Shown: positions 1-64,000 of the stretch, one piece after another
How the letters are laid out: the number at the start of each line of letters is the position of its first letter
Position numbering within the stretch: position 1 is the first letter of the stretch
Source: Ischnura elegans
Taxonomy: Eukaryota; Arthropoda; Insecta; Odonata; Coenagrionidae
Reading direction: 5' to 3'
Assembly (NCBI RefSeq): GCF_921293095.1
Contig: NC_060246.1
Coordinates: forward strand, 108,480,941-108,544,940
DNA length: 64,000 nucleotides
Translations under genes and position numbers: made by a program
Notes under the pieces: model-generated
Told to the model about the DNA's origin: nothing
What the model saw: only the letters and a program-made list of their open reading frames with translations
The model's database searches: none

Positions 1-164
1 GAGATATCCCTTTATTTTCAATCTTGTTTCATTCTGTCTTTCTGTGATAAATCCGTTATCTCTTATATTCCCTAGAGTACAAATTTGCTATTATTATACA
101 TTACTTTATATTAGTTGCTCCTAAACCCCCCCCTCCCTAGCCTTAATTCCTAGCCGCGCCCCTG
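1..164. mobile_element. Right part of a non-autonomous hAT-type MITE (left end outside the window)
   Basis: The block ends in a C-rich run followed by AGCCGCGCCCCTG. Reversed, this gives the CAGGGGCG-type terminus shared with four other elements in the window (11238, 30418, 41962, 42825), which carry 8-bp duplications. The left terminus is not visible, so neither the duplication nor the full length can be checked. The AT-rich first 110 bases may belong to it or to flanking DNA. Confidence 0.45.
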
Positions 165-640
165 GCCCTGACTGCTCCTTGAACAATACCTCAATTGACG
201 TGGCGATTATGTCTAAAGGATACCACAGGTGTGATCAACATTTGAACAATTGAGAATGGATATCTTTAAGAGCGACACAGAGAATATACTAATAATTGAG
301 CCACACTTTATTTCCAGGTCCGATAGAAGCGATAAATTAAGAGAGATAATTTACCAAACGAATAGTTATGAGAATTCGTTTTTCCCCCGAACCATAAATG
401 ACTTTAAAGCGCTTGTCCCGACTCTGTTAGAGCACTTCATTTTTATCTGTAAACGGCTGGTGTCCTAACACCCCCTGCCACACACCTTTTCAGCGGCTTG
501 AGGGGTATTATGTGGATACAGATGAACATTTAGCAATGAACTAATTATTAATCATTCCCTTCGTCTTCTGTTCATGACCCAACGGAGGTTGAAAAATAAC
601 TGCCCTCTTATGATTAGTGCAAACAAAAGGATTAATTAGA
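165..640. repeat. Dispersed repeat, also at 43421-43610, split by a LINE fragment
   Basis: Two pieces, about 175-253 and 525-610, match consecutive parts of 43421-43610. Shared landmarks are TCAATTG, ATGTC(T/G)AAAGGA, CACCACA and, on the other side, CTTCGTCTTCTG followed by CATGACCC or TATGACCC and then AACTGCCCT. The LINE piece at 254-524 sits between them, so the second copy serves as an unoccupied version of the site. The family is unknown. Confidence 0.55.
254..524 (+). pseudogene. 5'-truncated CR1-like LINE: last part of reverse transcriptase ORF plus 3' tail
   Basis: The frame at 250-468 reads through SRSDRSDKLREI and NSYENSFFPRTINDF. This is the usual C-terminal end of jockey/CR1-type LINE reverse transcriptase proteins, which finish around a SFFPRTIxDWN motif. 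It is followed by the tail ACACCCCCTGCC...GGGGTATTATGTGGATACAGATG, a variant of the tail seen at 32311 and 4863. No catalytic residues are present. AACATTT with similar following bases occurs on both sides (about 238 and 526), consistent with an eroded target-site duplication. It is a dead-on-arrival insertion. Confidence 0.7.
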
Positions 641-1619
641 TCGCCTGCCAACAATATTTACAGTAGCCCTAGAACCGCGTCCATGGCAAGGAAAGTAAGC
701 ATTCATCGCTGGCTTTCAAGGAGAAAAAAATCATAACACTTAAATGTGTTTGGATGTTATTTTGCTTCTATTTTACACTTAAAAACAAGTGCGATCCCTT
801 ATTCTTTAATTTTCCGTGAATAGGAATTAACTGCGTATTGCGGTATTGAGTCTGTCCTTGAGAACATATTATCTACTGTCATAAAGTTTCAGGATACAAT
901 TACGCACAATTTTAATTTATTTTTTACCAGGGATTAATTCAGACTTGATCCAAAAATGATTTTCCTTCGCGGCTGTATTTTGAGAGCTACACTTACAATA
1001 TTGGTTAAATTACCTCTACGTGTACCATCACATGGCGTCGCAATTGAGTTTTCTTACGTCAATAGCCTTATTGATCATCATATCGCACTTCATATTGGTT
1101 TGGCGTATTGTTTATTTGGTTTGTTACATCATTCGTATTTCCACTTTAAGTTATCTCTCTTTAATCATTCGGGATGAAGAGTGTATTTATTTTCAATAAT
1201 TTAACCGTGAAAATTTATCTTTTCCACCAATCGCGTTATCATAGATTTAATATACCTTATTTTCATTATTCAATATTTAAGGGTATCCTGCAACATGACA
1301 AGTTTTCGATTTTCGTTACAAAATATTACTGAGATTGACGGGTTGTTGTTGGTTAGTAGGCAGTATGCCAAGTTACTCAGCATTCGTATCTCGCTACCTG
1401 AAGATCAGATTTTCTGTTACATAGGGATTTTTATTGGCAATTCATTCATAGCGAACGTGTGCTAGGCCCGACGGAGTCAGAAGTTTTCCCTGAAAACATT
1501 GATTCCCCACAGCAGAGCTATTGCTTTCACGGTATCATATTAGAGACTGAAGAATGAGTAAAATATCTCTGAGTGGACTATATAATACTCCACGCTTAGA
1601 AAAAAACATCTAAATTCAC
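641..1619. other. AT-rich stretch, nothing recognised
   Basis: Only short frames without recognisable motifs. No terminal repeats, RNA gene or array seen. Confidence 0.5.
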
Positions 1620-4015
1620 CACTTTCGGACACCTTCGAAGCTCCTGGTATCAACACAAAAGCCGGTCCCATTAACATCTCTGTATATCATATGCTCTCCA
1701 AACGACTTAGCATTGAGTCTCTAGAACGCCTGCGTGTACCAGCTATCCTCACGGCCTGTTCTTCGGTGATTGGAACTGCAAGCACCCGAGTTGGAACACC
1801 AACGAAATCAATGCCGACGGTAAAATATTATACTCTTTCATTCGCAACAGAAATTTCTCTATTTTATCTCCTTTGCAACCAACCCATTACGCCCCACGTT
1901 CGTGTGACGTAATGGATTTCGGCCTTTCTTACAACCTTCCGCATTTTTTCCTTCACTTCCGATCATCTTCCTCTTACATTCTCCATTCCCCTCTCTGCCA
2001 TCTCTCCTCTTAACGACCAATGTTGTTGTTACCGACTGGGACAAATTTTCCGCAATCTTGGAAAATTCAATTGCCGACATTCCATTTATTAATAATCCGT
2101 CCCCTGATGCCCTCGATAAGCAAACAGATTTAATCACATCAGCTCTTAACTCAGCCAAGGAACGAGCAACTAAATCATTCCTATCTCGTATTCGTAAGTC
2201 CAACAGATCTCCGCATTTTTGCTAAATTTTATTAAATCGCCGCCCGTAGAACATGGCAAATTTATAGACTTCAAAATGATAAATCGGCTTACAATAAATT
2301 ATCTAATCTAGTTAAAAAAGAAATTAGCAAGCATAGCCAAGCCCAATGGGAACCTTGGCTAGTTTATTAGACTAGATAGATTTGATTAGACTTGATAAGT
2401 ACCTTGACTATCGAAAATTCACCCGAAATTTCTCCAGATATATATACCAGCCCAATATGGCGGACAATAAAATCACTTTAAAAACATTTCATCCTCCTAT
2501 TGCTTCATATTCCAGACTTATTTTCGATCCTTCGCACCAAGTAGAAGTACAAGCTGATCACCTCCAAAAAGTTATGTCTTTATATTCTTCCTTTTCACCC
2601 ATTGATAAAGAAATTAAACTTTTCTACAATAAATTAACAGATATTCCCAACTCCTTTCAGATTTCAACTCCTTCTTCTGTTCGCACTAATCTTTCCGCGC
2701 TTCCCGGAAGAAAAGCTCCTGGTCTCGATAACATTTCTAATTTTAAAAAAAAATATGCTAGCCGTATAAACAAATTCAACACTCTTCTTTCTGATCTATT
2801 CATCAACGCTTATTCTTTTCTTTCTTTTCCCAGTACATTGAAACAACCTAAAATCATTTTAATACCCAAACTGGGCAAAGATCCCAAAATTACTGGTCCC
2901 ATTTCTCGTCTCATTTCACTATTCTAATCTTTCTAAAGTATTTGAATCTATTATTCTATTACGCCTTGGATCTTCTTCTTCTGATCATAAAATAATCCGG
3001 CCTGATCAGCTTGGTTTCAGACGTAAAATGTCCGCCATACTACTCCACCTTGTAGAAAAAATTAGCCATTCCTTTAATCGCTATTTCTCTACGGATGCGG
3101 TATTCCTTGATGTGGCATGGGCTTTTGACCGTGTTTGGCCACGTTTGGCACAGGGGAATAATTTACATACTACACCTGCTAATATTCCCCCGTTCAGACA
3201 TTAACTTTTTAATTTCCTATCTAAGTAATACACTTCCGCGTCGCCGAAGGACCAATGTTATCATCTCTTAGGCCCATGGAGGCAGGCGTTCTGCAGGGCT
3301 CATTGCTAGGTCCGTTATTATTCACACTCTTTGTAACCGACATGCCATCTACATCTAAAACCACTTTACACGTGTACGCTGACGAAACTGCTATCGCGGC
3401 TACATCACTGAAGGGAGACACCAACATTAACAAATTAAATGCACACTTAAAACTCTTACAGAAATGAACTCTCTCATGGAAAATTCAAATAAACGCAACA
3501 AAAAGCATACACGTTCACTTTTCATACCTCACAACACACAATTCACGCACATAACCACATTTCAAAAAACAAGCGATACCAAGAGCAGCCACGGTCAAAT
3601 TACCAGGAGTGATTTTCAACAGTAAATTAGCCGTTATCCCTCATCTGAAATATTGCACCAGTAAAGCAATAGCTGTGCGTCAAGCCATCTCCGGTCTCTC
3701 CACCCCTACTTCTCCACTTTCCCACAGATCTCGAATACGGCTATACAAGAGCCTTATATATCTTCCAGAACAAATCAATTCGGCATCTTCTTCATACTAG
3801 TCGTCTTGTAGGAATCTCAGACATCCTAACTTTGCATAAACTCCCCATAATAAATGATTTTATTTCCCATTTAATCAATAATTCTAAGTCCAGGCTGAAG
3901 AGCACCAAAAATACATTACTTACAGACACCTGGAATTATGATCCTCATATTCCAACGACACATACACTGCCTCATCAAGTTACTCTTGTCGTGACCTCCT
4001 AATCGTAGCTTTCAT
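1620..4015 (+). mobile_element. Decayed jockey-superfamily LINE (endonuclease end to C-terminus)
   Basis: Conceptual translation in shifting frames gives consecutive LINE landmarks. A SDHLPL end of an apurinic-type endonuclease lies near 1960. A linker with TDWDKFSAILENS follows near 2035-2170, then reverse transcriptase blocks at 2382-3467, then a downstream region with SRIRLYKSLIY near 3730. Many stops and frameshifts show it is long dead. Related but internally deleted copies lie at 21795-23115 and 61165-62535. No poly(A) or target duplication could be fixed at the 3' end. Confidence 0.75.
2382..3467 (+). pseudogene. Reverse transcriptase domain of the jockey-like LINE, broken
   Basis: Reverse transcriptases of this type copy LINE RNA at nicked target DNA. 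The first open segment (2382-2927) carries LPGRKAPGLDNI and IILIPKLGKDP, the family's conserved finger blocks, followed by a degraded form of the usual RPISLL. After a frame change come DQLGFRRKMSA (normally FRxxxST) and VFLDVAWAFDRVWP, which holds the first catalytic aspartate. The segment 3255-3467 has GVLQGSLLGPLLFTLFV and then YADETAIAA. The normally invariant YADD has become YADE, so the catalytic centre is lost as well as the frame. It belongs to the element spanning 1620-4015. Confidence 0.8.
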
Positions 4016-4862
4016 ATTCATAAATTCAAACTTCTAAGGTATATATTTGTTTGTATAACTGATTTATAAAAAAACATGAAAATCTCTTTGCTAATGCTAT
4101 GCAGCAAAGATAAAACATATAAATACTTAGAATGATAAAAAAGAATTGGCAAAAAAATAATAAAATATTTGTGAAAAATTAATACAAAAAATTAAATAAT
4201 ATATAATGATAATTAACAAAAAAACATGTTTAAAATGTATTGACATTGATTTGCTACCGATGTAATGGCAACCAAATAGCCAATATTCCTGTTGTAAATA
4301 TTAGTTTTAAGTTTCTATTTCACACAGGCAACACAATACACCCACAACAGTACACGTGCTCCATTGAGCTCTTAGATAAACTCGGATGGGAATATCCGTC
4401 AGACCGTAGATTGAAAACTAGAGTAAACCTATTATGTAACTTCAAGATCAATTTATTTTCCGACGAAATTTGACATATCCAACGAAAGCCAACAAATCCG
4501 GTAGATCACATTAAAAATTAAATAATATATAAATATATAGTAGAAAAGGTACGTTAAGAATATCTTTTTTCCACGATCAATAAGAGACTTTATCCGTGTA
4601 ATTTTATTACTTCTCTCCCGTTAAATCCGATTTGGAACATGCCGCCAGTGCTTGGGATCCTCATGAAATAAGCTGAGGCCTGAGATAGGAAATGATCCTC
4701 ATTAGGCTGAAAAACAGAGTTATAAAGTGTACAGAGAAGAGCAGCCTGGTACGTGAAAAGTCGTTATTATAGTCTCGTTAGTGCTATTGACCTCTTACAA
4801 TCAGAACAACTCGGATGGGAGTCACTGTCAGACCATAGATTATAAATATGACAAACTACTAT
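4016..4862. other. AT-rich stretch, no gene seen
   Basis: Low-complexity AT-rich sequence. The part around 4540-4600 (CCACGATCAATAAGAGA) resembles 32085-32105, so some of it is probably repeat-derived. Confidence 0.4.
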
Positions 4863-5323
4863 GTACAGCTATATAATACCCTGCGAGCCACCTCTAGGAT
4901 GTTTGGCAGGGGGTGATTAATTACCAGCATGCAGTAAGTAAATTTTAAATCACCAACATACAGAAATATAAATTCAAGAGTACTTCATTTTTTCGACGAC
5001 GCTAGTCATATTTTACGACAACCAACATACAACGGTCATAAAAATAAAAAAAGGAAAATAGCCTGTAGAACAGATAGATTTATAATGTCGTTTTAATCCA
5101 CGAGCGAACATAGACGAAAACGTCAGCGTTAGGACTTACATATAGTTAGGTTAATGTAGCTTAGCAACTAGATTTTCTAACAGAATGTTTGGCTTGCACG
5201 TTCTACATAGGCAAATTACCTACATTAGTAGGATTAATCCCATAGCATATGCGTCAAATTAAGCGTTCGCCCTCCAAACATCCTAAAGGTGGCTTGAAGT
5301 GTATTAGGTAGATGTAGATGACG
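4863..5323. repeat. Back-to-back pair of LINE/SINE-type 3' tails forming a 50-bp inverted repeat
   Basis: The left arm (about 4870-4916) reads AATACCCTGCGAGCCACC, TCTAGGATGTTTGGC, AGGGGG. The right arm (about 5266-5323) is its reverse complement, ending in GTAGATGTAGATG. The same tail occurs singly at 470-524 and 32311-32352. The inner part (5040-5150) is also similar to 32035-32130. It could be a MITE with these as termini, or two retroposon tails inserted in opposite orientation. Confidence 0.6.
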
Positions 5324-6084
5324 CTTATATTTTGCGTAGAGCATGGTCGTTGAAGTAAATTTTAATTCTCTGGTGCATGATGGTGATAATTCACTTCTGG
5401 ATTCACTTATGTGCAGGGTATTGTGTAGATGCCGAGATAACTAAGATTTTCGCCTCTAAATTACTCAACATCCCGCCGCTTGAGGCTATCGTGGTACTCA
5501 CTTGTGTTAGCCTACTGGGTTTGTGATCTTTAATTATATACACTTACGTTTTGAAGATTACGGGGAAGAGTTATAACAATATTTAACTGATAAGCTTACA
5601 CATGGCAAGCAACTTCAGTTCAATTTTTCCTAGTTGAAGCTCTTGCGGGTCATTGCAGTTGCTGGTTATGTTTTTTTTTTTTTTTTGATGTGCCCTGCGT
5701 TACTTAATCGGTTTGTAGGCCAACGTTTCGTGGCCGTTTTTGGCCATATTTTCTTAGGGAATAAGAATAGTTTTTTCGTAGAGGATATTTATAAAGCTTC
5801 ATTAGATGGAAAGAGACAGAAAGGGTTGGTAAAGAAGGAGTTTTCAATTTATTTTCGCATAATTCCAGGGCAGCATCCCACTTGTGGAGGATATTTGAGG
5901 CACAATGCCTGTTTGAAATATGGTCGCATTGCTTTATCTCGAACGCCTTAGCCAAACTTAAGCTAACCCCCAAAGGGATACACCCTTCCAAATACGTGTA
6001 AATGCTACAGCTAAAATATAGTAAAAAGTCCAAATAACGGATTAACAGACGTTTGTGTCGACCGGTACATCAGAGCGGAAGCAG
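5324..6084. other. Unassigned stretch with a 16-base T run
   Basis: No gene recognised. A T homopolymer runs 5671-5686. Open frames on both strands at 5634-6033 lack any family motif. Confidence 0.4.
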
Positions 6085-6194
6085 ATTCCAGAATTTATGA
6101 GACGACGTAGTTACACCGAATGGCAAGAGATGGCTCTCATGTCCAGCGCGACCCGTAGTTATTATATGGCAATATAGAGGACTCTGGCGCGACC
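6085..6194. repeat. Left half of a dispersed repeat split by the P-like transposon
   Basis: Contains GACGTAGTTACACCGA and AGATGGCTCTCATGTCC, matching the repeat copies at 18920-18980, 19770-19820 and 60160-60200. The other half continues at 11618. The last eight bases, GCGCGACC, are the target-site duplication. Confidence 0.6.
6187..6194. repeat. Target-site duplication, left copy (GCGCGACC)
   Basis: Identical to 11618-11625. An 8-bp, GC-rich duplication is the known signature of P-element insertion. Confidence 0.9.
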
Positions 6195-6226
6195 CAAGGC
6201 CATATATGTTAAAGGTTCTGACAACC
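6195..6226 (+). repeat. Left terminal inverted repeat of the P-like element
   Basis: CAAGGCCATATATGTT followed by AAAGGTTCTGACAACC. It matches the reverse complement of 11581-11617 except for five extra bases (ATGTG) in the right copy. Confidence 0.9.
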
Positions 6227-6504
6227 ATTGTTGGGCCCTCTCCTGACAACGGTGTTCACCGACGCCATATTGATTCCTCAATCTATTTGTTTATTCCTTT
6301 GCGACAGGTTGATACTGGTGTTCTCGAGTATTTCGTGTCTTCTGGAAACGTTTTATCTGGCCGCTTTACTCCGTTCTGAAATCTTACAAGGATTACAAAC
6401 GTTCAGATCAAATTAATTTTCATATTTGATCTAAATAGTAATCGAAATCCGCACATTGCAAGGCAACGAAATAGTAAGCATACTATTTCGTTGACTGCGA
6501 GATC

Positions 6505-6657
6505 ATGCCTTGCTGTAGTGCTGTTGGATGCAATAATCGATCGGAATAGGGATTTAGGTTATTTCGGTTTCCTGCAGATCCCGAGCGGAAGAAAATTTGG
6601 ATTGCTAAGATTCGCCGCGATGATTGAAAGCCCACGCCGTACAGCATGGTATGCGAG
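6505..6657 (+). pseudogene. THAP exon 1 (start codon, first zinc ligands)
   Basis: It begins MPCCSAVGCNNRSE, includes LFRFP and IWIAKIRRDD, and ends at VCE just before GTAAGT. THAP domains bind DNA through C-x2-4-C-x35-50-C-x2-H, and that spacing is met once exon 2 is added. Two in-frame stops: TAG 6547-6549 and TGA 6625-6627. Confidence 0.85.
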
Positions 6658-6933
6658 GTAAGTGTTCACTAAACTTTTCTTTCAATGAGACAGTATTCTA
6701 TTGTAAGTGATAGTACGTAAATGATCACAGCTTTATGCTAAGCGAATTCGGAATTATATTGATGTTTCACGCTGATTGCAAACTGCTCATGAACGAATGC
6801 CCGAGAACGTTTTTCACAAGGAAAACGTTGAATGAAAAGATAATGTGCTGATGTTATTTATGCATCATGTGTTATTTTGATTTGTAATCAGATTAGAAGA
6901 TTAAAATTTACGATTTCTTTTCTTTTTTAATAG

Positions 6934-7084
6934 GCTCACTTTAGTTCTGATCATTTTGAAAACAAGAGAGCTGATGGTCGTAAACTCCTTAAAACATTTG
7001 CCATCCCAGAGATTTTCGCTCACCGACCCGCGAAAGCTCCTCGAAAGCCACCAGCAAAAAGAGATGTTTGTTCCCTATTGATTG
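6934..7084 (+). pseudogene. THAP exon 2 (last zinc ligands, AVPTIF-like tail)
   Basis: It starts AHFSSDHFE, giving the final C-x2-H across the splice, and contains TFAIPEIF, the usual hydrophobic end of THAP domains. It is open until a likely donor ATTG|GTGAAT at 7085. The following phase matches the acceptor at 7596-7597. Confidence 0.7.
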
Positions 7085-7597
7085 GTGAATATGATTGCTA
7101 TTTTATCTGGTATATATAGTATTGGTAAAAACGTATTTAAGATATCCACGTATAAAATCTCTCTCTGTAACGAGCGATGGCATAATTCAGGGCCTAGATG
7201 ACTAATTTATTTCAGTTATAATTGTAAATAAGGAACGGATGAAAGGTTGATTGTGTAGTTGATGACTGTGGACTTGAATAACTATGTTAGTGAAACCTCC
7301 GATGAAAATATTTATGAGATTTGGTTATAAAGGAATGTGATGATATATGTCCACGCATTAGACATCACTAAAATTTTTTTAGTTTAGATTCCATTGTATT
7401 TTCCTTAGTGATCAGTCATTCGAAACCTGTGTTTTAAAAATCCAAGTGAAAAATATAGGCATTCAGGGATAAATTTCTTTATTTCCTAAGCTATTAAGTT
7501 AAGGATTCTAATATTTAACTCTTAAAAAGATTAAAACTTGGTGGATTGCACATAGAATGAACCATTGCAATTCATGAATCATCCATGGATATTTCAG

Positions 7598-7791
7598 ATA
7601 ATGAATCATTCCTGGACCCCAGTATGGATGAACCAGTATTAGCTACAGCTTCCATTGAAGCTACTGCTCCAGCTGAAGCTCCAGTTTTGGATCAGGCAGA
7701 AGGGACAGAGGAGGACAAGGATGAGAAAATTAAACGGCTGGAATCGAAAGTCTTATCATTGCAAAGGAAGGTGAGGACTTTGGAGCAGCAA
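7598..7791 (+). pseudogene. Transposase linker and coiled coil, cut by a MITE
   Basis: An acidic, proline/alanine-rich linker is followed by a heptad-like stretch (IKRLESKVLSLQRKVRTLEQ). P transposases have a leucine-zipper dimerisation region after the THAP domain, and this sits in the same place. The frame runs into the MITE at 7792. Reading directly from 7791 to 8501 resumes in frame (Q-Q-L-K-R). Confidence 0.75.
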
Positions 7792-8500
7792 TAGGGTAGT
7801 TTCCTTCATCAAAGAAAACAAAAGGTAATAATTGCGATTCGTTACCCACCATTAGTGTATTCATAATATACAAATTATTTCGTTTTATAAATGCCGGTTT
7901 AGACGAATGGCAATGGTCCATTTTTATCCTCATTTGAAAAGGGCCAGATTGGCGCCCATGCGATGCCACTCCACGTGACGTCACAGGGACCTAGTTTCTA
8001 TAGGAGAATAAAGGAGTTATACATCGTCTGAGGTTACCAATGCATGCATGAGTCACAGATCTCAGGGAAACATGTCTTAAAAATCACTTATTAAAACTGG
8101 CCAAGGTCGGAAAGTTTTCCTCGTTTGATAAGGTATTAATTCCTTATTTAAGCCAAGCGCTACCAGGCGGCAGGGCACTAGGCTACCCGCTGGCAGCCTG
8201 CGACGTATCAGCGCTAAGCCTCGCCTCAAGGTCACCTCACCGGGCGGAGGGGGAACCAGAAATACGACGTACGGAGAGATTTCCCATCATTCCTACCATA
8301 AATACTCTACACGTAATAGTAATGTAAACTCTATGATTCCTACTCACGCGTCGCGTTTTCGCGCGCTTGTAAATTTTCACTTTTCATTTAATCGCGAAAA
8401 ATAGATATTGTCATTTAAAAATCTAAAAGCGTGAAATACGTACTCCAGGAGTAATAATCTTTCGATTTAGGCAATAAAAAAATAATAGGAAACCACCCTA
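7792..8500. mobile_element. 709-bp TSD-less MITE (copy 1) nested in the transposase gene
   Basis: Termini TAGGGTAGTTTCC and GGAAACCACCCTA are inverted repeats with one mismatch. Flanks are CAA and TTG with no duplication unless the terminal TA is counted. Removing 7792-8500 exactly restores the transposase reading frame. Three other copies start at 23125, 44497 and 62543, all between (A)A and TT. No ORF of note; the inner part is GC-richer (around 8170-8260). Confidence 0.88.
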
Positions 8501-10523
8501 TTGAAGAGGACCACTAAAGCCCTAAATGACTTCCTCAACCCCGACCAAATACTAGCGCTGGGTAAGAAATCAAGGAAGGGGCACAAATGGTCAAACATCA
8601 CTGTAAAAAGTGCACTACAGCTGAGATTTGCGTGCGGTATGAAAGGCTATAATTGCATTTTAAAGCTAAATTACCCAGTGCCTTGCCCAGTGATAGAACT
8701 CTGAGCAGAAGGCTCGAGGGTTTTAAGTTTTATCCTGGAGTCCAAGAGGAGATTTTTGAATTCCTCCGAATTAAGGTGGACTTCATGAATGAGAAGGAGC
8801 GAATGTGCGTTCTGTTAATGGATTAAATGGCCATTGAGGAAAGAGTGGAGCTTGACAGGAGCTCTAAAACCTTGTTTGGTTACACGACACTGCCTCCTTC
8901 TGAGGCAGTGGCGACGCATGCCTTGGTTTTTATGTTGGCTGGGGTTTCTACACGATGGAAACAAACAGTGGCTTACCACTATACAGGCAATTCATTCAAT
9001 AGCGTTGATGTAAAGGGTATTATTATTAATTTAACTGAAAAAACCTTCGATATTGGCTTGTTGGTAACTTGTGTTACTTGTGACATGGGAAGTTGTAATC
9101 GGGCTGTGTGGAGGGAGTTCGGAGTTACTTGTGGGAAGTATTCAGTAACTTCAAATACTTTTCCTCATCCAAGTAACACTGGCTCTAAGGTATATTTCAT
9201 GGCAGATGTTTGTCATATAATTAAGAATTTGCGCAACCACCTTCTTGATGGCAAATTTATTTGTATTAATGAAAATGATGTAAGGGATAATGGTTTACCT
9301 AGTAGTAGAGTTTCATTAGATCCTGTGAGGAAACTTATAGAATTGCAGGCGAGCAGGGAACTGAAAATAGTTCCCAAGTTGATCGAGGGACATGTGGAAG
9401 TGAGGCAATACCAAAAAATGAGGGTGCGCACTGCAAGAGAACTGATGAGCCATGATGTTGCTGCTGGAATTAGGTACTGTGTGGTGCACTTAGGTTGGAA
9501 TAATGAATTTCTCACCACCGCTTGGTTTTTTGAGCAAGTCGATAGGTGGTTTGAGTTAATGTGCTCAAGGAACACTGTAATGGCTCTCAGTAAACTTAGA
9601 CTGGATGTATATGAGAAAAGTATTCAATTTTTGAAATACTTTGTGGGAGTAACCGAAAGGATGAGTGTTGGGGATGGCAAGTGGAAACCTGTCCAGACTG
9701 GAATTAAATTGACTACAGAGACTATGCTGCAAATACAACATTATCTATTAAATGATTGTTCATTTCATTATGTTTTAACGTCAAGGTTTTGCCAGGACTC
9801 ACTAGAGAATTTGTTCTCCTGTGTGCGGGTTAAAACCCAATTCCATCCCCAGTTCAATTCAAAAATGCCATCAAAATTATAAGCATTGGTCAATTTATGC
9901 TTGTCCCCTTCAAAGGGAATAGTGATCCCGATGAGGGAGCTCAATTGGCAGACTTCCTCAATGTTTCTGGACCAAGGGTAGAGGAGGTCCAAGAGGAGGA
10001 GACATCGACTAATTTTGAGGGAGCGAGAGGAGGGACATCGACCAATTACTCCTTTGGATGCAGTAGATCAGGGCTCCCTATACTATTTAAGTGGTTTCGT
10101 GGTGAAACAGGTTTGCGGGTTGGTACAGTGTGACACCTGCATCAATATGTTATGTGGGGATGGGAGTGATGCGGGTTCCAGCAATACCTCCTTGTTGACC
10201 AAAAAGGAGAAGAAGGAGGTGCTCTCATAAGACCCAGCAAGTGGTGTTGGGAGCTCAGCAAAGAGGCAGAAGGGGCTTTTGAAAATTATAAGGCTATTCT
10301 GGGCACAATAAGGTGTAATGTTGTAGAATTTTTGTGTAAAAAAATGAATGTTGCGACACCAGAGTTGGTGAAATGTCATGATATTCGGTCTCTATTTTTG
10401 CGCAAATTCTTTTGCTTTAGGATTGACGTACATGCCAAAGCCCTGACTGAAGAGTATAAAAAAACTGCTCGACCACAAGGCCATGGTAGCCGAAGTGTTT
10501 TCATGAGAAAAGTTGTGAAATAA
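8501..10523 (+). pseudogene. Catalytic and C-terminal part of the P-like transposase
   Basis: The longest clean piece is 8827-9882 (351 codons). 8501-8690 gives NDFLNPDQILALGK and LRFACGMKGY. After a frameshift the sequence continues SDRTLSRRLEGFKFYPG up to LMD and then a TAA at 8824, where GAA (Glu) is the likely ancestor. The 8827 piece has STRWKQTVAYHYTG, DMGSCNRAVW and MADVCHIIKNLRN. Beyond 9865 the frame shifts to ISIGQFMLVPFKGN, then YLSGFVVKQVCGLVQCDTC, then a last segment ending 10523 with FFCFRIDVHAK. These follow the order of THAP9 and Drosophila P transposase. Confidence 0.88.
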
Positions 10524-11237
10524 AAAGTTTTTTTTCCAATTTTCACTCCCATTTTTTAATCAAAGCTGAATTTCCTCGCGCCTTGTTTTTAGGTTTGTCA
10601 GACCCCTGCTGATTCGCACCATGATCGACTGTTCCAGTAATCATAAAAAAGGTAATCGAACTGTATTCTAGCCTGTGACGTGACTGCCTCGTAGTTGAAG
10701 TGCCTTATCACAATCTGCAGAACTGCCCTTAAATTGATAGAAAGAAATAACGTGCGTATTCAATGCTGTTGGTTTTACTAAATATTTATTACCATTAGCA
10801 GAGATTATTAGTAATACTTTTTCCAGGCTTAATTAAGGTTGAGGAACACTATTTTTATTCGTGTACATTATATTTCATAACTCATTTCATATATTATTAT
10901 TTATATAGTATATGTAGCACTATATGTCTACTTAGTACACTGGATTGTTTCAACTCAAATTTTCATTTTTTTAAGCAATTATTGCCAGTCTTTAAAAATA
11001 GTTGAACATTTGCTTCCTTTTCAACTTTAATCAACGTGCTAGCATTCGTTGGACCATCACCGCTCATTAATTTTCGCTCAGTTTTCTACGCGTTGATGCC
11101 ACAAATAGGAGATGAATTGCCTCATTTTCTAAATACGAATGCAGAGATTTTCCAAACATTTTGAAGTACCCTACACCGTTGTTACTTTCTTCAGGAGTAC
11201 ATTCGCTGCTGAGAGACGATACATTAGTAATTAGAAG
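10524..11237. other. 3' noncoding part of the P-like element
   Basis: AT-rich sequence after the last transposase segment. No further coding similarity seen. Confidence 0.5.
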
Positions 11238-11444
11238 CAGGGGCGGTCACAGAATTTCTTTCTGGGGGGGGGGGCACAAGCAAGGCCGTATCCAGGATTT
11301 TGCTCTGGGGGCTTAAGGATACCTCGTAATACAAATGAACGCAATGATAAAGGGACCTTATTAAAAGTCTTGAGAATTTTTTAAGGGTTTGGGGGGGGGG
11401 GGGGGGGGTTGGTACCCCCGTTGCCCCCCCTAGATCCGCCTATG
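11238..11444. mobile_element. 207-bp non-autonomous hAT-type MITE nested in the P-like element
   Basis: Ends CAGGGGCGG and CCGCCTATG. Flanks ATTAGAAG (11230-11237) and ATTAGGAG (11445-11452) are an 8-bp duplication with one mismatch. The interior has long G and C runs (about 11266-11274 and 11389-11408). Confidence 0.75.
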
Positions 11445-11580
11445 ATTAGGAGTACTATCGAAACAATAAAGTCCTTCATTCTGTCGCTAAAAGAAAATAA
11501 ACAGTAACTTTGGCGAGTAGTAAGCGTTCACATACAAGCAAAGATCGTCGGCCTCGGGAATCAAAATGGCCGCCGGGTAG

Positions 11581-11617
11581 GGTTGTCAGAACCTTTCACA
11601 TAACATATATGGCCTTG
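11581..11617 (-). repeat. Right terminal inverted repeat of the P-like element
   Basis: Reads inward from 11617 as CAAGGCCATATATGTTATG, then TGAAAGGTTCTGACAACC. The target duplication follows at 11618-11625. Confidence 0.9.
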
Positions 11618-11740
11618 GCGCGACCAGATCATTGGTATCACTCAAGAGCGCGAGAATGAAAGCGAAAATCATTCATACGGAAGGCCGAAAATAGGCGCAG
11701 CGAGGGAAATTGCAAAATTAAGAAAGCATGGCCAATCACG
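11618..11740. repeat. Right half of the repeat that the P-like element entered
   Basis: It starts with the GCGCGACC duplication. CGAAAATCATTCATACGGAAG resembles CGAAAATGATTGCACGGAAG at 19039 and 60254, so this half aligns with the same repeat as 6085-6194. Confidence 0.55.
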
Positions 11741-12149
11741 AAAAATGTCAGATTACACCGCGAACTACCCAGAGTGGCAGAAATAGTTCCGAATTGCATT
11801 CCCGACCACAAGAATGAAAAAAAACCGCGCCAGAAAACGTGACTTATATCCAATTAGAGCCACATTGAAACCAACAAAAAATTTCCAAGCTAGTTCATTT
11901 ACCTATCCAACCCTTATTAGAAAACCTAGTGCCAATAAAAAAATCGATGATATCGACTCTACGCGTAGAGAAGTCTGATGAGAAAATTTGTTAAAATTGA
12001 TATTTCATTATAATGTATTTATTACTGTAGTTTATTGACTTCATTTCATTATGTAGCTTTAAACCGAAACCTTTAAATAGCAAACATATTGAAACTGATC
12101 ACTGCACGTTTTAAATATGTATTTGTTTGCAGCTTATGCTGACACTCCA
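11741..12149. other. Unassigned AT-rich DNA
   Basis: No gene, array or terminal repeat recognised. Confidence 0.4.
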
Positions 12150-13245
12150 GCAGAGGACCACAACTTGTTCAATCAATCGTGCAACAGCAATGGTAAGAAT
12201 CTTTTCGTTGTAAAAAATTTTCGTTGGGTCATCGACAAATAAATAAGAGCGAATTCCCTATCGGAAAACATCTGGTTATAACGAAAAAGGCGACAGAATT
12301 GTTAATTAACGAACATTACCGTAAAAAACGACATCAACTATTTCCAGAGTCATGCAAACAACAGCTGACTTCGGACAACGAGCCCGTGGAAGAAAGAAGT
12401 TGAAGCCAAATTTTCGCTGGGTCAATGAAAAAAATATAATTGTGAATTCCTCAATCGAAAGACGTTTCGATGATGCCCATTTATGAAAATGTATATTAAT
12501 AACCACGAGTCGTAAAACCAAGAGCCTCTCCGGACAAAGGCCCCGTGGAAGAGAGTATATCCCGGAAGATTTTCGTTGTATCATTGACAAATAAAGTTCA
12601 GTCAATTCCCAATCTAAAGACATCGCGCTTTATATACAATGTATGTTCATTAATGAACATGACCAAAACAAAACACATAAACAATTTCCTGAGTAACCAC
12701 GAGTCTTAAAAGGGCGATCAAGAAATCATTTTTTTTACCGCCTCAACATGCCGAAAAAAGTTGTTTGACCCATGACCTGTTAAAACAACGGTTAAAAAGC
12801 TGATAAAAGTACACACCATCCATTTTCTAACTGCATAGCTTCGATAATTGACTTTAGGCTGGCATATTACACATGTATCGCATGAGCGCAAGCTTAACGT
12901 ACCTTAAATTTAATATTAGCGTTTTTAACAGATTTTGGCAAATTAAATTTTTTGGCATTTACGAGGTTGAGGATAAAACCTTTAAAACGAGAATGTTTCT
13001 GAATTTTTTTTAATAATTACGCCTTTGAAAATTCTTAGCCAAATTTTCAATGAGTCCGTCAAACAACAGGAGTGAATTCCAAGCATATATAAATCTCGGA
13101 TTTAAGATAAAAGATGTTTATTAATTCACATGGAAGTCACAAAACCACAAAAAAATCTCCAGGTAAATCACGAACCGTCAAAAAAAGAGCACTCTCCGAA
13201 TAAAGAACTCGTGGAAGAGTGCAGTAATACTGTTTATTAGTAATA
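12150..13245. repeat. Degenerate satellite-like tandem repeat, monomer about 160-195 bp
   Basis: Landmarks recur: TTTTCGTTGGGTCAT (12218), TTTTCGCTGGGTCAA (12410), TTTTCGTTGTATCAT (12572) and TTTTCAATGAGTCC (13045). Each is followed by GAATTCC and AAAGACATC-like words, TTCATTAATGAAC, then CCAGAGTAACCACGAGTC or close variants, and CCGTGGAAGAGAG. Related monomers occur at 21340-21790, 25860-26000, 27160-27300, 60720-61150 and 63790-63900. Confidence 0.7.
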
Positions 13246-13681
13246 GTCATTTGCTAAGTTGAGTTTCCCTACAATCGACTATTTCTACGCGTCGCAACGG
13301 CCGTTTTAGGCTGAACATGCCCATGGGCGGCGGGTTACACAGGTCAACATAATAATTACACAATTTAATTTGCTTTTATTCCTTTTTCTAAAGACTTTCA
13401 CTCGCATGATTATTTACAACAGAAAACTATGAAGGGGTAATACCCTTAATCCTCCGCTATGTCGACGAATGAATAGAGATCCAGCGACACCATAAACTGC
13501 TAGGGAAGAATCTGTGGCTCATAATAGAAAGATGCATGTATCACTATATCATCATAAAACCAAAGGAGAGTATGGGCGGACTGCATCGGACGTTAATCCT
13601 GCATCACATCTGTTAAGAATAAGTTGAATACCAGCATAGTCTAGTGATGGGTCGGTCATGAACGATCGAATCATGTGACCA
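13246..13681. other. Unassigned; last part rich in GGTCA/TGACC words
   Basis: 13645-13680 holds GGGTCGGTCATGAACG and CATGTGACC, similar to the array at 15420-15700. Nothing else recognised. Confidence 0.4.
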
Positions 13682-15419
13682 GGGGGCCGATTGTGTAACT
13701 TTACGTTCGAACGTAAAGATCCGGTTCCCGTGGAGTTTAGATCAACAACTCGAAAACAATTGAAGGAGCGATTGTGTAACGTTACGTTCGAAAGTGTTTC
13801 GGCTCTCGATCGAAAGCATCTCTTCGTCAACACATCACTTGACGATAAGGCTATCGAATCGTTCGCAGGTGAGGTTTGGGATGGAATTTAAATGTTTATT
13901 ACCTTTCATGGCCACGTTGTATGTCCTTTTTTTGGGATTAAGTGAATTATGCAATCAATTATATTCATAAATCTCAGTGTTATGTTGTTGATTACGTGAA
14001 TTTGTAGTGAATTGACATAAATAATTGCAATTTGTGCGTATTAGTTCACTTTGGTATAAAGATGAGCAAGTTTACATTTGCTTCCTTGTGTAATGTGTGT
14101 GCATTTGAAATGAAATTAACTCATGTGGAATTAAGTGAATTAAACATTCTATTTAATTTATACATCATTGTGCTATGTTTTTAATAACGTGAATAAGTAG
14201 TGAAATTACATCGATAAATACATTTTGTACGTGTTAGTTTACTATACGATACAAAGATGAGGACGTTTACAATTGCTTCGCTATGTAATGTGTGTGCAAT
14301 TCAATTGAAATTATCCTTTTTTTATGCTTGCTTTAAACGTGGTTCCACTATAGTATATTAGGTAAATTATAGTTGTGCTATAATACATTGCCAAAATTAT
14401 ATTCTCTACAATGTTTAATTTAATTCGGATCATCGGGCAGTTATTGACAAGTAAATGATTTAATTTATGTATTCAAATAGTTTATTTTAACTTCTCAATG
14501 ACGTGTTAAATTAAGTTGAATTTATATGGTTTATGTACTTCAATTAATGTCTCTGATGCGATATGGTTTCCTCAAAAAGGGTAAAGTTTTTGAAGTGATA
14601 TTCGGGTGTTTGAGACGAGAGGAGATATCGAAGATGACTCTGCATATTTGCTTTTTCTTTCAAGTAATAGGTGAAAGGTTTGTGATGATGAGAATGTTTT
14701 TGATTGAGAATATTAACGTACTTATTTATTTCATGAGTTACGTGCTTTTTTAACTGTTTACCTTACGACTATTATTAAGACGTCGTACTAATTCACACTC
14801 GTCAGTTTTTATTTCTTGCAAATATTCAATATTCTGCGGCATTGCTCCTTACAGACACACAAAGGCGAAGACGAGAGCCTATCAATATCGAATATCCGCT
14901 CATATATTTCTTCTAAATGAATTAAGTCAATTACAAATGATACAAGTTATTATTTAGCGAATTGCAAAAGTAACGAAATGGAGACTTACCGCGGCATTTC
15001 TAAATAGTCAGCGATATCTGAGTAAAAACTACTTATCCCAAATATCAGTTACGCTCCAACGGAAAGGAAGGTATTTAATACTGAATTGAGAAAGATTGAT
15101 TTATACGCAAAGTTAAATTCTTTCAATAATATAAACTTAATTGGCCGATTGTCTCTGAAACCAATATTGTTTACTTAGTTTCGCTTTTCAAAACAAACAC
15201 AGCCACTCTCGGCCTTACTGCGCATGCGCTCAAGGAAAACAATCGCGAAACTTATTCCCAATTCCAAGTAAATATGACAACGTCGTAACTTTCGATTGCT
15301 TGTTGACGATCGTCCATACACAATCGCACTTACAGCTAACGTTCGAATACCGGGAACTCAATCGAGAGTGAACGGATCTCTAACGATCGAAAGGTAGCCA
15401 AGTTACACAATCGGCCCCC
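13682..15419. mobile_element. 1.74-kb inverted-repeat element, copy 1 of a near-identical pair
   Basis: The left end GGGGGCCGATTGTGTAACTT is the reverse complement of the right end. The word GATTGTGTAAC followed by TTACGTTCGAA is repeated about 80 bp inside the left end. The interior holds a tandem duplication (about 13935-14135 against 14150-14320). Open frames at 13691-13891 and 14526-14753 are conserved in copy 2 but show no family motif, and the first lies in the subterminal repeats, so coding is doubtful. No clear duplication at the flanks. Confidence 0.75.
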
Positions 15420-15720
15420 AGGGTCATCTCCGAGATTGATCGGTGAACGGGATCATTCAGATGACCGAGAGGGTCATTTCCTCACGTCGCGTTCGTGACC
15501 GTGGACGTTCTCCATCAGTCGCGATCGTCGGTCATTCATGATTGTTCTAGACGCAGGTCATTCGTGATCGTGGTCGTTCTCCGTCAATCGCCAGCCATTG
15601 GGTCATTCGTGATTGCTCATTGCATAGGTCATTCTCAAACACAGTCCAATCCCTATCATTCTTCGAAGATGTCGCGGTTGGTGATCGTCACTCGCGACCT
15701 GAATTGACCGTTCTTTCACC
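15420..15720. repeat. Array of GGTCATTC(G/A)TGAT-like words
   Basis: GGTCAT occurs about 15422, 15471, 15531, 15558, 15601 and 15628, often followed by TCGTGATCG or TCATGATTG. CGTTCTCC(A/G)TCA(G/A)TCGC occurs twice about 60 bp apart. This is a degenerate short tandem repeat. Confidence 0.55.
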
Positions 15721-16231
15721 CGTGGTGATGAATGGCATGGTATTGCAATCACCAATAGGGGCAATGTTCGTAATAATTGTAAAGTTTTCTATAATCGACA
15801 TTTCATGGTACCTATGGCCTTCATATCTCAGGTGATATGCCGAAAATCTTGAGAGAGCCCAGTTTTCTCTCATGCCTTTCAATCAGTTCCATTATTTATA
15901 TTGACTTTCCAGAGTAAAATATTGATCACTAACCCTATGCCCCACGAATGATTGGATATTATCGTTGATTCTGTATCTTGAAAAACAATAAAATGAGTGT
16001 AATAAACAACATTTAAGGCACATTCTGTATTTGTAAATGTTTTGGAAGTAATTAAGTTAAAAATTAACTAGTTTCTGGTTTTAACAATGAAAAAACTTTA
16101 TAGATTAATGATAATAATAACAACTCATGTCTCGTTTAACAAGCTACATAGGTATTGCCCATAAGTAGAGAGCGATCAGCGGGTCATGATTGACAACAGG
16201 GTAGTGATTGCCGTCCACTTTCCACAATCAT
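15721..16231. other. Spacer between the twin elements
   Basis: No gene recognised. GGGTCATGATTG at about 16178 again resembles the array unit, next to the left end of copy 2. Confidence 0.4.
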
Positions 16232-17964
16232 GGGGCCGATTGTGTAACTTTACGTTCGAACGTAACGATCCGGTTCCCGTGGATTTTAGATCAACATCTC
16301 GAAAACAATTGAAGGAGCGATTGTGTAACTTAACGTTCGAAAGTATTCCGGCTCTCGATCGAAAGCATCTCTTCGTCAACACATTACTTGACGATAAGGC
16401 TATCGAATCGTTCGCAGGTGAGGTTTGGGATGGAATTTAAATGTTTATTACCTTTCATGGCCACGTTGTTTGTCCTTTTTTTTGGGATTAAGTGAATTAT
16501 GCAATCAATTATATTCATAAATCGCAGTGTTATGTTGTTGATTACGTGAATTTGTAGTGAATTGACGTAAATAATTGCGATTTGTGCGTATTAGTTCACT
16601 ATGGTATAAAGATGAGCAAGTTTACATTTGCTTCGCTGTGTTATGTGTGTGCATTTGAAATGAAATTAACTCATGTGGAATTAAGTGAATTAAACATTCT
16701 ATTTAATTTATACATCATTGTGTTATGTTTTTAATAACGTGAATAAGTAGTGAAATTACATCGATAAATACAATTTGTACGTGTTAGTTTACTATACGAT
16801 ACAAAGATGAGGACGTTTACAATTGCTTCGCTATGTGATGTGTGTGCAATTCAAATGAAATTATCCTTTTTGTATGCTTGATTTAAACGTGGTTCCACTA
16901 TAGTATATTAGGTAAATTATAGTTGTGCTATAATACATTGCCAAAATTATATTCTCTACTATGTTTAATTTAATTCGGATCATCGGGCAGTTATTGACAA
17001 GTAAATGATTTAATTTATGTATTCAAATAGTTTTTTTTAACTTCTCAATGACGTCTTAAATTAAGTTGAATTTATGTGGTTTATGTACTTCAATTAATGT
17101 CTCTGATGCGATATGGTTTCCTCAAAAAGGGTAAATTTTTTGAAGTGATATTCGGGTGTTTGAGACGAGAGGAGATATCAAAGATGACTCTGCATATTTG
17201 CTTTTTCTTTCAAGTAATAGGTGAAAGGTTTGTGATGATGAGAATGTTTTTGATTGAGAATATTAACGTACTTATTTATTTCATGAGTTACGTGCTTTTT
17301 TAACTGTTTACCTTACGACTATTATTAAGACGTCGTACTAATTCACACTCGTCAGTTTTTATTTCTTGCAAATATTCAATATTCTGCGGCATTGCTCCTT
17401 ACAGACACACAAAGGCGAAGACGAGAGCCTATCAATATCGAATATCCGCTCATATATTTCCTCTAAATGAATTAAGTCAATTACAAATAAGTTATTATTT
17501 AGCGAATTGCAAAAGTAACGAAATGGAGACTTACCGCGGCATTTCTAAATAGTCAGCGATATCTGAGTAAAAACTACTAATCCCAAATATCAGCTACGCT
17601 CCAACGGAAAGGAAGGTATTTAATACTGAATTGAGAAAGATTGATTTATACGCAAAGTTAAATTCTTTCAATAATATAAACTTAATTGGCCGATTGTATC
17701 TGAAACCAATATTGTTAACTTAGTTTCGCTATTCAAAACAAACACAGCCACTCTCGGCCTTACTGCGCATGCGCTCAAGGAAAACAATCGCGAAACTTAT
17801 TCCCAATTCCAAGTAAATATGACAACGTCGTAACTTTCGATTGCTTGTTGACGATCGTCCACACACAATCGCACTTACAGCTAACGTTCGAATACTGGGA
17901 ACTCAATCGAGAGTGAACGGATCTCCAACGAACGAAAGGTAGCCAAGTTACACAATCGGCCCCC
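16232..17964. mobile_element. 1.73-kb inverted-repeat element, copy 2
   Basis: Same termini and interior as copy 1 in the same orientation, with only scattered substitutions and small indels. Flanks are CAT and ATG, so a 2-bp AT duplication is possible here, but copy 1 does not show it. Confidence 0.75.
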
Positions 17965-18136
17965 ATGACCTCCCGTTCATGACAGAGTCGCTCAAATGAA
18001 TGGTCACCGTGATTGGGATCACGAGAATGACCGACTAAGTCCACCTCTACAGCATACACACTCGACGTTGCATTGCGACGTCGTCGCAAGACATATGCGA
18101 CGTGGTCGCATTTCTCTAAACCAGTGGAAAGATTAG
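17965..18136. other. GGTCAT-type flank and 3' flank of the U1 copy
   Basis: 17965-18035 has CATGACCTCCCGTTCATGAC and GAATGACC, the complement of the array word. Reading the minus strand, GGTTTAGAGAAA at 18122-18111 lies about 15 bases beyond the U1 3' end and resembles an snRNA 3' box. Confidence 0.4.
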
Positions 18137-18300
18137 GGAGGGACAGCGCGAACGCAGTCCCTACTATCAAAAATTACGCGCCCGAGTTACCCACATTTGG
18201 GGCAATCGCAGGGGTCAGCCTGCCCGGAGTGCAATGGGCAAGCCTCGTCCTGGGGGAACCGCCTTAAGGATCACGGTAAGCCCCTACGCCAGGTAAGTAT
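18137..18300 (-). ncRNA. U1 spliceosomal snRNA gene or variant copy
   Basis: U1 pairs with the 5' splice site in the spliceosome. Reading the minus strand from 18300: ATACTTACCTGG (5' splice-site-pairing end), stem-loop 1, stem-loop 2 with the U1A-binding loop ATTGCACTCC between perfectly pairing arms (GCTTGCCC and GGGCAGGC), a GGGG/CCCC helix, a Sm site AATTTTTGA, and a terminal stem (AGGGACTGCG / CGCTGTCCCT) capped by TTCG. Total about 164 nt, the normal U1 length. The stem-loop 1 loop, normally GATCACGAAGG in animals, reads GATCCTTAAGG, changing the U1-70K contact. A possible 3' box follows. No convincing proximal promoter element was identified upstream. Function is uncertain; identity is clear. 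Confidence 0.88.
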
Positions 18301-18447
18301 GCTTAAATTGCTGATTCGTGAGAAGGGCATTCAAAACGCCTTACATCTACATTGTGATTGTTGATATAAGAGTGAATAAGTCTTGTAGACTACATCGGAC
18401 TTATGAACTTAGAGAATAATTTTGAATGAACTGAAAATAAATACTTC
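18301..18447. other. Upstream flank of the U1 copy
   Basis: On the minus strand this is where snRNA proximal elements would lie. Nothing certain could be assigned. Confidence 0.3.
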
Positions 18448-18899
18448 AAACCTCAAATTGAATCCGTCAGAATTTCTTTCAAGAGCTCTCTCTCCAAGGA
18501 AAATGAACGCATGAATGGTCACGTTTTAGAGGTAAAACGAACCCCTCACACTTCATGTATTGCTTAAACTTCGCAAATTCGCAATTGGACATGCATCAGA
18601 CGGCCTACCAGGACTTCAACTCTATTTATTGCGATCGGGGTGCATAGTATACAAGTCCGAATACATAATTTTAAGTAAGTTTTTTAAATGCTGTATACAA
18701 AATAAAATATCATTGGAATATTTAGCAAGCATATCTTTCCAAAAAAGACCAACGTTGATATACCATGCATAAAATTAATGTACGTAAACTACTGATACAG
18801 TGTCACAACGAAATGGAAAATAGGTATTTATTTCAGGGTTCAGTGTAAAATATAATGTACATAAACTAGTGCTATAGCATCATAACAAAATGCTAGAGT

Positions 18900-19304
18900 T
18901 CATTTCAATTCGGTTTATTCGTTGAACGAGGAAAGCGACGAAGAAGTTACACGGAGGGGCGACAGATGGCTCTTATGTATAAGGGGATCGATGCGACTGT
19001 CGCTATCAGAATCGGAGCGGGTGAATCCAAACGAAAATGATTGCACGGAAGACATACAACACAAGCGCTCCAGTAATAAATGAAGGACTGCAAAGAAAGG
19101 ACCAGTGAAAACCGGGTACCTACTATCCTCCACGTACAATATAATACATCGTCTAACATTCTTAAGTTCTGAGGATTGAATGCAACGAGTAAATAAATGA
19201 AACCTATAACTTTTGAAACATGCCATATAAAAGCCGCTATAATCCCTCTTTTCAAACTTTCTTTATAGTCTTTATAATCTTATTCAATCAAATATTCAAG
19301 ATAC
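18900..19304. repeat. Dispersed repeat (GATGGCTCTTATGT family)
   Basis: Matches 60115-60520 (the block B copy), plus shorter matches at 6085-6194/11618-11740 and 19770-19820. A minus-strand frame is open over much of it in both copies but has no recognisable family. Confidence 0.55.
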
Positions 19305-21047
19305 ATTTCCCCAAAGAATTTATCTATGCACGGAAACGCTAAAAGATCGTAACAAACAGCAAAGAATGTTAAGTTTCATGTTTGTACCGACGCGACGGGG
19401 CTGTCCAGTATTTTAAATGTAAGTATTTTAGCATACGTATTTGAAATAATTACGTAGAATGTATTCGGTATTTTAAATACAAAACCTGAGTGGCCCGACC
19501 TGATGAAACGATTTTTAGAATTTTTAAAACATTTTTAGTATTTGCCCACGCAAAAATAAAAATATTTTTGTAAAATACTTTTTCAAGCAGCTCTGATGAT
19601 ACTTCTGTGACGTTATGCATCAGAGATTATCTATTTTTATTATCTTCGTTATCATTAGAACTGTGATTAATTATCAGCAGCATTTAGTATTTCAAACACT
19701 CCTGGTCCTGTATTTTGCCCAGCCGTTTCCCAACTGGCCTAAGCAGAGAGCGGACCACGAACAAGGAACAGAGACGAAGTAGTTGCATCTGAGTGGCGAC
19801 AGATGGCTCTTACGTCCGCGAATGAGATTGGAATCCCCGTGACGCTGCGCCGGTGGCAAGAACTGCAATCACCTCGAGACCTGTACTCTCCACTTATCAG
19901 CATCGGTGATTTCTAATTGTGATTGCGATCACCGAGAAATATCACTCTTTATAGTCAGCGGTGATTTGTGGTGCTGCTATTTCTGATACTTTGTCCAATT
20001 CCAAGAATGAGCTCTCTTCAAAACGAACTAATGAACTTATTGAAATTGGAAAATTAGGCAAAATGTTTTTTGGGAATAGTGCTGATTCTGAGTTTGTATT
20101 ACGATAATAACGTAAATTTGATGTGGTGAAGGAATAGATACGCAGCAGTCGTTAAAATCCCGTCGGCATTTTTTTTAACATAGTTTTTATATTCTAACCA
20201 TCGTGATTGAAACCGCTAGCTGTATGTTTTGGTAAAGTATGAATAATTCATCATTGTTATTTCGTAAAGTATGTCTCTATTCATAAAAGATGAATAAGAC
20301 ATCCTTTATAATACTGTTGGTAGTAGCCGGAGCTATCTTAACCTCATTCACAGTCGCAATGATTTCGCGTATTCAGTAATTTAGTCACCGGCAGTGATCG
20401 GCTACTTCCCTTCAATCACAGCGACATATTGCTCATCACTAGGTAGCAGCCTGTACTATGTTCACTGGAGCCAGTGACACCATCACAGTGATTCATGAGT
20501 AACTGCTATGGTGAGTATTAAATCACCGACAGTGACTGCTACTTTTCAGTAACGGTAATTCCATCGTAGTAAACGATATATCGCTAATCACTAGTACGAG
20601 TATGCAGACGAATATCTAATGGCTTGAAGAGCAGAAACGAGCGCTGCAGGGAAAAAAGAACAGCTAAAGCGGAAATATCGCATGTCTACCAGTGCAACAT
20701 ACCACACAGCATTCGAGGGATCCAGAGTCACTAAATTATCAGAATTGTGATTCCGGTGATAAACTCTATGTAGTAACACTTAAGAGAATGGGGATATCAC
20801 GGAAAATGGAGAAATTTTCGCAGTGCTTGCTTAATAGCTTTTTTGCTTCTGAAGTAGCCGACGGTATACCTCATCAAATGTTGACCATAAGTCAATTTCT
20901 ACGCCAATTGCATTACTGGATATGTTATAAAGTCGATACCTAATACCATCATTAAGATACCTAACGCAGATTAAGAAAGCAAAAAAGGTCATCCCGCCTC
21001 GCTAAAAATAATGATTAAGTCAATGCGTCCACTTTTTGTTGTAAATG
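19305..21047. other. Sequence present only in block A; dense in GTGAT/ATCAC words
   Basis: Block B jumps from the equivalent of 19304 straight to the palindrome. 19860-20590 contains many GTGAT/ATCAC(C/T) words (for example GTGATTGCGATCACCG, CACCGGCAGTGATCGG, CATCACAGTGATTCATG). A piece at 19770-19820 is the GATGGCTCTTA repeat. No ORF of note. Confidence 0.45.
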
Positions 21048-21057
21048 TCATTAGGGA

Positions 21058-21226
21058 ATGATCTCTGCATTCTATTCGGGTTTTCACCGCGTCCGTTGTG
21101 TTTTGGCGACAACACTTTCGCTGACATTCTCCTTCGACCTGAAGACGCTGACTGCAAAGTCAGCGAAACTGTTGTCGCCAAATCACAACGGACGCGGTGA
21201 AGACCCGAATAGAATGCAGAGATCAT
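21058..21226. repeat. Long imperfect palindrome (68-bp arms, 33-bp loop)
   Basis: Arms 21058-21125 and 21159-21226 are inverted copies with a few mismatches (ATGATCTCTGCATTCTATTC against GAATAGAATGCAGAGATCAT). A 12-bp direct repeat GTCATTAGGGAA lies at 21047-21058 and 21256-21267. The core TCCTTCGACC is shared with the shorter palindrome at 60521-60565. Confidence 0.85.
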
Positions 21227-21329
21227 CTAATCAACGCCGCGGAAATCTTCGAACCGTCATTAGGGAACGGAGAAATATATATCATTATATCTTTATATAT
21301 TAGAAATATAAAGAAAAATCAAATAATAA

Positions 21330-21794
21330 TCACAATACGTTGAGAAAAATTGGTGTCAAATTTTCATCGGGTGACCGACGTAAAATAAGAGCAAATCGCC
21401 AATCGGGATGAATCTCCATTAATAAAGATAAATGAGATTCAAATGAATATGGCCAATATAAACCATTTAAAAAATTTCCAGAGTAACTATGGGTCAGAAA
21501 CCCAAGAACGCTCTCCAGACCACGAGAGGAGTAGGAAAGAGTAGATGCAGGTAAACTTTCATTGAGTCATTGACAATAAATCAAGAGCGAATATCCGATC
21601 GACTAACATTTCGATTTAAAAATAATAGACATTCATTAATGAACAGGACCACTAAATATAACTTAAACTTTTCCATCATAATCACGAGTCGTAAAACCAA
21701 GAGCCTCTCTGGACTAGGGCCGCGTAGAGAAGATGGTAGTTGCAGGAAATTTTTTTATTGGTATCCCACTAAATTCATATTCATTTACTTCTGA
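21330..21794. repeat. Satellite-like monomers within block A
   Basis: Two units start near TTTTCATCGGGTGAC (21359) and TTTCATTGAGTCATTGAC (21557), about 195 bp apart, with the CCAGAGTAAC, CATTAATGAAC and CACGAGTCGTAAAAC landmarks of the 12150-13245 family. Confidence 0.65.
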
Positions 21795-23115
21795 TCACCT
21801 ACAGCTTAAGCTTTCAATTCCCTTATACAGTTAGCCCGTATTGCCGTCAAAATTCACCGTCACCGACTTGGTTAAATTAGTTAATATTTTAGACGATTCC
21901 CTTTCCTCAATTACACAAGTTACAATTCCTTCTCCCGCAGCAATTGACCAACAAACAGTATTAATCACCAGCCTAACCTCATTCTGAAGGAGAAACGGCA
22001 TCACAATCCTTGATTCACCGTTTCCAAAAATCCTGTCATATTCCCGTAATATTCAATCAAACTCATCAAACGCAGCCAAACGGCCCGTCGTGATAGGCGA
22101 GCGCGAGTTCAAACTGATAAAATTTAACTTAAACGTCACTCAAACATTGTAAAAAATGAAATCAGGAAACTTAGGCACATGCAACTTGGAAAATCTTGTA
22201 ACAAAATATCGTTGGAAAGCCATTTGGCGATTTATTATATCATTTTTTTAATCAGGCAAACAATTTTCTCATCCCTTTCTTTAAACTCCGCCTTTATTTG
22301 GCCTTTTTTTATAAACTTCACCAAATTAAATGCTCTCCTAACGATATCAATTTTATCATTACATATCAGCATCAAAGGCATTTCCGATTCGCCGAATCTT
22401 TGCGGCCGATGGAAGCAGGCGTTCCGCAAGGATCTACCCCAAGTATGTTGCTTTTCACATTACTCGTTAATGACAGGACATCCACTGGAAATACAACACC
22501 ACAGATGTACACACACAGCACTGCGATTGCAGCGACGTCAAGGCGGGGTGACACTTACATAAATAAACTTAATAAACATTTAAAACTGATTCACGCGAGG
22601 GTACAAACATGGACAATACAGATCAATGCTTCTAACAGTACACACATACACTTTTCACGCACCACAAATGTCATATCATATCAAGGAAAAATGAATACCA
22701 AGAGCACCCTCACACTATTTCTCGTCACCTACTTAATAAATTAACCTTCCAACACCACCTGAAATACTGCAACGCCGAAGCTCTAATCAATCGTAAGACA
22801 AGAAATTTTAGCATTATGCTCCCGTACTTCTCCACTCTCCCACAGATCCAGTCAAATTATAAACCACGATAGTCAGACACACTATCCGCTAATGCTGCGG
22901 CATTTTCGCCCATAATATACATTAATAATAACCATTCGCAATAAACTCGAAGTATTCCAAAATAAATCCCTCCTCCTGAATCTTCCTGACCAGAAGTTCA
23001 TCGGCATCACTTTATAGTACACCCAGGGTATATAAATTCATTTCCCAGCAAGTAAATAGTTTTAAGTCCAGTTTCGGGGCAAATAACATCGCATTAACAG
23101 AAGCTTAGAATTAAG
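21795..23115 (+). pseudogene. Internally deleted jockey-like LINE relic (block A copy)
   Basis: Related to 1620-4015. A linker with TDLVKLVNILDDSLSS and AIDQQTVLITSL is followed by KISLESHLAIYYIIF. Compared with 1620-4015 the finger and FRxxxST blocks are then missing, and the sequence resumes at FYKLHQIKCSPNDINFIITY, RPMEAGVPQGS and LLFTLLVND. The catalytic YADD region reads MYTHSTAI. The same deletion is in block B. No coding capacity remains. Confidence 0.75.
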
Positions 23116-23124
23116 ATCCTCCAA

Positions 23125-25411
23125 TATGATAGTTTCCTTCATCAAAGATAACAAAAGGCATTGAATGCGATTTGTCACCCACCATTGGTGTATTTGATAA
23201 TATACAAATTGTTTGGTGTCAGAAATCCCAGTTTAGACGAATGTCAATGGTCAATTTTAACCTTATTTGAAAAAGGCCAGATTGGCGCCCATGCGATGCC
23301 ACACCACGCAACGTCACAGGGACCTAGATACTACACGAGTAAATAGGAGCTTTAAATCGTCTGAGATTACCAATACAATACCAAATTTCGCACGAAGCAC
23401 AGATCTCAGGGAAACATCCCTTAATAATCACCTACTAAAACTGCATGTGATAGAAAAGTTTCCTTCGTGTGAAAGGGTATTAATAATCCATATTTAAGCC
23501 AAACGTTACCTGCTAGCAGGATACTCTACGCTACCGCAATGCTCGGCAGCAAGCAGCCTGCATCGTAGCGGCGTTCATAGCCTCGCGCCCAGGTGGCCTC
23601 ACACAGCAACAGCCAGACGTCGAACGGGCTTTTCCCAGCATTCATACTTAGCCGTCGCGTTTTCGCGCGCTAGAGAATATTCACTTAGCATTTAATCGAA
23701 AAAAATTGATATCGTTATTTAATGATCTAAAAGCGTGAAATACGTACACCAGCAGCTCGATTCTGTAAATGTGATATGGCCGTCACAAGCGGATTTCGTC
23801 AATGTATTCACGGCTTTGACGCTGGAGCGATTCTGAAACTTTGTAGTGACGTCACTCTCACAGCCGCGTCCGTGAAAGTATTCACGCCCAAGAGGGCCCG
23901 TGGTAGCTTCGTCGCGGCAATGCGCTCTAATTTTTCATTATGAATTTACGCTGTAATTGATAATTAATAGCACATTATTAATTAATTACGATGGTGGCTA
24001 TTTCATATTGTCACTTCCCATAAGTAATATGTATTAAAAACAAATAAAAGAAATGCGTAAAGTTAAATTTACATTCGCGTCCTATTTAAATTGATTGGCC
24101 TTCATTGCGATTCAAGTTGGTGGGAAGTTAAACCTTGCGCTGAGGGTTTGACGATTATCTTATATTTGTGCATCTTCTAGAATGTACAAGTAAAATACTC
24201 ACAACTTAATGTTCTTAATAATTTGGAGTAGAACCAACGGTAAAAGTATTGTGCGGTATTGAATGTTAACAGATTTATTTAATATTTGTTTCGTAAGTTC
24301 AAGCCTTCAATTTGTTTTTATTAACGAGAATGGAGGCTCTTTACATACCTCCGCTACTGTTGCATGAGCACCAATGTCGACGGAGGCAATAGATGCACAT
24401 ACTTCGGCGGCAGATACGCGATATCAACAATCCCTTCGAGACGTGAGATTGGCGATGGATCACTACACCACGATTAATTCGTATAGACGTTTAGATGGCT
24501 TGCCGGGGCATACTTTAGTACGTTAAGATAAACATTGATCATCTATTCCATCTCTTCCATGCATTATTGCTGCCGTTCAGCAACACGACCAACATGATTC
24601 GTTTTTCTGTTGACATAGAAATACTAAGACATGTAAGCATCTCGTCCTCTAGCAGAAACTGTTGATAATCTACTCGTATTCGCGCCAGAAACATTTTCAT
24701 CAGTATAAATCGTGAATAGTGGCATGTGCTTGCATAATCAGACATACATGTATACGCACCACAGCGCATTTAAAATTATGTACTGAAATGATGAGAACAG
24801 CTCAAACGCGTACGAGAATGAACCATTATTAAATAATAGAATAACACTTGTTCTCATTCCGCGTAAGCATTAGCTCCATATTATGAGGAAATTAGGGCTA
24901 ATTGTGCAATTACGAGCCCGCTACGTGATAACTAACTTTGATACGCAGCACTTGACAACATATAAAAGAGGTAATGTACAGTTTATAGCTATAAACTAAT
25001 TAAACAACCGTAACTTATCATCAATAGGTACTTTTAAAAGAAAAGACCTCACTCAAAATTGAGTAAAGAAGTATTATTTACTTTGGGAGTGAATATTCCA
25101 CGGCATTGTATATGTTTCTCTATGGTAACTGAAGTTGCAGTTGGCCGCTGAAGTAAGTTTGTATCGGAGATTCTGATTCGTTCCTCGCGTCCGCACAGCT
25201 ACCAACATAAGGAACTGAAGTGATCGTTCGCAATCCGTCAAACATCTTACGACACAGGCTTGCAGGATCGCTTGAACGTCTTTCACGGTGAGAGGCGTGA
25301 GAACTCCACTGTGGTTCGAACCACGCGAAGCACAGGTATGACATTTACAGAACCGAGCTGCAGGAGTAATAATCTTTCGATTTAAGCTATAAAAAATAGG
25401 AAAACACCCTA
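23125..25411. mobile_element. TSD-less MITE (copy 3), interrupted by a Harbinger-like element
   Basis: Left end TATGATAGTTTCC is diverged; right end GGAAAACACCCTA. Flanks are CCAA and TTCAAA. Without the insert at 23753-25360 it is about 680 bp. It corresponds by position to copy 4 in block B. Confidence 0.8.
23753..25360. mobile_element. 1.6-kb inverted-repeat DNA transposon, Harbinger-like, nested in a MITE
   Basis: Ends CAGCTC(G)ATTCTGTAAATG and its reverse complement match over about 22 of 24 bases. The 3-bp duplication is CAG (23750-23752 and 25361-25363). The uninterrupted MITE copies read ACTCCAGGAGTAA there, confirming the empty site. Animal Harbinger elements are known to use 3-bp CWG or TWA duplications. 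Minus-strand frames at 24539-24769 and 25074-25344 do not show a recognisable nuclease, so it is probably non-autonomous. Confidence 0.78.
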
Positions 25412-26105
25412 TTCAAACTATTTTTAGACTGCTTCTTCAAGTAGCTCTTCTAATAGTATACTGTATGCCTTTCATGGTTATAGTAATAATGTTTTCACGT
25501 TTTAATTGAATAAATGGATCAATTGTTTATTTGTTGCAATAAGTCCAGCAATTAAAAAATAAAATTAATATATTCATACGAAAAAGAATCATAAGCTGAA
25601 GTGAAAAACAACATGAAAATAAAAATAAAAAATCTGTAAAAAAAGTGACCTTAAAGTTTCAGACAAAAATATCATTTAACCTATGTTTTCAATTCAGTAT
25701 TTAACTTTCTGCTATCAAAAATAACACACTGAACACGCAACGCAAACAGATGTGCACATTTATTTATTGTATTGTTAACTGAATGGTTGCGGTGAACATG
25801 ATTCACGTGACGGCTGTTCAAATATTGTGAAATCAATGGCTCTTAGACAAAAATACTAGACAATATTCCCTATCGAAAGACATCTCTAATTATAAATAAA
25901 AGATATTGATTAATGTATATGGCCGTAAAAAATGGCATAATTTTCAGAGTAACCAAGGGTCATAAAAACCAGAGTCCTCCGCCGAACACCAAAGACCATA
26001 TAAACTATTTCTATATAGTTTATACGGTCTATGGGCCCCTGGGAAAACAAACGATACGCTTTGATATTTTGTATATGACGGCCGAAAAACGTTACACAAG
26101 GTAAG
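25412..26105. repeat. Right end of block A, with a satellite monomer
   Basis: Aligns with 63332-63999 at high similarity. 25860-26000 carries TTCAGAGTAACCAAGGGTC, a diverged monomer. Block A has about 40 extra bases near 25975-26015. Confidence 0.7.
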
Positions 26106-28150
26106 TTTACAAACTTTCCGGTTTATCTTACGTGATTACTGCGACGGATATGACGTTCGAAATACCCAAAATAATCCAATACTTTTAAATTATACTATAT
26201 CAAATATTTACGAGGATAAGGAATACGGTTAGTTAGCACACATGGTTTGTAAAACTTAAAGTTATTCAATGCAAAAATCCAAGAGGCTACTTCGATCTCC
26301 TAAGTAGATGCTGACGTCAGCTGAAATTCTATTATTCCGTGTTTTCGTATCTTACTTGTGTCAACAGCGGAAGAGTGCATATCGATTCTGTTGAAGTGCA
26401 GGTTGGAGCAAAAATTCCAGGAATAATTCGTGCGTAATTTCAGGGACTAAAAATTCACGATCAATTCCAGATTTTCCCGGCAGCTGGACAACCTGGGAAT
26501 GCAAGCCAAGAAGCTGCATTGAAATCATAAGTAGATGTTCACGTCGACAGGCATTCCACGTGTTTTTGAATCTTACTTGACATCTAGATTCCGTTTTCCT
26601 GTCTGACATTCCACGTATCGTTGACGCAGTAAAAAATCTACGATGCTACCGTACTTAAAATTACGGCAAACTTATTTTAGGCAATAAAATGGGCGTTGAA
26701 CTGGAAAAATGTAATGTGAAATGCATTTGATTTAACAGATCTCTAAATTCCGTTTCAGTGATATATTTCACGGATAATTCACACATAATTCTCGATTCTC
26801 CAGGTTTCCCTGTCATTGGACACCCCCTCGCCCTTTGAACATGATATAAATTCTGAAAAAAAACACACTACCACCCCTTTTTTATACCCCATATTTTACC
26901 CCATATTTTAACTTACAAAATCATTATGATAATTGACTTTGGCGATTACATATGTACCGCGCGGCGAACAAACAAAAATAAATTAAACTTCAATAATTAT
27001 TTACAGAAAATGACACCTAAAATTAAGCAGGAACGTTGATACATTGAAGAGGTTAAAAAAATCTTTAAAACGAAAATAATGATGACTGTACTGTTTTCAT
27101 AAATAAAAAAACCATATAAAAATCGCAGTTCAATTTCCATTTTCATTGAAAAGAGGATGGAATTTCAACTCGGAAGATATCTCGATTTGAAGATTAAGGA
27201 TTAACGATAATGGCCATTATAAACAATTTCCAGAGTAACCACGAGTCGTAAAACGAAGAGAGCTCGCCGCACAACGAACTCCTAAAAGAGTGTATTGATA
27301 CATAATGATATCGTAACTTTAAAAAAATGAGAACCATTACTTTTTTAGAACATAATGATACAAAAAAGAAATGTTTTCCACGGAATCTTGAAATTGCGAA
27401 CGAAATTGACCACATACATTTGACCAATAATAGAACCGTTCAAAAATCGATATTTTTAAATATGTTTCATTAAAGTGCTAAATAAATATGGAGATATTAA
27501 AACTATACATATCATCTTTTGTTTTAATTTCCTTCATATATCACTATGAATGATGGCCTGACGCAACTCATTTCCTTTGAGTTGGTTAGGATACCTCACC
27601 ATTGAAAATTTAGTCAGTTGGAAAGGGGGGACAAAAACTAGTTTTCTTTATCAGCAAATCATATTACTTGGAACATCCCTCGTGTTGGTGGGGCGTCTGA
27701 GGCTTCACTGATAACCTCCCCTACTCCGGCAGCCCGGATCGTGGGAACGGGTCCAAACACCGGTTCCCACGTGGGTGGTCACTGCCGAGCAAAGCATCTG
27801 CTGAAAAACCCAATTCCCTCCCCTCTGCGATTTGTCTTCCACCATTACTTCACAGGCCTACCATCTGTTGCTGAAACATTTTACTAATATTTTGGTGATA
27901 TTTCTATTTACTTTCAAATTTCCAGAAGGGTGAATTGTCATAGGAAGCACCTCTCTCCTCGTTGCAATTTTTCATTGTGCATGGCGACAAATTTTTCAGA
28001 CGTCTACGAACGCAAATCAACGGGTTCTTGGCGTATTTTACAAACTGTAACATTCAAGCACTGACCAACTCTTCCTGGTCGAGTATATTTTCAATACATT
28101 TAAGAAAAATGGCTTTTTCACCGCTTCCTCGCATGAATGCTGAAATAAGA
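26106..28150. other. AT-rich DNA with a satellite monomer, otherwise unassigned
   Basis: 27160-27300 contains CCAGAGTAACCACGAGTCG and AACTCCTAAAAGAG. 26930-27080 loosely follows 12850-13010 (GATAATTGACTTT, CTTTAAAACGA). 27690-27850 is GC-richer. No gene recognised. Confidence 0.45.
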
Positions 28151-28345
28151 AATGAGCACCCTTATCACGACGATAAAAGTTATATACAATGCTCCTTTCA
28201 CGTCATTGCTTCCTAAGAAAAAAACACTGCCTAACCGAAGGCACAGTCCTTACAAAACCCGCATAATATAGTTTCTGGCTCGTTAAAAGCATTCGATATA
28301 AAAAATGTTCTCAAGTCGTACGGATCGATAGCATTCATTTCTTTC
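28151..28345. repeat. Dispersed repeat, second copy at 62591-62785
   Basis: AATGAGCACCCTTATCACGA through ACAAAACCCGCATAATATAG to TGATAGCATT (TCGATAGCATT here). The 62.6-kb copy interrupts a MITE, so this is a mobile repeat. Confidence 0.65.
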
Positions 28346-29099
28346 CACGTTGTTAATACCTCAATTCTCTAATATTCAATTTTTTTAACAATTGAAATTA
28401 AAGGGAAATAAATTATGCTAATTACTTGCGTTCTCCTATGAGTTCTAGATGATACGAGAAATTCCTCTCGGTCGCAAAACACCCTGCGTACCACCCCGGA
28501 ATGCCAATAAGCTAAGAACAGGATAGTTATTTTCCCACGATGATTGGATATACCAATTAGTGAAGTGCATGGCCCTCCCTGCTTCGCCCGACCGACCACT
28601 TGCGTGGGAACCTGAGTCTGGAGCCATTCCCACGCTCCAAGCTGGTGCAGGTGTTGGGGGGAAGGAAATCAGAGAAGCCCGCCCCCCGGCCCCTTATTGG
28701 AAAGAGAAACGGTTAGTGAAATACGAAACGCTGGGAAGTGATAAAAAACTACTTTCCTTGGATCCCTTCCAACCGACGAAATTTTCAACTGACGCAAATG
28801 GATCCCAATGAAATGATTTTACTTCACAGACTAACTGCGGCACTGAAGTCTTTCACATTGCTATCCGAGCACTAAATTGTGATACTTTCAATTGATATTA
28901 TATTTTGGTGAGAATTACTTTTATTTGGGGAGTATTACTAGCGAGCGTACAATGGTAATGATAGAATAAATTAATTTAAAATCAATGACAGAAGTTCAAA
29001 TGTGACCAGAATTTGCTTTTTTTTAAATCCGCAAGAACGAATAACTGGGGAACGTTGGCCAGTAGTCATAGCTAACAGTTAATTAAATTAGGGAAAGTC
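28346..29099. other. Unassigned, with a GC-rich patch at 28560-28720
   Basis: CGTGGGAACC and its near-complement CATTCCCACG lie about 20 bases apart near 28603-28633. The open frame there has no known motif. Confidence 0.35.
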
Positions 29100-29453
29100 C
29101 TGCTGATTTGCATTGATATACATACCTGCAAAAGTCGCCGAGAATAATGAAAAAATAACGACGATGAGAGAACTGCAGATATCTGTCTTAATTTATCACT
29201 TTCGTCGGACCTGGAAATACAGTGGGGCTGTTCTCTCCGTGTTGCTCCTAAATATCTCTTTTCTCAATTGTTCAAGAAATCTCACAATAAGCCTTGCGCG
29301 CAGCCTCCGAGTCTCAAGCGGCTCCCAGCCGAATTCCAACGCTGCACAGTGGGCATAAATCGAGACAAGTATGCCACATATCGCTGTAGGCTTAGATATT
29401 GCTAAATTATTGAAACTTTTTGCGAATTGTGTATTTTTAGGATACAATGACAC
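29100..29453 (-). pseudogene. CR1-like LINE reverse transcriptase C-terminal fragment
   Basis: Minus-strand frames give LEFGWEPLETRRLRARLI and then, after a frameshift, CISRSDESDKLRQIS and SLFFHYSRRLL. The first is the usual LGWxxLExRRxxARL block upstream of the SFFPRT terminus. The second parallels SRSDRSDKLREI at 254-524. No catalytic part is present. Confidence 0.7.
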
Positions 29454-30409
29454 TTAATTTGTGCCATGCAGTCTACTACTTTACCATACTATTTTCATGA
29501 GGGCATTAAAAATTTAAAATAGGTGGAAACTCGAAAATTTTATGCGGGAGTATCAAGGGAAAGATACAATTTCCTCTATTGTTAACAGCGATTTGGATAT
29601 ATAATAGCTTTTAATATAGTAAGTGATGATTTAAAATTGCTATAGAGTCTTATAAACTACAATGATTGGTCATTAATAAGTTATAATAACGAAGAATAGC
29701 ATTTACAAATGTTTTTCATGCTCAAAACAAACACGTGCCAATTTATATCTTATTCTGAGTCAGAGAATGAAATCTTCTAACGTTCTAAAATATTTCGCTA
29801 TTAATTAGAAAAATTTTTAACGTCCTTTTTTTCCCTCTAGTATCTTTTTTTACTTTACGGGTAATCCCCACAGAGCAAGAAATATAAGAATCTGATGTAA
29901 GCAGAAGCGAATGGAAAAGGCCCGTCAATCGCATAGACGGCATTATTTGGGAGACACTATACGTAGAATGGAAACATTTGCACGTGTTCAAATTAAAATA
30001 ACAAATCCGGGTGCATAAAGAGGTAGCCGCCAAGGACAAAGGATTTGGGGAGCGCGCGTACCGTTTACGTTCATTGCCGTACGCACGCAGCTTGCGCACA
30101 AAGAATCAGGGGTAAAACCATTAGAAGAGGGTACGTACCATACATACACCGCAAGTAAGAAGTAATTGAATGTAATGCACTCAATATTTAGGGATAATTG
30201 ATTCTCTCTAACGCACTGCTATGCAAGTGACTCCCGAATGCCTACGCCGTGTATTGCGCGTTACGGGGCGCGACATCCGCCCGACATCATTTCGCTTTAC
30301 CATGAAAAAATCGGAGGGTTGCAAGTAGGAGCAAGATTTATCTTTTCCGTCTAATAATATAGGCTATCGTGGAGTAAATATCTCTGGAGCGGCGGTATCT
30401 TTCATCCTA
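29454..30409. other. Unassigned AT-rich DNA
   Basis: No gene, array or RNA recognised. Confidence 0.4.
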
Positions 30410-30417
30410 GCTTTGGG

Positions 30418-30670
30418 CAGTGGCGCCGACTCCATGGGGCCTGAGGGGGACCGAGCCCCCTCAAAAATTCGTTATGGATAAGAGAAAAAAAATGTGTCAG
30501 GCTTGTCGATTTTCCCCGGACTGTCCAGATGTCGGTTATCAGGGTTCTAATGTTGATCATAAGTCTCTTCTAAAATGCTTAAAAAACTTAAAACTCACTA
30601 CTTACAAAATTTCCCGGGGCAAGATCCCCGGTTTGGGCCCCCCCAATATTTTTGTAAGTCGGCGCCCCTG
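30418..30670. mobile_element. 253-bp non-autonomous hAT-type MITE
   Basis: Ends CAGTGGCGCCGACT and AGTCGGCGCCCCTG are inverted repeats with one mismatch. The 8-bp duplication is GCTTTGGG (30410-30417) against GCTTTAGG (30671-30678). The frame spanning it is incidental. Confidence 0.85.
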
Positions 30671-30678
30671 GCTTTAGG

Positions 30679-32034
30679 TAAAAATTAACGAAAAACGGTG
30701 ATTTTTTCAACAAATCATGAAGTTCAAAAAAACATATGACTTCAACAAAAGTTCACTTTAAATTAATTATAGGAATAGTAATATCAACGAATGTCCTACA
30801 AAATTCCAAATTATTAACGGTACTTCATTGCTTGGGAAACATACATTGAACGTTTTCGTAAAAGTCGAAAACTCAAGATATCGTAGATTTTTATTGATTT
30901 TCGACCAGCTACATAAATTAAACAATTTTTTTAAATATTAACATCAGTTTCACATGCCCATGACATTCTAACTTGATGATATACTAATCCCGGTGCGAAA
31001 TAAAAAGTCTATATTTTGATTTTTGACCCGCTTTTCTCGATTTCAGCCCACTGAGTTCTGCAGGCCCATAGCAGTTTTTCAGGAATCGCACAGCCTTCCT
31101 TTGTATTTTACAAGTTCACGAATTAAGTCTCCAATCACTCCACCAGCCATTGGTGTAAGCTTTAGGAAGTAAGGAAAAAGATATCACCTCCAGAGAATGC
31201 GACTACCAAGAGAAATTTCACATTGGACGGCAGTTAAATGTATCGTCCTTCCCCTCTAAAACCTTTACATAGGGATTACTAACCCAACAACATGCGAAAC
31301 TCGGAGCAAAGAGATCTTAAGAAGAACGGCAGAGCGAAAAATTTACTATGGATAAGAAATTGCAATATCCTTGTTCGGCAGTCAGGGGGAACTACCGTCT
31401 CAGCCATTAACTCACAAAAATATCTGTATTATTTTTTATTAGTGATGGACATATCCAAAAGGTGAAAAATCCGAACTTTCGACTTCGGATGCAAATATGA
31501 AAATCTCTCTTCATAAGGTAAAATCGTTAATGCTTATTCCGATGAATTCAAATTAAATTATTGTCATAGCGCTGTATTTTAGATTGGTGTTACTGAAACC
31601 AGGATAAAAGCATCTATTTCAAATTATTTTCTGGCATTTCTATCAGCCATTCAGTAACTAACATCTACTAGGGAGCAAGGGCGACGGAGAGAGAGTAATG
31701 GTGGGGATTTAATTCCACGAATCCTTACAGGTAGAACTGATAGGATCGTCAAGAAATCTTTCCATTCGAACAGGCCAGAGCACTTATGCTTAGGGGTACG
31801 CCAGCCACCTACAAACATATCATTGTGTATAAACCTCTAAAATCTCTAAGTACACATTACTACAAAAACTTCTTCAAGTTCAAATTATGTAATATGGAAT
31901 AAAAATCATTATTATTATCATTAAATCTCATGTGTGAAAACGTACTTTTGGTGAGAGCCTTTAAAATTAACTTACTTTACTCCAGAAATATATAAAACAC
32001 TGTAGGATATGTTATCATGATGATATGTTGATCA
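30679..32034. other. Unassigned; one short dispersed motif
   Basis: 31020-31060 (GCTTTTCTCGATTTCAGCCC) resembles 45600-45635 and the complement of 53150-53180, a widely scattered short repeat. Otherwise nothing seen. Confidence 0.4.
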
Positions 32035-32352
32035 TATAAATAAAATAAGAGAGACCGTCGAACAGACAGATTCAGGATGAATTATTTTCCACCATCAATA
32101 AGAGATTATGACGGCAGCGTTAGAAATCACAAATATATTAGATGACTTGAAGTGTAGCCTAATAACTTATACATAACTTAATGCATGTTTCTGAATTTTA
32201 TAATTATTCCTAACAGCATGTGGTAGGATAATTTTTTATTATGCTTGGCGATTTTGGACCATGTGGTGAGCATGTGGGAGTCCAATTGCAAGCTACATGC
32301 TGATGATTGAACACCCCCTGCCAAACACCCTTGAGGTGACCTGCAGGGTAGA
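32035..32352 (+). repeat. LINE/SINE-type repeat with the GTAGATGTAGAT tail
   Basis: Similar to 5040-5323. The 3' part is ACACCCCCTGCCAAACACCC, then TTGAGGTGACCTGCAGGGTA and GATGTAGAT. Probably a retroposon 3' end. Confidence 0.55.
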
Positions 32353-33289
32353 TGTAGATTTTTATACACAGATGGGCGTGAGCAGACTACGGTGAAGTGG
32401 TACCGTAATATCAAAATTGAGTTTTTAAAGATCAGTATTATGGGTACTGAGAACGAGAGCTTTATCCGGAAAGAAGGCAGGAGATTCCTATTAGGGATTT
32501 ATAAGCACCTCAGCGGGTGAAAATGCTTTCCGCTACCAGGTAGAATTTTTATAGATATAGGAGGGTTTCAAATGAAAGCGACGGTTAACGGTGCCAAAAG
32601 ATAAATAATCAGTACATAATATAAACACAACTTAAGAAAGTTACAAGACGCGGTTGTACCAGAGTTGAAGTGGACATATCGACTAAGGCATGCATAATAT
32701 TTTCCCCTTGGTATGTGACTTTCACCACTTATCAAGAGGAAAGCTTGAAACATATCACATCCACCGCCAAGCCACACGTAAGCTTTACAATCGGGCTCAC
32801 CATTAGGTAGAGACCTCTTGCAAGCCCAAATTGTTTTCTTGCTTCGTCCATGGTCCCAAAGGGCCAAGCGACGACAGTAAAAATGACGTTAAAATCATAG
32901 AAAAACATATTTTTACACGGAAAATTACCCAATATTCCCTCCTAATTTTTACTTCCCTAGTCAATTCATAAAAAACGGAAGCCTCTTCATTCTATCTCCA
33001 AATCCAATCCAAATCTCCAAATCAAGGTCTTTCGGAATAAATAAACCTTATTGGCGAGCCTATAATCACGGTAAATAAAGTATAAGCGAGCACTTTTTTC
33101 TGCGAGCCCAGTTTATCATGCTTCGGCGCGACCAGCTCTGATGCTTTTATTAACTACGAGGCGAGTCCTTGCGAGGCCATAAACAAGAACTTAAGTTTCT
33201 TTGCGTCTATTATAAATAACCCTTCTGCAAACGGAACCATTCCACAATCGACTCCAGAACCGTGAAAAAACGGAAAATTTAACAAGTAT
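32353..33289. other. Unassigned
   Basis: A minus-strand frame near 32860-32800 has ACCATGGACGAAGC followed by ATG|GTGAGC, but no acceptor or family match, so no gene is called. Confidence 0.35.
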
Positions 33290-33430
33290 GATATCTCGAA
33301 ATATGATTTAATGCTTTCCCGGCGAATAATGTGGGTAAACTTTTCTCGGGATTCCCACCGGGTTAATGTTATTATATCGGCCAACGTTTCAAGTACCGTC
33401 TCTGCACTCATCTTCAGGGCTGAACGAACC
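33290..33430. repeat. Dispersed repeat shared with 58385-58560
   Basis: TCTCGGGATTCCCACCGGGT and CAACGTTTCAAG recur at 58405-58460. ATTTAATGCTTTCCCGGCGA recurs inverted at about 58550-58530. Confidence 0.6.
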
Positions 33431-36339
33431 TCAGCCCAGGAATGCAACCCCTTCCAAGGAACCAACCCGCGAACCCGATAATTACACTCACCCCGTGGCT
33501 ACGCCACTGGTGTTAACCTATCGGGAAGGAATGCAAACATCTGGGAACTCGAATATGCTTTCCCCATGCCTTGTGGCCTTCGTGTACGAGGTGTTCATTT
33601 CCATAGGAAATATTATTACTTTTAAATATAAAACACGACGAAAGAGGAGTATTTATCAAGATTATTAAAATAATTTACTCTTTAATGTTATCCATTTCCC
33701 ATGATAATATTGATGTCGAATTTTCACGGCCTCAAGTTCAGCACATGCAGCCAGCTTGTGTTGCCATACACATTTACGACGAGGTTTTCCCTTCCATAAC
33801 GGGTTTTCCCTTTCTAAGGATCCTATCCCACTCCACTGCCGTTCGCGTGCTGCATAACATTCGCAATGCACTCCCAAGGGTTTGGGGAAGCAGTTAAAAT
33901 ATTTACAAGGCCATGCTGCACTTCACTGAGCCCCTTCAACACTCGAGCCAGACAGGTCTTCGGAATCTTCAAAAGGGCTTTAAATCCGGCAGTCGCCTTC
34001 CCCAATGTTCCCCGTGGAGTATGGGAGGGCCAACAGGTCTGCTAATCGCCAACAATAACCCTGAGGAACACACTTCCCTCCATTGAGCCTTTTGAAAGGA
34101 TCCTTGGGCATGTTTGGGTAGACAAGGGACGTGCTACCGTGGGTGTCGCAAAGCAGTCGACAAGGTCGTATGCATATCGTATGCTTGGAGACAACACAGA
34201 TGAGGCTCCAATAATTCCAACGTATTGCAATTCTAGGGAGACGTGCAAAATTTCGCTGAGAGTTTAATTTTGTACGAAAAATTATTACACCTTACCTTAT
34301 AAGAATAGGATTGACATAAATAATCTTTCTGCGTATATTTTATTCGGCATCAACCTTGTCGCAAATCCTAATTTAAGCGTCATTTTATAACAATGCCTAA
34401 CGCAAGAGAAGCCATAATCAGTATTTCAATTGCGATATGCGCCTTAACTACGCTGGGCAGAAAATGATTATTTTTCAGCTTAAAATATGTCCTACGCGGG
34501 AAAATTGGTAACTTATATGAGGGTCTCATATCCGATTTTTTTTTCAATCGCAGATAATGCTACCCACTGCCGCCATAGCTTTAAAGAAGTCTTAGCACGG
34601 TGCGAAATTTCAGGCTGAATTTTGAGAGTAATACCATTAGGTAATGATGGATATAACATACAAGATGTTTGGCGAATATTGAAATCTTCCTAGGAACTTT
34701 TATTGTTATACGATAGGTGAGAATGATCCAATAATATCGAGTAAATGCAAAGAGCGTGCCACTCTAAATGTGTAGCTGCGTGTGGTATCACTTCAAATTT
34801 AGCTATTTGGAAGCCGAATATTGGGATAATTTTCAATCACTTTTTCACATGTTATACCTAGATGAACTCGTACTAGAGAGGGAAATAATTCCCATAACGA
34901 TGGGTTAAAGAAGGTAAGTGCCAAATAAATGCAAATATTGGCGTATAAATGCCTATTTGAGGATTGAATCCGAATATATATTTCGCCCATCAAAATACTG
35001 TATAAAAACGTTTGAACAGCTCTCGAACGTCATAGCATCTATTCACTAGCTTCGAGATGAAATTTACAACCAATCAGAACGAAAAATACCTCATTGGTAT
35101 GTTTTTGCTGTTCCGCTCGATAATCTCTTTCCCCGTCCAGAACTATATCCAATATCAACCTCAAAGAATAAGAGCACACCATGAAAAGGTGACTTAAGTT
35201 ACCTCGCTAATACGGGTGCAGAGTTCGGAAAAAATAAATTGAATATTTCTTCATTCACACTGAAAAAGGCCTCAATAATAAACGATTACATTTACCACAT
35301 GCGTAATAACGAAAGAATATTATATACGGAATCGAATGGTGAAAAGACAGTAATAAATTTGTTTCATTCGTAAATTAGCCTTTGAGATGACTCTCCGCAC
35401 ATGAATCACTACCCCGTTAGTAAACCACATCCATTTCCATTAACCGCGACTCCCAGGGGCTTAAATGAGGTGCAACGCAACTTCCCAAATCAGAAATAGG
35501 ATATTCTCAAGAAATCTAGTTTCTCTGATCATCAAATTTTTACTGCGAAATTGGCAATTTGGAAAGATCACAATAACAATTAGTATTTGCGGCAGTCATG
35601 TCCACCGATGCATCAAAATTGGAAAGAACCTAACATTTCAACAGCGAAACGATGAAATAAACTCGAAATCTTCACTTTCCACGCTACTTAGGGCCCAAGT
35701 TACCCTTACATTAATTCTCATATAATTATATCGATCACGTAGAACATACATCCTTTAACCCTCATCATCTCTGCGGTAACCACCGTTGCCTTTATTAGCA
35801 AGCAGTAAATGCATACTGAAGTTACGAATTGCACATAAATATAAACCGGCATTTCATGCATCGTAATTGGACGCCACCAATTTAATGCGTCGAATTCAAA
35901 AGCGCTTAATTCCATATGTAATCATAAAGAAAGCAGTCTTGGTGGCTGCTCATTAAAATTTATGGTTCACATTGAAACCACAACACAAGTATCATTACCA
36001 TAAATGGAAAAAGACAAAATGAAAATACATACGCATAAACCTTATCAAAATCCAGAAACTTTTTTTTCCTTGAGCATTTGATTCCACAGAGGTCAAATTA
36101 AAAATATACAACATGAGCACATAACGTATCCTCGTACTCATTGTCAGACAAACCTAAAAAACCACCACGTGAACACGGATTTAACCATTCCAATTATATT
36201 CTAACGTTTAATAGTCGATTAACCTTTTCCAATATTCAGTTTTTTATTTAGTTTATCATTGAGCGTATAGCAACGGAAAGCATAAGACAATACGGATAAA
36301 TTACTACAGTAAAATTAATAATTTAAAATTCGTACTCAC
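33431..36339. other. Mostly unassigned; GC-richer island 33840-34250
   Basis: Minus-strand frames at 34042-34248 and 33823-34005 are open and GC-richer than their surroundings but match nothing I know. The rest is AT-rich and free of the repeats seen elsewhere. Confidence 0.35.
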
Positions 36340-36393
36340 CCTACCGTCGATTGCCTCCTGCAGATGCCATGGTGGACAGCCTGCCTGGACAGC
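36340..36393 (-). other. Candidate exon (minus strand) with a strong start context
   Basis: Reading minus: TTTCCTCTGCAG acceptor, a 54-base segment containing CCACCATGGCATC, then a donor GTGAGTACG. The ATG frame is MASAGGNRR followed by a stop before the donor, so it would be a 5' UTR exon with a small upstream ORF, or a chance match. Confidence 0.3.
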
Positions 36394-36590
36394 CTGCAGA
36401 GGAAATGGGTACTTATATTTAAATATACTAAGATATTTACCAGGGCACACAAGAATAGGCTATTGAATCATATGTATCGTACATAGAAAAATCAAGAAAG
36501 AATACAGAAAATACCACGCCGCTTAACCGAAAATACTTGGAACAATTCTTCTATTAACTGGGATTGAAAATCATTTGATAATTACCATAC

Positions 36591-36631
36591 CCTAGCGTCC
36601 TCCCCGACCCTTTCTGTCGACTTTGCCTTAG
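36591..36631 (-). other. Candidate 41-base exon (minus strand)
   Basis: Minus strand: acceptor TTTTATGACTGCAG, then a purine- and GC-rich 41-mer, then donor GTATGGTAA. One frame is open. It lies upstream of the 36340-36393 candidate in the same direction. Confidence 0.25.
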
Positions 36632-38632
36632 CTGCAGTCATAAAAGCACCTGTATTTATAAGATGATAACAGCAGTGATTAAATTATCGCCTAGGAAATT
36701 ATCCTACAAACACCCACCAAAAAGAACGAAAATTCCAAGCTAAAATATCACTAAAAAATAACGGAAGCAGAGATACATTGACTCCTCGTTAAATTTATTT
36801 TTCACCAAATGGGGTCGTTTCACGAATTGATTCAATAGGGTCTCAATGAGCCAAGTCATGAGGAGAATTTCTATCCGAGATTATGACGACGCATTGCGCG
36901 ACAGAATCAAATATTAAATAAATTCTTGCTACTCATTTCCCACGCTAGAAAGCCAATATCTTTTCACCGCATTCAATTATATGATTCAAAACTTATCGCC
37001 AAGTTTGGAGTAATCAGCGATACATTGAAAGGTATCCGGTTGACCTTCGGCGATTATAAAAAGAGAGAATAGGTACTCGATGAAATTGTCAATTTGCACG
37101 ATCAAATCCCTCATTAATACCAAATAATGAACGGAGGTGAATCCAAAATTGATGGTCTAATTGAAAAGAAAAACACATCGTAGTTAAAAAGAGAAAAAAA
37201 AAAAGACTTCGATCAATCACTGAGACACAATAAGTATAATTACGTGCGTGGGAAAATACACATTTTGCAAGATTTAATCCCGAACCACGGCTACATTAGA
37301 ATTATTACGTGATGCGAGACTCAAAACTTGGTCCATGCGTCACTGTCTGACAATGGCATAAATTTAAAAACATAAAAAAGCTTAAGAATACAACCTTATC
37401 GTGACCACTGCCTCATGCCAGAGAACAAGTGTACCAGATAAAAACACAATTGAGCAAATTTCGATAAATTAGCATTAAGTTCATTTTCTTAACATGACCG
37501 ATACCCTGTTCAGTGTGTCAGATAAGTCAATAAAAGTTTCGTGACGTGAGAGAAAAATCCACCGATCCACACAGTTAATTTAAATCGCATGAATAAATCA
37601 GAGCTAAATCACAAAGGGACATTAGAAAGCAACGCTTCGCGAACAATAATATGGCTTCACAATGAATTAATTCACCTAAAGATCTCAACATGATTCAGGG
37701 CACACAAGAGCGCACATAATTGCAAACAAAGTAATTGAATTACAACAGGAAAATTTCACGATCCCGAACCCAGAAAAATTATTTAATCATACTGGAGGCT
37801 GACTCAGACCGGACCAATAAAGCCACCCACCGGTCATCATGATAGGAACGCGAAACACTATTCATTGAGTTGATTATTTATAACCTAACTAGTGCGATTT
37901 GTGAACAATAAAAGATACTGATATGGATTAGAGAAAGCTTCAAAAAGTAAACACGCTGCCCACAAGCTATTAACTCGCCAAAGGATATTAATTTGAGTCA
38001 TATAAAATAAAACACCGATTATTTTTTTTAACACGGGATGCAAGAAAGAAACTTCTCGTCCCAGCGACACAAGCCAAGGATGTCGGACTCGGAGATTTCA
38101 CAAGGACATTCCATCAACCCCAACAGCTACAATGGAAACTGTGCAGAAAAACTACGTCGCATTCCGAAGAAAAACCACGGTGGCAAGTGAACGGATAAAT
38201 CTTAAGAAAAGGAATAACCTTACTCATTCATAGCCAATCGAAAACTCATGCAACAACTGAAATATTGAAACGAGACAAATAACACACGCAATCAATTAAA
38301 GTAACAGAGAAATAGATGATAATGTATGAACCGCAGTGACGTGCTTAGAACGTGACACACAAAACTGAACATATTCAAACACCGAAGAACAGTAAAACGT
38401 TACGAAATACTAGCACCATAAAGAGAAATATAAATTCAGCAAGAGAATTATGATTTCGACCGCGGGAAATAAACTCTTCTAACACGAGAACGACTGAGAT
38501 GGGATCACTTTGCACACCGAAGTACTAAATGTTATGGAGAGCAGAGATTTTCACGGGCGATTAATAAAACACACACTATTTTAAACACTAGAGAAGGCCA
38601 CAATACCTAAGAGAAGCAGCAGGACTCACTTC
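36632..38632. other. AT-rich, repeat-free; possible intron
   Basis: No gene or recognisable repeat. It would be intron 1 if the minus-strand exons are real. Confidence 0.3.
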
Positions 38633-39060
38633 ACACGACACTGGCTGAGAAGCACAACAAGAAGAAGAAAAAACTTGAAGAAAATAAACTGTTTGGCACT
38701 TCACAACACGACGAAAAAACACAGTACATGACACGGAAAGGATCGTGGTTGAACACCTTGCCCACGCGACGAAGATGAACTATGGCGACCCTTCCTACCC
38801 TGGAGACGGCGGAGAAATCTCCTCAATCTCCTCGTGGCGGGCGGTGGGAGGAGAAGGAAGCGCGAAGAATTATGGGCAGGCAACGGAGGGGAATGGAGAG
38901 GGGGGAGGAGAGAGAAGTGTACCATCCCTTCCAACACTTGAAGAGGCGGAGGTGATGGAAAAGGCGGGGATGAAGGGGAGGTACCCAGGGTGGCCACAAG
39001 AAAAAGACGTCACGGAGTTACACGTTTGTAGGGAAAATAGAGAACACGCCGCAAGGCAGG
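38633..39060 (-). promoter_or_regulatory. GC- and purine-rich island, possible promoter and first exon of a minus-strand gene
   Basis: The strip 38760-39010 is strikingly GC-rich within AT-rich DNA. Its minus strand is pyrimidine-rich (CTCCTCCC-type). A donor-like GAA|GTGAGTCC on the minus strand at about 38632 could end a first exon. Frames through it are low-complexity on both strands. Confidence 0.3.
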
Positions 39061-39311
39061 CGCGTAGCTTTTCCCAGGCCGTTCACCTATCCCCGAAATC
39101 GCATTAAATTAATTAACGTAATTGAATCGGTCGAGGGAACGGAAAAAAAAGTAACAAGTAAAAACAAATTATCTACTACATTCAACTATTTTCGCATGCA
39201 ACTTGAAAATAAATAAATGCCAACTTTTCATGAGCTAGCAACGACATGAAAGATCTGGTTCATTAAGTCGTTCAGAGAGGACCAATCATTGACGGAAAGA
39301 ATCACTCGTTA

Positions 39312-39547
39312 AGGCCTGTTTACACGATACAGTAACACGTACGAGTTGATGTACGTTTGCGTGAATGATTTTTGTGGACAGGAACGGAAAATGTACGAAA
39401 GCATGAACCAAATTAGAACAGGTTCTATTTTCTGTTCATGCATTCGCACAAGTTGGGTGGTTACACGGTGCATTTTGGCGCTCATTCTCGCGTTCATAGA
39501 TTTAGACATTAACCCGAACGTGTTAATGTACCGTGTAAACAGGCCTT
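39312..39547. mobile_element. 236-bp MITE with AAGGCCTGTTTACACG termini
   Basis: Terminal inverted repeats AAGGCCTGTTTACACG(A/G)TACA match over about 30 bases with small gaps. No convincing duplication beyond the self-complementary AAGGCCTT tip. An inverted, diverged copy lies at 46523-46705. Confidence 0.75.
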
Positions 39548-40799
39548 GAGTTAGTGTGTGTATACAAACGAGCCCCACAAGACGCAACCATGAGGCCGAA
39601 AAGTGGCGGAGAAGTGGAGTGAGAGAGTTAATGACAAAAGAACCACGTGAGACGAATGCGCGAGAATGAGTTGCCACCCACTTTTAATAAGTTGGTGACG
39701 TCATTGTAGTTTTGGCTCATAAACGCGTTACTAGAGACCCGTTCCCTAACTAAAAATAATCACTCTCTACAGTGTTTAACAATATCAACCGATGTGAGAG
39801 GGAAGCGAGAGGCCGATTATAAGCCGTGAGCAAATGTGTTAAAGGAAAGAGCATAAGTGAGCTCGAAGTGGGTGCAATAAATCATGCTGATATCATTAAC
39901 CACGTTAAAAATTTCTTTAGGAACAGCAAAGATTATTTAGAAGAGTGGACGCTATATTAAAATGACATTGAACATTTTCATTGGATTACATTAAAACATG
40001 AACTTAAAGGGAACTATGTTCTATAATCATTCGATCATTGTGCATAAATTTTTCCATATAATATGTATAATGTGTATATTATGTATAAATGTGATAAAGA
40101 GTTACTTCGGTCGTCGATTTTCCTCCGCGAATAGCTCCTATTATAGGATACGGAACAATAAAATGAAAGTAGCGTCCCTTCCTCTTTCGAACTCCGAAAC
40201 AGTTGACAATTAAATAATTTAGTGAACATTTGCTTGGTGGGTTGTATCCATTGTTAATTCCTTCTCAATTTCCACGCATAAGATAGCTATAAATTCCACT
40301 TACAAAGCTTATTCATAAATTGAAACAAGCAAATAAATTCCATTTCCTTAGTTTGCATGTATTGCATATACTTTAACGCAATGGCCGTGGTAATTATGAC
40401 TTGATTTCGGTATACCTTTCTTTCCTGATATCTGGCACATTTTTTGCTTACATTTTTAATTTTAGGGCACTAGGGGAAGTTGTTAATATAATTTTGATGG
40501 TTTTGCGAAAAATTTGGTTCTGAGACCTTGATCATAGTCAACAACTTTAAATAATTAAAAGAAAGTAACAGGACATGCGTCCCTGAGTTGGTTGTCTCCT
40601 AAAGGAAAGTATGTTGGACTGTCGTTACTCGGGTGAACATTTCTAGGGGGTAAACAAGCCCCCGAAGCTGCTTCGACACTTTTCAGAAACTTCATTCGGG
40701 ACTAATATTACAGCAGGCACTCCAGAATCGATTTCGCAGGGAGGTCCAAAATATATAAATTAATTAAGGTACTTGCTCACAACGCTGTAGCTTTGTGAA
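39548..40799. other. Unassigned AT-rich DNA
   Basis: No gene, RNA or terminal repeat recognised. Confidence 0.4.
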
Positions 40800-40875
40800 A
40801 TGTTCTTCATCTACATCTACACGATGTCATACGAGCCGACTCCAGAGTTTATGGCAGCGGGTAATCATTCCTTTG
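40800..40875 (-). repeat. LINE-type 3' tail (minus strand)
   Basis: CATCTACATCTACACGATG, then ACGAGCCGACTCCAG and GGCAGCGGGTAA. It is the complement of a GTAGATGTAGATG-ended tail, near-identical to 42505-42575. Confidence 0.55.
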
Positions 40876-41179
40876 CAACCAGTGTTGGGGGCAAAGCCCC
40901 CGCATGCTCCCTCCTCCAACCCCCTGGTGCCAAGTTAGCACTTATTTCCCGGGGGCTGCTTTTCTTTGCCTTAAATATTACTTCTCGATTTATTGTTTTT
41001 TGCGTTTGCGTTCGATTTTGAATTAGTTTGCCCCGGCTTGCGCCGAGCTGGTACCCACCTCACCTCCCGCGTAATGCGTCAGGATCATTGGGAATCGGCT
41101 TTCCTAGGCTTTTAATTTATTTACTTGGTTCGTGTTGTTCTTATTGCTTAAGATGATTTATTTTATTCATGAGAGTTTT

Positions 41180-41399
41180 GGTAGTTTTAATTATCTTTTA
41201 TTCATTAACTCAATTCTGTTAAATTTTAAGTTGTGCTTTTGCAATTCACCTCCAATTTCGGTTCTTAGGTGCTCAAGCGAGTTACATTCTTTCAGCAGAT
41301 GCCATGCATGTTACTTGTCACTATTGCAGAATGTGCACCTTTCAGTGTCACATAAGTTAAAAGCTTTTAACTTTGCTTTAAAATCGCTGTGTCCGGTTT
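41180..41399 (-). pseudogene. LINE C-terminal zinc-knuckle fragment
   Basis: The minus strand reads TGHSDFKAKLKAFNLCD, then CTFC, a TAA stop, then HAWHLLKECNSLEHLRTEI. The TGHG..F...L..F.L......C.C.....H.LL.C pattern is the CCHC end of R1/I/jockey-type LINE proteins. It may belong with the tail at 40800-40875, about 300 bases downstream in the same direction. Confidence 0.7.
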
Positions 41400-41961
41400 A
41401 AAACTGCACTGTAATAATCAATAATGATCTATATCTGAGGCTTTACGTGGAAGTATGTCGTCATTGAAGTAACAGTATGTTTCTCTGCCTTCGGAGGAGT
41501 CGTCCCGCTGTTTTTGCCACCTGGCATTTCTTTGCAACATGCATTTGCCAGCTACATCCGGGCGCTTCACCTCAAAAACACGCGTAATTACGAGGCAGAT
41601 AGCAAAGATCACACCAAGCATGCGCCAGTCATTTTGCAACATATGACACTATTTAGCTGTAGCACTGAATTCGTCCAAAAAAAACATAAGGTACGCAAGA
41701 AAAACAACGTGCACACCAAAAATTTCGTATTACTGCGTATATTATTAGGTAACTCTTTATATTACGACCCTATTTTAGTAACCCTGTAATTTCAATTTTC
41801 CATTCGAGCACACCGCGGAGTTCATCCGACACAAGTGCTAATTTCCTCGGTTTTGCAGTGAATGCTCGGAGTTTCAATTCATTTTATAAGATTTGGTTCC
41901 GGTGATTTGATTCAAGGATTCCGGTGATTCGATTCTTCAAATCGGTCGTAATGAATATAAT
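41400..41961. other. Unassigned
   Basis: GATTTGGTTCCGGTGATTTG and GATTCCGGTGATTCGATTC form a short direct repeat near 41890-41940. No gene. Confidence 0.4.
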
Positions 41962-42025
41962 AAATGGCGTAACTATGGGGGGAGGATGAGGGGATGTATC
42001 ACTCCCCCCAAAGCCTCTGAGAAAT

Positions 42026-42060
<35 letters not shown>

Positions 42061-42273
42061 ATCTTGTCTGTATTTGATATATTATAACTGCATCTGCTAA
42101 AAGTTAAATTTTAAGTAACAAAATGATGTAAAATGCATTTTCAGGCACGTTATTTTTCTAAACTTTTCATGATAGGGGATAACGTTTCCTGGGGGGTAGC
42201 CCCCCACTAACCCTCCTCGTCCCACCCAAAGCTCCCTCATCCCCCCCAAAGGAAATTCCTAGTTAAGCCGCTG
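41962..42273. mobile_element. 312-bp non-autonomous hAT-type MITE
   Basis: Ends AAATGGCGTAACTA and TAGTTAAGCCGCTG are imperfect inverted repeats. Flanks AATATAAT and AATGAAAT agree at 6 of 8 bases. Internal C and G runs are typical of the family. Confidence 0.55.
42029..42056. repeat. (AT)n microsatellite
   Basis: About 14 perfect AT units inside the hAT-type MITE. Confidence 0.95.
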
Positions 42274-42504
42274 AATGAAATCGTAGAAATTGACGATTGT
42301 TTAAACTGACCTAAATCTATACATATGCGTAGTGGATCCAAGTGACTTTTGAGATGAACTCGGGAGGAAATCAATATATTTTTTTCGACTAACAATAAGA
42401 GTTAATCAATTGAAAATAAAAATTGATTCTTTTCGGCAACCAAACTGCTTTGCCAACATTCAACCAGCTTTGAAAGACGGTCGCTGTAGCTACTACACGT
42501 TGCC

Positions 42505-42580
42505 CATCTACATCTACACGATGCCAAGCGAGCTGACTCCTGTGTGTATGGTAGCGGGTAAACACCTCTTCAACATGCAT
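42505..42580 (-). repeat. LINE-type 3' tail (minus strand), second copy
   Basis: CATCTACATCTACACGATGC, CGAGCTGACTCC and GGTAGCGGGTAAACACC; same family as 40800-40875. Confidence 0.55.
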
Positions 42581-42824
42581 CGGTCATCTACATTCGGTTA
42601 ACGTGATTTGATACACGGATATTATTCCATTCGTCAAAGCGTTCATAATGAATTGAGTCATGAGAATGCACGATTGTTTGAAATGAACTAAATCCATGAC
42701 GCATAGTGGATACAATCGATTTTTAGATGAACTGGGAAGGAAATTAATTTACAGTGGTGGTTTTTTCAACCTCCAATCGCTCAGCAAAAAAACATCATAC
42801 ATATAACAGGCGGGTAATGTGCGC

Positions 42825-43132
42825 CAGGGGCGCACCTAGGAATGAATGCTTGGGGGGGGGGGGGTTAAGGTGCAACTAATACCGGTGTGTGTGGGGGTAT
42901 GGAATACCCACCAGGATAAGCGGTAGGTGCGATATTAGTAAATTGCGGAATTTTAAGATAAATGGTTCAAATTGGTGAGTTTTAAGGCATCCTGAGGGGT
43001 ATTTCATTAATCCTTACACTATTAATTAGTAATATCAATCCTATCAAGTAAAATGGATTAAACTTAAAAATTTCTCTGAGCTCTGGGGGGGGGGGGGGGT
43101 TTATCCCCCAAACCCCCTTCGCTGCGCCACTG
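42825..43132. mobile_element. 308-bp non-autonomous hAT-type MITE
   Basis: Starts CAGGGGCGCACC and ends GCTGCGCCACTG. Flanks ATGTGCGC (42817-42824) and CTGTGCGG (43133-43140) share TGTGCG. Long G runs near both ends. Confidence 0.65.
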
Positions 43133-43420
43133 CTGTGCGGATAGGGCAACGGTGCATCCTCCGCATTATGCCCATTCCCATTCAATACAAAAGAGGAGTC
43201 ATGCTAACTTCTGGAAGTGTTCGGATCCATGAGAACGCCAGTCATCTCAGCGCTAATGCAACCCACCGCTCCTTGAGCGATTTCAATGGAACATTTTCGA
43301 TCGTCCGCCGTGAAATGCCAGCCTAATTCCATGTGACTTCCATCTTTGCGCTGAAATGAAGATGTGGCTAGGAGGGAAGCGTTTTCAAACTTACCGGCAA
43401 TATCCTATGAAGAAGATATA

Positions 43421-43610
43421 GTTAGGCTTGTCCACAGACACGACCAAGTGCTCAATTGCCGAGGGCATCATGTCGAAAGGACACCACAAGTATGCTCAAT
43501 ATTTATCGATGAAATAGTTTTTATATAGATTTTTAATCAATCACTTCGTCTTCTGCTTATGACCCCTCCGGAGATTGAAATAAACTGCCCTAGTATTTCA
43601 TTTCTTCGAA
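43421..43610. repeat. Dispersed repeat matching 165-253 plus 525-640
   Basis: The uninterrupted copy of the repeat that holds a LINE fragment at 254-524. Confidence 0.55.
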
Positions 43611-44496
43611 TGTCGAATACGCATCGAAATAAGTGTTATACGGTTGAAAATAACACTCGATTTTTTAGGGCAATTGAAAACATCCAAGCTACGTTACCAA
43701 CACCAAACGCCTATTTTAAAATGAGACAGAAGGATTAACTTCTGCTTTACGACAATCTGAATCCGAAGATTACATATCCTATATTTAGTACGAGTTATTT
43801 TAAGCGGATTCGAATCTCTCGATTCCTCAGCGACGTAACAAATGGCAACAAGAATTGGATTCATCGTTTAATGCGAACGACTTCGTCCAAAGCGACCGGT
43901 TTCGTACATTATGAATGATTCGTTCATTTATGACGGTCCATTCAACCAAATACTCATGATTACTCCGCTCATTATGAGGAATCGTTCACGAGCGACACAC
44001 CTCTGTTGGACGTCACTGAGGCAAGGGTGTGGAGGGAAGAGAAACTCATCCGATTTTGAACTCTGACGCTGGGGAGTAAATACTGGAGGAGGAGGGAGGA
44101 AGCCCCGCGATAGCCACACGAAAAAAGTATCTGCAGCGAGTCTTCAGCTGTCAGAGTTAGCGGAGTGGGGGAGGGGAGGAGAAATCTCAGCTCCTCCCCA
44201 CTAGCCTCAATCGGGACAAGTCGGGTAGCGTCGGAAGAGTTCGGGTGAGACACCCCAACTCGACTCCTTCGCGCGGTTGAAAAGAGGGGAGGGGGGTCGA
44301 AAATGCACCGAGAATCCCCTCGCCTAGGGATGTGGAAAGAAGATGAAGTAAAAGCAAGTGAGATTATTCCTTTTTAGTTATGGCGGGATCTTCTCCGCTT
44401 TAGGGGCCCCTCCCAAAATGTTGTTTCACCGCGGTCCGATGTCAATTTTTCATTAGACGGCGAAAAGTGTGCAGAATATTTTTTTATTAAGTCCAA
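43611..44496. other. Unassigned; purine/GC-rich part 43980-44310
   Basis: Several GAGGAGGGAGG-like runs. Frames are low-complexity, no family recognised. Confidence 0.35.
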
Positions 44497-45158
44497 TAGG
44501 GTAGTTTCCTTCATCAAAGAAAACGAAAGGCATTGATTGCGATTCGTTACCCACCATTAGTGTATTCATAATACACAAATTATTTGGTATTTGAAATACC
44601 GGTTTAGACGAATGGCAAGGGACAAATTTTATCCTCATTTGAAAAAGGCCAGATTGGCGCCCATGCGATTCCACTCCACGTGACGTCACAGGGACCTAGT
44701 TTCTACACGAGAGGATAGGAGTTATACATCGTCTGAAGTTACCAATGCATGAATGAGGCACAGAGCTCAGGGAAACATGTCTTAATAATCACCTACTAAA
44801 ACTGGCTAAGGTCGGAAAGTTTTCTTCGTTTGATAAGGTATTAATAAACCTTTTTTAAGCCAAGCGCTACCTTTCAGGGTACTCAGCTACCCGCTGGCAG
44901 CCTGCGACGTAACAGCGCTAAGCCTCGCCTCAAGGTCACCTCACCGGGCGGGAGGGGGGACCAGAAATACGACGTACGGAGATATTTCCCGGCATTCATA
45001 CTTGAGCGTCGCGTTTTCGCGCGCTTGAAAATTTTCACTTTTCATTTAATCGCGAAAAATAGATATTGTCATTTAAATATCTAAAAGCGTGAAATACGTA
45101 CTCCAGGAGTAATAATCTTTCGATTAAGGCAATAAAAAAATAATAGGAAACCACCCTA
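44497..45158. mobile_element. 662-bp TSD-less MITE (copy 2)
   Basis: TAGGGTAGTTTCC and GGAAACCACCCTA ends, flanks CCAA and TTTC. The closest copy to the one at 7792, differing mainly by point changes and small indels, so it is the best type copy of the family. Confidence 0.88.
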
Positions 45159-46522
45159 TTTCACACATCGACCGATGGGACTTGAAACACTTATGGAGTA
45201 GTCAACTTTTAAGAGATAGTACACCAAATTCAATGAAGAAACTGCATCTACAAAGTGGCGGATCCAGATAGGGGTATTCAATATTAATATTATTCTTACT
45301 ATTATTAAAGTAATATACCGATTAAGGTAGATTTCCATGGAGTGATTAAGTGTCAATTAAGATGGTAAAACAGTTTTGTCGATAAAACCATTCATGACAC
45401 AACTGCACGAGGATAATTTGGCAATTTCCGGAAAAAAATCGAGGGCGGTCGTTTTTCGCTAAATTTGTTCAACTTTGACCTCACATATATTGTTAACGTG
45501 AAAACATAGGAAAGAAATGTTCTGGAAAGTTATGCATAATTTATTTGTGAATATGTATGCGAAGTTTTACCTTCCTTGCTCAAAAAAATCGTTTTAGGGG
45601 TTTTGGCCAGCTTTTTTCGATTCTAGCCCACTGCGCGACGTTTCGATGGCCGAGTCGTCGGCAGGAGAAACCCACCCGGTGGGAAACCCGAAACAACTTC
45701 AACATCATGAAATAATTTGGACTTAATACAATGGATTTTTTACGAACACTATTTTTTGAGGTTTTTTTTAACCCCCCTAATTTTACCTTCTCGATTCCAA
45801 TAAGCAGCCTTTGATACCGTGTGTAGTGTCTTTTTTTGCTCAAGCTCCATACACTCGAGATGTTTTGCGGAATTGTTTATCGCCGTGTGGAAAACGAAAA
45901 AATATTAGCGACACTTTTGTTCGATTTTTTAAGCGCTCAGCTTCACAGTAGGTACTGCGACACAACATATTAACCTATCATCTTTAATTCGATTTCAACT
46001 ATTAAAAAAAACCTTGGCAACGAGGTGCATGTGCCTGTAATACTGTTATAACGGGTAGAAAGACTACCTTAAAAATTACGAAGAATATGAACTTAGAATA
46101 AATTTACTTTAGAAGATTTATACTTGACTTAAATTACTCATATGAAAGACGAGTCGTCGAACGGCCAGGCTTCGCAGTATTTTATTCGGCCAAAAATTCA
46201 GGGACAAGCAATGAAGCGTGAGCCGAAAATCACCGAGCTCATAAAAACACGTCAAACCTTAGCGACTGCCGCAGACTAAGTAAAATTTGAATACAACAGA
46301 AACTTTTATATTACTTTAGGACCACGCACGCCAAAATAATTTTTTTATTTGATCAACGGAATCTTTAAAACTCGCGAGAAATTTGAAAGTGTATTTCTCC
46401 TTATTTTTTGAAACCCACTTCCTATATGGCTTAATAAATATTTCTAATGTAATCGGTCACAAAAACATCCAAATCACGGAGACATTTTTAAACGTTGATG
46501 ATACTACACGATACTAAAGGTT
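45159..46522. other. Unassigned; short scattered repeat at 45590-45700
   Basis: TTTTGGCCAGCTTTTTTCGA recurs inverted near 53150-53180. CGACGTTTCGATGGC and CCACCCGGTGGG follow. No gene. Confidence 0.4.
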
Positions 46523-46705
46523 GATGGCCTATTTACACGGGTCATGCACGAGTAACTCTCTTAATGAATGAACGCAAAAATTGCACCACTTAACCACCCA
46601 ACTTGCGCGAATACATGAACAAAAAATACAAAATGGTCAAACTTGCATCATGCAATCGTTCATATTTCAACTGTCGTCAAAGCGCTTTTCTACACGTATA
46701 GTATT
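46523..46705. mobile_element. Diverged inverted copy of the 39312 MITE
   Basis: GGCCTATTTACACGGGTCAT at the left, then AACCACCCAACTTGCGCGAA and TACATGAACA, follow the reverse complement of 39312-39547. The right end is degraded. Confidence 0.6.
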
Positions 46706-49599
46706 TTTTTAATACAAAATAAACCTAAAATTTGGTGACCATAGGAAAAAAAAGCGGTACCCAGTTATAACAACCATAAATGCGTAACCTAAGATGCATA
46801 GTAATTCCGCAGCGATATTTTTAGGAGACCCTGATTACCCGCGCATTGAAATCCCTTTCGAACACAAATGCACACATCAAGTGTGATAAAAAAATGATTG
46901 ACACTCGCCCTTGCTGAGGAACTCCACATCTGTAAATCCTGCCCCGCTTGCGTGAAATGCGTCCTTCCGTCAACTTGGCTGCAAAGAAAATAAAAAAACT
47001 TAAAATGAGTAAAGTAACCATTTTCAGTCACGACTGCTCTTTTTTTACACTCTCAGCATGCCTGTGTGTGCATTAGACAAAAAATATTGACTAGTTGCAC
47101 AAGATTGACGAGCAAAATTTAAGTAGAATCCTTCGCCTTCTCGCAGCATCCGTGGTCACCTCGTTTTCACGAACGAACCTCGCGCCTCTTACTCTGCGAG
47201 ACGCAGACTACAAATAGAATCCAACCCAAAGAGGCTTTCCATTCAATCGGTGAATGCGAATGAGCGTAACAAATCAATCCTAAAAGAAAAGTCATCACTC
47301 GTCGTCAAAGATCAGAAAGGGATGAACTACAGTTAAGGCGTTAAGAATGGAATTGTTGACACAGGGCCGAGAGAGCAATATCATGACATAATTCGGTCGA
47401 TGGATGGGAAAATGAGTTATAAGTAAACAAATAAGCATTTAAGTTTAAGCCATTTCCTCATCACTAGAAAATCTATACCAACATCTAAGAGGTAAGTACC
47501 GTACGAGCCACCACCAAAGTGGATGAAGATATGAAAAACCCCACTGTTGAACTACATTTTAAAAATGCGTCAACCTGGAGTGAGAACTAACACAAAAGAT
47601 ATAATTATTGTAGATGATACCAGAATGTCAGTAAATACTATCGAATATAGTCAAAGTACTTCATACGGGCAAATAAGGAACATACCTCAAATATATGATA
47701 AGAAATTACCCAGGTACTATGAAAATACGTTCCTCTAAGGGATTTAACTTTGCAACATAGAGCTCGACAAACAAATAAAATTATCTTGATCAACGCCTTA
47801 AATATTACGTATAGCTGCTACGGGTGCATACGTACGATGTGCTGACGATAGAAATGTTCCATTACCACCACAACTTAAACAGCTAGAGATAAAACCAAGA
47901 TAATTCGACTCATTACGCTCCCCGCGAAGTTCATGAGCGCTTAGGAAGTACGTAAATAAAAAAATCGGGGTACTTATCACTCTATTGACATTACCTGAGA
48001 ACCGCAATGACTATGGTCGGTTTGACCTATAAAGTACATACTCCTCTTTAGTATTATATATGTCTACATTAAATAGTGTTATGCAGCAAATACCATGCGT
48101 TCTAGATATTGCCTCCAGTTAAGCGTGTGTATGTAGAATGTGATAATATGCAGGGTTCTAATAACCTGAGGAGCGTTTTAAAAATCCATGCTCCACGGAT
48201 GTTAGAGTCGGAGAATAGCAGGCGGCAAAAAGCTTTAAGACTTCGTTATAATAGTATTCCTTCAAACCATCTTGAATTCTACATTGAATCATTAATCGCG
48301 AAAGTTCTGTGTCCCCCGTTTGTACGTGCCACTTGCTGCCACCTGCCGCCGGTGATAAAACCGCCCGTACTTCAAGCACAGGTGTCGTATCATTCCCAGT
48401 TCACCCCATTACCTGTATCAATACGTACGTGCATCAAAATTTGTGCGCCAGAAAACTTAAAAATACATGCATGAACATAGAATTCCATGGAATTCCCTGA
48501 CACCGATTAACTATTTTTATATCGCCCAAAAAGTTAAAGTGCACCGGCGTAAAAACATTAGGCACACAAAAACCAATGCATCCATCAATTACAAAGGTAA
48601 ATTCTAATCAATAAAATCTTATTTCCGAGATAAGGAAGCAGGAGCGTAGCGAGGTAACACGGAACATTACTTTTAACTAAGCACAAATTGATAATTATAT
48701 GATTTATCAGATATATCATGCAACGGTAAGATACTCGGTTTTCGCTTACCCAAAACATGACAGTGCCTAATGGCAAATACCAATTCACTACATAATAATC
48801 CTTGCAACAGCGCAAAATGGCGCAATCAGTAAAACGACCTTGATTAGAAACTTTGACAGTTACGGTGACTGATAAATCATTGAAGGAAGCAAAACTGCAA
48901 AGTGTAACTCGCTCACATTGACAACATTAATTCACGGGACACTTTCCATTGGTCAAACTTACATTTGTATTCAAACTCAAGACTATAACACAGTTTGGGA
49001 GGACTTTTGGAGGGGAGGGAGTAGGTTGAGAGGGGGACGAGGCACCCCCCACCATTAAGGGAGTTAAAACACGCAACATTTCGAGGTATTCCTTGAACGT
49101 TATTTTTTCTCTAATAAGTACCTTTTTCTGGCCGCTAAATCACGTTGCCCAACTCTTGAGTGCTAGCGGCATTGCCTTAGTTATCAACCTTATAACTTAC
49201 AATTTTGATAAAAGGAAGCTACCTATATTCATTACCGTATACGGAACTAGTTGCAGATCCGTTAGTTGTAACAATGGCAATCCATTCCCCGCACACAGAT
49301 AAGGAGAAATTAATTCCCAATCCTATTCCTTACACCTAAAACAATAATAATAAATGGATACCCAAGAGAACAACCCAGGAGGATTAAAAAATACAACACA
49401 GTTTTTAAAATCCTACCAAATAATACATTTTTCTAATGTTCCAGAATTAGCAAGTATTTTATTATTAAGAAAGAAATATTGTTCTTCTATGGAACGTATG
49501 TGGCGTTACGCAAAGCCGAATGCTTATTAAGTTTCTAGCATTAGTTTGAATTCATATTTTAGGGTATTGTTATCATGCATTTTAATTTTATTCTCCTTA
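46706..49599. other. Unassigned AT-rich DNA
   Basis: Frames at 46789-47031, 47547-47738 and 48109-48474 show no recognisable domain. 48960-49060 is G-rich. Nothing else supported. Confidence 0.4.
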
Positions 49600-49700
49600 A
49601 AATTGATGTGATGGACCTCTGTTGAGATCACCTGATGATGGCGTCTTACGTTGAAACCATAGTCGTGTACATGTGTGAATAAATATTTCACTTGAAAGCA
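49600..49700 (+). ncRNA. Retroelement 3' end with a hammerhead-ribozyme-like motif
   Basis: CTGATGA (49632-49638), a possible 5-bp stem with a 3-base loop (GGCGT CTT ACGTT), GAAA (49653-49656), then a minimal helix AC-CATA-GT and C (49656-49664) match the order of the hammerhead core. AATAAA follows at 49678. Penelope-like elements are known to carry hammerheads with a minimal third helix. Helix I here is only about 3 bp (CAC/GTG), so activity is doubtful. Confidence 0.4.
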
Positions 49701-49877
49701 CGAAGTTTCTTCATTTTCATTCTTTATTCTTCTTAATTTAGCATAATTAACGCGCTCACTAGCAAGCCTTTCCTTTGATTTCTCCTTCGCTAATCCTGGA
49801 AATGTGTATACTGGTCTCCAGCACGCTTGTTAAGTTATTCCCATTATTTTCTAATGCCTTTCTAGTGTCATGGACAC

Positions 49878-50284
49878 TAGGCCGGCCCTTATTTCTCAGA
49901 ATTACGAAAAGTTATGTTTTCCTGGTCTCAAAATGATCCAAATGATGTTCATATTCACGTGTTAAAATTTGGTTACTTTAAAATAACGGCAACCCGTGCC
50001 CCAAGGGCCCTAAGTACCAAGGACCCTCAATTGAGTTTTTTGGGGCTGAAAAAGCACCATGTCTATGTAAAACGTAAAAGTAAAGTCCTCTTAGGACCGA
50101 TTTTCTGTTTGTTTTAACCTATCTCTAAGCGTTTAGGAGATATCGTCCGTCGTAATGCAATACCCCCCTAGGGCGCCACCCCGCACCGCGGCACCGATGA
50201 GGTATGTCCCGCACCACTTACTAGAGACTTCCCCTCAACCCCCTCCCCTCCCTCGGCAAAGACTTTGCTCCTGATGACAAGATT
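49878..50284 (+). repeat. Left long terminal inverted repeat (2.5-kb element)
   Basis: Inverted match to 52019-52423 with about a dozen visible differences. It ends at CTTTGCTCCTGATG. Confidence 0.85.
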
Positions 50285-51058
50285 TACATGCTAGTGGTAC
50301 AGTACTGAATAGGCTGTTCCTCTTGTGTCATGATTAATGTTGTTAAGCATATAATGTCAATTTTACCCTTCAACGCCGTCCTATGTACTGGGTACCGACC
50401 CCTTAAACCTTGATTTTTTGCCGCCAAACGGCTGCGAACCATTCCAGCAGGCTTTATTCCAAAGTACATTTTATGTACAAAATATTATGAGCTTGTGATA
50501 GAAATGTGTCTATGAATAATAAAGGAATGAAGGGAATGAGCAGGGCTTCCAGGGCTCCAACAGTAGATAGAAATATTCAAGGAAGAAGAAACGAGGCAGT
50601 CAGTTCACGGATGTAGATCACTGTGGATAGATAGCCATAGTTCTTGTGTATAGTGTGCAAAGGATAGGAAGTGCTAAGTTTTTTAGGATGTAAGGAGAAA
50701 AGTGGTGAAATAAATTCTTTATCATGAAGGTGACGTTCATTTTAAGAATAGGCCAACAAGGAAGGGCATGTAATCAAGACTAAATCCAGGCATTGAACTG
50801 GTTGGAAAAGAAAGTGAAGAAATACTCGGCTCAAATTTACCGGCAGTAAGATAAGTACTATGTGTTTTCTCTATCACCTAATGGGTTCGAACTTTGCAAG
50901 ACTTAGTGCGAGAAAAACCGTGAGAAATGCGTCTCATCCATAGTATAAAACTAGAATTCCTGTTGTTACGGAAAATAAGGCGATTGAAAAGTTAGAAAAA
51001 TGACGCAATGAATGGATGAACGTGCAACGGCATAAAGAGAGCGCGAACTACAGTGGAT

Positions 51059-51214
51059 ATGAAGAGAAGAGAATCTTTCGTAACAAAACTTGATGATTTG
51101 CTTGACATTGCAAGGAGCGGTACCATCGAATTTTTGACGCGCGAGGAGGAAAGTGCAGTTAATCTCTCGGATAAATATGCTTGGGCTGAAGAAATAAAGT
51201 TCTTACGCAAATAA
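51059..51214 (+). pseudogene. Fragment of a transposon-borne protein (KLDDLLDIA motif)
   Basis: A 52-codon frame, MKRRESFVTKLDDLLDIARS to FLRK. The xFxxKLDDLxDIA pattern followed by an acidic EE stretch is, from memory, common in an uncharacterised protein often found within DNA transposons of arthropods. The function is unknown to me. It ends with TAA. The following piece in another frame (51255-51518) probably belongs to the same former gene. Confidence 0.4.
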
Positions 51215-51254
51215 AGAGGAGAACGAAATGCAGTTACTGGTTGAATAGATTTCA

Positions 51255-51518
51255 ATGTATTCAAGAAGAAATGAAAAGATGTGGTTCTCCTCTCCTTTTG
51301 TTGCATTAGCTCCCGTCAGTGACCCGCAGTTCCTACAAAGACTTGTTAATTGCGAAAGTGTTAACCTAGACATAGCGAAAGCAGCACAAAAAAGGTTTTC
51401 AAACCACTTGTGGTACATGAGTGAGGAGTTGATAGGCCTGTCATTCTTTGACGGATCCATTTCTTGGTGTGAAAAAAAACGTGATACGCCGTATGTGGAC
51501 CTGTGTAGGAAAATATGA
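51255..51518 (+). pseudogene. Second fragment of the transposon-borne protein (HLWYMSEELIGLSFFD)
   Basis: An 87-codon frame with DIAKAAQKRFSNHLWYMSEE and LIGLSFFD. The HLWYLxEELxxLxxFD pattern also occurs, as I recall it, in the uncharacterised transposon-associated family named above. The frame differs from 51059-51214, so an intron or frameshift separates them. No catalytic residues can be assigned. Confidence 0.4.
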
Positions 51519-52018
51519 TCTACCGAAGAGGCATTCTATAAACGTGAAGACATGACTAAGGTATCTATACCAAATTTTTTCACTACTACTTCGAGAGAGC
51601 TATTTAATGTATTATAAATATGCATTGCATTCTTTGATGTGAACATGCGAGAATGGGATGAACATACAAGAACGATTTGCAAATTATTCGGGGTCATCAA
51701 GTGGGAAATGATTGTGCAGCGAGAGGAGTGAAACTAATTCAAGATTTTTAGGCAGTCACGTTGAAGGAAGAGAGCTTTCAAAATTTATTACTAAGTGTGA
51801 CTTTTCATCGCAATACAACCCTTACGTGCGGAAAGGCACTTTCATTGCCAAGTATAGGATGTCAGTGAAAAATTATAAATAGAATGAAAATCTATTTTAT
51901 TTTTGTTAATGTACCGAATTTCATGGACAGAGTGAAAATAAATCGATCTCTTGGATTGGAAGTATTGTTATGGCAATTAAATTCTTTCTAAGGTAAGAAC
52001 ATTTCTTCAGAGGCTAGA

Positions 52019-52423
52019 TCTTGACATCAGGAGCAAAGTCTTTGCCGAGGGAGGGGAGGGGGTTGAGGGGAAGTCTCTAGTAAGTGGTGCGGGACATACC
52101 TCATCGGCGCCGCGGTGCGGGGTGGCGCCCTAGGGGGGGATTGCATTACGACGGACGATATCTCCTACACGCTTAGAGATAGGTTAAAACAAACAGAAAA
52201 TCGGTCCTAAATGGACTTTACTTTTACGTTTTACATAGAAATGGTGCTTTTTCAGCCCCAAAAAACTCAATTGAGGGTCCTTGGTACTTAGGGCCCTTGG
52301 GGCACGGGTTGCCGTTATTTTAAAGTAACCAAATTTTAACACGTGAATATGAACATCATTTGGATCATTTTGAGACCAGGAAAACATAACTTTTCGCAAT
52401 TCTGAAAAATAAGAGCCGGCCTA
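52019..52423 (-). repeat. Right long terminal inverted repeat (2.5-kb element)
   Basis: Inverted partner of 49878-50284. Confidence 0.85.
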
Positions 52424-52431
52424 ATGGACAC

Positions 52432-53053
52432 ACTCATCAATGCTGAAATAGAGGTACAATATGCACCGAAGCAGCAGCATAAATTCCGGGCATACAGCCC
52501 AGGCAATGACTGAGTGAGCGCGCAATCCTTTTCCTTCCCCATCTTCCTTGGTGACAGGCGATTGTGGAGGGGAAGACGTCTCAGGCGGATGAATACAATC
52601 GCAGAACCCCCTCAAATGCTGTAAGATTAATATATTACATATGATGTATGTGTAATATATTCTCCATGTTCACTCAGGGACTTGGATGAGAGGGGTGAGG
52701 AGCTAAGAAGACCAACCCCTCCGATTGTAAGCTCAGGGATAGAGGAGGATGTTGAGGTCCATTGTAGCCACACAAAAAGAAGAAAACGCAAGTCTACAAG
52801 GAGTCGATGTGGAACTATGCCACCACCTTCAAGCCGAGCAGCATATTTAAGAAATTTGGTTCGGGCTAACAATAAGTCGCTTCGGATCGGGGGAGTTCGA
52901 CCCAGGCAGGAAGCCAGAAATTTGCCCAAGGAGGAGATTCAATGGCACCGGATTGCCTATAGTGTTGCCATTTCGCACGCATGGGAGCACCTACATTTCG
53001 CTTGCATAATGCTGATAGTTAATATTGCCCCTTTTCCGCTACGAAATGTATGA
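52432..53053 (+). other. Flank with an unclassified basic open frame (52631-53053)
   Basis: The frame is open from about 52631 to TGA at 53053 and lacks an early ATG. It encodes Glu-rich then Arg/Lys-rich sequence (SHTKRRKRKSTRSRCG). A CTTGG after TTCACTCAG could be an exon start. No family recognised; could be a spliced exon of a dead transposon gene. Confidence 0.25.
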
Positions 53054-53454
53054 TCAATGTATTTTTTTCGATAATCGGCGGATATCATAATATCAAAAAG
53101 TACTTGTAGCGGCTTGTTTCGAGGAGACTTGAACGAGCGGCGCTAAGTGATCCAACATCGAAAAAAGCTGGCCAAAATTAATTACGTCGTAATTTTACCT
53201 AAATTAGCGACAAAAGTGGATGTGTCTTACTGATTTTGATCGCCCGAATCTGATTTTGGCATTATTTTTACGATAGCTCTTCTTTATAGTATTTTTTGAG
53301 CTGTTATTATTTTAACAATTTTTAGAAAATCTCGATATAGAAGTCATTGCGATTGGCAATAACTTGGTGTTCACGGAGAGCTTAAAAGACTATAATTTGA
53401 AGGTAAAATATAAATATTAATTGTTGTTAAAAGTCATGATAGAACTTACGACTT
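53054..53454. other. Unassigned
   Basis: CATCGAAAAAAGCTGGCCAA (53155) is the inverted form of the short repeat at 45600. No gene. Confidence 0.4.
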
Positions 53455-53520
53455 GAAATTGACGAGATTCGAACCCGCGACCATCATCATAGTCGGTGAA
53501 TTACCAAAATTGGAAAAAAT
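53455..53520 (-). repeat. tRNA-like 3' half (B-box), SINE or tRNA relic
   Basis: The minus strand reads GGTCGCGGGTTCGAATCTCG, containing a Pol III B box. The preceding anticodon arm does not fold canonically and no good A box lies upstream, so a working tRNA is not supported. Confidence 0.3.
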
Positions 53521-53639
53521 ACTCACACTTATTCATTTCTGGCTACCATGTATTTGATAAGTCACATTAGATTAAATGAAATGACTTTGCTGAGAAAAAT
53601 GTTTGAATTTCAATAAAATCGCTCTTATATATCACAAAA

Positions 53640-54117
53640 AATAAACAATTTTAAAAGAATCGTGGTCCGATGTCAATCTGCGAATCTCATAAATTTAGCA
53701 ACTTTTCATCTCACCTGACCTCGTTTTTTGTAACCCCTGATTTAATTAAAATGTATGATTCATATATTAAAAAGAGTCTTCGAAAGATTTCTTCATCACT
53801 TAATATTCTTGAGAATTTTCTTGTACGCTGCTCTCGGAATTTCCTCATGTTTAATTTCCTGGCCTCCGACGCTTCCTCCGTTAGAACTTCAATTGTAAGA
53901 AAGGATTCTTTGGCAATGCTGTTCCATGTATCAGCACTTTATGTACCAAGGGCAGCATGTAATAACAACGATAAAGCTCGATATACAACTCAGCTATTTC
54001 CATGCAATACTGGCTGAAGGCTTCATTAGTTATCTCATTGCCGTATGATAGGGATTTTAGTATCGCTGAAAGTCGACGGAGAAGTCTTAGATACCTGTCA
54101 TGAAAATTGCAAATCAC
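53640..54117 (-). pseudogene. Transposon-borne protein fragment (HKVLIHG motif), C-terminal part
   Basis: The minus strand gives AELYIELYRCYYMLPLVHKV and LIHG, then an interrupted continuation with stops (RRPGN, ENSQEY, FEDSF). The ELYPWYxMPxxVHKxLIHG then RNK/SR/DVF order is what I remember from the C-terminal half of the same uncharacterised transposon-associated family as 51059-51518. It lies outside the 2.5-kb element and on the other strand, so it is a separate decayed insertion. Confidence 0.45.
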
Positions 54118-54353
54118 ATTAATAATTAAATTTCATGCATATAAAGCATCTGTTCGGAAATTTTTCAAAATTAAGGAAGCTGGTCCAATATTTTTTACTT
54201 ATTGATTTTTAAACATTATATTTACATGCTATTTCGTCTTGTCTGAAATGAAATCCTGAATGAAAACTCCACTTTTAAAATATGACGATTGAGATTAATG
54301 AAAGACTATTTTTACACAGCATATATTCGACTGTGAATGCACGGTAATCATTT

Positions 54354-54578
54354 TCACTCACTAGATGTGAGAGGGAGATATTGATATACTTCTGGAGGAA
54401 ATTTCAATTCCTTCTGTAACCAGCTTTTGTACGTCTCTTTGAAATGCTCATCAGTCCTCGAGCATTGACTCCACTTTTTCAAGTATTTCGGGAAAAATAT
54501 TCTTCGCATAAAACGCATCAGAATATTTTTGGCATGCTTGATTTCATTCAGTTGAAATCTTGTTTCCAAATATTCCAC
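54354..54578 (-). pseudogene. Possible N-terminal fragment of the same transposon-borne protein
   Basis: A 74-codon minus-strand frame with LKKWSQCSRTDEHFKETYKS and WLQKEL. It precedes the HKVLIHG fragment in the same direction, with about 240 bases between. The similarity is only to a loosely remembered pattern (KxWxxxxxxxxxFxxxxxxWL). Confidence 0.35.
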
Positions 54579-54939
54579 GATATATTCCTTAATATTCGCT
54601 TATGAATAATCTTTTCTCTCTGTATTGTTATTGTACACCGCAAGGTACGAAAAATTTTCGGCGCCCATAATTCAAAAATTTCAGGTGCATTTACGGCAGA
54701 CACGATGTATGTCATTTCAAATCGCTGTGCATTTTAACCAATGAAAAAACGGAAATTATGAGTTGACAATATAAAAGCTTATATAGACTTGCCTCCGAGT
54801 TTCCGGCATTTCCTGAAATTTGAATGCCAAACATGGAAAAATCAATAACTCTATTATCTGGACAGAAGTTTCTCCAGTTGGCAGTGTTAACACAGTTCGG
54901 AGCACAGCACTTGTTCACTAAAAAAATCATTAAATAAAA
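54579..54939. other. Unassigned
   Basis: No gene recognised between the protein fragment and the RTE-like LINE. Confidence 0.4.
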
Positions 54940-56634
54940 CTGAGAGGGAAAAGAGGACAAGCGATGTCTAAAATTAAGGTTAAAGATGGGAGGATGCTAA
55001 CCGAACGAGAGGAGGTACAGAGTAGATGGAAGGAATACGTGGCGGACCTGTATGACGGAATGAACAGACCAGAGAGATTGACTCTAGAGGAGGAAAGTGC
55101 AGTGGAGGATGATAACCTTGGGCCGGAGATATTAGATTCGGAAATAGAGAGAGCACTTCGTGATATGAAGGCTAGGAAAGCAGTAGGCGTGGACAATATC
55201 CCGTGTGAGCTTCTGAAGAATCTAGGGAAGGATAGTAAGAAAAGGTTTTTCGAACTAGTGCGCAGGATCTATGAGGAGGGATGTTGGCCGGAAGATTTCG
55301 TAAAGACGGTTTTAATTCCGCTTCCGAAAAAGAAGAAAGCTGTGGAATGCGGAGATTATAGGACTATCAGCTTAATATCGCATGCGGCGAAAGTGGTGCT
55401 GAGAATATTGAACAGACGAATGGAGTCGAGGGCAAACGAGTATTTGGGAGAAGATCAATTTGGTTTCAGAAAAGGGAAGTCAACTCGTGATGCAATAGCA
55501 ATAATGAGGTCCCTCGTCGAGAGGAACCTAGGATATGACCAGGACGTATATGCGTGTTTCGTGGATTTTGAGAAAGCGTTTGATAGGGTGAACTGGGTAA
55601 AGTTGATGGTTATTCTGAAGAGAATAGATGTAGATTGGAGGGATAGACGACTGATTCATAATCTTTATATGGCCCAGACGGCGCAAGTGAGGGTAGCGGA
55701 CGGAAAATCTGGGTGGGCAAGCATTGGCCGAGGTGTGAGGCAAGGCTGTCCTCTATCGCCGCTGCTCTTTAACGTCTACGCTGAGGAGATGGTAAGGGAA
55801 GCGTGGGATGAGTAAGAAGCTGGGATAAAAGTGGGAGGAATGATGTTCAACTCAGTGAGATTCGCGGATGACCAGGCGTTGATCAGCCAGTCAGCAAGGG
55901 GTCTTCAGGCTCTAGTGGATGCGTTATACGAACGTTGCGAGGAGTATGGGATGAGGATTAATCACAAGAAAACTAAGGTTATGCGGTTTTGTAAAGCATC
56001 ACGAGCGAGGAATGTTAGACTCAAGATAAAGGTGGGTGGTGAAAAACTTGAGCAGGTTGAACAATTCAACTATTTAGGCAGTACCTTAGAGGAAAACGGA
56101 TACAGTAGTAAGGATATCAGGAAGAGAATAGCATTAGCGAAGGAGGCGTTCATGAACAGGAAGGAGCTTCTGAGAGGATCGTTGTGTAAGAGTTTGAAGA
56201 AAAGGTTAGTGAAGAGTTTGATTTGGAGCGTAGCTCTCTACGGTGCGGAAACGTGGACACTGAGGAAAGAAGACGAGAGAAGATTGGAGGCATTCGAGAT
56301 GTGGGTATGGAGAAGAATGGAGAGGGTGAAATGGACGGAGAGGAAAAGGAACGACGAAGTGCTGGATATGGTTGGCGAGGAAAGGCAGCTTTTAGATGAG
56401 ATACGCAGGAGACAGAAGGTATGGATGGAGTTAGTGCTTAGCGGGGAGGGGATGTTGAAAATGGTGTTAGAGGGTAGAATGTTAGGTAAACGAAGAAGGG
56501 GAAGGAAAAGAATTGGATTTTTAGATAGATTGAAGGACAGTAGGCCTTACAGTGAATTAAAGAAGGCAGTGCTGGAAGGAAAAGGAGATACTCCATGAAA
56601 ACCTACCTTAATCGGTAGAATACTATAATAATAA
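54940..56634 (+). mobile_element. 5'-truncated RTE-like LINE
   Basis: Only the reverse transcriptase half is present; the endonuclease expected upstream is missing. The 3' end is CCTACCTTAATCGGTAGAAT followed by a short TAA-rich repeat (ATAATAATAA), the usual RTE-type tail. The 3' end abuts the start of duplicated block B. Confidence 0.82.
54964..56598 (+). pseudogene. RTE-like reverse transcriptase ORF with one in-frame stop
   Basis: 545 codons from ATG 54964 to TGA 56598, broken once by TAA at 55813-55815 (codon 284). It copies LINE RNA into DNA at the target. Reverse transcriptase blocks in order: RKAVGVDNIP (71-80), VLIPLPKKKK (116-125), GDYRTISLIS (130-139), QFGFRKGKSTRDAI (165-178), FVDFEKAFDRV (199-209; Asp201 catalytic), RGVRQGCPLSPLLF (256-269), FADD (300-303; Asp302/303 catalytic). 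The C-terminal region has LYGAETWTLRKEDERRLEAF and WVWRRM, the RTE/BovB-type end, and a basic RRGRKR stretch. The stop falls between the two catalytic blocks. All three catalytic aspartates survive, so decay is recent. Confidence 0.88.
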
Positions 56635-56783
56635 CTCCAAACCTCAAATTGAATCTGTCAGAATTTCTTTCAAGAGCTCTCTCTCCAAGGAACATGAACG
56701 CATGAATGGTCACGTTTTAGAGGCAAAACGAACCCCTCACACATCATGTATCGCTTAAACTTGCAAATTCGCAATTGGACATG

Positions 56784-57460
56784 AGGGCGGATCGCAAAAA
56801 TCGATTTTTTTTCAAATCCATCTGGCCCAATGAAAAAAAGTTGTGGGACCGATCAAAAATAAGGCCTGAAAATTTTGAGACCTGTACGTGAACCCCTGAC
56901 CCTCGCTCAAATGCAATTTAGGGGGGGAGGGTCAAAATTCAAAAAATATAATATTCTTTGGTCATTCCCTATAGATTTTGCCAATATACCGACCTTCTAG
57001 GTCAAAAATTTCGTGCATTTTGACGTATCTGCCACCGTTTAGCCACAAAATGCCTAATTTGAGTCCGCGTCCGGGAAGAAAATATTCCAACGCCCACGCA
57101 GCGTCGCGGATACCAGAGCCGCAGGCCGATCCCTTCCCCTCCACGCTCGCTTCTCCCCCTCCCACGCCTCTAACACAGCAAAATTCATCCCGCGCATGCT
57201 GCTAGGAGGTCGTTTATCTTTGATAATATAAATCGGAAGATGGTAGAAGGTAAAAAGCGATGCGTAGTGAGACGACTTGGCCCTTATTTGGCGCCTCGTC
57301 GGCGTTAAACAAATCGATGTTACCAACTTTTAGAGAAGTGATGAAATAATTTTAGACCTGCGCACGCAGGAAAGGAGCCTACGGTCTATGAAGACGCCTC
57401 TCGAGTGGCTATGAAGGTGTGCGAACTATGGTGACGCGCTTCTCTTCCATTATGGATGTG
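56784..57460 (+). repeat. Left long terminal inverted repeat (3-kb element)
   Basis: Inverted copy of 59119-59801. Open frames within it are mirrored in the right arm and are not independent genes. Confidence 0.88.
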
Positions 57461-59118
57461 ACTTAATGGATTTAGCGGTACCACAGGAAGTACTAAAACT
57501 TACGGAAAATCGTAATAGCCCAAAAGTAGGGTTTTAATGAAGTACAAGGCTCAAACAATTTTAAAGTAACATTTTAAATTATGCGATAATTTTGCGTGTA
57601 AGTGCATGGAGGAGCATAAGGTTCCCCCAATGAGAAGTATTTTGAGAGACAATCTGACGAAAAGAAAGATGATGGCTGCTGGATTGAACCCTAAAGAAAC
57701 TCGACAAATGAGGAAAAAAGGGAATCGTGGGAGAGCGTTGAGTCATCATCGTCAATTCTTGTACCGGAAAATAGTATCAAAAATTTTCTTCATCAATTCA
57801 TCCGAAGAAAATTAGACTGGCGAGAATTTAGCCGATTTGTATCTCTACTTTCCTCATGAAATAAACATTATGGACTATAACCTCAAATTGGAATTTCTTC
57901 GGGGAAAATGCGTCTGCCAACTGTGATAGAGGTATATGCAAGAAGCAAGCAACAGCAATGATCGTTCCCGCAACTTTAGCTGACGCAAAAGTCATAACTT
58001 CGTAAGATATATCAAAGCTAGTGTACCAGAATTACTTACGTAGACAGAAAAAGATGTTAATTACTGTGAATAAAAAAAGAGAGGTGTCATTAAAGGGCCT
58101 TTATTGGAATGAAAGACTATACTCTTGTCTGATGAAAAAAGGCAAGAGGACTTATCAATAAAAGTTTAGAAGGGAATGTGTGGTGTTAGTTGAAGAAAAA
58201 GGGTCCCACTTTTAGAGGTTTGCCTCCCCGTCGGAGGATTAGCAAAAGTCATAAAGTCTGCGATTATCGATTTCTTTCCAAGTGAAAAGTAGATACACAA
58301 AATTAAGAAGGATTTCATTATGAAGGTACCAAGCGAATACCGCCCAAAAAGGAGGCATCATCCATTTGCTATACGCATAATTCCAACATCCCTTGCAGTG
58401 TTGGTAAACTCTTCTCGGGATTCCCACCGGGTTAATTTTTCCATAATGGCCAACATTTCAAGCTCCGACTCTGGGCTAATACCAAGGGATAAATAGTGTT
58501 GAACCCCGAAAAGAGTGTACCCACATCATTCGCCGGGAAAGCATCAAATCGTATTTCATCCCTTACAGTGGTCTATTTGCTAATTGCATTATGTTGACTT
58601 GGATTTGCGACATAAACGTTGGGAGGGTAATCTAGGGACCCAATTTGCGTTTCTGCAAGGATGCGTTTGGCGACCAATCCGAGATTTTTTTAATTGCTGG
58701 ATTTTAATATCGACATAAAGGCTGATGATATATTAGAGAGAGACTCCGGTTCCTTCGGCTATATCTGAGCTTAGCGGTGTGGAATTTAAAAATCTATTGA
58801 TGAAAGTTCAAATTTAAATTTCAATATTCCTTTTATTATACACACGGACGAGAGATTCGCGAAAGAATTTACCAAAACTTTGTTGACAGCAGCAAAACAC
58901 GAGGAATGACACTAACATAAGAAATACAGACTGGAAAGCCGATAATTGAGTAATTCATTCGTGATTGTTCCTCACTGGACGATGCTGATACATCAAATAT
59001 TAGTAAGACTAACGGAGAAAGACGCACTTGGTGTGAATTTTGCTGCATCTGGGGCGTTCGAGAGGGGAGCGGGGAGAGTACGCCGGCGGCCTTCAACCTT
59101 AATCATCCATTTAGTCAC
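57461..59118. other. Interior of the 3-kb element, no transposase recognised
   Basis: The frame 57606-57815 (69 codons, basic, with LNPKETRQMRKKGNRGR) starts with ATG but matches nothing I know. 58385-58560 is the dispersed repeat also at 33290-33430, here followed by an inverted piece. The rest is AT-rich. Confidence 0.45.
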
Positions 59119-59801
59119 AGCTGTCGCACAATACCGGAATAGAAGTGCATAACCTAAGTTCCCAAACCTTCATATCGACTCGAGAGGCGTCTTCATAGAC
59201 CGTAGGCTCCTTTCCTGCGTGCGCAGGTCTAAAATTATTTCATCACTTCTCTAAAAGTTGGTAACATCGATTTGTTTAACGCCGACGAGGCGCCAAATAA
59301 GGGACAAGTCGTCTCACTACGCATCGCTTTTTACCTTCTACCATCTTCCGATTTATATTATCAAACATAAACGACCTCCTAGCAGCATGCGCGGGATGAA
59401 TTTTGCTGTGTTAGAGGCGTGGGAGGGGGAGAAGCGAGCGTGGAGGGGAAGGGATCGGCCTGCGGCTCTGGTATCCGCGACGCTGCGTGGGCGTTGGAAT
59501 ATTTTCTTCCCGGACGCGGACTCAAATTAGGCATTTTGTGGCTAAACGGTGGCAGATACGTCAAAATGCACGAAATTTTTGACCTAGAAGGTCGGTATAT
59601 CGGCAAAATCTATAGGGAATGAACAAAGAATATTATATTTTTTGAATTTCGACCCTCTCCCCCTAAATTGCATTTGAGCGAGGGTCAGGGGTTCACGTAC
59701 AGGTCTCAAATTTTTCAGGCCTTATTTTTGATCGGTCCCACAACTTTCTTTTCATTGGGCCAGATGGATTTGAAAAAAAATCGATTTTTGCGATCCGCCC
59801 T
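59119..59801 (-). repeat. Right long terminal inverted repeat (3-kb element)
   Basis: Inverted partner of 56784-57460. Confidence 0.88.
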
Positions 59802-60114
59802 ATTGGACATGCATCAGACGGCCTACCAGGACTTCAAGTCTATTTATTGCGATCGGGGTGCATAGTATACTAGTCCGAATACAAAATTTTAAGTAAGTTT
59901 TTTAAATGCTGTATACAAAATAAAATATCAACGGAATTTTTAACAAGCATATCTTTCCAAAAAAGACCAACGTTGATATACCATGCATAAAATTAATAAA
60001 CGTAAACTACTGAGACAGTGTCACAACGAAATAGAAAATAGGTCTTTATTTCGGGGTTCAGTGTAAAATATAATGTACATAAACTAGCGCTATAGTATCT
60101 CAACAAAATGCAGG

Positions 60115-60520
60115 AGGAGTTCATTTCAATTCTGTTTATTCGTTGAACAAGGAACGCGACGAAGAAGTTACACCGAGGGGCGACAGATGGCTCTTATGTA
60201 TAAGGAGATCGATGCGACTGTCGATATCAGAATCGCAGCGGGTGAATCCAAGCGAAAATGATTGCACGGAAGACAAACAACACTAGCGCTCCAGGAATAA
60301 ATGAAGGACTGCAAAGAAAGGACCAGTGAAAACCGGGTACCTACTATCCTCCACGTACAATATAATACATCGTCTAACATTCTAAGTTCTGAGGATTGAA
60401 TGCAACGAGTAAATAAAAGAAACCTATAACTTTTGAACAATGCCATATAACCTCCGCTATAATCTCTCTTTTCTAACTTTCTGTATAGTCTATTATCTTA
60501 TTCAATCTAATATTCAAGAT
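60115..60520. repeat. Dispersed repeat (GATGGCTCTTATGT family), block B copy
   Basis: Equivalent of 18900-19304, with small indels that shift the minus-strand frame. Confidence 0.6.
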
Positions 60521-60565
60521 ATTGCAGTCAGCGTCTTCCTTCGACCAGAAGACGCTGACTGCAAT
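60521..60565. repeat. Short palindrome (17-bp perfect arms, 11-bp loop)
   Basis: ATTGCAGTCAGCGTCTT, loop, AAGACGCTGACTGCAAT. The loop core CCTTCGACC and the right flank are shared with the 169-bp palindrome at 21058. Confidence 0.9.
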
Positions 60566-60719
60566 GTCAGCGAAACTGCTGTCGCCAAAACACAACGGCC
60601 GCCGTGAAAACCCGAATAGAATGCAGAGATCACCTAATCAACGCCGCGAAAATCTTCCGTCATTAGGGAACGGAGAAATATATATCATTACATCTTCCAA
60701 TATTAGAAATATATAGAAA

Positions 60720-61150
60720 AATTAAATAATAATAACAATACGTCGAGAAAAACTGGTGTCAAATTTTCATCGGATCACCGACGCAAAATAAGTTCAAATC
60801 ACCAATCGAGATAAATCTCCATTAATAAAAATAAATGAGGTTCAAATGAATATGACCAATATTAACCACTTAAAAAATTTCCAGAGTAACTATGGGTGAG
60901 AAACCCAAGAACGCTCTCCAGACCACGAGAGGAGTAGGAAAGAGTAGTTGCAGGCAAACTTTCATTGAGTCATTGACAATAAATCAAGAGCGAATATCCG
61001 ATCGACTAACATTTCGATTTAAAAATAATAGACATTCATTAATGAACATGACCACTAAATATAATTTAAAATTTTCCATCATAATCACAACTCGTAAAAC
61101 CAAGAGCCTCCCCAGACGAAGGCCGCGTAGTTAAGATGGTAGTTGCAGGC
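60720..61150. repeat. Satellite-like monomers within block B
   Basis: Counterpart of 21330-21794, about 200-bp spacing, CCAGAGTAAC and CATTAATGAACATGACC landmarks. Confidence 0.65.
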
Positions 61151-61164
61151 AAATTCTTTATTGG

Positions 61165-62535
61165 TATCCCACTAAAGTCATATTCCTTTACTTCTGATCA
61201 CCTATAGCTTAAGTTTTCAATTCCCTTATACAGTTAGCCCGTATTGCCGTCAAAATTCACCGTCACCGACTGGGTTTAATTAGTTAATATTTTAGACGAA
61301 TCCCTTTCCTCAATTACACAATTTATAATTCCTTCTCCCGCAGCAATTGATCAACAAGCAGAATTAATCACCAGCCTAACCTCATTCTGCAAAAGAAACG
61401 GCATCACACTCCTTGATTCACTGTTTTCAAAAATCCTGTCAAATTCCCATAATATTCAATCAAACTCATCAAACGCAGCCAAACCGCCCGTCGTGAGAGA
61501 CAAGCGCGAGTTCAAACTGATAAAATTTAATTTAAACGTCACTCAAACATTGTAAAACATGAAATCAGAAAACTTCGGCACAAGAAAAATGGGAAAATCT
61601 TGTAGCAAAATAACATTGGAAATCCATTTGGCGCCTTATTATATCATTTTTTTTTATCAGGTAAAGAATTTTCTCGTCCCTTTCTTTAAACTCCGCCTTT
61701 ATTTGGCCTTTTTTTATAAACTTCACCAAATTAAATGCTCTCCTAACGATATCAATTTTATCATTACGTATCTGCATCTAAGGCATTTCCGATACGCCGA
61801 ATCCAATTCTAGGCCTCGTTACCTTTGCGGCCGATGGAAGCAGGCGTTCCGCAAGGATCTACCTCAACTATGCTGCTTTTCACATTACTCGTTAATGACA
61901 CGCCATCCACTGGCAATACAACACCACAGATATATGCAGACAGCAGTGCGACGTCAAGGCGGGGAGACACTCACGTAAATAAACTTAATAAACATTTAAA
62001 ACTAATTCACGCGAGGGTATAAACATGGACGATACAGATCAATGCTTCTAACAGTACACACATACACTTTTCACGCACTACAAATGTCATATCACGCCAA
62101 CGAAAAACGAATACCAAGAGCAACCTCACACTAATTTGTCAGCACTTACTTAAATAATAAATCAACCAACACCATCTTAAATACTGCAACGCCAAAGCTC
62201 TTATGTTAAAGAAAGATATTTTCGCATTATGCTCACGTACTACTCCAATCTCCCACAGATCCAGAGTCAAATTATGTACCACGATAGTCAGACACCCTAT
62301 CCGCTACGGCTGCGGCATTTTTGCCCATAATAGGCATTAATAATAACCATTCGCATTAAATTCGAAGTATTCCAAAATAAATCCCACCTCCTCCTGAATC
62401 TTCCTGACCTGAAGTTCATCAGCATCACTTTATAGTATACCGAGAGTATATAAATTCATTTCCCAGCAAGTAAATAGTTCTAAATTCAGGCTCGAGGCAA
62501 ATAACATCGCATTAACAGAAACTAAGAATTATGAT
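61165..62535 (+). pseudogene. Internally deleted jockey-like LINE relic (block B copy)
   Basis: Same breakpoints as 21795-23115: FYKLHQIKCSPNDINFIITY and RPMEAGVPQGS with LLFTLLVNDTPSTGN, but the RT fingers are missing. The catalytic region reads IYADSSA in place of YADD. About 25 bases near 61800 are extra relative to A. Confidence 0.75.
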
Positions 62536-62542
62536 CCTTCGA

Positions 62543-63331
62543 TAGGGTAGTTTGCTTCATCAAAGAAGGCATTGAATGCTGTAATAATCAATGAGCACCC
62601 TTATCACGACGATTAAAGTTATATACAATGCACCTTTCACGTCATGGCCTCCTAAGAAAAAAACATTGCCTAACAGAAGGCATAGTCCTTACAAAACCCG
62701 CATAATATAGTTTCTGGCTCATTAATAGCCTTCGATATAAAAATATGTACTCAACTCGTACGGATTGATAGCATTTATTTCATTCAATTTAGATGGTCAA
62801 TTTAACCTCATTTGAAAAAGGTCAGATTGGCGCACATACGTAATGTAACGTCACACGGACCCAGATGCTACACGATTAGATAGCTTAGAGCTTTAAATCG
62901 TCTGAGATTACCAATGCATGCATGAAGCACAGATATCAGGGAAATATCCTTTAATAATCAACTATTAAAATTGCATATGATCGGAAAGTTTCTTTCGTTT
63001 GATAGGGTATTAATATTCCTTATTTAATCCAAGCGCTACCCGCTAGCATGATAATCCACGCTACCGTAATGCTCGGCAGCAAGCAGCCTGCATCGTATCG
63101 GCGTTCATAGCCTCGCGCCCAGGTGGCCTCACATAGCAGCAGCCAGACGTCACACGGGCTTTTCCCAGCATTCATACTAAGCCGTCGCGTTCTAGGGCAC
63201 TTGAAAATGTTCACTTCGCATTTAATCGCGCAAAAATAGATATCGTCATTTAATGATCTAAAGGGTGAAATACGTACTCCAGGAGCAATAATCTTCCGAT
63301 TTTGGCAATAAAAAAATAGGAAACCACCCTA
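62543..63331. mobile_element. TSD-less MITE (copy 4) with a nested dispersed repeat
   Basis: TAGGGTAGTTTGC and GGAAACCACCCTA ends; flanks CGA and TTCC. It is interrupted at about 62580-62800 by the repeat also found at 28151-28345. Positional counterpart of the MITE at 23125. Confidence 0.8.
62591..62785. repeat. Dispersed repeat inserted in MITE copy 4
   Basis: Near-identical to 28151-28345 in the same orientation. Confidence 0.65.
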
Positions 63332-63999
63332 TTCCAATTTAGACTGCTTCTTATAGTAACTCTTCTAATACCTAGTGCATTATATGTCTTTCATTATTAT
63401 AGTAATAATGTTTTCACGTTTAAGATGAATAAATGGACAAATTGTTTGTTTGTTGGAATAAGTCCAACCATTAAAAAAAATTAATACATAGGTACACATA
63501 AAAAAGAATCATAAGAAAATGAAAAAAATCAAAAAACTAAAAATAAAACATTTAAAAATCTGCAAAAAAATATATTTAAAGTTTCAGTCACAAATATCAA
63601 TTAACCAATGTTTTCAATTCAGTATTTAACTTTCTGCTATCAAAAATAACGCACTGGACACGCAACGCAAACAGATGTGCACATTTATTTATTGTATTGT
63701 TAACTGAATGGTTGCGGTGAACATGATTCACGTGACGGCTGTTCAAATATTGTGAAATCAATGGCTCTTAGATAAAAATACTAGAAAATATTCCCTATCG
63801 AAAGACAACTCTAATTATAGATAAAAGATATTGATTAATGTATATGGCCGTAAAATATGGCATAATTTTCAGAGTAACCAAGGGTCATAAAAACCATTTC
63901 TATTTAGTTTATACGGCCTATGGGCCCCTCGGAAAACAAACGATACGCTTTGATATTTTATACATGACGGCCGAAAAACGTTACACAGGGTAAGTTTAC
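63332..63999. repeat. Right part of block B, runs off the window
   Basis: Follows 25412-26105 closely, including a satellite monomer at 63790-63900. No gene. Confidence 0.7.
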
Positions 64000-64000
64000 A

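Follow-up and report, generated by a model that had tools for sequence, protein, structure and literature searches.

The Ischnura elegans genome carries an abundant, recently active MITE family that inserts almost only at AATT and that, in a satellite where empty units lie beside a filled one, has gained no TA on insertion. Four copies are found in the stretch of contig NC_060246.1 analysed here (64,000 nucleotides, hereafter the window). The family is of a fairly ordinary kind among mobile elements, and we consider below how its ends are joined to the target. Based on comparison of its flanks with those of described groups, we propose with moderate confidence that it is a new PHIS-type element, non-autonomous and closer to ISL2EU than to Spy. 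A non-autonomous MITE moving by cut-and-paste, with ISL2EU-like integration at A|AT|T, would be the best explanation of the observations, and we are evenly divided as to whether it is the correct one.

MITE copies in the window and in the genome

The original prediction listed four copies with common ends, and all four were confirmed at their positions on the plus strand, with TAGGGTAGTTTCC as the left and GGAAACCACCCTA as the right terminal sequence. Allowing up to 2 mismatches, 9 occurrences of TAGGGTAGTTTCC were counted in the window where 1.17 would be expected, and none of 100 shuffles reached 9 or more. Copy 1 (7792..8500; 709 bases when written TAGGG..CCCTA, 707 when written AGGG..CCCT) carries 45 substitutions relative to the young consensus (6.8% of 662 aligned positions) and 50 gap columns, and the longest stop-to-stop frame lying fully within it has 91 codons. 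Copy 3 (44497..45158; 662 bases) is young, separated from the consensus by 7 substitutions and 3 gap columns; its left and right terminal 13-mers agree at 12 of 13 positions, and it contains no frame of 120 codons or more. Copy 4 (62543..63331; 789 bases) is old: 167 of its 639 aligned positions are substituted (26%), the alignment has 176 gap columns, and extra internal sequence is present. Copy 2, also old, extends to 25411 (23125..25411), a span of 2,287 bases that is interrupted by a nested 1,608-bp element. The flanks read CAA before and TT after in copies 1 to 3, and CGA before and TT after in copy 4.

While four is the correct count for the window, it does not stand as a count of independent events. 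Copies 2 and 4 sit in the same slot of one repeat (flank identity 87% on the left and 84% on the right) and therefore go back to a single insertion that was later copied, leaving three independent insertions. The segments that carry them, 18584-26111 (approximate limits) and 59802-64000, are 84-96% identical in the same order and may represent either a large repeat or a segmental duplication. The repeat itself weakly resembles the end of a non-LTR retrotransposon; an RVT_1 match at 22202-22744 (E = 0.00033, 20.9 bits) lies under the Pfam cut-off of 29.6. The nested element of copy 2 (23753..25360, no strand assigned) has 20-base ends that agree at 19 of 20 positions and is bordered by CAG on each side where the MITE consensus has a single CAG, which fits the CWG duplication described for NuwaI elements (PMC4482050). 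Within copy 4, 171 bases (62573-62743) are 92% identical to 28134-28304, so this copy probably contains a further inserted repeat.

Elsewhere in the window, a tandem duplication of ~2.55 kb (13680-17788) shows 96-98% identity in each of the three listed stretches, and each of its copies holds a two-unit 193-base repeat. A reverse transcriptase frame occupies 54934-56598, with an RVT_1 match at 54934-55815 (1.6e-24) followed, after one stop, by an open frame in the same frame (55816-56598). The segment 2376-2927 matched no Pfam family.

Using copy 3 as query, we searched the genome assembly (1,722,721,009 bases in 110 contigs) and obtained 4,173 first-look candidates, 40 of which were scored; this gave 42 matches, all but two of them near full length. 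As the 40 near-full-length copies were selected by best score, they do not sample the family at random. The young consensus is 665 bp, and 29 of the 30 genome copies compared with it diverge by 0 to 0.6%, the thirtieth being copy 3 of the window (1.1%); the last burst was therefore recent. Taken together with the divergence of copies 1 and 4, this indicates a long family history on which a recent burst is superimposed. Two mutually exclusive patterns for altered left ends, described below, sum to at least 1,169 left ends in the genome (689 + 480), and the total is larger. The element is a MITE: it is short and non-coding, has TIRs and a defined target, and exists in many near-identical copies, so that the proposal of a MITE family is borne out by the genome search and the extracted flanks. 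Folded as single-stranded DNA, copy 3 has a z of -5.05 against 20 shuffles, none of which was equally stable; this agrees with a MITE and is uninformative on mechanism. No paper describing the family was found among the literature matches listed. At one genomic copy (L037, G000:C2:135271469-135275705), the last 240 MITE bases and 46 flank bases occur three times in tandem with a period of 286 bases.

Target site, empty sites and the absence of an extra TA

The 40 best-scoring copies represent 39 distinct sites, as two of them (L015 and L028) share one duplicated site. At 36 of these 39 the element is preceded by AA and followed by TT, as had been proposed from the window. In 112,000 bases of flanking sequence, AATT is found at 1.1% of positions. 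The three exceptional sites are L017 (TA after), L032 (CC after, with the final A missing) and L037 (GA before). Insertion is thus almost only at AATT. Among the same 39 sites, position -3 is C in 19 and A in 2, and position +3 is G in 15 and T in 7. Helitrons also insert between A and T and have no TIR; a Helitron-like insertion was set aside, clear TIRs being present.

With TA at each end in the 30 genome copies and in the 4 window copies, the filled sites would also be accounted for by an ordinary duplication of TA at AATATT, the ends then being GGG..CCC. The original prediction had named an extra TA in empty sites as the finding that would overturn it, and one genomic copy, L030, allows this to be checked. 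It sits in a tandem satellite with a unit of ~315 bp, filled as GCAA, element, TTGG. A scan recovered six empty units, all of which align without gaps around the site and read GCAATTCG in five cases and GCAAATCG in one, with a core of AATT in five and AAAT in one. Two of the recovered units lie 687 bases apart, so that one intermediate unit was probably missed or altered. Scoring with one TA kept is 4 points worse than scoring without extra bases in all six units, none of which contains the TA. A TA duplication is thereby refuted at this satellite. The satellite (L030, L041 and L042; G000:C2:1760401-1772000) carries one young MITE, and a second MITE nearby (L041, 1361-1998) is 82% identical, with AA before and TT after.

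The second site that bears on TA is that of copy 1, which interrupts a P-like transposase pseudogene (7561..9882, plus strand) between the codons CAA and TTG. We take this pseudogene to be of the THAP9/P-element type. Codon boundaries fall at 7791 and again at 8501, so removal of 7792-8500 keeps the frame. This part of the original argument holds. The site had also been called decisive, which it is not: the gene is broken again downstream by a stop at 8702-8704, reading continues from 8653 in another frame, which has an in-frame stop before 8827, and given this further frameshift and stop the frame at the junction amounts to one-in-three evidence. Downstream, 8827-9882 matches the Pfam families TNP-like_RNaseH_N (1.6e-19) and TNP-like_GBD (1.3e-11). 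The P-like pieces on either side of the insertion, 64 aa on the left (7600-7791) and 67 aa on the right (8501-8704), matched no Pfam family, and a PDB search with the right-hand piece returned nothing up to E = 1.

The repeat that hosts copies 2 and 4 has a diverged relative in the window (3162..4234, plus strand) that lacks the MITE, its site being near 3949-3950. Here the scores without extra bases and with TA kept are tied (26/26 and 22/22), as the relative happens to contain ATATT; these ties are in keeping with a TA duplication as well, and the locus was dropped as a clean empty site and kept as a weak one. It reads NYDPHIPTTH, next to junction-side readings of YDPS and PI in copy 4 and of DPP and QTIF in copy 2, the intervening codon being read across the join, and this reading frame may lend weak support to an insertion without extra bases. 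With the satellite units and, to the degree stated, the P-like frame standing against it, a TA duplication is extremely improbable as the general behaviour of the family.

One target, two readings of the junction

The filled site A A T AGGG...CCCT A T T can be split in two ways, both starting from AATT. In the first, AA|TAGGG..CCCTA|TT, nothing is duplicated; in the second, A AT|AGGG..CCCT|AT T, the AT is duplicated. Filled and empty sites are identical under both, the empty site being AATT, and deleting the 709 bases of copy 1 removes either the whole element or the element plus one AT. The absence of duplication consequently does not follow from these sites, and the original claim of no target duplication, which had been argued against TA only, could not be upheld, since an AT duplication yields the same letters. 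This is a general trap: where the target is strictly AATT, insertion with "no TSD" and with "AT TSD" leaves filled and empty sequences that are indistinguishable, and groups split by a TSD criterion therefore need evidence from the transposase or from off-target insertions. For the damselfly, the present family documents a recent MITE burst and offers a clean collection of insertion sites, with empty counterparts in a satellite.

Our preferred reading is the second one. A transposase supplied in trans would bind the TAGGGTRGTTTCC ends and integrate the MITE almost only at AATT, most likely by cutting A|AT|T with a 2-base stagger. The ends AGGG...CCCT would be joined to the staggered target, and repair would then duplicate AT, as described for ISL2EU elements. 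In this scheme the cut-and-paste mode, the staggered cut, the duplication of AT and a transposase of ISL2EU-like type are all inferred. The observations that weigh against an AT duplication include the right end that does not mirror a changed left end in 25 of 26 copies (see below) and the presence of CC instead of AT on the right of L032.

The first reading corresponds to a blunt, duplication-free insertion between AA and TT, with ends TAGGG..CCCTA and a Spy-type mechanism acting on a somewhat different target. It accounts for filled and empty sites just as well as an AT duplication, and Spy is a published group without TSD, found mainly in arthropods (PMC11304231). The flanks speak against it, given the rarity of A at -3 and of T at +3 and the frequency of C and G at these positions. 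We regard it as possible, though on the unlikely side. Slightly less probable, and in our estimate rather unlikely, is the existence of a group separate from Spy that inserts bluntly and without duplication at CAATTG-like sites and is represented by many recent copies in this one insect.

Changes in the terminal bases bear on both readings. Altered left ends were counted genome-wide by the two mutually exclusive patterns, one of 28 and one of 29 places in length: T is changed in front of AGGG.. at 689 genomic places, and at 480 the T is intact and the A preceding it is changed. Both counts are uncalibrated, and the backward-pattern controls gave 0 for each. On this uncalibrated comparison the terminal T is not better conserved than the target A. 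If T were encoded by the element and the neighbouring target base freely chosen, one would expect, if anything, fewer changed T than changed A, so the excess of changed T counts against blunt insertion. An AT duplication in turn predicts equal counts, and 689 and 480 are unequal.

For a test of co-variation between the ends, 30 of the 689 changed-left-T copies were taken; 4 were dropped because the right end was not located, and 26 were scored, two of which (L044 and L046) have identical flanks. The right dinucleotide is AT in 22, GT in 3 and AC in 1. Matching dinucleotides at both ends occur in a single copy, L047 (AAC|..|ACT), which looks like a duplicated AC. A left T whose change is unmirrored on the right is what blunt insertion predicts, and later mutation predicts likewise. 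With 86.2-97.4% identity to the consensus, the copies are old, so that the test has little power and mutation after insertion explains nearly all of the changes; the outcome lends a duplication no support. Tests on changed terminal bases thus separate neither reading from the other, and neither is proven by them.

A third possibility is that the transposase belongs to another lineage, within or outside PHIS, that shares an AATT target, in which case the PHIS link would be one of target resemblance only. The ends themselves assign no family, and the MITE is known here without its transposase, both of which leave room for such a lineage. Against it, A|AT|T is a specific pattern that has been described for ISL2EU (PMC4482050). 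We consider this possibility quite unlikely, and return to ISL2EU-like integration as the preferred account.

Comparison with PIF/Harbinger, Spy and ISL2EU elements

As a putative member of the PHIS superfamily, the MITE may first be set beside PIF/Harbinger elements, which resemble it in that their TIRs may start with A or G (PMC4482050). The target duplication differs: PIF/Harbinger elements have a 3-bp TWA duplication, whereas the MITE flanks are AAT and ATT, and no 3-base direct repeat was present in the consensus flanks AATAGGG and CCCTATT for end positions from AATAGGG to GGG.

Spy elements are described as inserting in AAATTT without TSD (PMC4482050), and cgSpy shows AAWTT at about 60% of insertions (PMC11304231). 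The MITE shares with them an AT-rich palindromic target, the lack of a TA gain and an arthropod host. It differs in that its target is CAATTG-like rather than AAATTT or AAWTT, and in that Spy is free of TSD while the MITE can also be read with an AT TSD. At most 9 of the 39 sites from the 40 best-scoring copies are compatible with AAWTT, and with the base frequencies at -3 and +3 given above the flanks do not match either Spy target. The original assignment to the Spy group is accordingly not retained.

For ISL2EU, an AT TSD between a conserved A and a conserved T, hence a target of A|AT|T, has been verified by empty sites, and the ends usually start with GG (PMC4482050). The MITE resembles this group in having flanks AAT[..]ATT at the 36 sites and AATT in five of six empty units, letters that an insertion without TSD would equally predict. 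It differs in its TIR, which starts with AG under the AT-duplication reading where ISL2EU usually has GG, although this is not an absolute criterion, and in being non-autonomous, whereas autonomous ISL2EU elements have a gene for a DDE/HTH/THAP transposase and one for a YqaJ nuclease, and Spy elements a single DDE transposase of their own clade. On the evidence of the flanks, the ISL2EU target A|AT|T would appear to be a better fit to the damselfly MITE than the Spy target.
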